This document shows positions 1 to 64,000 of a stretch of DNA of 64,000 nt, in pieces. The notes under the pieces were generated by a model. That model did no database searches and was not told where the DNA came from. It saw only the letters and a list, made by a program, of their open reading frames with translations. Numbering within the stretch: the stretch's first letter is position 1; the number at the start of each line of letters is the position of its first letter. The stretch spans positions 6,215,001 through 6,279,000 of the forward strand of contig NZ_CP071839.1 in the NCBI RefSeq assembly GCF_017526105.1, given 5' to 3'. A program made the translations under genes and the position numbers. This DNA is from Streptomyces cyanogenus. Lineage in GTDB: Bacteria; Actinomycetota; Actinomycetes; Streptomycetales; Streptomycetaceae.

Positions 1-360
1 CCGTACGGCTACCCGGGCACCACGCCGGCGTACGGCTACCCGGGCCCGCAGCAGGCCGCGTACGCCCCCTACCCCAACGGCACCGGCTACGCCTGGCCCG
101 GCATGCAGGCGCCTCCGAGCAACGGCATGGGGACCGCCTCGCTGGTGCTGGGCATCATCTCTGCGGTCGGCTTCATCCTGTGGCCGCTCGCCTTGGTGCT
201 GGGCATCCTGGCCCTGATCTTCGGCGGGATAGGCCGGGGCAAGGCCAGCCGCGGCGAGGCGACGAACCCGGGCGTGGCCCTGGCCGGCATCATCTGCGGA
301 GCCGCCGGGATCGTCCTGGTGCTCGGTCTGTTCGCCCTGTTCATCGCGGTAGACGGCTGA
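1..360 (+). CDS. DUF4190 domain-containing membrane protein (5' end outside window)
   Basis: The reading frame is open from base 1 and ends with TGA at 358-360, so the N-terminus lies before the window. The visible 119 residues begin with a Pro/Gly/Tyr-rich low-complexity stretch (PYGYPG-type repeats). Two hydrophobic segments follow, about residues 46-66 and 93-115, separated by a short basic loop (GRGKASRGEA). A P/G/Y-rich cytoplasmic tail ahead of two membrane helices is the usual design of the DUF4190 family, common and mostly uncharacterised in actinobacteria. No enzymatic motif is visible. A perfect 18-bp hairpin lies 40 bp after the stop. Assignment to the family is from overall architecture; function is unknown. 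Confidence 0.75.
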   Translation, partial: PYGYPGTTPAYGYPGPQQAAYAPYPNGTGYAWPGMQAPPSNGMGTASLVLGIISAVGFILWPLALVLGILALIFGGIGRGKASRGEATNPGVALAGIICGAAGIVLVLGLFALFIAVDG

Positions 361-399
361 CCCCGCGGCCGACCGGTCCGGGTCGGCCCGTTCGAGCCT

Positions 400-446
400 G
401 GTCGGCGCCGCTCACCCCCGGAGACCGCGGGTGAGCGGCGCCGACC
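400..446 (+). terminator. Strong hairpin terminator after the DUF4190 gene
   Basis: An 18-nt arm at 400-417 pairs perfectly with 429-446 across an 11-nt loop. It lies 40 bp downstream of the DUF4190 stop. There is no U-tract, as is normal for Streptomyces intrinsic terminators. Confidence 0.75.
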
Positions 447-469
447 GCCGAGCGGGCACGACCAGCCAC

Positions 470-600
470 AGCGACACCGGCTGCCGACGGCAGACAGTGA
501 CACCGGCTGCCGACAGCAGGTGACACCGGTTGCCGAGAGCGCACAGCGACCCCCGGCACTCGCCAGCCGACAGCCGACAGCCGACAGCCGACAGCCGGCA
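470..600. repeat. Short imperfect direct repeats
   Basis: GACACCGG-TGCCGA-type units recur at about 472-537. They are followed by a run of four to five CAGCCGA heptamers at about 565-597. No coding pattern is visible. The run leads into the longer repeat array that starts at 671. Confidence 0.6.
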
Positions 601-670
601 TCCAGCAGCCGGCACAGTGGAGTCGGCGCCCAGCAGCCCGTGGCCCAGCCCAGCCCACCCCGCCAGCAGG

Positions 671-1347
671 CACCGGCAAGCGCCCCGCCGCCCCCCGACC
701 GCCCGCACCTGCCGGTCGAGCCGCGCTCTTGCTCGCCTCGGGCCCCCAGGCCCACGCGCCGCTGGCAGCCACCGCAACCCAGTAGCCCGCAGCCGACCCC
801 AGCCCACCAACCGGCACCGGCAAGCGCCCCGCCGCCCCCGACCGCCCGCACCTGCCGGTCGAGCCGCGCTCTTGCTCGCCTCGGGCCCCCAGGCCCACGC
901 GCCGTCGGCAGCCACCGCAACCCAGTAGCCCGCAGCCGATCCCAGCCAACCAACCGGCACCGGTAAACGCCCCGCCGCCCACCGACCGCCCGCACCCGCC
1001 GGCGTCGAACCGGGCTCTTGCTCGCCTCGGCCCCCAGGCCTACGCGCCGTCGGCAGCCACCGCAGTCCAGTAGCCCGTAGCCGATCCCAGCCAGCCAGCC
1101 AACCAACTGGCACCGGCAAGCGCCCCGCCGCCCCCCGACCGCCCGCACCCGCCGGTCGAGCCGCGCTCTTGCTCGCCTCGGGCCCCCAGGCCCACGCGCC
1201 GTCGGCAGCCACCGCAACCCAGTAGCCCGTAGCCGATCCCAGCCCACCAACCGGCACCGGCAAGCGCCCCGCCCCCGACTGCCCTCAACCCCGCCGGGTG
1301 TCGATCCGTGCTCTTCCCCGCTCAGCCCCGCAGGGCTACGCGCCGGA
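671..1347. repeat. Tandem repeat array, ~144-bp unit, four copies plus a diverged fifth
   Basis: The marker CACCGGCAAG (or a one-to-two-base variant) recurs at 671, 815, 958, 1111 and 1255, giving periods of 144, 143, 153 and 144 bp. Every unit carries the same block: CTCTTGCTCGCCTC, then a small GGGCC-N4-GGCCC hairpin, then ACGCGCC, then an AACCCAGTAGCCC segment. The fifth copy is more diverged and runs into the stop codon of the minus-strand NADAR gene at 1336-1338. Long open frames across the array exist on both strands but look like high-GC artefacts of the repeat. I see no gene in 447-1335. Confidence 0.85.
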
Positions 1348-1929
1348 CCCCGCCAGTCGCTCGCGGGCCTCCATCAGGGCGAAGCCAAGGAGGTTCTGCC
1401 CCCGCCAGCGCTGCGGGTCCGTGGCCGCCTCGTCGTCCGCCGCGAGGCCGATGCCCCATATCCGGTCCACCGGGCTCGCCTCCACCAGCACCCGGTTCCC
1501 GGTGCCGAGCAGGAACAGCCCGAGGTCGTCATGGGCGGCGAACTTGTGCAGGCTGCCCTCGACCACCAGCCGGAACCGCTCCCGCTCCCAGGTCTCCTCG
1601 TCGAAGCCCCGGACCAGCCGCCCCGCCTTCTTCGCCTCGGCGGGATGCCCCGCGGCCAGCACCTTCCGCTCCGCCTCCGCGTCCCCGAAGAGCCGGGCCT
1701 TGCCGGCCATCATCCAGTGCTCGGCCGTCGCGTACTCCACCCCGTCCACCACGAACGGCGCGGGCCACCACTGGCTCAGGCAGCTCGGACCCACCCGGCC
1801 GTCCGGCCGCGGCCGGTGCCCCCAGAAGTAGAGGTATTTGATCCGGGAACCCGCCCGGACCTCCCTGATCAGAGCCGCCACCCCGTCGATCTTTCCCATG
1901 CACGCGAGTGTGGCACGCACCACTGACAC
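1336..1929 (-). CDS. NADAR (YbiA-like) family protein
   Basis: A 197-residue protein on the minus strand. NADAR proteins are N-glycosidase-fold proteins linked to removal of toxic riboflavin-pathway intermediates or to NAD/ADP-ribose chemistry. Visible family features are an aromatic SQWWPAPF motif, followed by the EYATAEHWMMAGKARLF helix, and a C-terminal RGQNLLGFALMEAR segment. The GTG start at 1929 gives the longest form; an ATG at 1899 (MGKIDGVAAL) is a good alternative because conserved sequence begins close to it. Neither has a textbook ribosome site. The 3' end touches the tandem repeat array. The gene stands alone, divergent from the polyamine operon. Family assignment is good; substrate is unknown. 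Confidence 0.8.
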   Translation of the reverse strand: MSVVRATLACMGKIDGVAALIREVRAGSRIKYLYFWGHRPRPDGRVGPSCLSQWWPAPFVVDGVEYATAEHWMMAGKARLFGDAEAERKVLAAGHPAEAKKAGRLVRGFDEETWERERFRLVVEGSLHKFAAHDDLGLFLLGTGNRVLVEASPVDRIWGIGLAADDEAATDPQRWRGQNLLGFALMEARERLAGSGA

Positions 1930-1971
1930 TCCGTCCGGCCTTTTCCATTCCGACTCGACACCTGGTCGACA

Positions 1972-2038
1972 GATTCCGTCGCGTAACCAAAAGGCAACAA
2001 CGGAATCACTTGTTCGGCTCCTATGGCTCTGTCAGGAT
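1972..2038 (+). promoter_or_regulatory. Candidate promoter and operator of the polyamine operon
   Basis: GATTCCGT (1972-1979) and ACGGAATC (2000-2007) form an 8-bp inverted repeat. It sits immediately upstream of TTGTTC (2010-2015), 17 bp, then CAGGAT (2033-2038), a reasonable -35/-10 pair for the aldehyde dehydrogenase gene starting at 2109. The placement suits a regulator binding just upstream of -35. Inferred by eye. Confidence 0.4.
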
Positions 2039-2108
2039 CGGCACTCAAATCGAGCTGGAGCTACGCCACCCGCCCCCCAGGACGGGGTGCACGGCGGAGG
2101 AGAGCGAC

Positions 2109-3644
2109 ATGCACAACCCGGGCAGCGCCACCCCGGAACGATTTCCCGCACAGGACCGTTTCGCGGACGGCGCGCAGTTCATCGCCGGCCGGCCGGCCAA
2201 GGGCACCTCGGGCCGCCGTCACGCCGTGATCGACCCCGCCACCGGCGCGGAGGTGTACACCTACGAGCTGGCCGGCACCGACGACGTCGACGCGGCCGTC
2301 GCCGCCGCGCGCACCGCGTTCCCGGACTGGGCCGCCGCCACCCCGGGCGAGCGCTCGGACGCCCTGCACCGGTTCGCCGCCGTGCTCGCCGACCGCGCCG
2401 AGGAGTTCGCCCGCGCGGAGTCCCTCCAGTGCGGCAAGCCGCTGAAGCTCACCCGCGAGTTCGACGTGCCGGGCACCATCGACAACACCGCCTTCTTCGC
2501 GGGCGCCGCCCGGCATCTGCAGGGGCAGTCGGCCGGTGAGTACTCGGGCGACCACACGTCGTACATCCGGCGCGAGCCCATCGGAGTCGTCGGTTCCATC
2601 GCGCCCTGGAACTACCCCCTCCAGATGGCCGCCTGGAAGATCCTCCCGGCGGTCGCCGCGGGCAACACCATCGTGCTGAAGCCCGCCGAGCTGACCCCGC
2701 TGACCTCACTGCTGTTCGCGCAGGCCGCCACGGACGCGGGCATCCCGGACGGGGTGATCAACATTGTCACCGGCGCCGGGAAGGAGGCCGGCGAACACCT
2801 CGTCGGGCACCCCGACGTCGCCATGACCTCCTTCACGGGGTCCACCGCCGTCGGCAGGCGCGTCGCCGAGATCGCCACCGCCACCGTCAAGCGGCTGCAC
2901 CTGGAGCTGGGCGGCAAGGCGCCCTTCGTCGTCTTCGACGACGCCGATCTGACGGCCGCCGTGCACGGGGCGGTCGCGGGCGCGCTCATCAACACCGGGC
3001 AGGACTGCACGGCCGCCACGCGCGCGTACGTGCAGCGCCCGCTGTACGAGGCGTTCGTGGAGCGGACGGCCGCCCTGATGGAGACGGTCCGGCTCGGCGA
3101 CCCGTTCGCGCCCGGCACCGACCTCGGCCCGCTGATCTCGCACGCCCAGCGCGACAGGGTCGCCGCCTTCGTCGACCGGGCGCGCGCCTACGCGCGCGTG
3201 GTCACCGGCGGCGAGGCCCCGCAGGGGGACCTGAAGGACGGCGCCTACTACCGGCCCACACTGATCGCCGACGCGGCCCAGGACAGCGAGATCGTCCAGT
3301 CGGAGATCTTCGGCCCCGTACTGGTCGTACGGCCGTTCGACGGCGATGATGAGGGAATCCGGCTGGCCAACGACACCCCCTACGGCCTCGCCGCCTCCGC
3401 GTGGAGCACGAACGTCTACCGCGCGAACCGGGCCACCCGCGAGATCAAGGCGGGCTGCGTCTGGGTCAACGACCACATCCCGATCATCAGCGAGATGCCG
3501 CACGGCGGCTACAAGGCCTCGGGCTTCGGCAAGGACATGTCGTCCTACTCCTTCGAGGAGTACACGCAGGTCAAACACGTAATGTTCGACAACACCGCGG
3601 TGGCCGAGAAGGACTGGCACCGCACCGTCTTCGGGGACCGCTAG
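2109..3644 (+). CDS. Gamma-aminobutyraldehyde dehydrogenase-type aldehyde dehydrogenase
   Basis: A 511-residue NAD(P)-dependent aldehyde dehydrogenase. ATG 2109 is chosen because GGAGGAG lies 8-15 bases upstream; the frame stays open back to 1908 but without a ribosome site. Visible ALDH features in order are APWNYP (oxyanion Asn), FTGSTAVGR (cofactor loop), LELGGKAPF (general-base Glu), NTGQDCTAATR (catalytic Cys) and EIFGPVLVV. The protein best matches the PatD/Prr type, which oxidises 4-aminobutanal to GABA in putrescine breakdown. It is the first gene of an operon with a polyamine-type ABC transporter and an amine oxidoreductase, which supports that substrate. A betaine-aldehyde-type substrate is an alternative. 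Confidence 0.88.
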   Translation: MHNPGSATPERFPAQDRFADGAQFIAGRPAKGTSGRRHAVIDPATGAEVYTYELAGTDDVDAAVAAARTAFPDWAAATPGERSDALHRFAAVLADRAEEFARAESLQCGKPLKLTREFDVPGTIDNTAFFAGAARHLQGQSAGEYSGDHTSYIRREPIGVVGSIAPWNYPLQMAAWKILPAVAAGNTIVLKPAELTPLTSLLFAQAATDAGIPDGVINIVTGAGKEAGEHLVGHPDVAMTSFTGSTAVGRRVAEIATATVKRLHLELGGKAPFVVFDDADLTAAVHGAVAGALINTGQDCTAATRAYVQRPLYEAFVERTAALMETVRLGDPFAPGTDLGPLISHAQRDRVAAFVDRARAYARVVTGGEAPQGDLKDGAYYRPTLIADAAQDSEIVQSEIFGPVLVVRPFDGDDEGIRLANDTPYGLAASAWSTNVYRANRATREIKAGCVWVNDHIPIISEMPHGGYKASGFGKDMSSYSFEEYTQVKHVMFDNTAVAEKDWHRTVFGDR

Positions 3645-3697
3645 AGACCGACCAGGCCACCGACCAGGCCGATCCCTCCCGAAAGGGCACCACGCGC

Positions 3698-4945
3698 ATG
3701 GAGCACTACGAGCCCGACCGCCTGACCCCGCCGCAAGTGGCCGCCATGCGGCGCAGCCTGCGGAACGGCAGGGCCGCCCTGACCCGTCGGTCGCTGCTGC
3801 GGGCCTCCGCGAGCGGCGCGCTCGCGGCCGGCGGCCTCGGCGCGCTGAGCGGCTGCGGCATCCCCGCGGCGGGCAGGACCCAGGGCGGCACCTCCGCCCA
3901 GGACCACTCGGCCCAGGAGAAGAGGGTGAACTTCTCCAACTGGACCGAGTACATCGACGTCGACGACAGCGGCAAGCACCACCCGACGCTCGACACCTTC
4001 CGCCGGCGGACCGGGATCACGGTCAACTACACCGAGGACATCAACGACAACAACGAGTTCTTCGGCAAGATCAAGCCGCAGCTCGCCGCGGGCCAGGACA
4101 CCGGCCGGGACATCATCGTCCTCACCGACTGGCTGGCCGCCCGGCTGATCCGCCTCGGCTGGGTGCAGAAGCTCGACCCGTCGAACCTCCCGCACGCGTA
4201 CAGCAACCTCTCGGCCCAGTTCCGCAACCCCGACTGGGACCCCGGGCGGGCGTACTCGTACCCCTGGCAGGGCATCTCCACCGTCATCGCCTACAACAAG
4301 AAGGCGCTCGACGGCATCGAGGTGAGGTCGGTCTCCGACCTTCTCGACAACCCCAGGCTCAAGGGGCGCGTCGGCTTCCTGTCGGAGATGCGGGACTCCA
4401 TCGGCATGACCCTGCTCGACATGGGCAAGGACCCGGCGAAGTTCACCGACGACGACTTCGACGCGGCGATCGCCCGCCTCCAGAAGGCCGTCGACAAGGG
4501 CCAGATCCGCCGCTTCACCGGCAACGACTACACCTCCGACCTGACCAAGGGCGACTTCGCGGCCTGCGTCGCCTGGGCGGGCGACGTGGTCCAGCTCAAG
4601 GCGGACAGCCCGGACGTCGACTTCGTCATCCCGGACAGCGGCTACATGACGTCGACCGACAACATGTGCGTCCCCAACAAGGCGCGGCACAAGACGAACG
4701 CCGAGCGGCTCATGGACTTCTACTACGAGCCCGAGCAGGCCGCCGCACTCGCCGCGTACATCAACTACGTGACGCCGGTCGACGGTGTGAAGCCCTACCT
4801 TGCGAAGATCGACAAGGACGCGGCGGACAACCCGCTGATCGTCCCCGACAAGGCCATGCAGGCGAAGTCCCATGCCTTCCGCTCCCTGAGCCAGAAGGAA
4901 GAGACGGCCTACGAAGCGAAGTTCGCGAAGCTCACAGGGGCGTGA
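3698..4945 (+). CDS. Polyamine ABC transporter substrate-binding lipoprotein (PotD-like)
   Basis: A 415-residue extracytoplasmic binding protein. ATG 3698 follows GAAAGGG. The N-terminus has a twin-arginine motif (TRRSLLR, residues 29-35), then a hydrophobic stretch and a lipobox ALSGC with Cys53, so it is probably a Tat-exported lipoprotein. The mature part begins with VNFSNWTEYIDVDDSG and contains the spermidine/putrescine-binding-protein pattern (WTEYI, YPWQGISTVIAYNKKAL, TDNMCVPNKARH). It lies 53 bp after the dehydrogenase gene, and its TGA overlaps a possible GTG start of the ATPase gene. It captures the ligand for the permeases encoded at 6102 and 7032. Putrescine or spermidine specificity is inferred from family and operon. 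Confidence 0.88.
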   Translation: MEHYEPDRLTPPQVAAMRRSLRNGRAALTRRSLLRASASGALAAGGLGALSGCGIPAAGRTQGGTSAQDHSAQEKRVNFSNWTEYIDVDDSGKHHPTLDTFRRRTGITVNYTEDINDNNEFFGKIKPQLAAGQDTGRDIIVLTDWLAARLIRLGWVQKLDPSNLPHAYSNLSAQFRNPDWDPGRAYSYPWQGISTVIAYNKKALDGIEVRSVSDLLDNPRLKGRVGFLSEMRDSIGMTLLDMGKDPAKFTDDDFDAAIARLQKAVDKGQIRRFTGNDYTSDLTKGDFAACVAWAGDVVQLKADSPDVDFVIPDSGYMTSTDNMCVPNKARHKTNAERLMDFYYEPEQAAALAAYINYVTPVDGVKPYLAKIDKDAADNPLIVPDKAMQAKSHAFRSLSQKEETAYEAKFAKLTGA

Positions 4946-4950
4946 CGACG

Positions 4951-6102
4951 ATGAAGACGACACCGGACAACAGCGGCGACGTCCGCCTCGCCGGCATCTC
5001 CAAGACCTACGGCGCCTTCACCGCCGTACACCCGCTGGACCTGACCGTGCCCCAGGGCTCCTTCTTCGCCCTGCTCGGCGCCTCCGGCTGCGGCAAGACC
5101 ACCACCCTGCGCATGATCGCCGGCCTGGAGGAACCTTCCTCCGGGACCGTGTGCCTCGGCGACCAGGACGTCACCCACCTGCCGCCGTACAAGCGGCCGG
5201 TCAACACGGTCTTCCAGTCCTACGCCCTCTTCCCGCACCTCGACATCTTCGAGAACGTCGCCTTCGGCCTGCGCCGGCGCGGCCTCAAGAGCGTGAAGAA
5301 GCAGGTCGAGGAGATGCTGGAGCTGGTCCAGCTGGGCGAGCAGGCGCGCAAGAAGCCGCACCAGCTCTCCGGCGGCCAGCAGCAGCGCGTCGCCGTGGCC
5401 CGCGCCCTGATCAACCACCCGAAGGTGCTCCTGCTGGACGAGCCGCTCGGCGCCCTGGACCTGAAGCTGCGCCGCCAGATGCAGCTGGAGCTCAAGCGCA
5501 TCCAGACCGAGGTCGGCATCACCTTCGTGCACGTCACGCACGACCAGGAGGAGGCCATGACCATGGCCGACACGGTCGCCGTGATGAACGCGGGCCGGGT
5601 CGAGCAGCTCGGCTCGCCGGCCGACCTGTACGAGAACCCGCAGAGTACCTTCGTCGCGAACTTCCTCGGCACCTCCAACCTCATCGAGGCCGAGGTCGAC
5701 ACGAAGAACGGCGACGACATCGTGCTCAGGGCGGGCGACGGCAAGCTGGTGCTGCCCCAGGCGCGATGTTCCGCCGCGACGACGGCCGGCGGCAAGGTGC
5801 TGGTCGGCATCCGCCCGGAGAAGATCTCCCTCACGCACGCCGACGACGCGGGGGACGTCCCGGAGGGCCGCAACCGCCTCACCGGCAGGATCGCCGACGC
5901 CAGCTTCATCGGCGTCTCCACTCAGTACGTCATCGACAGCCCGGTCTGTGACGAGCTGGCGGTGTACGTCCAGAACGTCGAGCGGGACGGCCGGCTCGTC
6001 CCCGGCGCCGAGGTCGTCCTGCACTGGAGCCCGGCCCACACCTTCGGCCTGGACGCGACCCAGGACATCGACGCGGGCACCGAGGAAGAGGTCGCCGCCT
6101 GA
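4951..6102 (+). CDS. potA: Polyamine ABC transporter ATP-binding protein (PotA-like)
   Basis: A 383-residue ATPase. Walker [10 protein letters not shown] is near residue 44, the Q-loop is in [12 protein letters not shown], the signature LSGGQQQR near 138, Walker B VLLLDEP near 158, then the H-loop THDQEEAM. The C-terminal ~120 residues form the TOBE-type regulatory domain of spermidine/putrescine and related importers ([10 protein letters not shown]). ATG 4951 is used. A GTG at 4942 overlaps the potD stop (GTGA) and would add three residues, suggesting translational coupling. The stop overlaps the permease start by one base. It energises import through the two permeases that follow. Confidence 0.9.
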
Positions 6103-7031
6103 TGTCCACGCTCTCCGAGGCGCCTCCGCCTCTCGCCCCCGCGGAACCCGCGCAGAAGCCCCCGCGCAGGCGTGGCCGGTTCACCCCCTACTGGCTGCTG
6201 CTGCCCGGCATGCTCTGGCTGATCGTCTTCTTCGCGCTGCCGATGATCTACCAGGCCTCCACCTCCGTGCAGCAGGGCTCCCTGGAGCAGGGCTACAAGG
6301 TCACCTGGCACTTCGCGACCTACTGGGACGCGCTGTCCGCGTACTGGCCGCAGTTCCTGCGGTCCGTGTTCTACGCCGCCGCCGCGACCGTGCTGTGCCT
6401 GCTGCTCGGCTACCCGCTGGCCTACCTCATCGCCTTCCGGGCCGGCCGCTGGCGCAACCTGATCATGGTCCTGGTGATCGCGCCGTTCTTCACCAGCTTC
6501 CTGATCCGCACCCTGGCCTGGAAGACGATCCTCGCCGACAACGGCGTGGTCGTGCACACGCTGAACTCGCTGCACATCCTGGACCTCACCAGCTGGCTCG
6601 GCTGGACCGCCGGCGACCGCGTCCTCGCCACCCCGCTCGCGGTGGTGTGCGGCCTGACGTACAACTTCCTTCCGTTCATGATCCTGCCGCTGTACACCTC
6701 GCTGGAGCGGATCGACGGGCGGCTGCACGAGGCGGCCGGCGACCTGTACGCCAGACCGTGGACCACCTTCCGCAAGGTCACCTTCCCGCTGTCCATGCCG
6801 GGCGTGGTCTCCGGGACCCTGCTGACCTTCATCCCGGCGGCCGGTGACTACGTCAACGCCGAACTCCTCGGCTCCACCGACACCCGCATGATCGGCAACG
6901 TCATCCAGACGCAGTTCCTGCGGATTCTGGACTATCCGACGGCCGCGGCCCTGTCCTTCATCCTCATGGCCGCGATCCTGGCCATGGTCACGTTCTACAT
7001 CCGCCGGTCCGGGACGGAGGATCTGGTCTAA
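6102..7031 (+). CDS. potB: Polyamine ABC transporter permease (PotB-like)
   Basis: A 309-residue inner-membrane permease. A Pro/Arg-rich cytoplasmic N-terminus of ~28 residues precedes six hydrophobic segments. The EAA loop that contacts the ATPase is visible as EAAGDLYARPWTTFRKVTFPLSMPG. The ATG shares one base with the potA stop (TGATG), indicating coupled translation. The next gene starts directly after its TAA. It forms a heterodimeric channel with the permease at 7032. Confidence 0.9.
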   Translation: MSTLSEAPPPLAPAEPAQKPPRRRGRFTPYWLLLPGMLWLIVFFALPMIYQASTSVQQGSLEQGYKVTWHFATYWDALSAYWPQFLRSVFYAAAATVLCLLLGYPLAYLIAFRAGRWRNLIMVLVIAPFFTSFLIRTLAWKTILADNGVVVHTLNSLHILDLTSWLGWTAGDRVLATPLAVVCGLTYNFLPFMILPLYTSLERIDGRLHEAAGDLYARPWTTFRKVTFPLSMPGVVSGTLLTFIPAAGDYVNAELLGSTDTRMIGNVIQTQFLRILDYPTAAALSFILMAAILAMVTFYIRRSGTEDLV

Positions 7032-7832
7032 ATGCCCTTCGTCAACTGGCTCAAGCGCCGTCTGGTCGTCATCGCCGGACTGCTGACGCTCGCTTATCTC
7101 CTGCTGCCGAACGTCATCGTCACGGTGTTCTCCTTCAACCAGCCGAAGGGGCGCTTCAACTACGAATGGCAGCGGTTCTCCACGGACGCCTGGAGGGACC
7201 CCTGCGGCGTCGCCGACATGTGCGGTTCGCTGTCCATCAGCCTCCAGATCGCCGTATGGGCCACGGTCGGCGCCACGATCCTCGGCACGATGATCTCCTT
7301 CGCGCTGGTCCGCTACCGCTTCCGCGCGCGCGGCGCCGTCAACTCGCTGATCTTCCTGCCGATGGCGATGCCCGAGGTCGTCATGGCCGCCTCGCTGCTC
7401 ACCCTGTTCCTCAACATGGGCGCCCAGCTGGGCTTCTGGACGATCCTGATCGCCCACATCATGTTCTGTCTGAGCTTCGTCGTCACCGCCGTCAAGGCAC
7501 GCGTGATGTCGATGGACCCGCGTCTGGAGGAGGCCGCCCGGGACCTGTACGCCGGGCCCGTGCAGACCTTCCTGCGGGTCACCCTGCCCATCGCGGCCCC
7601 CGGGATCGCCGCGGGCGCGCTGCTGTCGTTCGCGCTCTCCTTCGACGATTTCATCATCACCAACTTCAACGCCGGTTCGACCGTCACCTTCCCGATGTTC
7701 GTGTGGGGGTCGGCGCAGCGCGGAACGCCCGTCCAGATCAACGTGATCGGTACGGCCATGTTCCTCGTCGCCGTGCTGTTCGTCCTGGCCTCGATGGTCA
7801 TCAACAATCGCCGGAACAAGCAAAAGGCCTAG
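7032..7832 (+). CDS. potC: Polyamine ABC transporter permease (PotC-like)
   Basis: A 266-residue permease with six hydrophobic segments. Its EAA loop, EEAARDLYAGPVQTFLRVTLPIAAPGI, matches the PotC type. The conserved SFDDFIITNF motif of spermidine/putrescine PotC proteins follows near residue 205. The start codon directly abuts the stop of the PotB gene with no intergenic base. It is the last transporter gene; the oxidoreductase gene follows after 37 bp, probably on the same transcript. Confidence 0.9.
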   Translation: MPFVNWLKRRLVVIAGLLTLAYLLLPNVIVTVFSFNQPKGRFNYEWQRFSTDAWRDPCGVADMCGSLSISLQIAVWATVGATILGTMISFALVRYRFRARGAVNSLIFLPMAMPEVVMAASLLTLFLNMGAQLGFWTILIAHIMFCLSFVVTAVKARVMSMDPRLEEAARDLYAGPVQTFLRVTLPIAAPGIAAGALLSFALSFDDFIITNFNAGSTVTFPMFVWGSAQRGTPVQINVIGTAMFLVAVLFVLASMVINNRRNKQKA

Positions 7833-7869
7833 CCCTTTTCGGGAACGTCCTCTGTAGGGAGTTGAAATC

Positions 7870-9300
7870 ATGGCCCCAAGCGCCATGAGCCGTGGCAAAG
7901 ACAACTGGATCGCCTCTCTCTCCGAAGCCCAGCCGGTCCCGTACTGGCTGGAAGACCCCGGAAAGCCGCACGCCGAGCCCGCCCTGACCTCCGCCGAGAC
8001 CTGCGACCTGCTGGTCGTCGGCGGCGGCTACAGCGGACTGTGGACCGCGCTCAACGCCAAGGAGCGCGACCCGCAGCGCGATGTGGTCCTGCTGGAAGGC
8101 CGCGAGGTGGGCTGGGCCGCCTCGGGCCGCAACGGCGGCTTCTGCGCCGCCTCCCTCACCCACGGCCTGCCCAACGGCCTGGCCCGCTGGCCCGACGAGA
8201 TCCACACGCTGGAGGAGCTGGGCCGGCGCAACCTCGACGAGATCGAGGCCGCCGTCGCCCGGCACGGCATCGACTGCGACTTCGAACGCACCGGTGAGAT
8301 CGACGTCGCCACCGAGACCTACCAGGCATGGGAACTGCGCGACTGGCACCGGAAGATGACGGACCAGGGGCTCGCGGACGGCATCGAGTTCCTGGACGCC
8401 GACGCCGTGCGCGAGCAGGTGAACTCGCCCACCTTCGAAGCGGGCCTGTGGGACCGCCGGGGCGTGGCCATGCTGCACCCGGCCAAGCTGGCCTGGGGCC
8501 TGAAGAAGGCCTGCCTGAAGCTCGGGGTGCGGGTGTACGAGCACACGCCCGCCCTGACCCTGAAGAGCTACGGCGCCGGGATGACCGTACGCACCCCGTA
8601 CGGCGCCGTCCGCGCCCGCAGGGTCGCCCTCGGCACCAACATCTTCCCGAGCCTGCTGCGCCGCGTGCGCTCGTACACCGTCCCGGTCTACGACTACGCG
8701 CTGATGACCGAGCCGCTCACCGCCGACCAGCTCGCCTCGATCGGCTGGAAGAACAGACAGGGCCTCGGGGACTCGGCGAACCAGTTCCACTACTTCCGGC
8801 TGTCCGCCGACAACCGCATCCTGTGGGGCGGCTACGACGCGATCTACCCCTACGGCGGCCGGGTCCGCGCCGAGTACGACGACCGGCCCGAGACCTACGC
8901 CAAACTCGCGGGCCACTTCTTCACCTGCTTCCCGCAGCTGGAGGGCGTCCGTTTCACCCACGCCTGGGGCGGCGCGATCGACACCTGCTCCCGGTTCTCG
9001 GCGTTCTTCGGCACCGCCCACCAGGGCAGGGTGGCCTACGCGGCGGGCTACACGGGGCTCGGCGTCGGCGCGACCCGGTTCGGCGCGGACGTGATGCTGG
9101 ACCTGCTGGACGGGGAGCGCACCGAGCGGACCGAGCTGGAGATGGTCCGCAAGAAGCCGCTGCCGTTCCCGCCGGAGCCGTTCGCCTGGACCGGTATCGC
9201 CCTCACCAAGTGGTCGCTGGCCCGCGCGGACGCCCACGGGGGCCGGCGGAACCTGTGGCTGCGGACGATGGACCGGCTGGGGCTGGGCTTCGACAGCTGA
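7870..9300 (+). CDS. FAD-dependent amine oxidoreductase (PuuB/OrdL-like)
   Basis: A 476-residue DAO-family flavoprotein. ATG 7870 follows GGGAG. After ~40 residues the FAD-binding motif appears as CDLLVVGGGYSGLWTA, then the E-x-G segment LLEGREVGWAASGRNGGF. The C-terminal part has AWGGAIDTCSRF and the GYTGLGVGATRFGADVMLDLL motif typical of this family. PuuB-type enzymes oxidise gamma-glutamylputrescine; close relatives oxidise other primary amines. Co-location with the transporter and the aminobutyraldehyde dehydrogenase suggests it makes the aldehyde that the enzyme at 2109 oxidises. No gamma-glutamylputrescine synthetase is in the window, so the exact substrate remains open. Confidence 0.82.
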   Translation: MAPSAMSRGKDNWIASLSEAQPVPYWLEDPGKPHAEPALTSAETCDLLVVGGGYSGLWTALNAKERDPQRDVVLLEGREVGWAASGRNGGFCAASLTHGLPNGLARWPDEIHTLEELGRRNLDEIEAAVARHGIDCDFERTGEIDVATETYQAWELRDWHRKMTDQGLADGIEFLDADAVREQVNSPTFEAGLWDRRGVAMLHPAKLAWGLKKACLKLGVRVYEHTPALTLKSYGAGMTVRTPYGAVRARRVALGTNIFPSLLRRVRSYTVPVYDYALMTEPLTADQLASIGWKNRQGLGDSANQFHYFRLSADNRILWGGYDAIYPYGGRVRAEYDDRPETYAKLAGHFFTCFPQLEGVRFTHAWGGAIDTCSRFSAFFGTAHQGRVAYAAGYTGLGVGATRFGADVMLDLLDGERTERTELEMVRKKPLPFPPEPFAWTGIALTKWSLARADAHGGRRNLWLRTMDRLGLGFDS

Positions 9301-9439
9301 GGGGGGCTTGTACGCGTTTCCCACGGCGCCGTCAAGCCACGAGATCCCGGAGCATGACCTTGCTGCCCGGTTCCGGCGTACTGGAAGCACGGCCTCACCG
9401 CGAGGCACCGACTTCCGTACCGGACCAGCAGGAGTTCTC

Positions 9440-10303
9440 ATGACCCACGCGACTCGCACGTACGACACAGCCCGTCCCAAGCGCCGGCTGGGCCTGGCGG
9501 CCGCGGCGGCCTCGGCCGCCTTCGTCACCGGGGGTGTCATCCTGCCGGCCGCCACGGCGACGGCGGCGCCGATGCCGCAGGCTCCGGCGGCGGGCACGGC
9601 TGCGCAGCATCCCGGCAAGCACGTCAAGCTCTACTGCTGGGAGAAGCACAAGTCGTCCCACTGGAAGAAGCACAAGAAGTTCTACTGCTGGGTGGAGAAG
9701 CGGAAGTACTACTGGGACGACGACCACGAGTGCTTCTACATCGTGATCAAGCAGTACCGGTACTACTTCTGGGACTCGCACCGCGACTTCCACTACTTCT
9801 GGCACCACGAGCACAAGGACCGCTGGAAGGACCGGGACCACGACGACACGGACCACTGGAAGCAGACACCGGACAAGCCGGACCCGGGCAAGCCCGATCA
9901 GAACCAGCCGGATCCCGACAAGCCCGATCCGAACAAGCCCGACCCCGGCACGAAGGACCAGGATCCGCAGACTCAAGAGGACCAGCAGACTCAGGAGGAC
10001 CAGCAGACTCAAGAGGACCAGCAGAAGACTCAGCAGGACCAGCAGGACCAGAAGACTCAGAAGGACCAGCAGCAGGATCCGGCGACCCAGGACGGCCAGC
10101 AGGACCAGGATCAGCAGCCCCAGGATGACCAGCAGGCCCCTGGCCAGCAGGACCAGCAGGACCAGCAGGACCAGCAGCAGGATCAGGGGACCCAGGACGA
10201 CCAGCAGGCCCAGGACGACCAGGCTCCGGCTCCCCAGGACCAGCAGGTGCAGGATCCCGCCGCTGACGTCACCCCGACCGACACCGACCCGGCCGCCGGC
10301 TGA
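9440..10303 (+). CDS. Secreted low-complexity protein with aromatic/His/Lys domain and Gln-Asp repeats
   Basis: A 287-residue protein not recognised as any family. ATG 9440 follows AGGAG; the frame is open further upstream but without coding character. Residues 1-43 are a signal peptide (RPKRRLGLA, then a hydrophobic Ala-rich stretch, cleavage near TATAAP). Residues ~58-142 are extremely rich in Lys, His, Trp, Tyr and Phe, with YCWEKHK and YCWVEKRK repeats and three cysteines. Residues ~143-172 are KPDP repeats. Residues ~173-265 are almost only Gln, Asp, Thr and Glu (TQEDQQ and DQQDQ repeats). It is bounded by the polyamine operon and a strong hairpin. It could be a surface, adhesive or metal-binding protein; that is speculation. 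Confidence 0.75.
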   Translation: MTHATRTYDTARPKRRLGLAAAAASAAFVTGGVILPAATATAAPMPQAPAAGTAAQHPGKHVKLYCWEKHKSSHWKKHKKFYCWVEKRKYYWDDDHECFYIVIKQYRYYFWDSHRDFHYFWHHEHKDRWKDRDHDDTDHWKQTPDKPDPGKPDQNQPDPDKPDPNKPDPGTKDQDPQTQEDQQTQEDQQTQEDQQKTQQDQQDQKTQKDQQQDPATQDGQQDQDQQPQDDQQAPGQQDQQDQQDQQQDQGTQDDQQAQDDQAPAPQDQQVQDPAADVTPTDTDPAAG

Positions 10304-10376
10304 CGCTCCGGACGGCGGTGGGTGCGCGGCAGGTCACCCGAACGGGCGCCCGGAACCCGCGTAATGCCGGCCGCAG

Positions 10377-10425
10377 GCCTCCCTCTCCCTCGTGACGCAC
10401 CCGCGTCCACGAGCGAGAGGGAGGC
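10377..10425 (+). promoter_or_regulatory. Long hairpin containing the ribosome-binding site of the gene at 10432
   Basis: Arms 10377-10394 and 10408-10425 pair over 18 bp with one mismatch. The loop can pair further (ACGC with GCGT). The 3' arm contains GGGAGG (10419-10424), the only Shine-Dalgarno-like sequence for ATG 10432. The structure could terminate the upstream gene, hide the ribosome site of the downstream one, or both. Confidence 0.6.
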
Positions 10426-10431
10426 TTCTTC

Positions 10432-10890
10432 ATGACTGGGGCGAAGACGGCGGTCGAATGGCTGGCATCCGTCGCACCGGACCCCGAGGCCTGCCGCTGG
10501 GAGTGGGAGCGCAACCCCCTCGGGGTCGCCCTGCTGCCCGCCGGCAAGGCGTGGGACGTCCTGATCCTGCCGGGTGACCTCGGCTACCCGACCCTGGACG
10601 TACTCACCCGCGTCCTCGGCCGGCCCGGCCCGGTGCTCGCCGACTTCGGCGACAACCGGGTCGGGTTCTTCGTACCCCCGGGCACCGCGGCCCGCTGGCT
10701 CGGCACCGGCATCCGCACCGCCGGGGCCGGCACCTGGATCGTCGTACCGCATCCCGGCCGGGCGGCCCGCGGTGTGCGCTGGCTCGTGCCGCCGGACGGC
10801 TCGGGCACGCTGACCGACCCGGCGCTGCTGGAACTGGCGATGCACGAGGCGGCCGCGGGGCCGGCGAGGCGGAGGTTCCGGGACGGGTAG
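10432..10890 (+). CDS. Conserved hypothetical protein (possible relative of bifunctional primase/polymerase N-domain proteins)
   Basis: A 152-residue soluble protein. It reads as one compact alpha/beta domain: ECRWEW-like start, WDVLILPGDLGYPTLDVLTRVLGRPGPVLADFGDNRVGFFVPPG, then WIVVPHPGR and RWLVPPDGSGTLTDPALLELAMHEA. From memory, short Streptomyces proteins with this VPPDGSGTLTDP ending are often labelled as carrying a DNA primase/polymerase N-terminal domain, but I see no metal-binding catalytic acids to confirm it. No signal peptide or membrane helix. Its ribosome site lies inside the hairpin at 10377-10425. The downstream chitinase has its own promoter, so it is probably monocistronic. 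Confidence 0.75.
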   Translation: MTGAKTAVEWLASVAPDPEACRWEWERNPLGVALLPAGKAWDVLILPGDLGYPTLDVLTRVLGRPGPVLADFGDNRVGFFVPPGTAARWLGTGIRTAGAGTWIVVPHPGRAARGVRWLVPPDGSGTLTDPALLELAMHEAAAGPARRRFRDG

Positions 10891-10902
10891 CGCCCGGACG
10901 TC

Positions 10903-10931
10903 TTGACAAGAGGATTGGTCTGGACCAAGTT
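10903..10931 (+). promoter_or_regulatory. Chitinase promoter with DasR-type (dre) operator
   Basis: TTGACA at 10903-10908 and CAAGTT at 10926-10931 are spaced 17 bp. The palindrome TTGGTC-TG-GACCAA (10915-10928) lies within the spacer and overlaps the -10. It closely resembles the dre consensus of the GntR regulator DasR (ACTGGTCTAGACCACT), which controls chitin and N-acetylglucosamine genes in Streptomyces. Binding here would block RNA polymerase directly. Sequence match is seen; regulation is inferred. Confidence 0.8.
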
Positions 10932-10975
10932 GTGTGCGCTCCGCCCCGCCAACTCCCCAGATCCCGGAGGCCCTT

Positions 10976-12784
10976 GTGGACCGCGCCCGACGTCCCAGAT
11001 CCGTCCTCGCCGCGCTCACGGCCGCGCTGCTCGCCGTGCCCGGTGTCACCGCGCTCTCGTCGGCCGCCCGTGCGGCCGACGCGGACGTCGCGGTCAACGG
11101 CGGCTTCGAGTCCGGCCTGACCGGCTGGACCTGCACGGCCGGTACGACGGTCGACTCACCGGTGCACAGCGGACGTTCCGCGCTGCAGGCCACCCCGGCG
11201 GGCAGTGACAACGCCCAGTGCTCCCAGACGGTGACCGTCCAGCCCGACGCGCAGTACACCCTGGCCGGTTACGTCCGCGGCTCCTACGTCTACCTCGGCG
11301 CGAACGGCACCGGCACCACCGACGTCTCCGCCTGGACCCAGTCCGCCCCCGACTGGCAGAGACTGAGCACCACCTTCCGCACCGGAGCCTCCACCACCAA
11401 GGTCACCATCTACACCCACGGCTGGTACGGCACCGGCGCCTACCAGGCCGACGACATCACCCTGGTCGGCCCCGGCGGCAGCGGCACCGGACAGCCGCCC
11501 GCCGCCCCGACCGGCCTGAAGACCACCTCCGTGACCTCGTCCTCCGTCGGCCTGTCCTGGTCGGCGGTGACCGGTGCGACGAGCTACGCGGTCTACCGCG
11601 ACGGGGCCCGGGTCCAGACGGTGACCGGCACGCAGGCGACCGTGTCCGGTCTCGCGGCCTCGACGGCGTACGGCTTCCAGGTGGCCGCGGTCAACGCCGC
11701 CGGCGAGTCCGCGAAGTCCGCGGTCGTCACGGCCACGACCGGCGCGGGCACCGGCGGCGGCCCGTCGGACCTGCCCGCCCACGCCCTCGTCGGCTACCTC
11801 CACGCGAGCTTCGCCAACGGCGCCGGCTACACGCGCCTCGCCGACGTACCCGACAGCTGGGACGTCATCGACCTGGCCTTCGGCGAGCCCACCTCGGTCA
11901 CCTCCGGGGACATCCGCTTCAACCGCTGCCCGGTCACCGAGTGCCCGGCCGTGGAGAGCGACGCCGAGTTCAAGGCGGCCGTCAAGGCCAAGCAGGCGGC
12001 GGGCAAGAAGGTGCTGATCTCGATCGGCGGCCAGAACGGCCAGGTCCGGCTGACCACCACCGCGGCCCGCGACACCTTCGTCTCCTCGGTGTCGAAGATC
12101 ATCGACAGCTACGGCCTCGACGGCCTGGACATCGACTTCGAGGGCCACTCGCTCTCGCTCGACACGAACGACACGGACTTCAGGAACCCCACCACGCCCG
12201 TGATCGTGAACCTCATCTCGGCCCTGAAGACCCTCAAGGCCAAGTACGGCTCGAAGTTCGTGCTGAGCATGGCCCCGGAGACCTTCTTCGTGCAGAACGG
12301 CTACCAGTACTACGGCACCGGCAAGTGGGGCGGGCAGGACCCGCGCTGCGGCGCGTACCTCCCGGTGATCCACGCCCTGCGCGACGACCTGACCCTGCTG
12401 CACGTCCAGGACTACAACTCGGGACCGATCATGGGCCTGGACAACCAGTACCACTCCATGGGCGGCGCCGACTTCCACATCGCAATGACCGACATGCTGC
12501 TCACCGGCTTCCCGGTCGCCGGCGACCCGGGCAACGTCTTCCCGCCGCTGCGCCCCGACCAGGTCGCGATCGGCATGCCGGCCTCGACGAACGCGGGCAA
12601 CGGCTACGTCTCCCCGTCCGAGGTCACCAGGACCCTGGACTGCCTGACGAAGAAGACGAACTGCGGCTCGTACGCCACCCACGGGACCTGGTCCGCGCTG
12701 CGGGGTCTGATGACGTGGTCGGTGAACTGGGACCGCTACGCGAACTGGGAGTTCCAGAAGACCTTCGACGGCTACTTCGGCTGA
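10976..12784 (+). CDS. Secreted GH18 chitinase with carbohydrate-binding and FnIII domains
   Basis: A 602-residue exoenzyme. GTG 10976 is preceded by GGAGG with a 5-base spacer and gives a signal peptide of about 34 residues (RARRPRS, hydrophobic core, AARAAD). Domains in order are a CBM4/9-like jelly-roll carbohydrate-binding module (~35-165, NGGFESGLTGW), a short Gly/Pro linker, a fibronectin type III domain (~175-255) and a GH18 barrel (~265-602). The catalytic motif DGLDIDFE (general-acid Glu) is intact, as are the KVLISIGG strand and the SMAPETFF and VQDYNS substrate segments. It hydrolyses chitin outside the cell. A dre operator overlaps its promoter. Its 3' end overlaps the antisense PAP2 frame. 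Confidence 0.93.
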   Translation: MDRARRPRSVLAALTAALLAVPGVTALSSAARAADADVAVNGGFESGLTGWTCTAGTTVDSPVHSGRSALQATPAGSDNAQCSQTVTVQPDAQYTLAGYVRGSYVYLGANGTGTTDVSAWTQSAPDWQRLSTTFRTGASTTKVTIYTHGWYGTGAYQADDITLVGPGGSGTGQPPAAPTGLKTTSVTSSSVGLSWSAVTGATSYAVYRDGARVQTVTGTQATVSGLAASTAYGFQVAAVNAAGESAKSAVVTATTGAGTGGGPSDLPAHALVGYLHASFANGAGYTRLADVPDSWDVIDLAFGEPTSVTSGDIRFNRCPVTECPAVESDAEFKAAVKAKQAAGKKVLISIGGQNGQVRLTTTAARDTFVSSVSKIIDSYGLDGLDIDFEGHSLSLDTNDTDFRNPTTPVIVNLISALKTLKAKYGSKFVLSMAPETFFVQNGYQYYGTGKWGGQDPRCGAYLPVIHALRDDLTLLHVQDYNSGPIMGLDNQYHSMGGADFHIAMTDMLLTGFPVAGDPGNVFPPLRPDQVAIGMPASTNAGNGYVSPSEVTRTLDCLTKKTNCGSYATHGTWSALRGLMTWSVNWDRYANWEFQKTFDGYFG

Positions 12785-13376
12785 CGCCCGGCACCCGGGA
12801 CAGGGCGGTCAGCAGCACGGTGCACAGGCACCAGCTGGCCACCACGTCCAGCGGCCAGTGGTAGCCGTGCCGGACCAGTCCGTACGACACCCCGAGCACC
12901 AGCACCGCACAGCCGGCCACCAGCGAGCGGCGGGCCGCGGGGGAGCGGAGCCAGGGGAGCAGGAGCAGGGTCGCCGAGCCGTAGGCGACCGCCGCCGTGG
13001 CCGTGTGACCGGACGGGAAATAGCCGACGGCCGGGGGCACCACCGGGGTGCCCGGCCGGGCGGTCCAGTCCTTCAGCGGCACGACGACCGCCGGGACCAG
13101 GGCCATCGGCACGGCCGCGGCGAGCGGCGGCAGCCACCACCGCCCGGCCCCGGCGGCCCTGCCCCGCCAGGCCGCGTACCCGAGGGCCACGGCGAGCACG
13201 GGGAGGGCGACCCGGACGTCACCGAGGTCGGAGAGGAGCTGGGAGAACCGGTCCGGATGGACGAGGGCCCGGCTGGCGTCCGCGTCCAGCCGGAGCAGCG
13301 GCCCGTCGGCGACGACCTGCCAGGTGAGGAGCGCGACCAGGACGGCCGGGAGGACGAGGAGAAGGGCGACTGTCAC
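12624..13376 (-). CDS. PAP2-family membrane phosphatase
   Basis: An up to 250-residue membrane protein. Several hydrophobic helices surround the phosphatase motifs KDWTARPG, YFPSGHTAT and a third motif, YGLVRHGYHWPLD, that is slightly off the usual R-x5-H-x3-D spacing. The family dephosphorylates lipid phosphates such as undecaprenyl or phosphatidyl pyrophosphates. GTG 13376 is used; no strong ribosome site is visible. The frame has no stop before 12624, so the last ~54 residues are read antisense to the chitinase gene and look like Ser/Arg-rich shadow sequence. The functional protein probably ends near residue 197. Confidence 0.7.
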   Translation of the reverse strand: MTVALLLVLPAVLVALLTWQVVADGPLLRLDADASRALVHPDRFSQLLSDLGDVRVALPVLAVALGYAAWRGRAAGAGRWWLPPLAAAVPMALVPAVVVPLKDWTARPGTPVVPPAVGYFPSGHTATAAVAYGSATLLLLPWLRSPAARRSLVAGCAVLVLGVSYGLVRHGYHWPLDVVASWCLCTVLLTALSRVPGVSRSSRRRSSGTPSSRSGPSSPTTSSDPAARTRSRGWRTSRSSSSSSGSPGSW

Positions 13377-13849
13377 AGTGCACAGCTTGGCAGCCGTGCG
13401 CCCGCGACCCGGCGCCGCGCGCGGCGCAGATCATCGGCCGGCACCGGAGGCCGGTCGAGTGCGGGGACCGGGGTCCACTGACGCGGGGCCCGGAGAGGGG
13501 GGAAGGAGGTCGGCCGCCCCGGAACAGGGGGGGTGGTTCCGAGGCGGCCGTCCGGATCGGAACGTCGCGCGCCCCGGGGGGTTTGGGGCGGCGACCGTCC
13601 GATCGGTGAGGAGATCCCGGAGCCGTAAGGCACCGGTTGTGTGCGCGAGGGCACGACCAGGTCGAAGCTGGGGAGGCCTCGGCCCGGCGTCCGTTCACAG
13701 TCCCCTGTGAGCGGGTGTATCTCTCATCTGGAGAGAACCTACGGCAGGCCGGGGCGCTTGGGCAGACGGAATCGGCTCCCGTCATCCACCCCGCACACGT
13801 TCTTCACACGGCCTGCCGCAGGCGCCCTTCAGAGGTGCGGACCCGCTGC
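13377..13849. other. Non-coding 473-bp gap with hairpins
   Basis: No convincing gene. It contains a GC palindrome near 13410-13426 and a 15-bp hairpin with one mismatch (13511-13525 with 13536-13550). A 9-bp inverted repeat pairs CGGCAGGCC at 13742-13750 with GGCCTGCCG at 13811-13819, close to the gabT stop. The 13511 hairpin could end a transcript or belong to a small RNA. Confidence 0.5.
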
Positions 13850-15184
13850 TCAGATGCGCGCGAAGGCCTGCTCGATGATGTCCAGACCCTCGTTGAGGAG
13901 GTCCTCGCCGATGACCAGCGGGGGCAGGAAGCGGAGCACGTTGCCGTAGGTGCCGCAGGTGAGGACCAGCAGGCCCTCGGCGTGGCAGGCCTTGGCGAGC
14001 GCGGCGGTGGCCTCGGGGTTCGGCTCCTTGGTGGCGCGGTCCTTGACCAGCTCGACCGCGATCATGGCACCGCGCCCGCGCACGTCACCGATGATGTCGA
14101 ACTTCTCGGCCATGGCGGTGAGGCGACCCTTCATGACCTCCTCGATGCGCTTGGCCTTGCCGTTGAGGTCCAGCTCCTTCATCGTCTCGATGGCACCGAG
14201 AGCACCGGCACAGGCGACGGGGTTGCCGCCGTACGTACCACCGAGGCCGCCGGCGTGCGCGGCGTCCATGATCTCCGCGCGCCCGGTGACGGCGGCGAGC
14301 GGCAGACCGCCGGCGATGCCCTTGGCGGTCGTGATCAGGTCCGGGACGATGCCCTCGTCCTCACAGGCGAACCACTGCCCGGTCCGGCAGAAACCGCTCT
14401 GGATCTCGTCCGCGACGAAGACGATGCCGTTGTCGGCGGCGAACTGGCGGATGGCCGGCAGGAAGCCCTTCGCGGGCTCGATGAAGCCGCCCTCACCCAG
14501 CACCGGCTCGATGATGATCGCGGCGACGTTGTCCGGGCCGACCTGCTTGGTGATCTGGTCGATGGCCTGCTTGGCGGCCTCGGGGCCGGCGTTCTCCGGG
14601 CCGGTGGGCCAGCGGTACGCGTAGGCGACGGGGACGCGGTAGACCTCGGGCGCGAAGGGTCCGAAGCCGTGCTTGTACGGCATGTTCTTCGCCGTCAGCG
14701 CCATGGTGAGGTTGGTCCGGCCGTGGTAGCCGTGGTCGAACACGACCACGGCCTGCCGCTTGGTGTACGCACGCGCGATCTTGACGGCGTTCTCGACGGC
14801 CTCGGCGCCGGAGTTGAACAGCGCGGACTTCTTGGCGTGGTCACCCGGGGTCAGCTCGGCCAGCGCCTCCGCGACCTCCACGTAGCCCTCGTACGGGGTG
14901 ACCATGAAACAGGTGTGGGTGAAGTCGGCGAGCTGGGCGGAGGCCCGGCGTACGACGGCCTCGGCGGAGGCGCCCACGGAGGTCACGGCGATACCGGACC
15001 CGAAGTCGATGAGCCGGTTGCCGTCGACGTCCTCGATGATCCCGCCACCGGCGCGCGTGGTGAAGACCGGCAGCACGGAGCCCACGCCCTGTGCGACCGC
15101 GGCGGTACGGCGGGCCTGCAGCTCCTGCGACTTCGGGCCGGGGATGGCGGTGACGACGCGGCGCTCCTGCGGAAGTGCGGTCAT
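13850..15184 (-). CDS. gabT: 4-aminobutyrate aminotransferase
   Basis: A 444-residue class III PLP aminotransferase. ATG 15184 is chosen because AGGGAG lies about 5 bases upstream; the frame is open further back but non-coding. Visible features are NSGAEAVENAVK (cofactor phosphate binding), YHGRTNLTMALT, IIEPVLGEGGF, FVADEIQSGFCRTG (cofactor-ring Asp) and TTAKGIAGGLPLAAV with the PLP lysine. It transfers the amino group of GABA to 2-oxoglutarate, giving succinate semialdehyde and glutamate. It runs divergently from the ATPase and PucR genes and links the polyamine operon at 2109 with the dehydrogenase at 19447. Confidence 0.92.
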   Translation of the reverse strand: MTALPQERRVVTAIPGPKSQELQARRTAAVAQGVGSVLPVFTTRAGGGIIEDVDGNRLIDFGSGIAVTSVGASAEAVVRRASAQLADFTHTCFMVTPYEGYVEVAEALAELTPGDHAKKSALFNSGAEAVENAVKIARAYTKRQAVVVFDHGYHGRTNLTMALTAKNMPYKHGFGPFAPEVYRVPVAYAYRWPTGPENAGPEAAKQAIDQITKQVGPDNVAAIIIEPVLGEGGFIEPAKGFLPAIRQFAADNGIVFVADEIQSGFCRTGQWFACEDEGIVPDLITTAKGIAGGLPLAAVTGRAEIMDAAHAGGLGGTYGGNPVACAGALGAIETMKELDLNGKAKRIEEVMKGRLTAMAEKFDIIGDVRGRGAMIAVELVKDRATKEPNPEATAALAKACHAEGLLVLTCGTYGNVLRFLPPLVIGEDLLNEGLDIIEQAFARI

Positions 15185-15389
15185 GGGGGCTCCCTGATGA
15201 TCTTGCGTACCGGGCGGTCCCGGGCGGTTCCGGGCGGTGCGTTTTCGGACGCATACCTTCTTTTCTCGCAGGCTAAGACCGGTTCCTGGGGGTGGGCATG
15301 CTCCATGTGGGCGTTGTCGGCGGCTCCCGTTGTCCGCCGTGGACATAGCCCACCCGGGCGGGCCCGGCCCCCTGCGGCCACGTAAGCGG

Positions 15390-15417
15390 TGAACTCCCCT
15401 TGCCGGGGCGTTAGATT
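15390..15417 (+). promoter_or_regulatory. Candidate promoter of the TraG-like ATPase gene
   Basis: TGAACT (15390-15395), 16 bp, TAGATT (15412-15417). Transcription would start near 15424-15427, exactly where an in-frame ATG (15427) lies. The transcript could therefore be leaderless, or translation could begin at ATG 15475. Confidence 0.45.
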
Positions 15418-15474
15418 GGCTCGCTGATGACGGACGGAACGGCGGACGGACGCGCTGGTCAGGGGGCAAGGTCG

Positions 15475-17616
15475 ATGGACAGCGACAGCACGCGAATCCC
15501 ACGCGGCACGCACACGAACCCTGTACCACGGCCGACGACACCGGCGGAGGGGGTGCCGCCCATGCCGCAGGGTGTGCCGCCGGCGCCCTCAGTGCCGCCC
15601 GGCGCGCCGCCGAAACCGGACGGCTCCCCCTTCCTCACCTGGCTGCGGACCCCCCGTCCGCAAGCCGCCCCGGGTGTGTGGCGCTTCGGGCACCGCCCCC
15701 GCCCCGAACAGGAGCCCGAGCAGATCCCGGCCCGGCAGCTGATCAGCGGCGCGCTGATCGCCTTCCTCGTGGGCTGGCTGGTGTGGTCCCTGCTGTGGAA
15801 CGGCTACCTCGGTGCCTGGTGGGTGCTGCCCCTGGAGCTGTTCACCCCCGACTCCTGGCGCCAGGGCAACGATCGCGTCGGCAACGCGATCCTCTGGTAC
15901 TCGTACTACACCGTCATCGCCCTCGCCATCCTGCTGGTCGTCGGCCGCCTCGGCCGCTGGGGCGAGGTCTGGCGCCGCTACGGGCCGAGGGCCTGGCGCC
16001 CCGCCACGCCCGCGGCAGCGCCCCCGCCCGCCCCCGACCAGGACCCCGCCGAATGGCCCCAGCTGCGGCAGGCCGGGGCGTATGAGGCGGCCGAGCGGCT
16101 GGCTGCCGAGGCGAGGGCCGGGCTGATGCGGGATGTGGATCACGCGCGGATCAGCCGGGCCTGGCAGAGCGTCCGGTCCGGCCGGCACACCCTCGCCGGC
16201 TTCACCGGAGCCGTACTCCAGGACGGCGCCGCCGCCTGCCCGCACCCCTCCGGCGACCGCGACCTGCCCGCCCGGCACGCCCGGCACGACCTGCTCACCG
16301 GCCAGGTCCGGCTGGGCACCACCGCCGACGACCCCCGCAACCCCTACCACTACCGCGGCGCAGGCCTGGCCCTCGGCCCCGACCTGCTCGGCACCTCCCT
16401 GCTCGCCGTCGGCCCGGCCGGTTCCGGGAAGACCGGCGCCGTGGTCCGGCCGCTCGCGGAGTCCCTGTGCCTGCACGCCCTGGCCGGGCGCGCGTCGGTC
16501 GTGGTGGTCGGCGCGGCGGGCGCCGGCCTCGGCCCGGCGGAGGCCTACGACGTCGTCGTCCGAGTCGGCCACCCGGATTCCGTCTACGACCTCGACCTCT
16601 ACGGCGGCACCACCGACCCCGACGAGGCCGCCGCCATACTCGCCGAGGCCCTCGTCGGCGACCTCGCCGACCCGCACCCGGGCAGCGACAGCCGCCGCTC
16701 CACCACCGTCCTCGCCCAGCTGCTCGGCCCCTTCCGCGCCGTCCACGACCGCTTCCCCTCCGTGCCGGAGCTGCGGCAGCTGCTCGACGGCGCCCCCGGC
16801 CCGCTGGCCGCGCTGCGCAAGGGCCTGACCGACACCGGGCACGCCTCGCTGCTCAGGGAACTCGACGCCCGGGAGCGGCAGATGGCCCACCCGGGCGACG
16901 TCGGCACGGTCCTCGCCGACCGGATCGCCCTGCTCGACCGGCCCGCCTTCGCCGCCTTCTTCGACACCTCCGGGCAGAGCCGGCCGTTCTCGCTGCGAGC
17001 CCTCGACCACCCGGTACGGGTCCGCATCGACCTGCCCCAGCGCGGTCACGCAGATGCCTCCCGGATTCTGGCCCGGCTGGTGCTCGCCCAGTTCACGGCA
17101 TCCGTGACGGTACGGGAGGACCGGTCGCTCTTCGCCTGCCTGCTGCTCGACGACGCCACCGGGGTCGTCACGCCGGAGGCCGTGCGCGGCATCCAGCGGC
17201 TGCGCAGCGCCAACGCCGGCACGGTGCTCACGCTGCGCACCCTGGACGACGTGCCCCGGCCGCTGCGCGGCCCGCTGCTCGGTGCCACCGGCTGCCGGAT
17301 GGCGCTGTCCGGGCTCACCCCCTGGGACGGGCAGGACTTCGCCGAGGTGTGGGGCAAGGAGTGGACCGAGACCCGGGACGTCACCGACCGGCAGATCATC
17401 GCCGAGACCCCGGCCGGCAAGGCCGTGCACATGCTGCGCCGGGTCATCACCGGACAGGCGCCCACCGCGCGCGCCGTCACCGTCCGCCAGGTCGAGCGGG
17501 AGCGCTGGTCGGCTTCCGAGTTGGCTCATGGGGTGCCGCCGGGGCATGCCGTGTTGTCGTTGACCACCGTGCGGGGGGAGCACGCGCCGCCGTTGCTGGT
17601 GGACCTGCGGGGGTGA
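15475..17616 (+). CDS. Membrane-anchored TraG/VirD4-like P-loop ATPase
   Basis: A 713-residue protein from ATG 15475, which has GGGGG 8 bases upstream; a leaderless start at 15427 would add 16 residues. A Pro-rich N-terminus (to ~50) precedes two membrane helices near 88-112 and 138-160. The ATPase domain follows, with Walker A GPAGSGKT near 313-320, and a Walker B-like strand SLFACLLLDDATG near 550. This helix pair plus a C-terminal RecA-like domain matches coupling-protein ATPases of the VirD4/TraG/FtsK group. No relaxase or other transfer gene is nearby, so a conjugation role is not supported. The neighbours are GABA genes, and a Streptomyces-specific cell-envelope ATPase role is possible. 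Confidence 0.7.
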   Translation: MDSDSTRIPRGTHTNPVPRPTTPAEGVPPMPQGVPPAPSVPPGAPPKPDGSPFLTWLRTPRPQAAPGVWRFGHRPRPEQEPEQIPARQLISGALIAFLVGWLVWSLLWNGYLGAWWVLPLELFTPDSWRQGNDRVGNAILWYSYYTVIALAILLVVGRLGRWGEVWRRYGPRAWRPATPAAAPPPAPDQDPAEWPQLRQAGAYEAAERLAAEARAGLMRDVDHARISRAWQSVRSGRHTLAGFTGAVLQDGAAACPHPSGDRDLPARHARHDLLTGQVRLGTTADDPRNPYHYRGAGLALGPDLLGTSLLAVGPAGSGKTGAVVRPLAESLCLHALAGRASVVVVGAAGAGLGPAEAYDVVVRVGHPDSVYDLDLYGGTTDPDEAAAILAEALVGDLADPHPGSDSRRSTTVLAQLLGPFRAVHDRFPSVPELRQLLDGAPGPLAALRKGLTDTGHASLLRELDARERQMAHPGDVGTVLADRIALLDRPAFAAFFDTSGQSRPFSLRALDHPVRVRIDLPQRGHADASRILARLVLAQFTASVTVREDRSLFACLLLDDATGVVTPEAVRGIQRLRSANAGTVLTLRTLDDVPRPLRGPLLGATGCRMALSGLTPWDGQDFAEVWGKEWTETRDVTDRQIIAETPAGKAVHMLRRVITGQAPTARAVTVRQVERERWSASELAHGVPPGHAVLSLTTVRGEHAPPLLVDLRG

Positions 17617-17723
17617 GGAGCCAGCGCGGGGTCGTACGGTGAGGCAGAATCGGGCTAGGCCGTTCATACACGGCGGCCAATTGATCACCGGGATCGACGG
17701 ATCTCCCTCACCGTGAAGGCCCC

Positions 17724-19301
17724 ATGCCCCCGACTCTCGCCTCGCTCGTCCACCACTCCGCGCTCAAGCTGACCGTGCGCGCGGGCGAGGACCGCCTGGA
17801 CGTGCCCGTCCGCTGGGCGCACGTCAGCGAGCTGGCCGACCCCGTGCCCTACATGGAGGGCGGCGAACTGCTCCTGATCACCGCGCTCAAGCTGGACGCG
17901 GAGGATCCGGAGGCCATGCGGCGGTATGTGCGGCGGCTGGTCGGCGCGGGGGTGGTCGGGCTGGGGTTCGCCGTCGGGGTCAACTACGAGGAGATCCCGG
18001 AGGCCCTGGTCGACGCCTGCGCACAGGAGGGGCTGCCGCTGCTGGAGGTCCCCCGCCGCACTCCCTTCCTCGCCATCAGCAAGGCCGTCTCCGCGGCGAT
18101 CGCCGCCGACCAGTACCGGGCGGTCACGGCAGGGTTCGCCGCCCAGCGCGAGCTGACCAGGCAGGCGCTGAACGCCGGCCCCGAGGGCGTGCTCACCGTG
18201 CTCGCCGCCCAGGTCGACGGCTGGGCCGCGCTGTACGACGCCTCGGGCGCCGTCGTCGCCGCCGCGCCCGAGTGGGCCGGCCGCCGCGCCGCCCGGCTCA
18301 CCACCGAGGTGGAACGGCTGCGCGAGCGGGCCGCCCCCGCGTCCTCCGTCGTCGGCGGCCCCGAGCACGAGGACCGGGTGGAGCTGCACAGCCTCGGCAC
18401 CGGCCGGCGCCCGCGCGCCGCGCTCGCCGTGGGGACGGCCGCCGCGCTCGGCACCGCCGAGCGGTACGCCGTCCACTCCGCCATCGCCCTGCTCACCCTC
18501 ACCACCGAACGCTCCCGCTCCCTGCACGCGGCCGAACAGCGCGTCGGTACGGCGGTGCTGCGCATGCTCCTGGCCGGGGAGCCCGACCACGCCCGGGCCG
18601 TCGCCGGTGACCTGTACGGCGGGCTGCTGGACGCCCCGTTCCGGATGATCGTGGCCGAGTCCGGGTCGGGTACGGCGGGCGAACCGCTGGCCGAACTCGC
18701 CGAGGCCGTGGAGTCCGCGGCGGCGCGTGCCGGTGAGGCCGTGCTGGTGGTGCCCGAGGGCGAGCGGCTGGTGGTGCTGGCCGCGGACCGGGGCGCCGCG
18801 GTGGGCGCGTGCGCCGCGATCGCGGCGGCGCGGGAAGTGGAGCGGGCGGCGCCCGAGCAGGGGCGCGTGGAGGACGACGCGCTGGTCGTCGGGCTGTCGG
18901 CGCCCGCCGGGCCGATCGCGGCGGCAGCGGCGTACAAGCAGGCCGAGCAGGCGCTGTCGGTGGCGCGGCGGCGGGGCCGGGTCCTGGTGGAGCACGAGCA
19001 GCTGGCCGCCGGGTCCGTCCTGCCGCTGCTGGCCGACGACGCGGTGAAGGCGTTCGCCGACGGGCTGTTGCGGGCGCTGCACGAGCATGACGCGACGGGC
19101 CGGGGGGACCTGGTCGCCTCGCTGCGGGCGTGGCTGTCGCGGCACGGACAGTGGGACGCCGCCGCGGCCGACCTGGGTGTCCACCGGCACACCCTGCGGT
19201 ACCGGATGCGGCGCGTCGAGGAGATCCTGGGGCGCAGCCTGGACGACCCGGACGTGCGGATGGAGCTGTGGCTCGCCCTGAAGGCGACCTCCACGGAGTA
19301 G
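17724..19301 (+). CDS. PucR-family transcriptional regulator
   Basis: A 525-residue regulator. Residues ~10-125 are the PucR N-terminal ligand domain (VRWAHVSELADPVPYMEGGELLLITALKL). The middle is a weakly conserved GGDEF-like fold. Residues ~455-520 are the HTH_30 helix-turn-helix domain (AAADLGVHRHTLRYRMRRVEEILG). PucR-type regulators act on purine, GABA and amine catabolism and usually activate neighbouring genes when a pathway metabolite binds. Its position between gabT and the second aldehyde dehydrogenase makes these genes, and perhaps the polyamine operon, likely targets. ATG 17724 has only a weak AAGG upstream. Confidence 0.88.
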   Translation: MPPTLASLVHHSALKLTVRAGEDRLDVPVRWAHVSELADPVPYMEGGELLLITALKLDAEDPEAMRRYVRRLVGAGVVGLGFAVGVNYEEIPEALVDACAQEGLPLLEVPRRTPFLAISKAVSAAIAADQYRAVTAGFAAQRELTRQALNAGPEGVLTVLAAQVDGWAALYDASGAVVAAAPEWAGRRAARLTTEVERLRERAAPASSVVGGPEHEDRVELHSLGTGRRPRAALAVGTAAALGTAERYAVHSAIALLTLTTERSRSLHAAEQRVGTAVLRMLLAGEPDHARAVAGDLYGGLLDAPFRMIVAESGSGTAGEPLAELAEAVESAAARAGEAVLVVPEGERLVVLAADRGAAVGACAAIAAAREVERAAPEQGRVEDDALVVGLSAPAGPIAAAAAYKQAEQALSVARRRGRVLVEHEQLAAGSVLPLLADDAVKAFADGLLRALHEHDATGRGDLVASLRAWLSRHGQWDAAAADLGVHRHTLRYRMRRVEEILGRSLDDPDVRMELWLALKATSTE

Positions 19302-19311
19302 GGCGCACCAC

Positions 19312-19354
19312 CCAGTAGTCCAATCAGTAGTGCCCGGTCCGTGCACTGCTACGA
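19312..19354 (+). promoter_or_regulatory. Repeated CAGTAGT motifs, candidate regulator operator
   Basis: CAGTAGT occurs twice as a direct repeat between the PucR gene and the aldehyde dehydrogenase gene. The second copy, CAGTAGTG, also forms an imperfect inverted repeat with CACTGCTA about 11 bases on. An operator for the adjacent PucR regulator is a reasonable guess. Confidence 0.3.
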
Positions 19355-19446
19355 CTCGGACAAACGACCCCCGGCCGCCCCCGCCCTACCGTGGACCACG
19401 CAAAGCAAGCAGCACACCTCCAACGCGGAAGGGCCGGGACTCGTAC

Positions 19447-20892
19447 ATGACTTCCACCCATGCCTTCTGGCTCGCCGGCCGCCAGGTCACCGGCGAGGAC
19501 ACCTTCGACGTCACCTCCCCGTGGGACGGCCGGCTCGTCGGCAAGGTCGGCGTGCCGACCGACGCCCAGGTCGAGGAGGCCGTGGCCGCCGCGTACGCCG
19601 TCCGCGAGGAGTTCGCCGCCACCCCGGCGCACGTCCGCGCCGCCGCTCTGGACCACGTCAGCAAGCGGCTGGCCGAGCGGACCGAGGAGATCGCCCAGCT
19701 GATCTCCGCCGAGAACGGCAAGCCGATCAAGTGGGCCCGCGGCGAGGTCGGCCGCGCGGTCTCCGTGTTCCGGTTCGCCGCCGAGGAGGCCCGCCGGTTC
19801 AACGGCGGCGAGGCCCAGCGGCTCGACACGGACGCCGGCGGCCAGGGCCGGCTGGCGCTCACCCGCCGCTTCCCGAAGGGCGTCGTGCTCGGCATCGCGC
19901 CGTTCAACTTCCCGCTGAACCTGTGCGCCCACAAGGTCGCCCCGGCGATCGCCGCCGGCGCCCCGATCATCCTGAAGCCGGCCCCGGCCACCCCGCTGTC
20001 CGGCCTGATCCTCGGTGACCTGCTCGCCGAGACCGACCTGCCGGCCGGGTCGTGGAGCATCCTCCCGGTGCCGAACGACAAGATGCCCGCCCTCGTCCAG
20101 GACGAGCGGCTGCCGGTCATCTCCTTCACCGGTTCCGAGAAGGTCGGCTACGCGATCATGGACTCGGTGCCGCGCAAGCACTGCACGCTGGAGCTGGGCG
20201 GCAACGGCGCCGCGGTCGTCCTCGGCGACTACGCCTCCGACGCCGACCTGGACTGGGCCGCGACCCGCATCGCGACCTTCTCCAACTACCAGGGCGGTCA
20301 GTCCTGCATCTCGGTGCAGCGCGTCATCGCGGACGCCTCCGTGTACGACCGGCTGCTGCCGCGCATCGTCGCCGCCGTCGAGGCGCAGGTCACCGGCGAC
20401 CCGTCCGACGACAAGACCGACGTCGGCCCGCTGGTCAGCGAGGACGCCGCCAAGCGCGTCGAGTCCTGGGTGAAGGAGGCCGTCGAGGCGGGCGCCACGC
20501 TCCTCACCGGCGGCGACCGTGACGGTGCCTCGTACGCGCCGACGGTCCTCACCGACGTGCCGGCGGGCGTCACCCTCGCCTGCGAGGAGGTCTTCGGTCC
20601 CGTCCTCACCGTGCAGAAGGTGGACGGCGAGGCCGAGGCGTTCGCCGCGGTCAACGACTCCAAGTACGGACTCCAGGCGGGCGTGTTCACCCACGACCTG
20701 CAGGTCGCCTTCCGTGCCCACCGTGCCCTCGAGGTCGGCGGTGTGGTGATCGGCGACGTCCCGTCCTACCGCGCCGACCAGATGCCGTACGGCGGCGCCA
20801 AGCAGTCCGGCGTGGGCCGCGAGGGCGTGCGGTTCGCGATGGAGGACTACACCTACGAGCGCGTGCTGGTCCTCACCGGTCTCGCGCTCTGA
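19447..20892 (+). CDS. Aldehyde dehydrogenase, candidate succinate-semialdehyde dehydrogenase
   Basis: A 481-residue ALDH. ATG 19447 follows a purine-rich stretch. Key sites are APFNFP (Asn), FTGSEKVGYAI, LELGGNGAAVVL (general-base Glu), YQGGQSCISVQR (catalytic Cys) and EEVFGPVLTV. It could complete the GABA route by oxidising succinate semialdehyde to succinate, given its place after PucR and near gabT. The QGGQSC context also occurs in general or phosphonate-type aldehyde dehydrogenases, so the substrate is an inference from neighbours. A strong terminator follows. Confidence 0.82.
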   Translation: MTSTHAFWLAGRQVTGEDTFDVTSPWDGRLVGKVGVPTDAQVEEAVAAAYAVREEFAATPAHVRAAALDHVSKRLAERTEEIAQLISAENGKPIKWARGEVGRAVSVFRFAAEEARRFNGGEAQRLDTDAGGQGRLALTRRFPKGVVLGIAPFNFPLNLCAHKVAPAIAAGAPIILKPAPATPLSGLILGDLLAETDLPAGSWSILPVPNDKMPALVQDERLPVISFTGSEKVGYAIMDSVPRKHCTLELGGNGAAVVLGDYASDADLDWAATRIATFSNYQGGQSCISVQRVIADASVYDRLLPRIVAAVEAQVTGDPSDDKTDVGPLVSEDAAKRVESWVKEAVEAGATLLTGGDRDGASYAPTVLTDVPAGVTLACEEVFGPVLTVQKVDGEAEAFAAVNDSKYGLQAGVFTHDLQVAFRAHRALEVGGVVIGDVPSYRADQMPYGGAKQSGVGREGVRFAMEDYTYERVLVLTGLAL

Positions 20893-20917
20893 CCTGCCAC
20901 GGACAGGTCGGCAACGG

Positions 20918-20954
20918 AACGGCCGCAGCCCACTGTGCGGGGGCTGCGGCCGTT
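20918..20954 (+). terminator. Intrinsic terminator after the aldehyde dehydrogenase gene
   Basis: A perfect 14-bp stem (20918-20931 with 20941-20954) and a 9-base loop, followed by a T-containing stretch (TCCGTTTCC). It lies 25 bp after the stop codon. Confidence 0.85.
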
Positions 20955-21043
20955 TCCGTTTCCCTCTCGCCGGGGCAATCCGGAAAGGCTCCGCGGACGT
21001 AAGGAAAGTAGGGCCGCACCCTGAGGGAAGAAGGAGGGCCATC

Positions 21044-21295
21044 ATGCGAGCATCACGCGCGAGGCGCCTCTTCGCGGCGTCCGCGGCCGGCCTGCTGATG
21101 GCCGGCGGCGCCGCGATCGGTGCAGCAGGCACAGCCTCGGCGGCAGCCCCTGCCGTGCCCACCCAGGTCACCGGCGACTGGTGCTGGGGCCACCACGGCT
21201 GGCGTTGCTTCGACCACCGCTTCGACCACCGCTTCGACCATCGCTTCGATCACCGGTTCGACAACGGAGGCGTCGTGATCATCGTGGTCAGCTAG
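21044..21295 (+). CDS. Small secreted protein with four FDHR repeats
   Basis: An 83-residue protein with AAGGAGGG directly upstream of ATG 21044. Residues 1-34 are a clear signal peptide (RASRARRLF, hydrophobic core, ASA cleavage). The mature protein is only ~48 residues: a VTGDWCWGHHGWRCFDHR segment with two cysteines, then four tandem FDHR units ending in FDN and a hydrophobic GGVVIIVVS tail. The repeat is 12 bp long in DNA but copies differ at synonymous positions, so the repeat is kept at the protein level. I do not recognise a family. His/Asp repeats and a possible disulfide suggest metal binding or surface attachment, unproven. Confidence 0.75.
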   Translation: MRASRARRLFAASAAGLLMAGGAAIGAAGTASAAAPAVPTQVTGDWCWGHHGWRCFDHRFDHRFDHRFDHRFDNGGVVIIVVS

Positions 21296-21471
21296 CGGTG
21301 ACGGGGCACGTCCGCCTCCACTGGGCCCGGCACCGGTGCCTTCCGGTTCCGGGCCCCTCCCGGTGTCGCGCCTCTGCGGACCCTCAACCCAAGATGCCGA
21401 CGTGCGCGAGCCGCAGTGGGGCCGCGCAGGCTGAGGTGGACGTGGACGCCCTCGGCAAGGGTGACCATCCA

Positions 21472-21663
21472 GTGAGTGACACCACCAGTGCCACGCTGAA
21501 CCCGGACGACCTCACCCGGGCACTCGTTCGGCGCAATCTGCTGCGGAACGACAAGTACATCCCCGGGATCGAGGCCGGCACCGAGGTCTTCAAGGGCTCG
21601 GGGCGCCTCGATACCCGTCCGACTCGGTCGGAATCGGCTGAGCGGACGCGCGAGGGGTGGTGA
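21472..21663 (+). CDS. Short hypothetical ORF, possibly a truncated gene
   Basis: GTG 21472 is preceded by AAGGGTGA at a good distance. The 63-residue product starts VSDTTSATLNPDDLTRALVRRNLL and has strongly G/C-biased third codon positions over its first ~47 codons, as real Streptomyces genes do. The final ~15 residues (RPTRSESAERTREGW) look less coding. It may be an intact small protein or the 5' stub of a deleted gene. No family recognised. Confidence 0.4.
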   Translation: MSDTTSATLNPDDLTRALVRRNLLRNDKYIPGIEAGTEVFKGSGRLDTRPTRSESAERTREGW

Positions 21664-21753
21664 GGACGGCCCGTTTCGGGTACCAACGATCCAGTAGCAC
21701 TGGTCGGTAACGAACGGTCCCAGTCGTCCCTCTTTGCGGCGAGGTGAGCCTCA

Positions 21754-23688
21754 ATGACCGCCACCACCCCACGCACCACCGTCACCGAGCGCGAGGCCCG
21801 CAGGGTGGCGGAGGCCGCCCGGGAACAGGACTGGCGCAAGCCCAGCTTCGCCAAGGAACTGTTCCTCGGGCGCTTCCGGCTCGACCTCATCCACCCCCAC
21901 CCGCTCCCCGACGAGGAGTCCGTCCGGCGCGGTGAGGAGTTCCTGGCGAAACTCCGCGCCTTCTGCGAGACGGAGATCGACTCCGCCCGCATCGAGCGCG
22001 AGGCCCGCATCCCCGACGAGGTCGTGGCCGGGCTGAAGGAGCTCGGCGCCCTCGGCATGAAGATCGACCCCAAGTACGGCGGTCTCGGCCTCACCCAGCT
22101 CTACTACAACAAGGCCCTTGCCCTGGTCGGCTCCGTCAGCCCCGCCGTCGGCGCGCTGCTCTCCGCCCACCAGTCGATCGGCGTCCCGCAGCCGCTGAAG
22201 CTGTTCGGCACCCAGGAGCAGAAGGACGCCTTCCTGCCCCGCTGCGCCCGCACCGACATCTCCGCGTTCCTGCTCACCGAGCCGGACGTGGGCTCCGACC
22301 CGGCCCGCCTGGCCACCACGGCCGTACCCGACGGCGACGAGTACGTCCTCGACGGCGTGAAGCTGTGGACCACCAACGGGGTGGTCGCCGACCTGCTCGT
22401 GGTGATGGCGCGGGTGCCGAAGTCCGAGGGGCACAAGGGCGGCATCACCGCGTTCGTCGTGGAGGCCACCGCCGAGGGCGTCACCGTCGAGAACCGCAAC
22501 GCCTTCATGGGGCTGCGCGGCATCGAGAACGGCGTCACCCGCTTCCACCGGGTCAGGGTCCCGGCCGCCCACCGGATCGGCCCGGAGGGCGCGGGCCTGA
22601 AGATCGCGCTGACGACGCTGAACACCGGGCGGCTGTCGCTGCCGGCGATGTGCGCGGGCGCCGGCAAGTGGTGCCTGAAGATCGCCCGCGAGTGGTCGGC
22701 GGAGCGCGAGCAGTGGGGCAAGCCGGTCGCGCTGCACGAGGCCGTCGGCTCCAAGATCAGCTTCATCGCGGCCACCACCTTCGCGCTGGAGGCCGTGGTC
22801 GACCTGTCCTCGCAGATGGCCGACGAGGACCGCAACGACATCCGCATCGAGGCCGCCCTCGCCAAGCTCTACGGCTCCGAGATGTCCTGGAGGATGGCCG
22901 ACGAACTGGTCCAGATCCGCGGCGGGCGCGGCTACGAGACGGCCGAGTCGCTCAGGGCGCGCGGCGAACGCCCGGTCCCGGCCGAGCAGATCCTGCGCGA
23001 CCTGCGCATCAACCGCATCTTCGAGGGCTCCACGGAGATCATGCACCTGCTGATCGCCCGCGAGGCCGTCGACGCCCACCTCTCGGTCGCCGGCGACCTC
23101 ATCGACCCCGACAAGCCGCTGTCCGCCAAGGCCAGGGCGGGCGCGAACGCGGGCGTCTTCTACGCCAAGTGGCTGCCGAAGCTGGTCGCCGGACCGGGCC
23201 AGCTGCCGACGGCGTACGGCGAGTTCAAGCACGGCATCGACCTCTCCGGGCACCTGCGCTACGTCGAGCGCACGGCCCGCAAGCTGGCCCGGTCCACCTT
23301 CTACGCCATGTCCCGCTGGCAGGGCCGGATGGAGACCAAGCAGGGCTTCCTCGGCCGGATCGTGGACATCGGCGCCGAGCTGTTCGCGATGAGCGCGGCC
23401 TGTGTCCGCGCCGAGCGGCTGTGGCGGGAGGGCGAGCACGGCCGCGAGGCCTACCAGCTCGCCGACGCCTTCTGCCGCCAGGCCCGCATCCGGGTGGACG
23501 AGCTCTTCGGCCGGCTGTGGACCAACACCGACGACCTCGACCGCAAGGTGGTCAGGGCCGCCCTCGCCGGCGCCTACACGTGGCTGGAGGAGGGCGTCCT
23601 CGACCCGTCGGGCGAGGGGCCGTGGATCGCGGATGCGACCCCCGGACCCGCCGTCCGCGAGAACGCCCGCCGTCCCTTCGGGAGCTAG
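21754..23688 (+). CDS. Acyl-CoA dehydrogenase (long-form)
   Basis: A 644-residue flavoenzyme. ATG 21754 follows GAGGTGA. The core contains the helical N-domain, AFLLTEPDVGSDPARLATTA (FAD/substrate strand), KLWTTNGVVADLLVVMA, and the C-terminal helical domain with LYGSEMSWRMADELVQIRGGRGYETAES and RDLRINRIFEGSTEIMHLLI. The acyl-CoA dehydrogenase core is ~400-450 residues; the extra ~150 residues at the C-terminus resemble very-long-chain (ACAD9/VLCAD-like) dehydrogenases. It catalyses the first dehydrogenation of fatty-acyl-CoA beta-oxidation. It stands alone; its stop overlaps the stop of the convergent gene at 23685. Confidence 0.92.
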   Translation: MTATTPRTTVTEREARRVAEAAREQDWRKPSFAKELFLGRFRLDLIHPHPLPDEESVRRGEEFLAKLRAFCETEIDSARIEREARIPDEVVAGLKELGALGMKIDPKYGGLGLTQLYYNKALALVGSVSPAVGALLSAHQSIGVPQPLKLFGTQEQKDAFLPRCARTDISAFLLTEPDVGSDPARLATTAVPDGDEYVLDGVKLWTTNGVVADLLVVMARVPKSEGHKGGITAFVVEATAEGVTVENRNAFMGLRGIENGVTRFHRVRVPAAHRIGPEGAGLKIALTTLNTGRLSLPAMCAGAGKWCLKIAREWSAEREQWGKPVALHEAVGSKISFIAATTFALEAVVDLSSQMADEDRNDIRIEAALAKLYGSEMSWRMADELVQIRGGRGYETAESLRARGERPVPAEQILRDLRINRIFEGSTEIMHLLIAREAVDAHLSVAGDLIDPDKPLSAKARAGANAGVFYAKWLPKLVAGPGQLPTAYGEFKHGIDLSGHLRYVERTARKLARSTFYAMSRWQGRMETKQGFLGRIVDIGAELFAMSAACVRAERLWREGEHGREAYQLADAFCRQARIRVDELFGRLWTNTDDLDRKVVRAALAGAYTWLEEGVLDPSGEGPWIADATPGPAVRENARRPFGS

Positions 23689-24143
23689 CAGTACTTGTCG
23701 CTCGGGTCCCGCGTCGTCCAGGAGCAGGTGTCGACCCTGCTGCCGCTCGCCCTGGTCAGGGTCGCCGTGTCCTTGTCGTTGTTCCAGACGTAGGCACGGC
23801 GGTCCTGGTACTTGTCCGAGGTGGTGTCCGAGCCGCTGCCGGTGTGGACCTTCAGGTACTTCCCGGCGCCGATCCTGACGTTCCCGAAGACGTACCTGTG
23901 GTTCGAGGCGTCCTTCAGCACCCACCCCTTGAGCGAGACCGCCGAACCGCTGGTGTTCTTCAGCTGCACCCACTCGGCGTTCAGGCTCTTGTTCGAGCGG
24001 TTGTCCGAGCCGGGGCTGTCGAACCACACATGGTGGATCTTCACGCCCCCGGCGGCCTCGGCCGGGGTGCTGAGCAGGGTGCCGGTGAGCAGGGCCGCGC
24101 CGGCGAGAGCGGGCAGGGCCGCGCGTATGCGCACAGTACGCAT
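23685..24143 (-). CDS. Secreted lamin-tail domain protein
   Basis: A 152-residue exported protein on the minus strand. ATG 24143 is preferred over the TTG at 24146; a GGGGGGA tract lies upstream. Residues 1-31 are a signal peptide ending near TPAEAAG. The rest is one lamin-tail (LTD) beta-sandwich: VKIHHVWFDSPGSDNRSNKSLNAEWVQLKNTSGSAVSLKGWVLKDASNHRYVF, then VHTGSGSDT and YVWNNDKDTATL. Such domains in Streptomyces are small extracellular proteins of unknown role, sometimes attached to nucleases; no nuclease domain is present. The terminal cysteine may pair with Cys near residue 142. Confidence 0.85.
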   Translation of the reverse strand: MRTVRIRAALPALAGAALLTGTLLSTPAEAAGGVKIHHVWFDSPGSDNRSNKSLNAEWVQLKNTSGSAVSLKGWVLKDASNHRYVFGNVRIGAGKYLKVHTGSGSDTTSDKYQDRRAYVWNNDKDTATLTRASGSRVDTCSWTTRDPSDKYC

Positions 24144-24326
24144 CAAGAGATCCCCCCAAGGATGTCGTCCGCGAATCGTGTGGAACGAAGTGTTATCACA
24201 TGATCTTCACGGGGACTCCACAATGCCCGAGGAGGCACTCGACCGAGGGATGCGCACGACCGGGGAACGCACTCGGCCGAGGGACGCGCTGTCGGGGTCG
24301 TCACCGCGTGCGGCCACAATGGGGGG

Positions 24327-25598
24327 ATGACCGACAGTCCCGCCCGTCCGGCACCCCTTGCCGACCCGCACCTCGTCTACGACCCCGTCCCCGGGGACGG
24401 CCCCAAGGACGTGGTGATCCTCGGCTCCACCGGATCCATCGGCACCCAGGCCATCGACCTCGTGCTGCGCAACCCCGACCGCTTCCGGGTCACCGCCCTC
24501 TCCGCGAACGGCGGGCGGGTGGCCCTCCTCGCCGAGCAGGCGCACCGGCTGCGGGTGCGCACCGTCGCGGTCGCCCGCGAGGACGTCGTACCCGCGCTGC
24601 GCGAGGCGCTCGCCGCCGAGTACGGCAGCGGCGAACCGCTGCCCGAGATCCTCGCCGGACCCGACGCGGCCACCCAGGCCGCCGCCTCCGACTGCCACAC
24701 CGTGCTCAACGGCATCACCGGCTCCATCGGCCTCGCCCCGACCCTCGCCGCCCTGGAGGCGGGCCGCACGCTCGCGCTCGCCAACAAGGAATCGCTGATC
24801 GTCGGCGGCCCGCTGGTCACCGCCCTCGCGAAGCCGGGCCAGATCATCCCGGTCGACTCCGAGCACGCGGCCCTCTTCCAGGCGCTCGCCGCCGGCACCC
24901 GGGCCGACGTCCGCAAGCTCGTCGTCACCGCCTCCGGCGGCCCCTTCCGCGGCCGGACCAGGGACGAACTGGCCCACGTCACCGTCGCGGACGCCCTCGC
25001 CCACCCCACCTGGGCGATGGGCCCGGTGATCACGGTCAACTCCGCGACCCTGGTCAACAAGGGGCTGGAGGTCATCGAGGCACACCTGCTCTACGACATT
25101 CCCTTCGACCGCATTGAGGTGGTCGTGCACCCGCAGTCGTATGTCCACTCGATGGTCGAGTTCACCGACGGATCCACGATCGCCCAGGCGACGCCCCCGG
25201 ACATGCGCGGGCCCATCGCCATCGGTCTGGGCTGGCCCGAACGCGTTCCCGACGCGGCGCCCGCCTTCGACTGGAGCAAGGCCTCCACCTGGGAGTTCTT
25301 CCCGCTGGACGACGAGGCCTTTCCCTCGGTGAACCTCGCCCGGCACGTGGGGCGGCTCGCGGGCACGGCCCCGGCGGTGTTCAATGCCGCCAACGAGGAG
25401 TGCGTCGCGGCCTTCCTGAGCGGCGCGCTGCCCTTCAACGGCATCATGGAGACCGTCATCCGGGTGGTCGAGGAGCACGGCACCCCGGTCACGGGAACCT
25501 CACTCACCGTGTCGGACGTCCTCGAAGCGGAGACCTGGGCGCGGGCCCGGGCCCGTGAACTCACAGCCACGACGGCAACCGCGGAGGCGCGTGCATGA
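24327..25598 (+). CDS. dxr: 1-deoxy-D-xylulose 5-phosphate reductoisomerase
   Basis: A 423-residue enzyme of the non-mevalonate isoprenoid pathway; it converts DXP to 2-C-methylerythritol 4-phosphate with NADPH. The Rossmann motif [17 protein letters not shown] is near residue 30. NKESLIVGG and [12 protein letters not shown] (metal and substrate binding) lie in the middle, and [26 protein letters not shown] follows. The N-terminus has ~25 residues before the Rossmann fold, common in actinobacteria. Its stop overlaps the start of the next gene (ATGA). ispG, another enzyme of the pathway, is two genes away. Confidence 0.95.
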
Positions 25599-26899
25599 CG
25601 ACCTTGATGTTCATCCTCGGCATAGTGGTCTTCGCGGTGGGCCTGCTCGTCTCGATCGCGTGGCACGAGCTGGGGCACCTGTCCACGGCCAAGCTCTTCG
25701 GCATCCGCGTCCCGCAGTACATGGTCGGCTTCGGCCCGACCGTCTGGTCGCGGAAGAAGGGCGAGACCGAGTACGGCATCAAGGCGATCCCGCTCGGCGG
25801 CTACATCCGCATGATCGGGATGTTCCCGCCCGACGACTCCGGCCGCATCACCGCCCGCTCCACCTCACCGTGGCGCGGCATGATCGAGGACGCCCGCTCG
25901 GCGGCCTTCGAGGAACTCCGGCCGGGTGACGAGACGCGCATGTTCTACACGCGCAAGCCGTGGAAGCGGGTCATCGTCATGTTCGCGGGCCCCTTCATGA
26001 ACCTGGTGCTCGCGATCGGCCTGTTCCTCACCGTGCTGATGGGCTTCGGCATCCAGCAGCAGACCACCACCGTCGCCTCCGTCTCGCCCTGCGTCATCGC
26101 GCAGAGCGAGCACCGCGACAGCTGCAAGAAGTCCGACCCGGCCTCCCCGGCCGAGGCCGCCGGCATGAAGAAGCGCGACAAGATCGTCGCCTTCGACGGC
26201 AAGCCGACCAGGGACTGGAACACCCTGTCGGACCTCATCCGGGTCAGCGCGGGCAAGACCGTGCCGATCGTCGTCGAGCGGGACGGCAAGCAGCTCACCC
26301 TGCACGCGAAGATCGCCACCAACATGGTCGCCAAGAAGGACTCCGGCGGCGGTTACGTCGAGGGCCGGTACGTGAAGGCCGGCTTCCTCGGCTTCAGCGC
26401 CGCGACCGGTGTCGTCAAGCAGGACTTCGGCGAGTCCGTGACCTGGATGACCGACCGGGTCGGTGACGCCGTCGACTCCCTCGTCGCCCTGCCCGGCAAG
26501 ATCCCGGCCCTGTGGGACGCCGCCTTCGGCGACGGCCCGCGCGAACCGGACTCCCCGATGGGCATCGTCGGCGCGGCCCGGGTCACCGGCGAGATCGCCA
26601 CCCTGGACATCCCCGCCTCGCAGCAGCTGGCGATGTTCGTCTTCGTCCTGGCCGGCTTCAACCTCTCCCTGTTCCTGTTCAACATGCTCCCGCTGCTCCC
26701 GCTCGACGGCGGGCACATCGCGGGTGCCCTCTGGGAGTCGCTGCGGCGGAACGTGGCCCGGGTGCTGCGCCGGCCCGACCCCGGTCCGTTCGACGTCGCC
26801 AAGCTGATGCCGGTGGCGTACGTGGTGGCCGGGATCTTCGTCTGCTTCACCGTCCTGGTGCTGATCGCCGACGTGGTCAACCCGGTGAAAATCTCCTAG
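25595..26899 (+). CDS. rseP: Site-2 intramembrane metalloprotease (RseP/Rip1 family)
   Basis: A 434-residue M50 zinc protease. The zinc motif HELGH is in the first membrane helix near residue 23 ([17 protein letters not shown]). A PDZ domain lies around 170-260 ([22 protein letters not shown]), and the third zinc ligand is in [19 protein letters not shown] near 370. Four hydrophobic segments fit the family. In other bacteria it cuts anti-sigma factors within the membrane. The ATG overlaps the dxr stop, the same order as in many actinobacteria (dxr-rip-ispG). A terminator follows. Confidence 0.93.
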
Positions 26900-26914
26900 C
26901 CACCCGTCGTTCAC

Positions 26915-26946
26915 GGCGGCCCGGAACCCGGTGGTTCCGGGCCGCC
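26915..26946 (+). terminator. Terminator between the site-2 protease gene and ispG
   Basis: A perfect 14-bp GC-rich stem (26915-26928 with 26933-26946) and a CGGT loop, 15 bp after the protease stop. ispG, starting at 27069, then needs its own promoter or read-through. Confidence 0.8.
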
Positions 26947-27068
26947 TCCCATCGGGTGCCTTCCCGGGTGGGATGTGCTGACGCCCGGGCCCGTGCCGTA
27001 ATCTCGAAGCCTGGAGCCCGCCGTTCACGGGACCGGACCTTGATCCACGACTTGGGGTTGCACAGCAG

Positions 27069-28226
<1,158 letters not shown>

Positions 28227-28369
28227 CCCCTCCCGGCCGGGCGCCGGACTCCGGGCCGGATGCGCGCGCCGCGGACCCGGCCCCGAGGCGGGGATCCGGA
28301 GTGGTCCCTCGCCGCCGAACCGGGGGCGGCGCGGTGGAAACCCGGCAGGTACAGTGCGTGGATCAGGCA

Positions 28370-29242
28370 ATGTACGACCGTGAGGCCCCGCACGTGCTGA
28401 CCCAGACCACCTCCCGGGTCCTGGAACCGAGTGACCTGGACGCCGCGCTCGCCGTCCTCGACCGCGAGCCGGTCGCCAACGCCTTCGTGACCTCCCGGGT
28501 CCAGGTGGCGGGCCTCGACCCCTGGCGACTCGGCGGCGAGATGTGGGGCTGGTACGAGGACGGCATGCTCACGTCCCTGTGCTACGCGGGCGCCAACCTC
28601 GTCCCCATCTGCGCCACCCCGCGGGCGGTCCGCGCCTTCGCCGACCGCGCCCGGCGGGCCGGCCGCCGCTGCTCCTCCATCGTGGGCCCCGCCGAACCCA
28701 CCGCCCAGCTGTGGCGGCTGCTGGAACCCCACTGGGGCCCGGCCCGCGAGGTCCGCGCCCAGCAGCCGCTGATGGTCACCGACCGGATGCCGGCCGCCGT
28801 CGCCCCGGACCCGTACGTCCGCCGCGTCCGCAAGGACGAGATGGAGACGATCATGCCGGCCTGCGTCGCGATGTTCACGGAGGAGGTCGGTGTATCGCCG
28901 CTCGCGGGGGACGGCGGACTGCTGTACCAGGCCCGGGTCGCCGAACTCGTCGGCTCCGGCCGCTCCTTCGCCCGCGTCGACGACCGGGGCCGGGTCGTGT
29001 TCAAGGCGGAGATCGGCGCCGCGACCCCGCAGGCCTGCCAGATCCAGGGCGTCTGGGTGGCCCCCGAGTACCGGGGGAAGGGGCTCGCGGCCCCCGGCAT
29101 GGCGGCGGTGCTGCGCTACGCCCTGGCGGACTTCGCCCCCGTGGTCAGCCTCTACGTGAACGACTTCAACACGGCGGCGCGCAGGACGTACCGCAAGGTG
29201 GGCTTCCAGGAGGTGGGAGCCTTCATGAGCATTCTGTTCTGA
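28370..29242 (+). CDS. GNAT acetyltransferase with N-terminal DUF4081 domain
   Basis: A 290-residue protein. The first half is a DUF4081-type domain (ALAVLDREPVANAFVTSRVQ). The second half is the GNAT fold with the acetyl-CoA loop QIQGVWVAPEYRGKGLAAPGMAAVLRYAL and the closing SLYVNDFNTAARRTYRKVGFQEVGAF. The ATG at 28370 is used; a GTG at 28391 is also possible. The substrate is unknown. The order ispG-GNAT-GNAT-proS is typical for Streptomyces. Confidence 0.88.
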   Translation: MYDREAPHVLTQTTSRVLEPSDLDAALAVLDREPVANAFVTSRVQVAGLDPWRLGGEMWGWYEDGMLTSLCYAGANLVPICATPRAVRAFADRARRAGRRCSSIVGPAEPTAQLWRLLEPHWGPAREVRAQQPLMVTDRMPAAVAPDPYVRRVRKDEMETIMPACVAMFTEEVGVSPLAGDGGLLYQARVAELVGSGRSFARVDDRGRVVFKAEIGAATPQACQIQGVWVAPEYRGKGLAAPGMAAVLRYALADFAPVVSLYVNDFNTAARRTYRKVGFQEVGAFMSILF

Positions 29243-29262
29243 CCGCCCTGTACGCTCCCGGC

Positions 29263-29793
29263 ATGGACCTCGTGATCGGCCCCCTGGACCTCGCTGCCCA
29301 CGTGGACGAGGCCCTGGCCGTCCAGGCCGTCGCCTTCGGGCTCGGGCCGGAGGAAGTCGCCGTACGCCGTCAGATCGTCCAGCGGCACATGCAGTACGAC
29401 GGCGCGCGGGCCTTGGGCGCCACCAGCCGCGGACGGCTGATCGGATTCGTCTACGGCATGCCCAACAGCCGCACCCACTGGTGGTCCACCGTCGTCGAGC
29501 CCTACCTCCGTGCCAACGGCAACGACTTCTGGCTGGACGACTCCTTCGTCATCACCGAACTGCACGTCCACCCCGACCACCAGAACCGCGGCATCGGCCG
29601 GCGGCTGATCACCACCATCACCGACACCGCCGCCGAACCCCGCTCGATCCTCTCCGCGATCGACACCGACAGCCCCGCCCGCGGCCTCTACCACTCCCTC
29701 GGTTACGTCGACCTCGCCCGCCAGGTGCATTTCCCGAGCGCACCGAGGCCCTACGCCGTGATGGGCGCCCCGCTGCCGCTGCGCAGACGCTGA
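29263..29793 (+). CDS. GNAT family N-acetyltransferase
   Basis: A 176-residue single-domain acetyltransferase starting 20 bp after the previous GNAT gene. It shows [26 protein letters not shown] (acetyl-CoA pyrophosphate loop, Q/R-x-x-G-x-G/A pattern) and the closing [27 protein letters not shown]. No strong ribosome site is visible, so it may rely on coupling to the gene upstream. Acceptor substrate not deducible. Confidence 0.85.
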
Positions 29794-29866
29794 CCGATTT
29801 CCACCGGCACGGGCGGCCCGGCTAACCTCCATGCCATCACCTTCACCCGGCAGGAATACGAGAACC

Positions 29867-31570
29867 ATGGCGAACGCACCGGTCCAGCGCATGTCCCAGT
29901 TGATGGCGAAGACGCTGCGTGACGATCCGGCGGATGCCGAGGTCCTCAGCCACAAGCTGCTCGTCCGCGCCGGCTACGTCCGCCGCACGGCCGCCGGCAT
30001 CTGGAGCTGGCTGCCCCTCGGCAAGAAGGTGCTCGCCAACGTCGAGCGCATCGTCCGCGAGGAGATGGACGCCATCGGCGCCCAGGAGGTCTCGCTGCCC
30101 GCCCTGCTGCCGCGCGAGCCCTACGAGGCCACCGGCCGCTGGGACGAGTACGGCCAGGAGCTGTTCCGGCTCAAGGACCGCAAGGGCGGCGACTACCTCC
30201 TCGGCCCCACCCACGAGGAGATCTTCACCCTCCTGGTCAAGGACCAGTGCACGTCCTACAAGGACCTGCCGGTGATCCTGTACCAGATCCAGACGAAGTT
30301 CCGCGACGAGGCCCGCCCCCGCGCCGGCATCCTGCGCGGCCGCGAGTTCCTGATGAAGGACTCGTACTCCTTCGACCTGGAGGACGAGGGCCTCGCGACG
30401 TCGTACGCCCTGCACCGCCAGGCCTACCAGCGCGTCTTCGAGCGCCTCGGCCTGGACTACCGCATCTGCGCGGCCACCGCCGGCGCCATGGGCGGCTCCA
30501 GGTCCGAGGAGTTCCTCGCCCCGGCCGAGGCGGGCGAGGACACCTTCGCGGACTGCCCGAACTGCGACTTCGCCGCCAACACGGAGGCGATCACGTACGA
30601 GCTGAAGCCCGTCGACGGCTCGGCCGTGCCCGCGCTGGAGGAGATCCCCACCCCCGACACCCCCACCATCGAGACGCTGGCCGCCTCGCTCGGCGTCCCG
30701 GCCTCCGCCACGCTGAAGAACCTGCTGGTCAAGGTGGACGGCGAGATCGTCGCCGTGGGCGTGCCCGGCGACCGTGAGGTGGACATGGGCAAGGTCGAGG
30801 CGCACTTCGCCCCGGCCGCCGTCGAGATGGTCACCGAGGCCGACTTCGCCGAGCGCACCGACCTGGTCCGCGGCTACGTCGGACCGCAGGGCCTGGGCGA
30901 GAAGGTCACGTACATCGCCGACCCGCGCGTGGCCCCCGGCACCTCCTGGATCACCGGTGCCAACAAGGAGCACACGCACGCGAAGAACGTCGTCGCCGGC
31001 CGGGACTTCGAGGTCGACGCGTACGTGGACGTCGTGGTCGTGCAGGACGGCGACCCCTGCCCCGCGTGCGGCACCGGCCTGAGGCTGGACCGCGCCATCG
31101 AGATCGGTCACATCTTCCAGCTCGGCCGCAAGTACACCGACGCCCTCAAGCTGGACGTCCTCGGCCAGAACGGCAAGCCGGTCCGCGTCACCATGGGCTC
31201 CTACGGCATCGGCGTCTCCCGTGCCGTCGCCGCGCTCGCCGAGCAGACCGCCGACGAGCACGGCCTGGTCTGGCCCGCCGAGGTCGCCCCGGCCGACGTG
31301 CACGTCGTCGCGGCCGGCAAGGCGCTCCAGACCGAGCTGGCCCTGGACGTCGCCGGGAAGCTCGCCGCCGCGGGCGTCCGTGTCCTGGTGGACGACCGGG
31401 CCGGGGTCTCCCCGGGCGTGAAGTTCACCGACGCCGAGCTGATCGGCGTGCCGCAGATCCTGGTGGCCGGCCGCCGCTCCGCCGAGGGCGTCCTGGAGCT
31501 GAAGGACCGCAGGACCGGCGAGCGCGAGGAGCTGACGGTCGAGGACGCGATCGCCCGGCTCACCGCCTGA
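29867..31570 (+). CDS. proS: Prolyl-tRNA synthetase
   Basis: A 567-residue class IIa aminoacyl-tRNA synthetase that charges tRNA-Pro. ATG 29867 is chosen (CAGGA upstream); an upstream in-frame ATG at 29831 would add 12 non-conserved residues. Motif 1, the motif 2 loop [22 protein letters not shown], and motif 3 [10 protein letters not shown] are visible. Between motifs 2 and 3 is the ~170-residue INS editing domain (~230-400) of the bacterial-type enzyme, which removes misloaded alanine. The C-terminal anticodon-binding domain runs from about 470. A hairpin follows before the convergent lipoprotein gene. Confidence 0.95.
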
Positions 31571-31588
31571 CACCGGGTGGGCCGCGGG

Positions 31589-31617
31589 GCGGCGGTCACG
31601 TCCCGGCGTGCCGCCGC
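31589..31617. terminator. Hairpin between convergent proS and lipoprotein genes
   Basis: GCGGCGG plus CACG (31589-31600, one bulged T) pairs with CGTG plus CCGCCGC (31607-31617). Its position between two convergent stop codons suits a bidirectional terminator. Confidence 0.6.
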
Positions 31618-31636
31618 TCAGCCGCGGGCGGGGCGG

Positions 31637-32365
31637 TCATCCCCGGCCGTCCTGCCAGTCCTTGCGGGAGACCGTCCAGTACTCCCGGCGGTCGAAGCCG
31701 ACCGAGAAGACGGTTCGGTGGCGGGCGCGGACCCCGGTGACCGTCGCACCGGCGGGCTCCGTCAGGCACCGCACGTCCGGGCCGCGCGGGGGACACGCCA
31801 GGGGTTCCCCGACGCGCCACCCGGGGTCCCACGGGTCGTCCCACTCGACGGTGAACGACGGATCGTTGAGCTGCGGCCTGGACAGGCGCAGTCCGTCGGC
31901 CTGCCGGCCCTTGTCCCGCTGGTACTCCAGCGCGTACGGCAGCCCGCCGACCCCGCCGGCGTCCGGGTCCCCGCCCGTCAGACCACCCCAGTCGCCCAGG
32001 TGCGCCCGGTCGATCTCCTTCAGGGTCGGCGTGATCCCGCGGGGCGCCCCGTAGTAGGCGGTGGCATACATGTAGCAGTGCACCACCACGGGGTCCTCCG
32101 TCTCGTCGAAGAGGTCCGGCAACCTGGGCCCGTCGCAGGTGTCGATCAGGCGCAGGAACCCGGGCTCCAGCGAGGTCCGTGCCGCGAACGCCGCCACCTT
32201 CTTCCGGATGGCGCGTTCCGCCCCCGCCCGCTGCCGGTCCGCCGCCGCCGACGTCGCCATCCGGTGGCGTTCGTCGTCGTCCGGCGCCGAGGCGGAGCAG
32301 CCCGACGCCAGTAACACGGTCAGCGCCAGCACCGCAGGCAGCGCTCTGCGCCCTGATCTGTCCAC
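31637..32365 (-). CDS. Hypothetical lipoprotein
   Basis: A 242-residue exported protein. The N-terminus RSGRRALPAVLALTVLLASGCSAS is a lipoprotein signal with lipobox LASGC (Cys23). The mature protein has a helical charged region (~30-65), then two Cys-containing stretches (IDTCDGPRL, VVHCYMYATAYYGAPRG) and a mixed domain ending in SVGFDRREYWTVSRKDWQDG. No family recognised. It is convergent with proS and is followed upstream by the kinase-like gene at 32442. Start GTG 32365 is the only one that gives the full signal peptide. Confidence 0.75.
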   Translation of the reverse strand: MDRSGRRALPAVLALTVLLASGCSASAPDDDERHRMATSAAADRQRAGAERAIRKKVAAFAARTSLEPGFLRLIDTCDGPRLPDLFDETEDPVVVHCYMYATAYYGAPRGITPTLKEIDRAHLGDWGGLTGGDPDAGGVGGLPYALEYQRDKGRQADGLRLSRPQLNDPSFTVEWDDPWDPGWRVGEPLACPPRGPDVRCLTEPAGATVTGVRARHRTVFSVGFDRREYWTVSRKDWQDGRG

Positions 32366-32441
32366 CGGTCGAGTCTGTCCGGCCGCGCTCCCCGCCCGGC
32401 ACGGGCGCCCTACTCAGCCGGCTGAGTACGCCTACTCATGC

Positions 32442-33341
32442 CTACAGCCAGGCCGCGAACTCCAGCAGCAGCTCCGCGTCCTTCTCCCGGCCGACCCGCC
32501 GGGCCCGTACCCCGGACTCCACCGCCCGGAACAGCGTCCAGCCGCGCAGCCGCTCCTGGTCCACCTCAAGGGACTCCGCGAGCCGCTTGATCCGGCGGCG
32601 GGTGATGGCCGGCCCGGACGGCGCCGCGATCAGGTCCTCCACCCGGTCCCGCACCAGCCGGGCCAGGTCGAAGGCGCTCTCGCCGACCACCGGGTCCGGA
32701 CCGACCGCCAGCCAGGGCATCCGCTCCCCGGCGAGCACCTTGCTCTGCCGGAACGTGCCGTGCAGCAGCAACTGCTGCGGCGGCGCGGCCAGCAGCTCCT
32801 CTCGGGCGGCCAGCGCCGCCTCCACCAGGGGCGCCGCCTCCGGGTCGGTGCCGGCGCTCGCCCGCATCGCCGCCGCCTGCCGTCCGGTGCGCTCGGCGAC
32901 GGTCTCGAAGACATGCCCGGCCGGCGGCTGCACCCACAGCCGGCGCAGCGTCCCCGCCGCCTCCAGCAGGGCCTTGGCCTCCGGCAGCGACCGGACCGAC
33001 ACGTCCGGGTGCAGCCGCTCCAGCAGCAGCGCCCCGTCCTCCGCCCCGGTCTCCAGCAGCTGTACGGCGCCCAGGCCGCCCCAGTACGCCAGCGCCGCCC
33101 GCTCGCTCTCCGGGCGGGCCCGCGGCGGCGCCAGCTTCAGTACGGCCGGGGTGCCGTCCGCCCGCCGCACCAGCACCACCAGGCTGCTGCGCCCGCCGGG
33201 CACCTGCACCCGCTCGACGGTCAACTCGCGCCGGGCGACGGCCCGCTCGGCCGCCGCGGGCAGCCGCGCCAGCCAGTCGTCCCCGGCCGGTGCCGTCTCA
33301 CCGAGCGCCCGCACCAGGCGCTGCGGTGCTTCGAAAGCCAT
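32442..33341 (-). CDS. Aminoglycoside phosphotransferase-like protein lacking catalytic residues
   Basis: A 299-residue protein with the fold order of the APH(6)/hydroxyurea-type antibiotic kinases: an N-lobe with AVLKLAPPRA (Lys69 retained) and a C-lobe. The catalytic loop, normally HGDxHxxN, reads HGTFRQSKVL at residues 194-203, so the Asp and Asn are replaced by Thr and Lys. The Mg-binding AIDPKPVVGDPAFDLA block reads AVGPDPVVGESAFDLA at 212-227, so that Asp is Gly. The rest of the block is well preserved, which suggests a selected pseudokinase that might bind a ligand or act as a scaffold. It lies upstream of the lipoprotein gene, on the same strand as the DUF4439 pair. Confidence 0.75.
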   Translation of the reverse strand: MAFEAPQRLVRALGETAPAGDDWLARLPAAAERAVARRELTVERVQVPGGRSSLVVLVRRADGTPAVLKLAPPRARPESERAALAYWGGLGAVQLLETGAEDGALLLERLHPDVSVRSLPEAKALLEAAGTLRRLWVQPPAGHVFETVAERTGRQAAAMRASAGTDPEAAPLVEAALAAREELLAAPPQQLLLHGTFRQSKVLAGERMPWLAVGPDPVVGESAFDLARLVRDRVEDLIAAPSGPAITRRRIKRLAESLEVDQERLRGWTLFRAVESGVRARRVGREKDAELLLEFAAWL

Positions 33342-33430
33342 GCGCGAGTCGTTCCCTTCCTGTCGCGTGCTGTCGGGCCCCGCTCCGGGGCCGTCCCACG
33401 GTCCTGCCGTACGGCCCGGCCCGCCGGTGG

Positions 33431-33922
33431 CTAACGCGTCGCCGACGCGGAGGGCGCGGAGGGCGCGGGGGTCGTGCCGGCCGCGCCCGTCCGTCCGCCG
33501 GCCCGCTCGGCGAGCCCAGGGAAGGCTACGCTCTCCCCGCTCCAGCGCACCGCCCGCACCGCGGCCTCCCGCAGCGCCCCGGCCGCGTCGGCCCGCCGTG
33601 CGCCGGTGGCCGCCCGCACCAGGTCCGAGTACACCCCGGCCAGCCGCTCCTCCAGCCGCGCGGCCAGCCGTACCGCCGCCGCCCCGTCCTGGACCGGGAA
33701 CGGCAGCGCGTACCCGGCGTTCGCGGCGACCGGAGTGCCGCCCAGGTCACGCACGGCGCGCACCAGCGCGTCCCGGCGCGCCCGGTGCGCGTCGTACGCC
33801 GCCCGGGCCTCGCCGCGCCGCCGCTCGCCGATCCGTCCGCCGACGACGCCGTACCCGTACACCGCCGCGTGCTCCGCCGCCAGCGCCGCCTGCAGCGCGG
33901 TCAGCTCGGTCCCGTCGCTCAC
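33431..33922 (-). CDS. DUF4439 ferritin-like domain protein
   Basis: A 163-residue all-helical protein: TELTALQAALAAEHAAVYGYGVVGGRI, AAYDAHRARRDALVRAVRDLGGTPVAANAGYALPFPV and RLEERLAGVYSDLV. The EHAAVYGYG helix and the D-H-R pattern are typical of the DUF4439 ferritin-like family. GTG 33922 overlaps the stop of the upstream lipoprotein gene (GTGA), so the two are translationally coupled. The last ~20 residues are Ala/Pro/Thr-rich tail. Iron or copper oxidation chemistry is possible but not shown; a complete dimetal site is not obvious. Confidence 0.8.
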   Translation of the reverse strand: MSDGTELTALQAALAAEHAAVYGYGVVGGRIGERRRGEARAAYDAHRARRDALVRAVRDLGGTPVAANAGYALPFPVQDGAAAVRLAARLEERLAGVYSDLVRAATGARRADAAGALREAAVRAVRWSGESVAFPGLAERAGGRTGAAGTTPAPSAPSASATR

Positions 33923-34413
33923 CTGGCTCCCTCCGTCAGCAGGTACGCGTGCGCGGCCCCGGCGGCCGCGGCCGACGCCAGCAGCCGCGCCAGCTCGCCC
34001 GGCACCTTCAACAGCTCCTCGGCCCGCCGGTCGGCCAGGGACCGCTCGGCGGCGGCCAGCCCCGCGACGGCGTCCTTCTCGCCGGCCGGCACGGCCACGG
34101 CGGATGCCGACGCCGACGCCGTGGCCGTCGCGCCCTCCTCGAAGGCCGCCGCGTGCGCCGCGACCTGCGCCCGCAGCGGGCGCAGCCGCTCCGCCAGCCC
34201 GGGGTGCGCGGCGAGCACCGCGTCGTAGTGCCCCAGCAGCGCCCGGCTGTCCCGGGCCGCACGCGCGCGTGCCCGCGCGGCGGCCGACGGGCCCGCGCCG
34301 CCGGAGTCCGGCTCGGCCGTGCAGCCCACGAGGAGGGCGGCCCCGGCGGCCGAGGTGAGCAGGGATCTTCTGCGCGGCCCCGAGGGGATGCGCGACGACG
34401 GGGGGTACGGCAC
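33919..34413 (-). CDS. Tat-type lipoprotein coupled to the DUF4439 gene
   Basis: A 164-residue protein from GTG 34413 (GAGGA upstream at good spacing). Residues 14-32 hold a twin-arginine-like signal, RRRSLLTSAAGAALLVGC, with the lipidation Cys in LVGC. The mature protein is Ala/Arg-rich and helical (SRALLGHYDAVLAAHPGLAERLRPLRAQVAAHAAAF, then EKDAVAGLAAAERSLADRRAEELLKVPGELARLLASAAAAGAAHAYLL), suggestive of a four-helix bundle similar in design to its DUF4439 partner. Overlap and matching size suggest that the two proteins interact, one anchored in the membrane and one not. No known function. Confidence 0.75.
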   Translation of the reverse strand: MPYPPSSRIPSGPRRRSLLTSAAGAALLVGCTAEPDSGGAGPSAAARARARAARDSRALLGHYDAVLAAHPGLAERLRPLRAQVAAHAAAFEEGATATASASASAVAVPAGEKDAVAGLAAAERSLADRRAEELLKVPGELARLLASAAAAGAAHAYLLTEGAR

Positions 34414-34666
34414 GGCTGACGTCCTCGGGGGCTCGTACGAACACACGGGCGGGACCCGGCCCGCCGGTGATCACGGTACCCGCGCATCCCCTCGCTTCAT
34501 GTCACCGGCTCACACGGCCCGCCTCAGCGGCACGTGCGGTCATGACATGCGGCTCCGTCGCGCGGCCACCCCTGGAGGGGACGGCAACACCCTCCGCGAC
34601 CGGATACCCTTTGACCAGACACGCGACCCATCCCACAACAGCACACGCGGCCGAGGAGTCACCCGG

Positions 34667-35185
34667 ATGAGCACCACCCAGAGCGAGAGGCTGCGAGAGC
34701 TGCTGGAACCGCTCGTCACCTCCCAGGGGCTGGATCTCGAAGAGATCGCCGTGGACTCCGTCGGACGCAAGCGGGTGCTGCGCGTGGTCGTCGACTCCGA
34801 CACCGGGGCGGATCTGGACGCCATCGCCGATGTGAGCCGTGCGCTCTCGGCGAAGCTCGACGAGACCAACGCGATGGGTGACGCCGCGTACGACCTGGAG
34901 GTCGGAACCCCCGGCGCGGAGCGCCTCCTCACCGAGCACCGGCACTTCGTGCGCGCGACCGACCGGCTCGTGAAGTTCCAGCTCACCGAGGGCGGCGAGC
35001 TGGTCGCCCGGATCCTGGACGTCGACGAGGACGGGATCGACGTCGAGGTCCCCGGGGTCAAGGGCCGCAAGGCCACCAGCCGCAGACTCGGTTTCCCGGA
35101 GATCGCCAAGGCGCGCGTGCAGGTCGAGTTCAACCGCAAGGACGACAAGGTCAAGAAGGACATGAAGGAAGAGGAGGAGGCGTAG
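34667..35185 (+). CDS. rimP: Ribosome maturation factor RimP
   Basis: A 172-residue protein needed for 30S subunit maturation. ATG 34667 has GAGGAG at 8 bases. The N-terminal KH-like domain ([37 protein letters not shown]) and the conserved [30 protein letters not shown] segment are clear; the C-terminal SH3-like domain follows, with a charged lysine/glutamate tail. It starts the nusA operon, with nusA only 2 bp downstream, as in most bacteria. Confidence 0.95.
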
Positions 35186-35187
35186 CC

Positions 35188-36174
35188 GTGGACATCGACA
35201 TGAGCGCCCTGCGGGGCTTGGTTCGGGAGAAGGAGATCTCCTTCGACCTCCTGGTCGAGGCGATCGAGTCGGCCCTCCTCATCGCCTACCACCGCACCGA
35301 GGGAAGCCGCCGACACGCGCGCGTGGAGCTCAACCGGGAGACCGGGCATGTGACCGTGTGGGCGAAGGAGGACCCCGAGGACCTCGCGGAGGGACAGGAG
35401 CCCCGCGAGTTCGACGACACCCCGTCCGGCTTCGGCCGCATCGCCGCGACCACCGCCAAGCAGGTGATCCTGCAGCGGCTGCGCGACGCCGAGGACGACG
35501 CGACGCTCGGCGAGTACGCCGGCCGCGAGGGCGACATCGTCACCGGCGTGGTCCAGCAGGGCCGCGACCCGAAGAACGTACTGGTCGACATCGGCAAGCT
35601 GGAGGCCATCCTGCCGGTGCAGGAGCAGGTGCCCGGCGAGACCTACCAGCACGGCATGCGCCTCAGGTCGTACGTCGTCCGGGTGGCCAAGGGCGTGCGC
35701 GGTCCGTCGGTGACCCTCTCCCGGACCCACCCCAATCTGGTGAAGAAGCTCTTCGCCCTGGAGGTGCCGGAGATCGCCGACGGCTCGGTGGAGATCGCCG
35801 CGATCGCCCGTGAGGCCGGTCACCGCACCAAGATCGCCGTACGGTCCACCCGGCCGGGCCTGAACGCCAAGGGTGCCTGCATCGGTCCCATGGGCGGCCG
35901 GGTCCGCAACGTGATGGGCGAGCTGAACGGCGAGAAGATCGACATCGTCGACTGGTCGGACGACCCGGCCGAGATGGTCGCGAACGCCCTGTCACCCGCT
36001 CGGGTGAGCAAGGTGGAGGTCGTGGACATGGCCGCCCGCTCCGCACGGGTGACCGTGCCGGACTACCAGCTGTCGCTGGCGATCGGCAAGGAGGGCCAGA
36101 ACGCCCGCCTCGCCGCCCGCCTCACCGGCTGGCGGATCGACATCCGGCCCGACACCGAGCAGGCCGGGGAGTAG
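35188..36174 (+). CDS. nusA: Transcription termination/antitermination factor NusA
   Basis: A 328-residue protein. Order: N-terminal RNA-polymerase-binding domain, S1 domain (~130-200, [29 protein letters not shown]), KH1 and KH2 (KVRG-like [84 protein letters not shown]). It lacks the C-terminal acidic repeats of the E. coli protein, which is normal in actinobacteria. GTG 35188 lies 2 bp after rimP. Confidence 0.95.
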
Positions 36175-36284
36175 GTCCGGGGGCCGGGGAATAGATCCAG
36201 GCCGTCCATCGCTGAGATCACGACAACAGCCGTTCGATTCTTGCCCCGAAGGGGTGAGGTCGGTACGGGGAGGTAGACTTAACT

Positions 36285-36581
36285 GTGTCTGGCCGGACGC
36301 ACACCCGAGCATGCCCTGAACGCACCTGTGTGGGGTGCCGGGAGCGGGCGGCCAAGAACGATCTCCTGCGGATCGTGAAGATCGAGGATGCGTGCGTCCC
36401 CGATCCTCGCGGTACGCTGCCCGGCCGGGGTGCGTATGTACACCCCGCCCTGGTCTGTCTCGACCAGGCGGTACGCCGCCGGGCGTTCCCGCGGGCACTG
36501 CGCGTCCCGGGACCGCTCGACACAAAGGCGTTGCGTCGATACGTCGAGCAGACAACAGTTGCCGAGCAGGCAACGCCGTAA
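36285..36581 (+). CDS. YlxR family RNA-binding protein (DUF448)
   Basis: A 98-residue protein with the family start RTCVGCRERAAKNDLLRIV, and GRGAYVHPALVCLDQAVRRRAFPRALR. GTG 36285 follows GGGGAGG. YlxR proteins are small nucleic-acid-binding proteins in the nusA-infB operon; in some bacteria they modulate RNase P or transcription. Cys15 and Cys18 of the CVGC motif are present. Confidence 0.92.
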   Translation: MSGRTHTRACPERTCVGCRERAAKNDLLRIVKIEDACVPDPRGTLPGRGAYVHPALVCLDQAVRRRAFPRALRVPGPLDTKALRRYVEQTTVAEQATP

Positions 36582-36726
36582 GACGAGCCGTACGGAACCC
36601 CGTGCGGCCTGGTACCTCGCGAGTCGAAAGCAGGTCGAGATTGCGATGAGCACTCGATGAGTACGCGATGAGTACGCCCATGAACTAGCGACGGTCCGGC
36701 TTCAACCCGGACCTCAAAGGAGCGAA

Positions 36727-39798
<3,072 letters not shown>

Positions 39799-39816
39799 CA
39801 CGACCGACGGTGTCCA

Positions 39817-39854
39817 GGGCTGGCCGGTGGCACGCAGGTGCCGCCGGCCAGCCC
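39817..39854 (+). terminator. Terminator hairpin after infB
   Basis: A continuous 17-bp stem with one T-G wobble (39817-39833 with 39838-39854) and a GCAG tetraloop, 18 bp after the stop. It would separate infB from the DUF503-rbfA-truB group or attenuate it. Confidence 0.8.
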
Positions 39855-39997
39855 GGCCGTTCCCTGGCGGCGGTCGCCGCCCGCGGTGCCGAAACCCTGT
39901 CGAGCCACCGGCAGGTACGCGGTACCGTTCTTGATGTCCCCGGCCACACGGACCCGGGGCCATCGATCCCGTACCGGCGGGTGAACCGGTTACACAC

Positions 39998-40291
39998 ATG
40001 TACGTGGGGACTCTGTCCTTCGACCTCCTCCTCGGCGACGTCCACTCGCTGAAGGAGAAGCGTTCCGTCGTCCGCCCGATCGTCGCCGAACTCCAGCGGA
40101 AGTACGCCGTGAGCGCGGCCGAGGTGGACCACGCGGACCTCCACCGGCGGGCGATCATCGGCCTCGCCGCGGTCTCCGGCGACGCGGCACACCTCACCGA
40201 CGTACTGGACCGGTGCGAACGGCTGGTCGCCGGCCGCCCCGAGGTGGAGCTGCTGTCCGTGCGGCGGCGCTTCCACGGCGACGACGACTGA
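39998..40291 (+). CDS. DUF503 (YlxP-like) protein
   Basis: A 97-residue protein with the family pattern MYVGTLSFDLLLGDVHSLKEKRSVVRPIVAELQRKYAVSAAEVDHADLHRRAIIGLAAVSGD. DUF503/YlxP proteins sit between infB and rbfA in many Gram-positive genomes and are thought to assist ribosome function. No ribosome site is obvious. 40 bp separates it from rbfA. Confidence 0.92.
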   Translation: MYVGTLSFDLLLGDVHSLKEKRSVVRPIVAELQRKYAVSAAEVDHADLHRRAIIGLAAVSGDAAHLTDVLDRCERLVAGRPEVELLSVRRRFHGDDD

Positions 40292-40331
40292 CCACGAAAC
40301 GCAAGCAAGAGAAAGAACGGGAGACGGACCA

Positions 40332-40790
40332 GTGGCCGACAACGCGCGGGCTAAAAGGCTGGCGGACCTCATCCGGGAGGTGGTGGCCCAGAAGCTGCAG
40401 CGCGGGATCAAGGACCCGCGGCTCGGCTCACACGTCACCATCACGGACACCCGGGTCACGGGTGACCTGCGGGAGGCGACCGTCTTCTACACGGTCTACG
40501 GCGACGAGGAGGAGCGGCAGGCCGCCGCCGCGGGCCTGGAGAGCGCCAAGGGCATCCTGCGCTCCGAGGTGGGCCGCGCGGCCGGGGTGAAGTTCACCCC
40601 GACCCTGACCTTCGTCGCGGACGCCCTGCCGGACACCGCCCGGACCATCGAGGACCTCCTCGACAAGGCCCGGCAGTCCGACCAGAAGGTACGCGAGGCC
40701 GCCACCGGCGCCACGTACGCAGGCGGCGCCGACCCGTACCGCAAGCCGGCGGACGACGACACCGACACGGACGGCGACGCCACCGCATGA
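40332..40790 (+). CDS. rbfA: Ribosome-binding factor A
   Basis: A 152-residue KH-fold protein for 16S rRNA 5'-end maturation and cold adaptation. Visible are ADLIREVVAQKLQRGIKDPRLGSHVTITDTRVTGDLREATVFYTV and GRAAGVKFTPTLTFVADALPDTARTIEDLLDKA. The C-terminus has an extra acidic tail (DDDTDTDGDATA). GTG 40332; the stop overlaps the truB start by four bases (ATGA). Confidence 0.95.
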   Translation: MADNARAKRLADLIREVVAQKLQRGIKDPRLGSHVTITDTRVTGDLREATVFYTVYGDEEERQAAAAGLESAKGILRSEVGRAAGVKFTPTLTFVADALPDTARTIEDLLDKARQSDQKVREAATGATYAGGADPYRKPADDDTDTDGDATA

Positions 40791-41692
40791 CCCAGAAGCA
40801 CACCACGCCCGACGGCCTCGTCATCGTCGACAAGCCGTCGGGCTTCACTTCGCACGACGTGGTCGCCAAGATGCGCGGGATCGCGAGGACCCGCCGCGTC
40901 GGCCACGCCGGCACCCTCGATCCGATGGCGACCGGCGTCCTGGTCCTCGGGGTCGAACGCGCCACCAAGCTCCTCGGGCACCTCGCGCTCACCGAGAAGG
41001 AGTACCTGGGCACCGTCCGCCTGGGCCAGAACACCCTCACCGACGACGCCGAGGGCGAGATCACCTCGTCCACCGACGCCTCCAAGGTGACCCGGGACGC
41101 CATCGACGCCGGCATCGCCAAGCTCACCGGCGACATCATGCAGGTCCCGTCCAAGGTCAGCGCCATCAAGATCGACGGCGTGCGGTCGTACAAGCGGGCC
41201 CGCGAGGGCGAGGACTTCGAGATCCCGGCCCGCCCGGTGACCATCTCCTCCTTCGCGGTGTACGACGTCCGGGACGCGGTCGCCGAGGACGGCACGCCCG
41301 TGCTCGACCTGGTCGTGTCCGTGGTCTGCTCCTCCGGCACCTACATCCGCGCCCTCGCCCGCGACCTGGGCGCCGACCTCGGCGTCGGCGGCCACCTCAC
41401 CGCGCTGCGCCGGACGCGCGTCGGGCCGTACAAGCTGGACGCGGCCAGGACGCTCGACCAGCTCCAGCAGGAGCTGACCGTGATGCCGATCTCCGAGGCC
41501 GCCGCGGCCGCGTTCCCGCGCTGGGAGGTCGACGGCAAGCGGTCCCGGCTGCTGCTGAACGGCGTCCGGCTGGAGATCCCCGACGAGTACGCGGGCGCCG
41601 GTCCCGTGGCCGTCTTCGACCCCGAGGGCCGTTTCCTCGCGCTCGTCGAGGAGCACCGGGGCAAGGCCAAGAGCCTGGCCGTCTTCGGCTGA
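40787..41692 (+). CDS. truB: tRNA pseudouridine(55) synthase
   Basis: A 301-residue pseudouridine synthase modifying U55 in the T-loop of tRNAs. The catalytic motif GHAGTLDPMATGVLVLGVERATKLL includes the catalytic Asp near residue 45. VPSKVSAIKIDGVRSYKRAREGE and VVCSSGTYIRALARDLGADLGVGGHLTALRRTRVG are typical. The start overlaps rbfA; a long hairpin follows. Confidence 0.96.
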   Translation: MTQKHTTPDGLVIVDKPSGFTSHDVVAKMRGIARTRRVGHAGTLDPMATGVLVLGVERATKLLGHLALTEKEYLGTVRLGQNTLTDDAEGEITSSTDASKVTRDAIDAGIAKLTGDIMQVPSKVSAIKIDGVRSYKRAREGEDFEIPARPVTISSFAVYDVRDAVAEDGTPVLDLVVSVVCSSGTYIRALARDLGADLGVGGHLTALRRTRVGPYKLDAARTLDQLQQELTVMPISEAAAAAFPRWEVDGKRSRLLLNGVRLEIPDEYAGAGPVAVFDPEGRFLALVEEHRGKAKSLAVFG

Positions 41693-41723
41693 GCCCCGGC
41701 CGGGCCCTGCCCGGGCCGCCCTG

Positions 41724-41774
41724 CCGTGGAGCGGCGGCCGGCCACGGGGTCGGGCCCCTGCCGCCGCTCCACGG
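41724..41774 (+). terminator. Terminator hairpin after truB
   Basis: Perfect 14-bp arms (41724-41737 with 41761-41774) around a 23-base loop, 31 bp downstream of the truB stop. Confidence 0.75.
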
Positions 41775-41962
41775 TCCCCCCTCGGTTCCCCCACCCCTAG
41801 GGTTATCCAGCCGCCCCCGCCTATTCACCCGACCGGGCAGGCGCTCGGAGTGAACCGGGGGAGCGGAAGGGGGCGCGTTCACCGCGCGATCTTTCCCGCC
41901 GATCACCGTGCGCCTACCGTCGAGGACAGGGCACGGGGACAGCGGGCGGGGAGGTACGGCAC

Positions 41963-44900
41963 ATGGCGGGACGGGGCCCGCGCACCGGAGGCGGGCGCCG
42001 GGAGCAGGAACGGGCGTGCGGGGAGCAGCCGTCCGGGCAGTGCACGCACGGGTACGGGGACGGTGCGGCCGGCGGGCCGCGCGGGGACGGCGGAGCCCGC
42101 GCCGGCGGTGCCGCCACCGATGCCGACGCCGCCCTCGTGCGGATCCGGGACCTGTCCGGGCGCCCGCGCGGGTACGGCTTCCTCGTCGACCACCAGGGCA
42201 CCCTGCTCACCAGCCACGAGGCCGTCGACGGCCTGCCCCGGCTGGTGCTGCACGCCCCCGGGGACCGTACCTGCGTGGTCACCGCCGACGCGGTCACCCC
42301 GCTGCCCGCCCTGGACCTCGCCCTGGTGCGCACCGAGGGTCTCGGCGGGGACCCGCTGCCGCTGACCGTGCGGGAGCGGATCGACGCCGGCACCTATGTC
42401 CAGGTCGCCGCCGGCTGCTGGCGGGAGGCGCGGGTGCTGGCCGCCTCCGAGGCGACGTACACCGCCACCGACGGTTTCCACCTGCTGGACGACGTGCTGG
42501 AGCTGGCCATCGGCACGGCCGGCCGGGACGCGCTCCGGCTCGGCGGCGGAGCGGCCGGAGGACCGGTCCTGGACGCCCGTAGCGGCGCTGTCGTCGGCGT
42601 CCTCGGCACCGCCCTGCACACCGCCCAGCGCGACGCGGGCTTCGCGGTGCCGCTGCGGCCCGCCGGCGGTGCCCTCGCCGACGTCCTCGCCCGCAACGCG
42701 GCCACGGTGCCCGCCTACGGCGCCGACCTCAACCTCGCCGGCATCCTCCAGCTGACCATCACCTCGGTGGTCCAGGACGGATCCCCGGACGCCCTCACCG
42801 GCCACCCGTGCGCCGTGGAACCGCTCGAACGCGACGACGTCGCCCGGGAGTTGGCCGCCTTCACCGCCGGCGACCGGTCCGTGCTCGGGCTGGTCGGCGC
42901 CCCCGGCAGCGGCCGTACGACGGAACTCGCGGCGCTCGCCGCCCGCCGCGCCCGGGGCGAGCGGCCCGCCCCCACGCTGTGGCTGCGCGGCGCCGACCTG
43001 AAGGACACCGACGGCTCGGTGGCCGACGCCGCCCGGCGCACCCTCGCACGTGCCGCCCGGATCGTCGCCGCCTCCCGCCGTGTGCAGCCCGAGGACCTCG
43101 GCGACGTCGGTCCCGAACACCTGGCCCGCCGCGCCGCCCGGGCCGGCCGCCCGCTCCTGCTCCTGCTCGACGGTCCCGAGGAGATGCCCCCCGTCCTCGC
43201 CCACCACCTGCCCGCGTGGACCCGGGGCACGGCCGACTGGCTGCGCGAGACCGGGGCGCGTCTGGTGGTGGCCTGCCGCGAGGAGCACTGGGAACACGCC
43301 GGCAACGCGTTCGCCGCGCACCTCCTCCACACCCCCGGCACCCCGGCGACCGGCACCCCCGCCCCGACCGCCCCCGAACATCCGGCCCCCACCCCACCCG
43401 GTCCCGCGGCCCCGCCGGAAGCCACCGGTCCGGCCCACCCACCGACGGACGCCCGTCCTTCACGGACCGACGCCGAGCCGCTGCGGACGTGGAGTGGCCC
43501 CGGGAGCCCGGCCGAGGACGCCGGGAGCCTGGCGGCCGGGTTCGGGGGCTCCGACGGCGGCGCCGGGTCGACTCGGGGGGCGGGGGGACCCGGGAAGGCG
43601 GACGGTGGTGCGCCGGTGTCGGCGTCGTCGGCCGGGCGGGTGAACCCGCGCTTCGAGGCGGCGCCCCAGACCCCCGCCGACCCGCTTCCCTCCTGCGTGC
43701 GGATCGGTGACTTCACCGTCGCCGAGGGGCGGCGGGCGCGGGCTCGGTACGGGATTCCGGACCGGGTGCTCGCCGAACGGGACGAGCGGCATCCGCTGGC
43801 GCTGCGGCTGCTGGCCGAGGTCCGGGCGGCCGTCCCCGACACCCCGGTGGCCGGGCCCGTCGACCGGGACGAGGTGTTCGCGGCCTGGCTGGACCTGATG
43901 TGCCTGCGCGTCGCGGTCCGCCTCGCCGCGGCCGGCGGCCTGCGCGGTACGGCCGTACGACGGCTGGCGGCACGGGTGGCCGGGCAGGTGCACGAGGCCG
44001 CCCGGCGCAGCCTCGGCCCCGGTCAGGGCGAGCTGGACCGGGAGTCGTTCGAGGCCGTGTTCCCGTGGGGACCCGCCCCGGCCCAGCTCGGCGGCGGTAC
44101 CGGCTGGGCCTCCGCCGTCCTCGCCGAGGGCCTCCTCGTGCCGGCCGGCGGCGGCTACCGCTTCGCCCACGAGGAGCTGGCCGACTGGATCCAGGGCATG
44201 CACCTGGACCTGGACGAGGCCCTGCGGGCCCTGGTGCACCACCCCGCCGAGCCGCACGACTTCCACGGCTCCCTGCCGGTGCCCCACCACCGCGTCGGCC
44301 CCGTCGTCCAGGCCCTGCTGCTCCTCGCCCGCCAGCGGGGCCCGCGGCAACTGGCCGATCGGCTGCGGGAGTTGATCGGCGCGCTCGACCGCGACACCGG
44401 CTCCTGGTGGGCCGCCCGGCTGCTCGCCCGGACCCTGCAGCAGGTCCCGGACACCACGCCGTACACGGAGGTGCTGCGCCTGCTCGCCGACCGCGTCGTC
44501 GCCTGGCGCCGCGCCCGGCGGCCCGTACCGGCCGACTTCCGCCCCGCCTTCTGGACCGCCCTGCCCGTCCCCGACGCCGAGCGCCTGGACCTGCTGCGCC
44601 GGCTGCTGCCGGCCGACCCGGCACCGCCCGCGACCGGGGACCGCTACCTGGACGCCGCGGCCGGACTGCTCGCCGCCGCACCCGCCGTCGTACAGCCCCT
44701 GCTCACCCGCTGGTTCACCGACGAGCGCCCGCTGCCCGCGACCCCGCACGCCACCGTGGCCACCGCCGCGCAGGCGATGCTGCACACGCACCGGCACGGC
44801 GCCCTGGACGATCTGGCCGAGGTGCTGGCCGCCTGCGCGCACCGGCGCGCCGACGAGCTGCTCGCCGTCCTCGCCGAGGACGAGCCGTCGGCCGTCTGCC

Positions 44901-45856
44901 GGGCGGTCGACCGCTGGGCGCACGACGAGCGACCCGCCCGCCGCGTGGCGGCGGTGACGCACGGGCTGCGCGCGGCCCCGCACGTCCGCTCGGAGGCGGA
45001 CCGCGAGCTGTTGCGCCACGCCGCCCTCGCCCTGCTCGCCCGCCCCGCCGACTGCCCCCTGCACGGCGGCGCCCTGGCCCTGCTGGTCCGCGACCCGCAC
45101 ACCCGCGACCGGTATCTGCCCGCCGCGCTCGGCCACTTCGCCGACGGCGACCCGCAGTTCCCGCCGAGCGCCCTGGCCCCGGCCCTGACCACACACCCGG
45201 AACCGGTCCTGGAGGCCTTCGGTGCCCGCCTGAGCGCCCCGGACACCGGCGGCCCGCAGACCAGGGCGGTCCTGCGCGGCCTCGCCGAGGTCACCACCCC
45301 GGCCCTCGCCCCCCGCGTCGCCGCCCTCCTGCGCGAGGCGGTGCGGCTGCGCCCGGAGACCGCCGGGCACGTCGCCGGCCACCTCGACCGCCGCCTCGCA
45401 CAGGGCCCCACCGCCCGCCCGGTCCTGCTGCCCCTGGTCACCGGCCTGCTCGACGGCGGTCCGGAACAGCTCCGCGCGGCCCTCGCCACCGTCCTCGCCG
45501 CGCCCGGCACGCCCGCCTCCCACCCGCTCCGCCGTGAGCTGCTGGAGGTCCTGCTGGCACGGGAGCAGGACCCGGCCGTCCTGGACGCCGTCCTGCACGC
45601 GGCGGTCGAACCCGGGCGCTGCTGCGAGGACGAGGTCCGTGGCCTCGTCCACCGCACCGGCCTGCTCCTCGTCCGCACACCCGAGGGCGCCACCCGCTTC
45701 GACCGCGGCCTGGTCGAGCTGGGCCGGCACGTGCCCGGCTTCGCCGCCCGCATCGCCCGGTGGCTGGACGGCTCCCCGGACGACTGGGCCGCCCTGGTCG
45801 GCCCCGGCACCCGCCGCATGATCGAGAACCTGGCCGGCGCCCACGTACCGGCCTGA
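41963..45856 (+). CDS. Trypsin-like pseudo-protease / P-loop NTPase / helical-repeat protein
   Basis: A 1297-residue multidomain protein; ATG 41963 has GGGGAGG at 8 bases. Residues ~50-245 are a trypsin-like fold: the His in LLTSHEAVDG (85) and the Asp in LPALDLALV (118) are present, but the serine motif reads GGGAAGGPVLD, so the nucleophile is Ala198. Residues ~285-450 are a STAND-like NTPase: P-loop GAPGSGRTT (312-320), Walker B RPLLLLLDGPEEM (~400). A Pro/Gly/Thr-rich linker (~460-580) follows. The remaining ~700 residues are helical repeats of HEAT type (DAVLHAAVEPG, RVAALLREAV). It sits between truB and ribF, with its own spacing on both sides. Such architectures are associated with regulatory or conflict NTPases; the function is unknown. 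Confidence 0.8.
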   Translation: MAGRGPRTGGGRREQERACGEQPSGQCTHGYGDGAAGGPRGDGGARAGGAATDADAALVRIRDLSGRPRGYGFLVDHQGTLLTSHEAVDGLPRLVLHAPGDRTCVVTADAVTPLPALDLALVRTEGLGGDPLPLTVRERIDAGTYVQVAAGCWREARVLAASEATYTATDGFHLLDDVLELAIGTAGRDALRLGGGAAGGPVLDARSGAVVGVLGTALHTAQRDAGFAVPLRPAGGALADVLARNAATVPAYGADLNLAGILQLTITSVVQDGSPDALTGHPCAVEPLERDDVARELAAFTAGDRSVLGLVGAPGSGRTTELAALAARRARGERPAPTLWLRGADLKDTDGSVADAARRTLARAARIVAASRRVQPEDLGDVGPEHLARRAARAGRPLLLLLDGPEEMPPVLAHHLPAWTRGTADWLRETGARLVVACREEHWEHAGNAFAAHLLHTPGTPATGTPAPTAPEHPAPTPPGPAAPPEATGPAHPPTDARPSRTDAEPLRTWSGPGSPAEDAGSLAAGFGGSDGGAGSTRGAGGPGKADGGAPVSASSAGRVNPRFEAAPQTPADPLPSCVRIGDFTVAEGRRARARYGIPDRVLAERDERHPLALRLLAEVRAAVPDTPVAGPVDRDEVFAAWLDLMCLRVAVRLAAAGGLRGTAVRRLAARVAGQVHEAARRSLGPGQGELDRESFEAVFPWGPAPAQLGGGTGWASAVLAEGLLVPAGGGYRFAHEELADWIQGMHLDLDEALRALVHHPAEPHDFHGSLPVPHHRVGPVVQALLLLARQRGPRQLADRLRELIGALDRDTGSWWAARLLARTLQQVPDTTPYTEVLRLLADRVVAWRRARRPVPADFRPAFWTALPVPDAERLDLLRRLLPADPAPPATGDRYLDAAAGLLAAAPAVVQPLLTRWFTDERPLPATPHATVATAAQAMLHTHRHGALDDLAEVLAACAHRRADELLAVLAEDEPSAVCRAVDRWAHDERPARRVAAVTHGLRAAPHVRSEADRELLRHAALALLARPADCPLHGGALALLVRDPHTRDRYLPAALGHFADGDPQFPPSALAPALTTHPEPVLEAFGARLSAPDTGGPQTRAVLRGLAEVTTPALAPRVAALLREAVRLRPETAGHVAGHLDRRLAQGPTARPVLLPLVTGLLDGGPEQLRAALATVLAAPGTPASHPLRRELLEVLLAREQDPAVLDAVLHAAVEPGRCCEDEVRGLVHRTGLLLVRTPEGATRFDRGLVELGRHVPGFAARIARWLDGSPDDWAALVGPGTRRMIENLAGAHVPA

Positions 45857-45986
45857 GCTGCACCGGGAACGTGCGCCCCGTCACAGCCCCCATGCCGATG
45901 CCGGCCCCGGGCACCCGGCATGGCACCCTTAGACCTGCACAACGAGGTCAGGACAGACACGGACAAGGGTTCGAGGAGCGGTCACA

Positions 45987-46934
45987 GTGCAGCGCTGGCG
46001 TGGCTTGGAGGACATCCCCGAGGACTGGGGGCGCAGCGTCGTCACCATCGGTTCCTACGACGGCGTCCACCGCGGCCACCAGCTGATCATCAAGCACGCC
46101 GTCGACCGCGCCCGCGAACTGGGCGTCCCGGCCGTCGTGGTCACCTTCGACCCGCACCCCAGCGAGGTGGTCCGCCCCGGCAGCCACCCGCCGCTGCTCG
46201 CCCCGCACCACCGGCGTGCCGAGCTGATGGCGGAGCTGGGCGTCGACGCCGTCCTCATCCTCCCCTTCACCACCGAGTTCTCGAAGCTGTCGCCCGCCGA
46301 CTTCGTGGTGAAGGTCCTGGTGGACAAGCTGCACGCCAAGGCGGTCGTGGAGGGCCCGAACTTCCGCTTCGGCCACAAGGCGGCCGGGAACGTCGAGTTC
46401 CTCGTCGAGCAGGGCAAGGTGTACGACTTCGAGGTCGAGGTCGTCGACCTGTACGTCACCGGTGAGGCGGGCGGCGGCGAGCCGTTCTCCTCCACGCTGA
46501 CCCGCCGCCTGGTCGCCGAGGGCGATGTCGCGGGCGCCCGCGAGATCCTGGGCCGCCCGCACCGCGTGGAGGGCGTCGTCGTCCGCGGTGCCCAGCGCGG
46601 CCGCGAGCTGGGCTTCCCGACCGCCAACGTCGAGACGCTCCCGCACACCGCCATCCCCGCCGACGGCGTGTACGCCGGCTATCTGCACGCCCAGGGCGAG
46701 GCCATGCCGGCCGCCATCTCCGTCGGCACGAACCCGCAGTTCGACGGCACCGAGCGCACGGTGGAGGCGTACGCCATCGACCGCGTCGGACTCGACCTGT
46801 ACGGCCTGCACGTCGCCGTCGACTTCCTCGCGTACGTGCGCGGCCAGGCGAGGTTCGACACGCTGGAGGACCTGCTGGAGCAGATGGCCGCGGATGTGAA
46901 GCGGTGCCGGGAGATCGTGGCGGCGGACGAGTAG
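45987..46934 (+). CDS. ribF: Bifunctional riboflavin kinase / FAD synthetase
   Basis: A 315-residue enzyme that makes FMN and then FAD. GTG 45987 follows GAGGAG. The N-terminal nucleotidyltransferase domain has SVVTIGSYDGVHRGHQLIIKHAV, VVTFDPHPSEVVRP and VVEGPNFRFGHKAAGN. The C-terminal kinase domain begins near 185 with GRPHRVEGVVVRGAQRGRELGFPTANVE and ends IDRVGLDLYGLHVAVDFLAYVRGQARFDTLEDLLEQM. The usual truB-ribF pair is interrupted here by the 1297-residue gene. Confidence 0.96.
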   Translation: MQRWRGLEDIPEDWGRSVVTIGSYDGVHRGHQLIIKHAVDRARELGVPAVVVTFDPHPSEVVRPGSHPPLLAPHHRRAELMAELGVDAVLILPFTTEFSKLSPADFVVKVLVDKLHAKAVVEGPNFRFGHKAAGNVEFLVEQGKVYDFEVEVVDLYVTGEAGGGEPFSSTLTRRLVAEGDVAGAREILGRPHRVEGVVVRGAQRGRELGFPTANVETLPHTAIPADGVYAGYLHAQGEAMPAAISVGTNPQFDGTERTVEAYAIDRVGLDLYGLHVAVDFLAYVRGQARFDTLEDLLEQMAADVKRCREIVAADE

Positions 46935-46957
46935 CCCTCGCCGAGGCGCGAAGCGCG

Positions 46958-46992
46958 AAGGGCGGCCGGTGCGGTGAGCACCGGCCGCCCTT
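46958..46992. terminator. Bidirectional terminator between ribF and the EspI-like gene
   Basis: A 15-bp stem, AAGGGCGGCCGGTGC (46958-46972) with its complement (46978-46992), and a GGTGA loop, then CTCCGTTT. It is flanked by convergent stop codons (46934 and 47011) and has T-rich ends on both sides. Confidence 0.85.
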
Positions 46993-47010
46993 CTCCGTTT
47001 GTCCGCGGCC

Positions 47011-50000
47011 CTACTGCTGGGGCGGGGGCTGCTGGCCCGGCTGCGGCTGCGGCTGCGCTTGGGGCTGCGGCTGGGGCTGTCCGGGCTGCGGGTAGCCCGG
47101 CTGCTGCGCCCCCGGATAGGGCTGCTGCGGCGGGTACGGCTGCTGCCCCGGGACGTATGGCTGGCCGGGGGCCTGCGCGTACGGCTGCCCCGGCGCCTGC
47201 GGGTAGGGCTGACCGGGGGCCTGCGGGGTCGGCTGGCCGGGCGCCTGCGGATACGGCTGGGCGGGGGCCTGCGGGTAGGGCTGACCGGTGCCGTAGGGCT
47301 GGCCCGGCGTCGCGTGGCCCGGCATCGGCGGGGCGGCCACCGGCGGCGGGTTGCCGTCACTCGTCCACAGGCCGTGGGCCTGCTGGTGGCGGGTGAAGTC
47401 CTCGGCGACCATCGCGGCGAGGTTGAAGTACGCCTCGCGCGTCTTCGGCCGCATCATGTCGAGGTCGACCTCGGCGCCGGCGGCCAGATGCTCGTCGAAG
47501 GGCACGACCACGACCCCGCGGGTCCGGGTCTCGAAGTGCGCCACGATGTCCTCGACCTTGATCATCTTTCCGGTCTCGCGGACCCCGGAGATCACGGTCA
47601 GGGACCGCGAGACCAGGTCGGCGTACCCGTGCGCGGACAGCCAGTCCAGCGTCGTACTGGCACTGCTCGCGCCGTCCACGGACGGCGTGGAGATGATGAT
47701 GAGCTGGTCGGCGAGGTCCAGCACCCCGCGCATGGCGCTGTACAGCAGGCCGGTGCCGGAGTCGGTCAGGATGACCGGGTACTGCCGGCCGAGCACGTCG
47801 ATCGCGCGCCGGTAGTCCTCGTCGTTGAACGTGGTCGAGACGGCCGGGTCCACGTCGTTGGCGATGATCTCCAGACCGGAGGGGGCCTGGGAGGTGAACC
47901 GCCGGATGTCCATGTACGAGTTCAGGTACGGGATGGCCTGGACGAGGTCACGGATGGTGGCCCCGGTCTCCCGGCGCACCCGCCGCCCGAGCGTACCGGC
48001 GTCCGGGTTGGCGTCGATGGCGAGGATCTTGTCCTGCCGCTCGGTGGCGAGGGTGGAGCCGAGCGCGGTGGTGGTCGTCGTCTTCCCGACACCGCCCTTG
48101 AGGCTGATGACCGCGATCCGGTAGCAGGACAGCACCGGCGTACGGATCAGCTCCAGCTTGCGCTGCCGCTCGGCCTCCTCCTTCTTGCCACCGAGCTTGA
48201 ACCGGCCGGCCGCCGCCGCGGGCCGCCCGCTCTTCGCCTTCTGCTTCTTGTTGTTGAGCAGCCGGTCCGAGGACAGCTCCACGGCAGCGGTGTAACCGAG
48301 CGGCGCGGCACCGGGGTTGGTCGGCTGCCGCTGATCGTGCTGCACGGCCTGCGGCCAGCCGGCACCGGAGCGGGGGTCGACGGGCGGCTGGGGAGCCAGC
48401 GGGGCACCCGGGGCGGCGGAGTCGGGTGCCGACTGCTGGGCCGAGGACTGGGGGAAGCCGTAGCCGCTGGACGGGTTGGGGGCCGGCTGCGGGGCCGAGG
48501 GCTGCGGGAAGCCGTAACCGCCAGGCTGTGCCGGGGGGTTGGGGCCGCCCGGCTGAGGGAAGCCGTAGCCGCTGGGCGGGGTGGGGGCGTTGGGGGCCGG
48601 CTGCGCGGCCGGGGGCTGCGGGAAGCCGTAACCGCCAGGCTGTGCCGGGGGGTTGGGGCCACCGGGCTGGTGGGGGTTATGGGCGGCCGGGTTGGGCTGG
48701 TTGGAGGCCTGGTCGGGCTGGTGCCACGCGGCGGGTGCGGGCTGCGGGGCCTGCGGCTGGAACGGGGGCTGCTGGCCGGGCACGCCGGCCGGACCCTGGG
48801 CGGCCGCCGGCTGCGGCTGCTCACCGGGCATCGGCCCCGGCTGCTGTGGGGCCGCCGCCTGCGGCTCGGGCTGTACGGGCCACTGGGCCGCGGGAACGGG
48901 TGCACCGGGCATCGGCGCCGGCTGCTGCGGGGCGGCCGCCTGCGGCTCGGGCTGTACGGGCCACTGGGCCGCGGGAGCCGGGGCAGCGGGCTGGTACGAC
49001 GGCGGCAGCGGGGGCAGCCCGTTCTGCGGCGCGGGCGGCGGTGCCCAGCCGGGCTGGGCGGCCTGGGGCGCCGGGGCAGCCGGGGAAGCGGGGGGCGTGG
49101 TGGGTGCGGCGGGCCCGGGCTGGGGCGCGCCGGCCTGCTGGACGCCGGGCGGCGGGAAGCCGTAGCCGCCGGGCTGTCCGGGAGCGGGCTGGGGTGCGCC
49201 GGCCTGCTGGGCTTCGGCTGGCGGGAAGCCGTATCCGCCGGGCTGTCCGGGGGCGGGCTGCTGGGCGGCGTTGGCGGAGGCGCTGTCGGCCGGGGCGCTG
49301 TCCTCGGGCGTGCCCGGCTGCGGCACACCGCTCTCGGCCACTGCGTCCGACGGCTGCGAAGCACCGGAGACCTGCGCGGAGTCGGCGGCTCCCTCGGGCG
49401 CATCCGAAGGCACGGCTGCCCCGGCAGCCCCCTCCGACGCACCGGAACGCACGGCGGCGGCGCCACCCTCCTGGGAGGTGCCCAGCTCGGCGCCGCCCTC
49501 CTCGGCCGCATCGGCCTCGGCGTGACCCTCCGTCGCACCGGACTCGGCGTCACCGTCGGCCGCACCGCTCTCGGTGTCGCCCTCCGCCGCACCGTTCCCG
49601 ATGTCGGCGGAGCCGGCGGCACCCGGCGTGGGGGATCCCTCGCCCTCCTGCTCGTCGCCATCCGGCCCGGAGCCGTCCGAGGCGGCGGCCGTCGCCACCG
49701 CGCCCTGCTGCCCGGCAGCCTCGCCACCGGGCTGCTCGACGCGCTCCTCGGCGCTCCCGGCATCGACGGACCGCACGGCACCGGACGCGTCCGACGCCCC
49801 GGCGGAGCCCTCCGCGACGGACGAGGCCCCCGGGAGGGTCCCCGCGCCCTCGTCGCCCGCCGTGGCCGTGCCCTCCGCGGAGCCGTCGCCCTCGGACCGG
49901 GCGGGGGCCGAGTCGGCCGCCGTGCGCTCGGCGATCTCGGCCATCTGGCGCTTCAGGGCGACGGCGGAGAACCGCATGGTCGCCCCGCTCTCCAGGTCCC

Positions 50001-50511
50001 CGTTGTCCGTCTCCGGCTCGACCACGGCAGGCGCGGCCGGCACGTCCCGCGGGGCAGGCTGGGGCTGCTGCGGCTCGAAGCCCTCGGGCAGCCGCGGCAT
50101 CGGAACGGGCTCACCGGCCGGCGGCGCGGGCTGGGCGACCGGGGGAGCGTACGAGGTCCCCTGCGGCGGAGTGAACGCCGCACCCTGCGCCGGACCGTAC
50201 GGAGTGCCCTGCGGCGGGGTGCCCGCCGGCGGGGTGGTCGGCGGTGGCGGCGTGGAACCCGAGGCAGAGGAGCCCGCGGGGAAGGGGAAAGGCATTCCCG
50301 GAGCGGCAGGAGCCCCCGAGTCGTCAGCGGCCCCGGAGAAACCGCCGGCACCGCCCGAGTCCCCGGCCGTACCGGACGCGTTCTGCGTGTACCAGGCCGG
50401 GGGAGCGTAGTCGATGGTGAACTCGCCGGTGGTCTCGACGGCCTCCGCGTCGGGCTGGTCATCGCCGGGTGTGTCCCAGCCCCCGCGCATCCCGTCCCGA
50501 TCGCTGCTCAC
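47011..50511 (-). CDS. EspI-like MinD/ParA-family ATPase of the ESX locus
   Basis: A 1166-residue protein. GTG 50511 has AGGAGGA at 6 bases. Residues 1-~760 are a disordered Ala/Pro/Gly/Gln/Ser-rich region with repeated GGYGFP(Q/P)P units. Residues ~790-1040 are a MinD/ParA ATPase: deviant Walker [14 protein letters not shown] (~803), [45 protein letters not shown] Pro/Gln tail with repeated YPQAPGQP follows. This design matches EspI of ESX-1 (Rv3876 type), a proline-rich ATPase that regulates ESX secretion. It is the last gene of the leftward group, 302 bp from the next, so it probably has its own promoter. A long antisense open frame is an artefact. Confidence 0.85.
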
Positions 50512-50812
50512 AGTTCCTCCTGGTGTGGTCGAGCACCCTCATGCCGTGCGGGGGCGACCATGTCGTGTCGTACCGAGTCGTCCGTAGTCGTTCGGGCGGT
50601 CCGATGCACCGGCCCTCCCCCAGGGACACCGACGCCCGGCTCACGGGTCCTGCCATCGCGCCCGCTCCCAGCCTAATCACCAAGAGCCACACCTCGGCAG
50701 GCCCGTCCGCCTCTCGGCGCCCGCCCACCAGGTCACCGCGGGCCCGGAGACACCCCACCCGTACCGCGCGGCCGCCACCACAGCGTGAACAAATAGGACG
50801 GGAAAGGGCAGT
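50512..50812. other. Upstream region of the EspI-like gene
   Basis: A 301-bp gap between two minus-strand genes. It carries AGGAGGA for the EspI-like gene and a TAGGCT hexamer on the minus strand near 50670 that could be a -10, but no convincing -35. No gene seen. Confidence 0.35.
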
Positions 50813-51562
50813 TCAGTCCATCCGTCGGGGCGTGCCCAACAATCCGATCTCGGCGTCGGTGGGTTGGGTCAGCACATACTGCCGGTCACGGTCGGTGCAC
50901 CACAGGGTGACACCGTCGGGCAGCGCCGGCAGCGACTCCACCTCGGTCCGCGACAGCCCCATCGTGCGCCCCAGTTCGGCCGCCTCGTCCGGCGAGACCC
51001 GCTGGATGCCGGCAAGCCGCGCCTGCCGCAGCAGCCGGGGCGCGACCGGGCTGAGATACGGCAGCAGGGTCAGCACCGACTGCCAGGGCCCGGACACCAC
51101 CCGCCCGCGCGGCGGCCGCATACCGCAGTCCCGCACCACCAGCACCGGCGTGCCCGCGGAGGCACCCTGCGGCGGCACCCGCCCCACGTCGTACACGGAC
51201 AGCCCGTTCTGCCCACCGCCCATGGCATGCACCATCTGCATCCAGGCCTGCGGCCGCCCGGTCTCCACGGCAACCCGGGCACCGGTGGCGGCGGAGCGCA
51301 GCGCCATGACCTGCGCGGTCCACAGGCCTCCGATGAGCACCATGTCGTACGCAGTGGGGCGGTTGACGCCGAGCACGGCGGGCTGGCCCTCACTGTTGAC
51401 GCCGACCACCACGCCGTCGTCGCCGATGGGCAGGGAAAGCGTGTCCGCCTGTTCCACGGGCAGCGCGTGCCTCGGATGACGGGGGCCCAGCAGGCCGAAG
51501 CCGGTGCGCAGCCGCTCACCGAGGCCCGGAGCCGACGGGGTGGGCGTTGTCGTCGTGGTCAT
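50813..51562 (-). CDS. Conserved ESX-locus protein of unknown function
   Basis: A 249-residue protein, ATG 51562 overlapping the eccE stop by one base (TGATG), so the two are co-translated. It starts with a Thr/Pro-rich tail, then an alpha/beta domain: ALPVEQADTLSLPIGDDGVVVGVNSEGQPAVLGVNRPTAYDMVLIGGLWTAQVMALRSAATGARVAVETGRP. It ends with a domain reading RQYVLTQPTDAEIGLLGTPRR. No membrane helix, signal or catalytic motif is recognisable. The position next to eccE in Streptomyces-type ESX loci suggests a cytosolic accessory role of the secretion machine. Confidence 0.8.
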   Translation of the reverse strand: MTTTTTPTPSAPGLGERLRTGFGLLGPRHPRHALPVEQADTLSLPIGDDGVVVGVNSEGQPAVLGVNRPTAYDMVLIGGLWTAQVMALRSAATGARVAVETGRPQAWMQMVHAMGGGQNGLSVYDVGRVPPQGASAGTPVLVVRDCGMRPPRGRVVSGPWQSVLTLLPYLSPVAPRLLRQARLAGIQRVSPDEAAELGRTMGLSRTEVESLPALPDGVTLWCTDRDRQYVLTQPTDAEIGLLGTPRRMD

Positions 51563-52926
51563 CAGCGGGCACCTCCGAGCGGCAGGGTGGCCAGAACGCC
51601 GGGGAGTTGTTCCCGGTCCAGGCGCGCGAGCCCGGTCCGCGCCTGCTGCGCCGCACGCTCCAGATCCCGCCGCGCGTCGGTCAGTTCCTGCTTGCTACGG
51701 CCGGTGATCCGCACATGCCCGGTGATCGTCACGTCCTGCTGCGCACCCGTGGCCAGTGTCAGACTGAACGTCGTCGCCAGTGCGGGAACCGCGGTCAGCT
51801 GGGCCACCAGCTGGGCCAGCGAGCCGCCGGATCCACCGAGCTGGGGCCAGCGGCGCACCCAGTAGGTGGTGTGCCGGCGGTTGTCACAGCGCCAGCTGCG
51901 GCTCGACTCCTCGGTCCGGCGCTGCGGCGCCTCGCCCCGCCCGGCCTGGGCCGTCACCATCGGGTTGGCGCACGCGGACGTGGCGATCGCGGCCGTCAGC
52001 TCCTCCTCGGTGAGCACGTTCGCCCGGAACCCGGCGCCGGTCAGTCGGCTCGACAGGTGTTCGGCGGAGCGTGTCAGGCACTTCTGCGCCCCCAGCAGCC
52101 CGCCGCCGCGCGCGGCCACCGCCTCCGGGCACAGCTCGGGATCGAGCTTCAGCGCGATCCAGGTGATGCGGACCGCGGGGGAGCCGGTCTGCGCCTGCAG
52201 CGGTGCGTAGTTGCTGACCACGACCGACTGCTGGGGCAGGTGCAGCGCGGGCGCCGGCTGGGTGTGCACCACGATCTGCGCCGACTCCAGCCGGATGCCG
52301 TCGACTTCGAGGACGTCCCGCACCAGGGCTACCGGCAGCGATCGCCGGCCGCTCTCCGCGCGCAGCGCGTCGACGTCCGACTCCACCTGGATCACGGCGG
52401 TCAGGAAGCCGCCGTCGCCCACCATGCCGATCGGCCGCTGGTCGCGGTCGTCGCCGCGGTTGTGGCTGAACGTGCGCAGGGTCGGGTCGCACTCCACGGC
52501 GGGCGCGAGACCGGAGTCGGTCCCCGGAGGCACCGGTGTGCTCGCGGCCCGCCGTATGCGCGCCCGCATGGCCAGCAGGGTGCCGAGCCATTCAGGCAGG
52601 GAACGCCCGCGGCGCCGTACGACGGCGAGCACCACGAGCACGACTGCGAAGGGGGCGGTGGCGATCAGCCCGGCCGTGCCGAGCAGCCACCCGCACAGCA
52701 CGAGCGCGCCTGCGATCTCCAGCAGCACCAGCCGCTGCACCGCGAACGAACCGCCGCGGCCCGAACGGGACTCCAGCCGCGGTGCGAAAGCGCCCTGATA
52801 GGGCCTGGGCAGCGCCTGCTCGGCGCCTCCCTCTCGGGAGGAAGGGCCGCGGGCACCCGACCGGCGCGCACCACCCGATCGTGCCCCCGATTGCGATCGC
52901 GACCGGGTCCGCGTTGCGGAAGCCAT
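51562..52926 (-). CDS. eccE: Type VII secretion membrane protein EccE
   Basis: A 454-residue protein. ATG 52926 (MASATRTRSRSQ) is preferred; the open frame extends to 53142 but overlaps the divergent eccB start. A basic Ser/Arg/Gly-rich N-terminus (~1-60) precedes two membrane helices at ~64-106 (VQRLVLLEIAGALVLCGWLL, LIATAPFAVVLVVLAVV). The remaining ~350 residues form the EccE cytosolic domain (IGMVGDGGFLTAVIQVESD, QIVVHTQPAPALHLPQQSVVVSNYAPL). EccE is a peripheral part of the ESX membrane complex with EccB, EccC and EccD. It is divergently transcribed from eccB across 206 bp. Confidence 0.88.
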   Translation of the reverse strand: MASATRTRSRSQSGARSGGARRSGARGPSSREGGAEQALPRPYQGAFAPRLESRSGRGGSFAVQRLVLLEIAGALVLCGWLLGTAGLIATAPFAVVLVVLAVVRRRGRSLPEWLGTLLAMRARIRRAASTPVPPGTDSGLAPAVECDPTLRTFSHNRGDDRDQRPIGMVGDGGFLTAVIQVESDVDALRAESGRRSLPVALVRDVLEVDGIRLESAQIVVHTQPAPALHLPQQSVVVSNYAPLQAQTGSPAVRITWIALKLDPELCPEAVAARGGGLLGAQKCLTRSAEHLSSRLTGAGFRANVLTEEELTAAIATSACANPMVTAQAGRGEAPQRRTEESSRSWRCDNRRHTTYWVRRWPQLGGSGGSLAQLVAQLTAVPALATTFSLTLATGAQQDVTITGHVRITGRSKQELTDARRDLERAAQQARTGLARLDREQLPGVLATLPLGGAR

Positions 52927-53132
52927 CACTTCAAAACCCCCGAACTCTCCCGAAAACCCTTGCGCTCCGGTCCCTTCAAGTCCTGAGCACCCTACCCGTG
53001 CCACCAGCACGTCCACGCAACAGGCATAGTAGGGGCCGGGTCTGACAGTCGAGGCACCAGAGGCAACCGAGGGCGGGGGACGGATCTTCACAGGTCCCCC
53101 ACGGCTCCGCAACGGGGAGAGAGCGGACACAG

Positions 53133-54656
53133 ATGGCATCACGGCGGGACGAACTCAACGCCTACACCTTCGCGAAGCGCCGCACGCTCGCGTCCTTCCT
53201 GCAGCCCTCCCCCTCCGGCTCGGAGGAGGGCGCCCCCAAGCCGTTGGGCGCACTGGTCCCCGGCCTCGTCGTCGGTGTCGTGATCCTCGCGGTGTTCGGT
53301 GCGATCGGCATGTTCAGCCCCACGGCACCCAAGGGCTGGGACACACCCGAGGAACACGTCATCGTCGCCAGCGAGTCGACCACCCGGTACGTCGTCCTGA
53401 AGACGGGCAAGCAGAAGCAGCTCCACCCGGTCCTCAACATGGCCTCGGCCAAGCTGCTCCTGGACCCCAGCAAGGCCAGCGTCATCACCGTGGACGAGAA
53501 GATCCTCGACAGCGGCAAGCCTCCGCACGGCGCCACCATCGGCATTCCGTACGCCCCCGACCGCCTGCCCTCCCCGGAGGAGGCCGAGGCTGTCAAACGC
53601 TGGGCGGTCTGCGAGCGGCCCGGCGACGGCGGCCGGACCATCCAGAAGGCGGCGTTCGTCCTCGCGAAGAAGGAATGGTCCAGGACGGACGGGTCCGACC
53701 AGCTCAGCCGCGGCGACCTGATGTACGTCGTAGGCCCTGACGGCAAGACCCAGTACGTCGTTGACGCGCGAGGCACCGCCTACCGGATCGCTGATCCGAG
53801 CGACAAGGAACTCCTCAAGGCCCTCGACACCCGCGGCCGCGCTCCGCAGCGCGTCTCCCAGCAGTGGCTCGCCACCCTGCACAAGGGAAGCCCGATCGCC
53901 ATCCCGAGGATCGACGGCGATCCCGGCGCCAAGGCCGGCGCCGGGATCATGCCGGCGCAGTACGACAAGGTCGGGGAGGTCATCAAGGCGTACGACGGCC
54001 AGGTGCTGCGCTACTACGTCGTCCTGCAGGGGAAGGTGGCCCGTGTCTCCGAGTTCACGGCCACGCTCCTGCTCAACAGCGGCCAGCTGGTCGGCGTGGG
54101 CCAGGCCGGCGAGGCCCAGCAGGTCAGTCCCGGCGCCGTCGCGGACAGCACGACCTTCGACGAGGACAAGAACTGGCCGACGTACAAGCCGAGGACGGTG
54201 AACGACGGCTCCAGCGCCACCAGCGGCCGCAACACGGTCTGCAACGTCCTGCGGTCGGTCGGCGGCAAGGGGAAGACCACCCTGTCCACCTGGGTCGGCA
54301 AGGACTTTCCCGCCCAGCTCCCCACCGGTTCCTCCAGCGCCTACGTCACCCCGGGCTCCGGCCAGCTCTACCGCCAGATCCAGGGTACGGAGACCAAGGC
54401 CGGCGGCGTCTTCCTGGTCACCGACACGGGCCTGCGCTACGCCCTGCAGTCCAACAGCGACAGCGCCACCGAGGACAAGGGCATCGGCACCTCTGCCAAG
54501 AAGCGCAAGCAGGAGCTGGCCGAGGCCAAGATCGCCCAGACCCGTCTCGGTTACGAGAAGTTGACGCCCACACCCATTCCCCTGGAGTGGTCGACCTTCC
54601 TGCCGACGGGCCCGCGCCTGTCGGAGGCGGCGGCGCGGCAGCCGCAGGGTTCGTAG
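53133..54656 (+). CDS. eccB: Type VII secretion protein EccB
   Basis: A 507-residue membrane-anchored protein. ATG 53133; the typical start ASRRDELNAYTFAKRRTLASFL is followed by one membrane helix (~41-62). The large extracytoplasmic domain shows the EccB repeat pattern with SRGDLMYVVGPDGKTQYVVDARGTAYRI, ALPR-type IPRIDGDPGAKAGAGIMPAQYDKVGEVI, and the conserved Cys pair (one near residue 162, one in NTVCNVLRS). It ends with TPTPIPLEWSTFLPTGPRLSEAAARQ. EccB forms the periplasmic-side part of the ESX complex. It is 24 bp ahead of the first mycosin. Confidence 0.93.
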   Translation: MASRRDELNAYTFAKRRTLASFLQPSPSGSEEGAPKPLGALVPGLVVGVVILAVFGAIGMFSPTAPKGWDTPEEHVIVASESTTRYVVLKTGKQKQLHPVLNMASAKLLLDPSKASVITVDEKILDSGKPPHGATIGIPYAPDRLPSPEEAEAVKRWAVCERPGDGGRTIQKAAFVLAKKEWSRTDGSDQLSRGDLMYVVGPDGKTQYVVDARGTAYRIADPSDKELLKALDTRGRAPQRVSQQWLATLHKGSPIAIPRIDGDPGAKAGAGIMPAQYDKVGEVIKAYDGQVLRYYVVLQGKVARVSEFTATLLLNSGQLVGVGQAGEAQQVSPGAVADSTTFDEDKNWPTYKPRTVNDGSSATSGRNTVCNVLRSVGGKGKTTLSTWVGKDFPAQLPTGSSSAYVTPGSGQLYRQIQGTETKAGGVFLVTDTGLRYALQSNSDSATEDKGIGTSAKKRKQELAEAKIAQTRLGYEKLTPTPIPLEWSTFLPTGPRLSEAAARQPQGS

Positions 54657-54680
54657 CGGTCGGCGGAGGAGAACGAACTC

Positions 54681-55958
54681 ATGCTGAAGGCAAGGACGTC
54701 GGGGACCGGCACGCGTACGGCCGTCGTGGCCGCCGCGGTGGCCCTCACCGCGACGACCACCGTGGTCGCCCTGCCCGCTGCCCCGGCCCGGGCGGACGAC
54801 GGCCAGTGCACGTTCCCGTCGAAACCGTACGCGGGCCGGCCGTGGGCGCTCCAGCGCGTCAACCTGGACGAGTTGTGGGCGCAGTCCACGGGCAAGGGCG
54901 TCCAGGTGGCCGTGATCGACACCGGCGTGGACGTCAAGAACCCGCAGCTCACCAAGGCCGTGGACGCGTCCAGGGGCAGGAACCTGCTGCCCGACAAGAA
55001 CCGCAAGGGCGAGAAGATAGACCGCGGCAACAAATCGGGCACCACGGACACGGTCGGCCACGGCACGCGCGTGGCGGGCATCATCGCGGCCCGCCCGGTG
55101 AAGGGCACGGGCTTCGTGGGCCTGGCCCCGGACGCCACGATCATCCCGATCAAGCAGAACGACGCCGAAGGCGACGGTACGGCGAAAACCCTCACCGACG
55201 CGATCAAGTACGCGGTCCAGGCCGGCGCCGACGTCATCAACATCTCCCAGGACACCTCCGAGCCGCTCGACCCGAAGGACTCGACCCTGAAGGAGGCCGT
55301 CGACTACGCCCTGGACCGTAAGGTCGTCGTCGTCGCCTCGGCCGGCAACGACGGTCTGGGCGGCAACGTCAAGGCCACGTACCCGGCGTCGTACGAGGGC
55401 GTCCTGGCAGTGGCGGCCTCCGACCGCAACAACGAACGGGCGGCCTTCTCACAGTCCGGAGACTTCGTGGACGTCGCGGCCCCCGGCGTCGACATGATCT
55501 CCACGGTTCCGGGCAACGGCCACTGCTCGGACAACGGCACGAGCTTCTCGGCGCCCTATGTGGCGGGCGTGGCCGCCCTGTTGAAGTCCAAGTACCCCCA
55601 CTGGACGGCACAGGAGGTCGTGGCCCAGATCGAACAGACCGCGGAGCGCTCGATTCCAGGGCATGACAAGCTGGTCGGATGGGGTGTCGTGGACCCCCTG
55701 AGGGCCCTCACGGACGTGGATCCGGCGCACCCCCTCCAGTCCCCCCGACCGGTGGACGGCATGGCCAGGGGCGAGGCCCCGTCGGTCACCCCCCTGCACT
55801 TCGGTGAGACGGCCGAGGAACGCGACAACCGGCTGGCGACCTACACGGTCGTGGGTGGCCTGGTCCTGGTGGCGGGACTGGCCGGGACCGCGGTGGCGGT
55901 CCGGGACGCACGACGCAGGCGTGGCGGACGGCCGCACGGCGGCTCACGGACGTCCTGA
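54681..55958 (+). CDS. mycP: Mycosin 1, membrane-anchored subtilisin-like protease of the ESX system
   Basis: A 425-residue S8 protease with GGAGGAG upstream of ATG 54681. Signal peptide ~1-36 (cleavage near ARADD). The catalytic triad is intact: Asp in VAVIDTGVD (~78), His in VGHGTRVAGIIAA (~127), Ser in NGTSFSAPYVAGVAALLKSKYP (~287). A Pro-rich linker and a C-terminal membrane helix (~385-410, VVGGLVLVAGLAGTAVAV) with a basic tail follow. Mycosins are needed for stability of the ESX complex and cleave some substrates. This copy, directly after eccB, is probably the core system's mycosin and is clearly diverged from the two paralogues downstream. Confidence 0.92.
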   Translation: MLKARTSGTGTRTAVVAAAVALTATTTVVALPAAPARADDGQCTFPSKPYAGRPWALQRVNLDELWAQSTGKGVQVAVIDTGVDVKNPQLTKAVDASRGRNLLPDKNRKGEKIDRGNKSGTTDTVGHGTRVAGIIAARPVKGTGFVGLAPDATIIPIKQNDAEGDGTAKTLTDAIKYAVQAGADVINISQDTSEPLDPKDSTLKEAVDYALDRKVVVVASAGNDGLGGNVKATYPASYEGVLAVAASDRNNERAAFSQSGDFVDVAAPGVDMISTVPGNGHCSDNGTSFSAPYVAGVAALLKSKYPHWTAQEVVAQIEQTAERSIPGHDKLVGWGVVDPLRALTDVDPAHPLQSPRPVDGMARGEAPSVTPLHFGETAEERDNRLATYTVVGGLVLVAGLAGTAVAVRDARRRRGGRPHGGSRTS

Positions 55959-56375
55959 CCCTGGGGTCCCGCCCCCGGGATCCGCAGACACGCAAAGGCG
56001 GCGGTGCCGTCGAGGTACCGCCGCCGTGCGCCCCACCGACCTCGCGCGCCTGGCCGACGTCGTCGGCGAGGAGCCAGGCGGCCTCGACGCTGCGCCCACG
56101 CCACGGACCGGCACAGACAGCGTCGGCTTCGACTTCTCCACGGTGACCGAGCCTGAGCAGCCGATGAGCAGCACACCGGCGGCAACTGCCGAAAGCCCCC
56201 AAGCTGTTGCGGACAGGCGGGCTGGCCGAACCGCAACCGGAACCTGGCCGTGTGGGTCGCAAGCGCCGACTGCGCCGGGCTGAGCACCGGTTCGTGCCTG
56301 CCGGTCTCGGGCCGCAGTGGCGTTCGAGTTGACCCCGTAAACCTCCCTGCTCCGCCACTCGGGCCGCTCGTGCAT
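55944..56375 (-). pseudogene. Possible decayed lipoprotein gene
   Basis: On the minus strand a frame ending at 55944 contains SATAWGLSAVAAGVLLIGCSGSVTVEKSKPT, which is an excellent lipoprotein signal with lipobox LIGC. No usable start codon lies just before it; the nearest ATG (56375) would add ~70 residues of non-coding character. After the signal the frame loses coding look (Arg/Pro/Ser-rich). It may be the remnant of a lipoprotein gene broken by frameshift or deletion. Confidence 0.3.
55997..56025 (+). terminator. Hairpin after mycosin 1
   Basis: GGCGGCGGTGCC (55997-56008) pairs with GGTACCGCCGCC (56014-56025) with one G-T wobble, 39 bp after the stop codon. It would end the eccB-mycP transcript. 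Confidence 0.65.
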
Positions 56376-56606
56376 GTCGCTCCGGGCGGCCCTTACACGG
56401 CGTGACGTGCTGGGACACCGCAGATCCGCGTCAATGCGTCGACCGGTGAGAACCGAAAGGTCTATTGCCTCGAAGATCATCTGAGCTCGTAACTCGGTCT
56501 GTTCGGATGGCGGTGCAGCGCCGCTGATCTATCAAGCGTGGAGGTTTGATGGAGAGCGCGGACGGGCGATGAGTCCTGGACCCCCGCCGTGGGCCGGTGG
56601 GTGACC
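56026..56606. other. Degenerate spacer region
   Basis: A ~580-bp stretch without a convincing gene apart from the lipoprotein-like remnant on the minus strand. The base composition is visibly less G/C-rich than in the neighbouring genes. It leads into the remnant of the duplicated cassette. Confidence 0.4.
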
Positions 56607-56833
56607 ACTCCGTCAGGCATGGCGGGGGCATGCCGGCGACCAGGGCGGCGAACGCGGAGGCAATGGTTCTAGAGTCCTCCGGAGCGCGTTGGAGGCTGCC
56701 ACAGGCAGGTCTTCTGCGCGGCGCCGACCACATGGGGGAGCCTGAGGGCGCGGACGAGGACACGGATCTGCCCGACTGGCCCGTGCGATGTGCCGCCGGT
56801 GGCCAAGTAGCCGCGATTGAGAACACGGAAGAG
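56607..56833 (+). pseudogene. Fused remnant of duplicated coiled-coil and WxG genes
   Basis: Bases 56610-56665 align with the first ~20 codons of the gene at 58502; the run GGCGACCAGGGCGGCGAAC is identical in both. Bases 56691-56833 align with the last codons and 3' flank of the gene at 58945 (56691 corresponds to ~60516; both continue through an ACAGGCAGG-type block, a DE-T-LPD coding segment and GCGATTGA-AACACGGAA before the mycosin start). Everything between, plus ~75 bp near 56720, is missing relative to the intact copy. It is therefore a deletion remnant of two genes ahead of mycosin 2. The frame is now open into the mycosin gene. Confidence 0.8.
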
Positions 56834-58138
56834 ATGAATTCAGGGATGAGCCGACGAGCGGAGCGGGCTGTGTTCCACGGGGCACGCAGTGGCAGACGAG
56901 TGCGCGTGGTGGGGGCGGCTGTCGGTGCCCTGGTGGCCGTGACTGTGGGTCTTGCGCCGGGCGCTGTCGCGGACGACGTCCAGGCGAAGCAGTGGTACCT
57001 CGGGCCGATGCAGGCCGAGCAGATGTGGAAGGTCAGCACGGGTGAGGGCGTGAAGGTCGCTGTCATCGACAGCGGGGTGAACGCGAACACCTCGTCGCTC
57101 AAGGGGCAGGTACTGGCTGACGAGACGCCCAAGTCGGTCGCATACCGGGCAACGGTGGACTATTCCGGCCATGGGACCACCATGGCCGAGCTCATCGCGG
57201 GCACCGGAGCGGGTGGTGGCCTGAAGGGGCTGGCGCCCGATGCGAAGATCGTTCCCTACCGGATCGAGCTCGACGATCTGAAGGGCGGGGCGGCAGAGAA
57301 GAAGAAGACCCCCGAATCCGAGGATGCGATCAGAGCGGCAGCCGACACCGACGCGAAGATCATCAACATGTCCTTCGGAGCTCAAGGGCCGGGCCCCAAG
57401 GAGGAGGCAGCTATCGAGTACGCGGCCTCGAAGGGCAAGCTGCTAATCGCGGCGGTGGGCAACGAGGGGGGAAAGGCAGGGGACCACATCGGATACCCGG
57501 CCGCCTTCCATTACGTCGTCGGTGTGGCGGCGTCCGATGAATCCGGCACGGTCTCCAAGTTTTCCTCGTCCGGAAACTACGTGGACGTCGCGGCACCGGG
57601 CCAGGACTTCCCCGGCTGGTGTGACACGTCCTTCCGCTCGTACTGCGACGATGTGAACGGTACGAGTTCTGCAGCGGCGATCACCTCGGCTTCCGCGGCG
57701 CTGATCTGGTCGGCGCACCCTGACTGGACGGTGAACCAGGTAACCCGTGCTCTGATCGACACGGCCGGCCGTAAGTGGGCCAAGGACGACCCGAGCAGGT
57801 ACCTCGGCTACGGCACCATTCGCCCCCGCCTGGTTCTGGCGAACCCCGATTACAACCCTGGCCCTGCGAACGTCGATCCGCTCGCCAAGTGGAACGGCGG
57901 AGACCTGCTGGCCAAGTCCGCAACCTCCTCCACGCCCTCTTCCTCTCCCTCCTCCTCCGCATCAACCCCGTCACAAGTCCCCGAAAAGGGTTCTACCGGC
58001 GGTACTTCGGCGGCAGGATCGAGCACGGAGTCGTCGAAGGACGACAACACCCTCTGGGTCGTGCTCGGCGCCGTGGCCGCGGTCGTCGTGGTCGGCGGTG
58101 GGGGCGTGGCCGTCGCGCGGGCGCGGCGTGCCAGGTGA
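56834..58138 (+). CDS. Mycosin 2, paralogous membrane-anchored subtilisin-like protease
   Basis: A 434-residue S8 protease. ATG 56834 corresponds to the start of mycosin 3; ATG 56846 is an alternative, and an upstream in-frame extension to 56597 is remnant sequence. Signal peptide ~1-45 (GRRVRVVGAAVGALVAVTVGLAPGAVADD). Triad: Asp in VAVIDSGVN (~77), His in YSGHGTTMAELIAG (~113), Ser in NGTSSAAAI (~277). A Ser/Thr/Pro linker precedes the C-terminal helix DNTLWVVLGAVAAVVVVGGGGVAV. It is far more similar to mycosin 3 than to mycosin 1, and nearly identical to mycosin 3 in its final ~60 codons. The promoter is unclear because its original upstream genes are deleted. Confidence 0.88.
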   Translation: MNSGMSRRAERAVFHGARSGRRVRVVGAAVGALVAVTVGLAPGAVADDVQAKQWYLGPMQAEQMWKVSTGEGVKVAVIDSGVNANTSSLKGQVLADETPKSVAYRATVDYSGHGTTMAELIAGTGAGGGLKGLAPDAKIVPYRIELDDLKGGAAEKKKTPESEDAIRAAADTDAKIINMSFGAQGPGPKEEAAIEYAASKGKLLIAAVGNEGGKAGDHIGYPAAFHYVVGVAASDESGTVSKFSSSGNYVDVAAPGQDFPGWCDTSFRSYCDDVNGTSSAAAITSASAALIWSAHPDWTVNQVTRALIDTAGRKWAKDDPSRYLGYGTIRPRLVLANPDYNPGPANVDPLAKWNGGDLLAKSATSSTPSSSPSSSASTPSQVPEKGSTGGTSAAGSSTESSKDDNTLWVVLGAVAAVVVVGGGGVAVARARRAR

Positions 58139-58142
58139 CGTC
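57953..58142 (+). repeat. Direct repeat, copy A: near-identical 3' end of mycosin 2
   Basis: Bases 57953-58142 match 61861-62050 at a fixed offset of 3908 with one difference seen (AGTCC versus AGCCC near 57981). Identity stops shortly before the tract and a few bases after the stop codon. The coding sequence upstream differs at many positions. Confidence 0.85.
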
Positions 58143-58360
58143 TTTCGGCCGGAATCGCCGGAGCGCGGAACCGATTGGGCGTGGAGGTTCGACGTAGATC
58201 ACATGAGAGTGGCGTGCTCAGGCCTTCAGGTGTGCCCATCGTTGACCGATGGGGTGGTGACGCACGACTGCATAGCAGCGCGTGTTCGCGCGCTACAAAA
58301 CGGCAATTCGGGCGAACTGTGACGTTGGATTGGCCCTGACGTCGAGTCAACACACCTGTC

Positions 58361-58391
58361 GGTTGGACCGGTTGGACAGGTTGACTAGAGT
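58361..58391 (+). promoter_or_regulatory. Promoter of the coiled-coil/WxG/mycosin cassette with triple repeat
   Basis: TTGGAC (58363-58368), 17 bp, TAGAGT (58386-58391): a good -35/-10 pair about 110 bp ahead of GTG 58502. Overlapping it are three GGTTGGAC-like units at about 9-bp spacing (58361-58386), which could be an operator. The remaining gap 58139-58360 shows no gene. Confidence 0.55.
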
Positions 58392-58501
58392 GGTAAACGC
58401 GTTGTGAGGCGCGGCTCGCTTTGCGATCGTACGGCGAGTGGTTGGTCGGCCACCGGTTCCGGATGGGCCGATGGTTGTACGGGGAAACGGGGAGGAGCGT
58501 C

Positions 58502-58948
58502 GTGCTTCCGTCAGACATGGTGGGGGGCGTGTCGGCGACCAGGGCGGCGAACCTGGAGGCCAGCGGTGAAGCGCTGGACAAGTTCGTGGGTCAAGTCGAC
58601 AAGGTGCTAAGCGCCCTCGAAGGGTCCGCGGGTAACCCGACGAAAGTCGGCGCCCAGACGATCAGGGCTTCGTCCCTGACGTCGGGTGGGGAGAGCGAGT
58701 TTCCTGAGGCCCACGGTCTGTACAAGCAGTACACCAGGGTCCATCACGAGCTGACGACCCTGTCCAGGTCGCTGCACCTGCAGATCGAGGCGATCGGAAT
58801 CGCGGTCAAGGGTGCGCGCAACGGCTTTGACAAGCTCGAAGAGGAGCAGCGTCAGCGGTTCTGGGCGATCCAGGCGGAGATCAAGAAGCTCCAGCCCAAG
58901 GCGGAGGACAAGCAGCACGCCAGCAGCGGCACCAAGACGAAGGCGTGA
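58502..58948 (+). CDS. Small coiled-coil ESX-associated protein
   Basis: A 148-residue protein. GTG 58502 has GGAGGAG at 5 bases; a longer frame to 58421 lacks a ribosome site. It is almost all helical: SATRAANLEASGEALDKFVGQVDKVLSALEG, a short loop with a Gly/Ser break, then a long coiled coil (LYKQYTRVHHELTTLSRSLHLQIEAIGIAVKGARNGFDKLEEEQRQRFWAIQAEIKKL). There is no signal peptide and no W-x-G. Size, helices and the overlap with the next gene resemble the small partners of paired ESX substrates (PE/PPE, EspE/EspF-like), but no family is recognised. A stub of its paralogue remains at 56610. Confidence 0.8.
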   Translation: MLPSDMVGGVSATRAANLEASGEALDKFVGQVDKVLSALEGSAGNPTKVGAQTIRASSLTSGGESEFPEAHGLYKQYTRVHHELTTLSRSLHLQIEAIGIAVKGARNGFDKLEEEQRQRFWAIQAEIKKLQPKAEDKQHASSGTKTKA

Positions 58949-60699
58949 CGATGACGGACAAGAAGCACGAGGAAGACCTCCATCGCGTCTCTCGGCAGAA
59001 CTCGATGGCGGACATCGTCAGAGGTGTCGAAGACGGTTCGCTCCCGTTCCTCGGCATGGCACGCCCGGTGGTCGAAGCCACGCCGTTCGGGCGGGCTGTC
59101 GCCGCCAGGACGGACTTCGACAAGCGCGACCTCGAACTGAACAAGATGATCGATCTGGTCGAGTCGACCGACCCCGAGGACCTTGAGTCCTCCGGTAAGG
59201 CTCTGTGGGATGCGCGCGATGCCATCAAGAAGGCCGCCGACGACCTCAAGGCCAACATCGACCAGGTTCACTGGGTCGGAGAATCGGGCGAGGCCTTCCG
59301 TGGCTGGGGTGACAACCTCGTCACCAACACACACCACTTGAGCGAGTTCGCCGGAGCGGCGGGCGACCAGATCACCGCTGCCGCGGTGGGTCTCGCGGCC
59401 GTTCGTGGTGCCATGCCGGCTCGTGACACCAGGGCGGAACCGAAGCGGCCCGACAAGTTCACCGAGGCCGAGAAGACCGCGAACGCGAAGGACTACGCCG
59501 CCGCCGTCAAGGTGGAGAAGGACCGCCAAGAGGCGATCAACCAGATGAACCGGTTGGCGTCGTACTACGCGGTCTCGGAAGAGGTTCTGGCGGCCCTACC
59601 GGCCAAGGACAAGACGCCGGATTTCACGTCGGTACCCGATGTCGGAGTGCCTCGGCCCACGTACTGGTCCGGCGAGAACTCTCCTACGTCCGGCACCGGC
59701 TCTCCGCACACAGGAACCGGATCGACGCCTGCCCTCGGCCATCACACGGCTGCGGTGGGGCCGGACCATGTCACTCGGCATGTAGTTACAGGTGACACCA
59801 CGCCCCGGGTCCCGGCCACGGACCCCACCCGCAACATTCCGCTCCCTGAGGAGCCCGTCGGTACGCACATCGACAGCACCGGCACGCTTCCTCCGCCCAC
59901 GACCACCCACACGACCGGCCCCACCCCGCCGGTCACGGGCATGCCTCCGACAAACGGCGGCCAGCCCGATCCGCTGGGTGGCGGCGGCTACCGTGTGCCG
60001 CTCCCCAACCCGACGTCGGGTCGAAGCCTGAACGGTTCGCGCGGGTACCGTACCCCTCCCTTCGCTCAGGGCCGCGCGGGTACGACCGGGCTGACCAGTC
60101 CGACGGGTCCCGGACGTACAGCCGCACAAGGCCCTACAAACCCGATGGGGCGTACGACACCGACGGGACAGTCCGCAGGTAGGAGCACCACTCCCTCTCC
60201 CATGGGGCGTGCAGTCACCGGTGGTACACCGCGACCCGGTGGAACGGCGACACCCCGGGGGAACACCGCGCCGACCACCGGCGCCGGCCGCTCCAACGGA
60301 GTGGTCGGTGGCCGCCCCACGGCTACCGGCGGCCCGGCGAAGGGCGGGGCGAAGATCCCCCGTGGCACGGTCATCGGTGGGGAAGCGCAGACGAACTCCC
60401 GGTCCGCGCCTGGCCGCCTCGGTCAGCGTGGTGTCTTCGGAGCGTCCGAGTCCACGGTACGGCCCGGTGTGAAGGCGCCCGGCTCTTCCGGCTCTCGTAC
60501 CGGTGCGGGTGTGTCGGAGGCTGTCACAGGCAGGCCTTCAGCGCGTAACTCCGCCGCGGGAGCTGAGCGTAACGGCTTGACGCGTGGTGGTGCCGGTCTC
60601 GTACGCGGTGCCGGCCACAAGGGGAAGCCCGAGGATGTCGACGAAGAGACATATCTGCCCGACGAGCCCCGGCGTGATGTGCCGCCGGCGGCGAAGTGA
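58945..60699 (+). CDS. WxG-domain ESX substrate candidate with long Pro/Gly/Thr tail
   Basis: A 584-residue protein; GTG 58945 overlaps the previous stop (GTGA), ATG 58951 is an alternative. Residues ~60-210 are helical with a WXG100-like turn, HWVGESGEAFRGW (Trp110-Val-Gly112). Residues ~250-560 are a disordered Gly/Thr/Pro/Arg-rich region (TGTGSTP, GRTTPTGQSAGRS). The extreme C-terminus is acidic and defined: EDVDEETYLPDEPRRDVPP, including a Y-x-x-x-E pattern like the ESX export signal (usual form YxxxD/E). The coupled small partner upstream and the mycosin gene 24 bp downstream suggest a secreted substrate with its own protease. No toxin domain is visible. Confidence 0.78.
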   Translation: MTMTDKKHEEDLHRVSRQNSMADIVRGVEDGSLPFLGMARPVVEATPFGRAVAARTDFDKRDLELNKMIDLVESTDPEDLESSGKALWDARDAIKKAADDLKANIDQVHWVGESGEAFRGWGDNLVTNTHHLSEFAGAAGDQITAAAVGLAAVRGAMPARDTRAEPKRPDKFTEAEKTANAKDYAAAVKVEKDRQEAINQMNRLASYYAVSEEVLAALPAKDKTPDFTSVPDVGVPRPTYWSGENSPTSGTGSPHTGTGSTPALGHHTAAVGPDHVTRHVVTGDTTPRVPATDPTRNIPLPEEPVGTHIDSTGTLPPPTTTHTTGPTPPVTGMPPTNGGQPDPLGGGGYRVPLPNPTSGRSLNGSRGYRTPPFAQGRAGTTGLTSPTGPGRTAAQGPTNPMGRTTPTGQSAGRSTTPSPMGRAVTGGTPRPGGTATPRGNTAPTTGAGRSNGVVGGRPTATGGPAKGGAKIPRGTVIGGEAQTNSRSAPGRLGQRGVFGASESTVRPGVKAPGSSGSRTGAGVSEAVTGRPSARNSAAGAERNGLTRGGAGLVRGAGHKGKPEDVDEETYLPDEPRRDVPPAAK

Positions 60700-60723
60700 C
60701 CGCGATTGAGGACACGGAATACG

Positions 60724-62046
60724 ATGAAGTCAGGGATCAGCCGACGGGCCGAGCGGGTTGCGCTCCACGGGACGCGTAGCGGCAGACGAGCGCGCGCCGT
60801 GGGCGCGGCCGTCGGCGCCCTGGCGGTGGCGACCGTGGGTTTTGCGCCGAGTGCTGTTGCGGATGACGTCCAGTCGAAGCAGTGGTACCTGGGCCCGATG
60901 CAGGCCGAGCAGATGTGGAAGGTCAGCACGGGTAAGGGCGTGAAGGTCGCTGTCATCGACAGCGGGGTGAACGCGAACACCTCGTCGCTCAAGGGGCAGG
61001 TCCTGACCGACGAGGTTCCGAAGTCGGTTGCCTACCGCGCTACGGACGACTACGGCGGTCATGGGACGACCATGGCGGAGTTGATCGCGGGTACGGGTGC
61101 GGGTGGCGGTCTGAAGGGTTTGGCGCCCGGGGCGAAGATCGTTCCGTATCGGGTCAAGTTCGAGAACTTGAAGGGCGGGGCGGACGAGTTGAACAAGACG
61201 CCCGAGCCGGCCGAGGCGATCAGGGCGGCAGCCGACACCGACGCGAAGATCATCAACATGTCCTTCGGTGCGGTGGGCCCGAGTTCCAAGGAGGAGGAGG
61301 CTGTTGAGTACGCCGCCTCGAAGGGCAAGCTGCTGATAGCGGCGGTGGGCAATGACGGCCGGAAGGCGGGAGACACCATCGGTTACCCGGCCGCCTATTC
61401 GTACGTGATCGGCGTCGCATCGGTCGACAAGTCCCTCACGGTGTCGAAGTTCTCCTCGTCCGGTAACTACGTGGACCTCTCGGCACCAGGCCAGGGCTTT
61501 CCGGGATGGTGCGACACCAACTTCCGTTCGTACTGCGACAACGTGAACGGTACGAGTTCGGCAGCCGCGATCGCCTCGGGCGCCGCCGCTCTGATCTGGT
61601 CCGCGCACCCTGACTGGACGGTGAACCAGGTCACCCGTGCCCTGATCGACACGGCCGGCCGTACATGGGCCAAGAACAATCCGAGCAAGTACGGCGGCTA
61701 TGGGCTCATTCGCCCCCGTCTCGTTCTGGCGAAGCAGAACTACGACGCCGGCCCGGCCAACGTGGACCCGCTTCGGGCGGAGAACGGCGGCGACCTGCTC
61801 GCCAAGTCCGCAGCATCCTCCACATCCTCCTCCTCTTCTTCCTCCCCGTCCGCCCCCTCCTCCTCCGCATCAACCCCGTCACAAGCCCCCGAAAAGGGTT
61901 CTACCGGCGGTACTTCGGCGGCAGGATCGAGCACGGAGTCGTCGAAGGACGACAACACCCTCTGGGTCGTGCTCGGCGCCGTGGCCGCGGTCGTCGTGGT
62001 CGGCGGTGGGGGCGTGGCCGTCGCGCGGGCGCGGCGTGCCAGGTGA
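60724..62046 (+). CDS. Mycosin 3, subtilisin-like protease of the cassette
   Basis: A 440-residue S8 protease. ATG 60724 follows GAGGAC. Signal peptide ~1-46 (ending PSAVADD). Triad: Asp in VAVIDSGVN, His in YGGHGTTMAELIAG, Ser in NGTSSAAAI. Before the C-terminal membrane helix there is a long Ser tract (STSSSSSSSPSAPSSSAS), longer than in mycosin 2. It is the third gene of the cassette that starts at 58502. Relative to mycosin 2, substitutions are spread over the protease domain but absent from the last ~60 codons apart from one base. Confidence 0.9.
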   Translation: MKSGISRRAERVALHGTRSGRRARAVGAAVGALAVATVGFAPSAVADDVQSKQWYLGPMQAEQMWKVSTGKGVKVAVIDSGVNANTSSLKGQVLTDEVPKSVAYRATDDYGGHGTTMAELIAGTGAGGGLKGLAPGAKIVPYRVKFENLKGGADELNKTPEPAEAIRAAADTDAKIINMSFGAVGPSSKEEEAVEYAASKGKLLIAAVGNDGRKAGDTIGYPAAYSYVIGVASVDKSLTVSKFSSSGNYVDLSAPGQGFPGWCDTNFRSYCDNVNGTSSAAAIASGAAALIWSAHPDWTVNQVTRALIDTAGRTWAKNNPSKYGGYGLIRPRLVLAKQNYDAGPANVDPLRAENGGDLLAKSAASSTSSSSSSSPSAPSSSASTPSQAPEKGSTGGTSAAGSSTESSKDDNTLWVVLGAVAAVVVVGGGGVAVARARRAR

Positions 62047-62050
62047 CGTC
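61861..62050 (+). repeat. Direct repeat, copy B: near-identical 3' end of mycosin 3
   Basis: Partner of 57953-58142. It covers the linker, the membrane helix, the basic tail, the stop codon and four following bases. Confidence 0.85.
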
Positions 62051-62173
62051 GTCAGCCGTCTGTAGCCCTGTGCTCTTCGGATAGGGCATGCAGTACGCGC
62101 TCACCGCCGTGGCGCACTGCGCGGCTGTGGGCCGAGCCAGTTGGACCAACAGACAGACACAGAAAGGGCTGAG

Positions 62174-62518
62174 ATGGCCGACAACAAGCAGAAGCTCGAA
62201 GATGCATCAGTAATCCACCTGCAGAAGCAGATGCTGGAGAAGTACGAGGGCATCCGCAAGCGCGTGCACGGTCTGCAGGGCGTGATCGACGGCCTGGAGG
62301 GTCAGTGGCACGGTATCGGTCGTGCCGCCTTCGACTCCAAGCAGTACGAGATCAACCAGTCGCTGCAGGCCATCGGTGGCATCCTCGGTGACGTCATCGA
62401 GGCCATGACTGCGACGCGCAACATCAAGGACAGCAAGGAAGACGAGGTCCGCGCGGCCGTCAACAAGATCGACGTGCGGGACGGCGCTCCCACCGTGTCC
62501 CCCCTGAGCTCCTACTGA
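62174..62518 (+). CDS. esxB: WXG100-family protein EsxB-like
   Basis: A 114-residue helical hairpin protein. ATG 62174 follows AAAGGG; the upstream extension to 62141 has no ribosome site. The W-x-G turn is LEGQWHGIGRAAF (Trp45-His-Gly47) between two amphipathic helices. The C-terminal ~20 residues (DVRDGAPTVSPLSSY) lack a clear YxxxD/E signal, as expected for the partner that depends on the other subunit for export. It is slightly longer than the usual 100 residues. A small GCCGGG-GTA-CCCGGC hairpin (62543-62557) lies between it and the next gene. Confidence 0.88.
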   Translation: MADNKQKLEDASVIHLQKQMLEKYEGIRKRVHGLQGVIDGLEGQWHGIGRAAFDSKQYEINQSLQAIGGILGDVIEAMTATRNIKDSKEDEVRAAVNKIDVRDGAPTVSPLSSY

Positions 62519-62596
62519 TCCGAGCGAACACTCAGGACTTCTGCCGGGGTACCCGGCGCATCCACAGATCCACATCGGTGAGACGAGGTAACAGGT

Positions 62597-62896
62597 ATGG
62601 CCAACAACGCTGACGGCCTGTCAGTCACTTATGACGGGCTCGACGTCGCGGCGACGAAGATTGGCAACGAGGCGAGCGAGCTCGAGCGGGACCTCGCGGA
62701 GCTGCGTCGGCTGGTCGTGAGCAGCCTGCAGTACTGGGAGGGTCAGGCGCAGGACACCTTCAACGAGAAGCTGACCCGCTGGGACAAGGAAGCGAACGAC
62801 ATCCACCAGGCACTGGCCGGCATCGGCCACGTCGTCGCCCAGTCCGGCGGTACGTACATGGAAGGCGACAAGAAGGCGGCCAGCTACTTCCGGTAG
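62597..62896 (+). CDS. esxA: WXG100-family protein EsxA-like
   Basis: A 99-residue ESX substrate. ATG 62597 has GAGG upstream. Two helices flank SLQYWEGQAQDTF (Trp47-Glu-Gly49). The C-terminus GGTYMEGDKKAASYFR contains Y-x-x-x-D (Tyr87, Asp91), the export signal recognised by EccC. It is expected to form a heterodimer with the EsxB-like protein. A terminator follows. Confidence 0.92.
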   Translation: MANNADGLSVTYDGLDVAATKIGNEASELERDLAELRRLVVSSLQYWEGQAQDTFNEKLTRWDKEANDIHQALAGIGHVVAQSGGTYMEGDKKAASYFR

Positions 62897-62928
62897 GCCG
62901 AGGCTCGCGAAAGCGACGAAGCAACTCC

Positions 62929-62959
62929 AGGGTGGGCGCGCGCGGGAGGCGCCCACCCT
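62929..62959 (+). terminator. Terminator after esxA
   Basis: A perfect 11-bp stem (62929-62939 with 62949-62959) and a 9-base loop, followed by GCTGTTG, 32 bp after the esxA stop. Confidence 0.75.
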
Positions 62960-63001
62960 GCTGTTGTGCCCGGCCGAGGAGCCGATCCAGAGGGACGAAG
63001 G

Positions 63002-63780
63002 GTGAACACGCGCGTGTCAGGTACCGGGCCCGGGCCCCGAGGTGGTTCGCGGATCGGACCGTACACGGTCGTCACCCGGCTCGACTCCGGCAGCACCGGC
63101 CACACACCTGTCCCCGAGCACCGCTACATCGCCCGCAGCGCCGACGGTGATCGCACCGTACTGCTCAGCACCCCTTGGCGACGGTCGACCCGCAGCGCTT
63201 CATGGCCGAGGCCGACGCCTCCCGCCATCTCCTCGGGTCCTGTGTCCTCCCGGCCGTCGAACTGGCCGGCCCCGGCGAGCAGCCGTGGCACGCGCGTCCC
63301 TACCGGCCCGCCCTTCCGTTGCCCCTGGCTCTCGCCGTGCACGGCGGCCCGCTGCCCGAGCGGACGGTCCGGGCGCTCGCCGTCGCGCTGGCCGAGAACC
63401 TCGCCGTGACGCACGGGCAGAACCTGACCCACGCGGGGATCAGCCCGTCCGCCGTGCTGATCGCCGCGGACGGCCCGAGGCTCACCTGCTTCGGGGCGGT
63501 ACGGGCCGCGGCGCCCGACGGTGCCGTACGGCGGGAACTGCCCGGCATCGATCCCGGCAGCCTCCCGCCGGAACAGGCTGCGGGCGGACAGCCGCGCCCG
63601 CTGGGTGACGTGTACCCCGCCGACCACCTCCCCGACGGGCTGCTCGCGGACATCGGTCGGCGGGCCGCCGACGTCTGGCGGAAGTTGCCCCAGCGGTTGC
63701 CGGCTCCGGCGGTTGGCGGGGCCTGGTCCGCCCTTACCGCGCCGCCAGGAACTCCACCCAAGCCGGCGGTGCCGGCACCG
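63002..63780 (+). pseudogene. Broken serine/threonine kinase-like gene
   Basis: GTG 63002 (GAAGG upstream) starts a kinase-like N-lobe: RIGPYTVVTRLDSG, then PVPEHRYIARSADGDRTVLLSTP. At a run of four C's (63171-63174) the frame breaks. One more C would continue it as TPLATVDPQRFMAEADASRHLLGSCVLPAVELAGPGEQPWHARPY, then ENLAVTHGQNLTHAGISPSAVLIAADGPRLTCFGAVRA and LPPEQAAGGQPRPLGDVY. The catalytic HRD-type loop reads HAGISPSAVL, so even the intact ancestor was probably a pseudokinase. After GDVY (~63612) kinase similarity stops, and the frame runs without stop into eccC sequence. A C-terminal deletion therefore adds to the frameshift. A sequencing error could explain the frameshift alone. Confidence 0.65.
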
Positions 63781-64000
63781 TCAGTTCGTTCCCTCCGGCA
63801 CCAGCCCGATCTGAACCATCGGCTTCCCCCGCTTGCGCGACACGAAGACCCCCCGGCCCGCCGGCATCGGCCTCGGCCGGACCCCGCCGAGCAGATCGCC
63901 CTCGGCCGGATCGCCCGCGAGGACCACACCCTGGGCGCCGAGTTCCTTGATGCGCTGCATGAAGGACTCGTAACCGGCACGCCCCGCACCGGCCGTGGAC
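63781..64000 (-). CDS. eccC: Type VII secretion ATPase EccC, C-terminal end (5' end outside window)
   Basis: On the minus strand the stop TGA is at 63783-63781 and the frame is open to the window edge, giving the last 73 residues. They read STAGAGRAGYESFMQRIKEL, then LAGDPAEGDLLGGVRPRPMPAGRGVFVSRKRGKPMVQIGLVPEGTN. The GDPAEGxLLGGVRPRPxPPGRG segment is characteristic of the last FtsK/SpoIIIE ATPase domain of EccC, the motor of ESX secretion. It is convergent with the broken kinase gene. No other part of the protein is visible. Confidence 0.85.
   Translation of the reverse strand, partial: STAGAGRAGYESFMQRIKELGAQGVVLAGDPAEGDLLGGVRPRPMPAGRGVFVSRKRGKPMVQIGLVPEGTN

Follow-up and report, generated by a model that had tools for sequence, protein, structure and literature searches.

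A trypsin-like, P-loop and helical-repeat protein with altered catalytic motifs at a fixed chromosomal site in Streptomycetaceae

The window analysed here is a 64,000-nucleotide stretch of Streptomyces cyanogenus DNA (contig NZ_CP071839.1, positions 6,215,001 to 6,279,000), and all features described below lie on its forward (+) strand. Between truB (40787..41692) and ribF (45987..46934), its conserved upstream and downstream neighbours, lies an open reading frame of 1297 amino acids (41963..45856) that starts with ATG and is preceded by a GGGGAGG ribosome-binding site at 41948-41954. The gaps are 270 nt on the truB side, wider in a few relatives, and 130 nt on the ribF side. In the encoded protein a trypsin fold of the HtrA type is followed by a P-loop domain and then by about 700 residues that are mostly helical. 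The frame, the motifs (His85, Asp118, Ala198, GAPGSGRTT and LLLLLDGPEE), the linker and the helical C-terminus are all present as an earlier, sequence-only reading had described them. A search of genome contigs with the protein gave 453 stretches encoding relatives, of which the best 80 were retained. There was no second match in the S. cyanogenus genome at E up to 0.001, and the libraries searched yielded neither a full-length family model nor a paper for this protein. The first AlphaFold model had a pTM of 0.52, with the mean pLDDT of its five models running from 77.9 to 62.1.

The pseudo-trypsin domain occupies residues 57-250 (42131..42712). Residues 70-213 match Pfam Trypsin_2 (E 5.3e-10, 40.6 bits, cut-off 27.6), and in the AlphaFold model the trypsin region resembles HtrA/Deg proteases, with a VIA-align Z of 17.8, rmsd 3.0 and 174 aligned to Deg1 (3qo6_C); structure prediction thus bears out the trypsin fold that had been proposed from the letters. 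No PDZ domain was matched in Pfam up to E 1 in the 1297-aa protein. The catalytic-His position, His85 (42215..42217), is His in 112 of the 116 sequences having a residue there. At the catalytic-Asp position, Asp118 (42314..42316), the family has D in 43, G in 57, N in 15 and A in 1 (n=116), and at the nucleophile position, Ala198 within GGGAAGGP (42554..42556), it has A in 92, S in 19, P in 3, and C, T, I and a gap in one each (n=118). With Ala198, the window protein lacks the His-Asp-Ser triad of HtrA/Deg (S1C) and Avs1 proteases.

As judged from this alignment, loss of the nucleophile is a family trait and not a private mutation, in keeping with the dead nucleophile noted in the sequence-only reading: GxSGGP with Ser occurs in just two of 118 sequences, and both have Gly at the Asp position. 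Could the domain nevertheless cut, by means of another nucleophile or a rearranged site? Arguing for this, His85 is widely retained, Ser or Cys stands at the nucleophile position in 19 sequences and one sequence, respectively, and three of 118 (L106-L108) keep His, Asp and Ser jointly. Counter to this, the Ser of those three lies in the context QASGTP, none of the 118 sequences has His and Asp together with Ser inside GxSGGP, and Asp is gone from 73 of 116 sequences and from 16 of the 19 that bear Ser. A cryptic protease is a highly improbable explanation. MamO, which is not known to have an NTPase or repeats, shares with this domain the HtrA fold (VIA-align Z 16.9 to 5hma_A) and a degenerate site, and differs in being a magnetite-biomineralisation factor. 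One account gives MamO a non-catalytic role and the activation of a partner protease (PMC4794232). That the dead protease of the window protein may act as a sensor, as the sequence-only reading proposed, is conjecture; characterised antiviral STAND proteins usually carry their sensor at the C-terminus (PMC10907252).

The P-loop NTPase-like domain (residues 285-458; 42815..43336) is recognised by sub-cut-off NACHT and nSTAND_NTPase5 matches and by the strand-loop-helix order in the model. In the comparison with Pfam STAND/NACHT cut-offs, which covers the window segment, every score falls below its cut-off (NACHT 20.4 bits, cut-off 26.7; nSTAND_NTPase5 19.1, cut-off 34; AAA_16 21.6, cut-off 32.6). 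Among the NTPase segments of the family, NACHT matches 41 of 51 members and nSTAND_NTPase5 40 of 51 at E up to 0.1. Searched against the PDB, the NTPase profile matched FlhF and ABC proteins over short P-loop stretches, at best with E 0.0012 (FlhF), and the best 60 of its 143 matches included neither NLR nor STAND proteins. The VIA-align fold search did not reach this part of the protein, so missing NTPase matches are no argument against that fold. The Walker A-like GAPGSGRTT (residues 312-320; 42896..42922) has Arg318 in place of Lys, as do all 117 sequences having a residue there, none of which has GK[ST]. The Walker B-like LLLLDGPEE (43157..43183) has the hhhhD and acidic residues, with Asp403 in 116/116, Glu406 in 116/116 and Glu407 in 115/116 sequences (119 rows, 3 gaps). 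The change from Lys to Arg had escaped the sequence-only reading.

A variable Pro/Ala/Gly-rich linker (residues 459-577; 43337..43693) leads into a putative winged-helix-like unit and a HEAT/ARM-like superhelix (residues 578-1297; 43694..45853). The helical repeats are clear in the AlphaFold model of this part (mean pLDDT 91.2), in which model residues 86-170 comprise helices and a beta hairpin, with YRFAHEE. VIA-align matched the model to PP2A-A, importins and NLRP9; the NLRP9 match, to model residues 2-264, has Z 11.7, rmsd 5.4 and 228 aligned, and helical proteins can reach such a Z by arrangement alone. The repeats of the window protein are HEAT/ARM-like, in contrast to the LRR of NLRP9 and other NACHT NLRs. 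A profile search of solved structures with the C-terminal half gave nothing below E 0.48. Taken as a whole, the succession of trypsin, NTPase and repeats is NLR/STAND-like, as had been claimed. The protein could instead be a plain scaffold, with a large surface that only holds partners together and no binding of nucleotide or peptide by either domain. The degenerate protease site, the loss of the P-loop Lys throughout and the likeness of the superhelix to PP2A-A and importins speak for such a scaffold, although these helical matches may reflect no more than arrangement. Against it stand the retention of His85 and the near-invariance of the remaining P-loop and Walker B residues, the latter suggesting a retained nucleotide site, and we consider a plain scaffold distinctly unlikely.

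In each of the 94 loci whose two flanks were read, the gene has truB on one side and ribF on the other. Within the family it is present in 43 of 61 genomes and 9 of 17 genera; the match in one further genome (G020, E 2e-5) was rejected as an orthologue at the site, the truB-ribF gap there being 121 nt, and the counts were corrected accordingly from 44 of 61 and 10 of 17. In 16 of the 18 genomes without the gene, those read, truB and ribF simply adjoin, 93-350 nt apart. Searches with C-terminal-half profiles only found the gene in 7 of 118 genomes of a class sample, all Streptomyces, with none in the other 71 genera, and gave five matches in the 149 genomes of a phylum sample, four of them in Streptomyces; the fifth, a partial match of 17.9 bits over 57 model positions, was not counted. 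Distances between the proteins track housekeeping distances: a Mantel test on 38 rows gave a Pearson r of 0.90, which none of 999 permutations reached, and a Spearman value of 0.72. Plasmids and phages gave no match to the protein at E up to 1e-5, nor was a copy found in viral contigs, with a scan that starts from peptide patterns and detects close relatives only. Given the fixed site, the housekeeping-like distances and the lack of mobile copies found, the gene behaves like a resident of the chromosome. Of the 61 family genomes 18 lack it, which indicates that it is dispensable.

Residence had been proposed from the setting of the gene in a housekeeping block, and that part of the proposal stands. 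A role shared with the block is not shown by this position, because the gene is missing from those 18 genomes and apparently forms its own transcription unit. The gene does lie inside the truB-ribF interval, as had been stated, yet a hairpin after truB, a conserved upstream element and a separate region ahead of ribF make it look like a transcription unit apart. The hairpin, a 15-bp inverted repeat (CCGTGGAGCGGCGGC / GCCGCCGCTCCACGG; 41724..41774), is a candidate truB terminator; it folds with a z of -3.69 for 41715-41790, recurs in close relatives with few changes, and has no T-run. TAGGGT (41798..41803), shared by all 13 upstream regions aligned, is a candidate -10 element by the HrdB consensus. 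The conserved element, with a TTCACCC..GAGTGAA inverted repeat (41824..41854), is a candidate operator or leader and occurs as a single copy in the genome, allowing up to 3 mismatches. The region upstream of ribF (45857..45986) holds GGCATGGCACCCTTAGACC and GAGGAGCGGTCACA, and similar motifs lie, by eye, ahead of ribF in most of 16 gene-less genomes. Neither sigma-70 promoters nor terminators were detected by consensus scans of 41600-42100, and Rfam gave no match up to E 1 in 36000-48500. A structured RNA leader was rejected: with z -0.74 and -0.87, neither leader fold is remarkable, and the hairpin 3' of truB alone stands out. A link to the type VII secretion genes 3' of ribF was also dropped; EccE is present in 14/14 genomes without the gene and 18/19 with it, so the adjacency is independent of the gene.

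Purifying selection acts on the folded parts of the protein. In nine chosen close pairs, dN/dS is 0.24-0.54 for the trypsin part, 0.24-0.49 for the NTPase part and 0.30-0.50 for the C-terminus; for the short segment 251-284 it is 0.34-2.78, on 27-34 codons. In all three folded parts dN/dS is well under 1, which argues against a decaying remnant or annotation artefact, as do the conservation of the upstream element and the scarcity of matches split over two frames (1/80 loci, the best 80 of 453). Decay would fit the missing gene in 18 genomes and the broken frames of L063 and of 6/19 divergent loci (L104, L107, L109, L110, L117, L119), in two of which, L107 and L109, the break coincides with a run of N. 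We give decay or artefact very little credence. Programmed frameshifting was rejected as well; in the five of six loci inspected the breaks fall at those runs of N or, in L104, L110 and L117, in GC-rich low-complexity stretches.

Trypsin-STAND proteins are known from defence systems, where their proteases work. In Avs1 (AVAST type 1) a trypsin-STAND protein is paired with an MBL nuclease. The window protein differs in its degenerate protease site, its replaced P-loop Lys and its fixed chromosomal site, and the 270 and 130 nt beside its gene leave no room for an MBL-fold nuclease gene. Trypsin-STAND fusions with a layout resembling that of the 1297-aa protein are described in PMC12799240. CARD-NLR/LypABC systems likewise have a trypsin-like domain fused to an ATPase-like domain; as reported, the ATPase domain of LypA is without Walker residues yet appears needed, LypA requires its catalytic Ser (S262A fails), and the repeats reside in a separate protein, LypB (PMC13236601), whereas in the window protein they are in the same chain. 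No CARD was matched in Pfam up to E 1 in the window protein. VMAP/iSTAND ternary conflict systems offer another likeness, with inactive STAND cores and dead trypsin domains: PMC7159879 reports that, in VMAP systems, a trypsin domain at the vWA effector position is nearly always inactive, and that iSTAND systems are almost absent from actinobacteria. MoxR/vWA genes were not found among infB, truB, ribF and the ten downstream ORFs scanned.

Such likenesses raise the possibility of an anti-phage sentinel like Avs1 or CARD-NLR, in which the repeats would sense a phage product, the NTPase-like part would oligomerise, and the dead protease would recruit or control a separate effector. Both the trypsin-STAND layout and the inactive VMAP trypsin domains speak for it; so do the faster evolution of the protein, whose end branches have a median of 0.15 (38-row tree) against 0.041 for its neighbours (54-row tree), and weak mad8 matches in 10/51 NTPase segments at E up to 0.01. 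Counter to this, the window has no room for an effector gene in the two gaps, inheritance tracks the chromosome without mobile copies found, and PADLOC defence models gave only OloA at E 0.14 for the whole window protein and none at 0.01 for its segments. Nor does the putative sensor show a higher dN/dS than the other domains. We regard a defence role as unlikely, though a serious rival. A link to MADS was rejected, as mad8 matched just 1/72 longer segments, and a literature search on that link found nothing.

We tentatively favour, as a reading that falls a little short of an even prospect, descent from a trypsin-NTPase-repeat protein that became domesticated in Streptomycetaceae as an NLR-like (STAND-like) switch or scaffold resident on the chromosome, with a dead HtrA domain that binds and does not cut. 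On the motifs alone, the protein probably works through partner binding. The upstream element would determine when the protein is made, and the C-terminal superhelix would bind a cellular protein. The Arg P-loop may keep its nucleotide with little or no turnover, giving a slow or locked switch, and output would come from the dead HtrA-like domain through binding of a peptide or of a partner such as an active protease. A more specific form, possible but doubtful, is a 'double-dead' NLR: selection would have fixed both the dead protease and the lysine-less P-loop, leaving a domesticated Streptomycetaceae signalling protein with a private operator and a non-defence physiological or developmental job done by binding alone.

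A STAND protein outside defence would not in itself be new. MalT and AfsR are resident chromosomal regulators of STAND type, with C-terminal repeats and roles in ordinary regulation; both have a DNA-binding output domain and the Walker A lysine. The window protein differs from them in its dead HtrA-like domain and its Arg. PMC13236601 counts MalT among the STAND ATPases. What would be new, if the favoured reading is true, is a trypsin-NLR layout kept at one chromosomal site family-wide with both catalytic signatures lost or altered. The locus also provides a clean genetic comparison between the 43 family genomes that carry the gene and the 18 that do not.

The dead protease site of the 1297-aa protein encoded by ORF 41963-45856 (plus strand, between truB and ribF) is, judging from its aligned relatives, a trait of the whole family. 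A search of genome contigs found 453 stretches encoding a relative; the best 80 of these were kept, and further genera were added from the family genome search. At the position of the nucleophile (Ala198), the 118 sequences carry Ala in 92, Ser in 19, Pro in 3, and Cys, Thr, Ile and a gap in one each, which bears out the dead nucleophile proposed by the sequence-only reading. GASGGP occurs in just two sequences, both with Gly at the catalytic-Asp position. The catalytic His is retained in 112 of 116 sequences, and the Asp position is Asp in 43 of 116, Gly in 57, Asn in 15 and Ala in one. His, Asp and Ser come together only at three loci (L106-L108), in the context QASGTP instead of GxSGGP, and none of the 118 sequences has a complete canonical protease site. 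L106-L108 are closely related to one another.

A disordered-looking N-terminus (residues 1-56) precedes the trypsin-like domain (residues 57-250; Pfam Trypsin_2, E 5.3e-10). The AlphaFold model of residues 57-458, built on an alignment of 72 sequences, has a mean pLDDT of 77.9 and a pTM of 0.52 (remaining four models, pLDDT 76.3 to 62.1). Its trypsin part matches HtrA/Deg structures in Foldseek (best E 2.8e-9), superposes on one of them, 3qo6_C, with Z 17.8 and rmsd 3.0 over 174 aligned residues (VIA-align), and also matches the pseudoprotease MamO (5hma_A, Z 16.9). Residues 578-1297 are modelled (mean pLDDT 91.2, pTM 0.74) as a winged-helix-like unit with a beta hairpin, then a HEAT/ARM-like superhelix. 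Both the trypsin-like fold and the helical repeats first noticed in the sequence are thus recovered by structure prediction. For the C-terminal model, matches to PP2A-A and importins reach Z 12.3, and its residues 2-264 match NLRP9 (Z 11.7); helical proteins can score this high by arrangement alone. No membrane segment is apparent (largest 19-residue hydropathy mean 1.61). No model spanning the whole protein was found in Pfam, NCBIfam or PADLOC, and among the open-access literature matches listed no title concerns it. SCO5710 is presumably the locus tag of a candidate orthologue.

The P-loop and Walker B-like motif (residues 285-458) lie in the expected strand-loop-helix order in the model. 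A Walker A motif normally has lysine, and arginine in its place tends to impair hydrolysis. Across the family the P-loop reads G-x-x-G-x-G-R-[TS]-T, with Arg at the lysine position in all 117 sequences that have a residue there, and the Walker B-like Asp403 and Glu406 are conserved (116/116). Among 51 members searched against Pfam at E up to 0.1, 41 match NACHT, 40 AAA_16 and 40 nSTAND_NTPase5; a profile of residues 285-458 run against the PDB gave, among the matches listed, only short P-loop ones. Because the Walker A lysine is replaced and the window protein scores under the Pfam cut-off for all three families, we describe it as STAND-like and do not count it among the STAND proteins.

The succession of effector domain, P-loop switch, winged-helix-like unit and repeats is the layout of NLR/STAND proteins, as the earlier reading had held, including trypsin-STAND fusions of comparable layout described in PMC12799240. 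Published cases support non-catalytic uses of such domains: dead trypsin domains can be peptide binders or dominant-negative regulators (PMC7159879), a divergent ATPase-like domain is apparently needed in LypA (PMC13236601), and MamO activates a partner protease (PMC4794232). We favour, with somewhat less than even confidence, a resident switch or scaffold that would act by binding only; we infer its ligand and partner as well as its nucleotide state and its output. That the protein is a plain scaffold seems to us unlikely.

dN/dS was computed on nine chosen close pairs and comes to 0.24-0.54 for the trypsin part, 0.24-0.49 for the NTPase part, 0.30-0.50 for the C-terminus and 0.22-0.97 for the linker (residues 459-577); segment 251-284 gives 0.34-2.78, from 27-34 codons only. 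Computed on these pairs as well, the ratio runs at 0.04-0.14 in infB (C-terminal part), 0.11-0.32 in truB and 0.06-0.18 in ribF. By these ratios the dead trypsin domain is kept up by selection, yet the protein evolves faster than the infB, truB and ribF products. The putative C-terminal sensor is no faster than the other domains, which argues mildly against an arms race. A defence role we consider rather unlikely.

Residence at one site was followed at 121 loci, each examined for the gene together with infB, truB and ribF. At 94 of them (the window's own genome included) the order is truB, the gene, ribF; at 26, no more than one of the two flanks was recovered, the stretches being mostly short or cut off at a contig edge, and none of the 26 has a different gene order. 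The last (L120) has none of the four genes; it is a weak match to the trypsin-NTPase segment (E 2e-5) away from the truB-ribF site in the Streptomycetaceae genome G020, and was rejected as an orthologue at that site. Matches occur in 44 of 61 Streptomycetaceae genomes, or 43 without G020. In genomes without the gene the truB-ribF interval is 93-350 nt (16 read of 18), too short for such a gene. Gene presence takes at least 4 changes on an infB+truB+ribF tree, against a mean of 13.9 for shuffled labels (0/500 as low); the tree, on 54 of 107 rows and from a quick search, cannot separate gain from loss. For the N-terminal half of the gene, distances track those of the housekeeping genes (Pearson 0.90, Spearman 0.72, 0/999 permutations as high, 38 rows), which supports inheritance together with the chromosome. 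The tree of the gene itself contains long branches, and its rows are gappy. The window's genome holds a single match at E up to 0.001; searches of 72,556 plasmid and 50,697 phage records gave no match at E up to 1e-5, and no relative was found on viral contigs. Outside the genus, C-terminal-half profiles matched nothing in a class sample of 118 genomes and gave one negligible partial match in a phylum sample of 149. Seven loci (L063, L104, L107, L109, L110, L117, L119) have the match divided between two frames, with breaks at runs of N in L107 and L109 and in low-complexity stretches in L104, L110 and L117; sequencing error and real breakage are not distinguishable there.

Between truB and the start codon lie 270 nt. 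They contain a perfect 15-bp inverted repeat (41724-41774), which outdoes shuffled sequences in folding (z -3.69), then TAGGGT (41798-41803), a conserved stretch with a TTCACCC..GAGTGAA inverted repeat (41824-41854) and a ribosome-binding site. Of 94 upstream regions, 75 contain the 21-mer GGAGTGAACCGGGGGAGCGGA with at most three mismatches, and among the 18 divergent loci displayed, about 9 show by eye a similar repeat core. The 31-nt element at 41824-41854 has one copy in the genome at up to three mismatches. Scanning with consensus patterns detected neither a promoter nor a terminator. Motifs upstream of ribF are present with the gene and, by eye, also in most gene-less genomes. Given these upstream elements and ribF's own motifs, the gene looks like a separate transcription unit, a self-contained cassette with truB on one side and ribF on the other. 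By eye, the 41824-41854 element is apparently better conserved than the beginning of the ORF.

After ribF lies a type VII (ESX) secretion cluster (47011-62896). It comprises a minus-strand ParA/MinD-like ORF of 1166 aa, EccE, EccB, three S8 subtilases and a pair of WXG100-like proteins, of which one falls slightly under the Pfam cut-off. EccE follows ribF in 14 of 14 gene-less genomes and in 18 of 19 with the gene.
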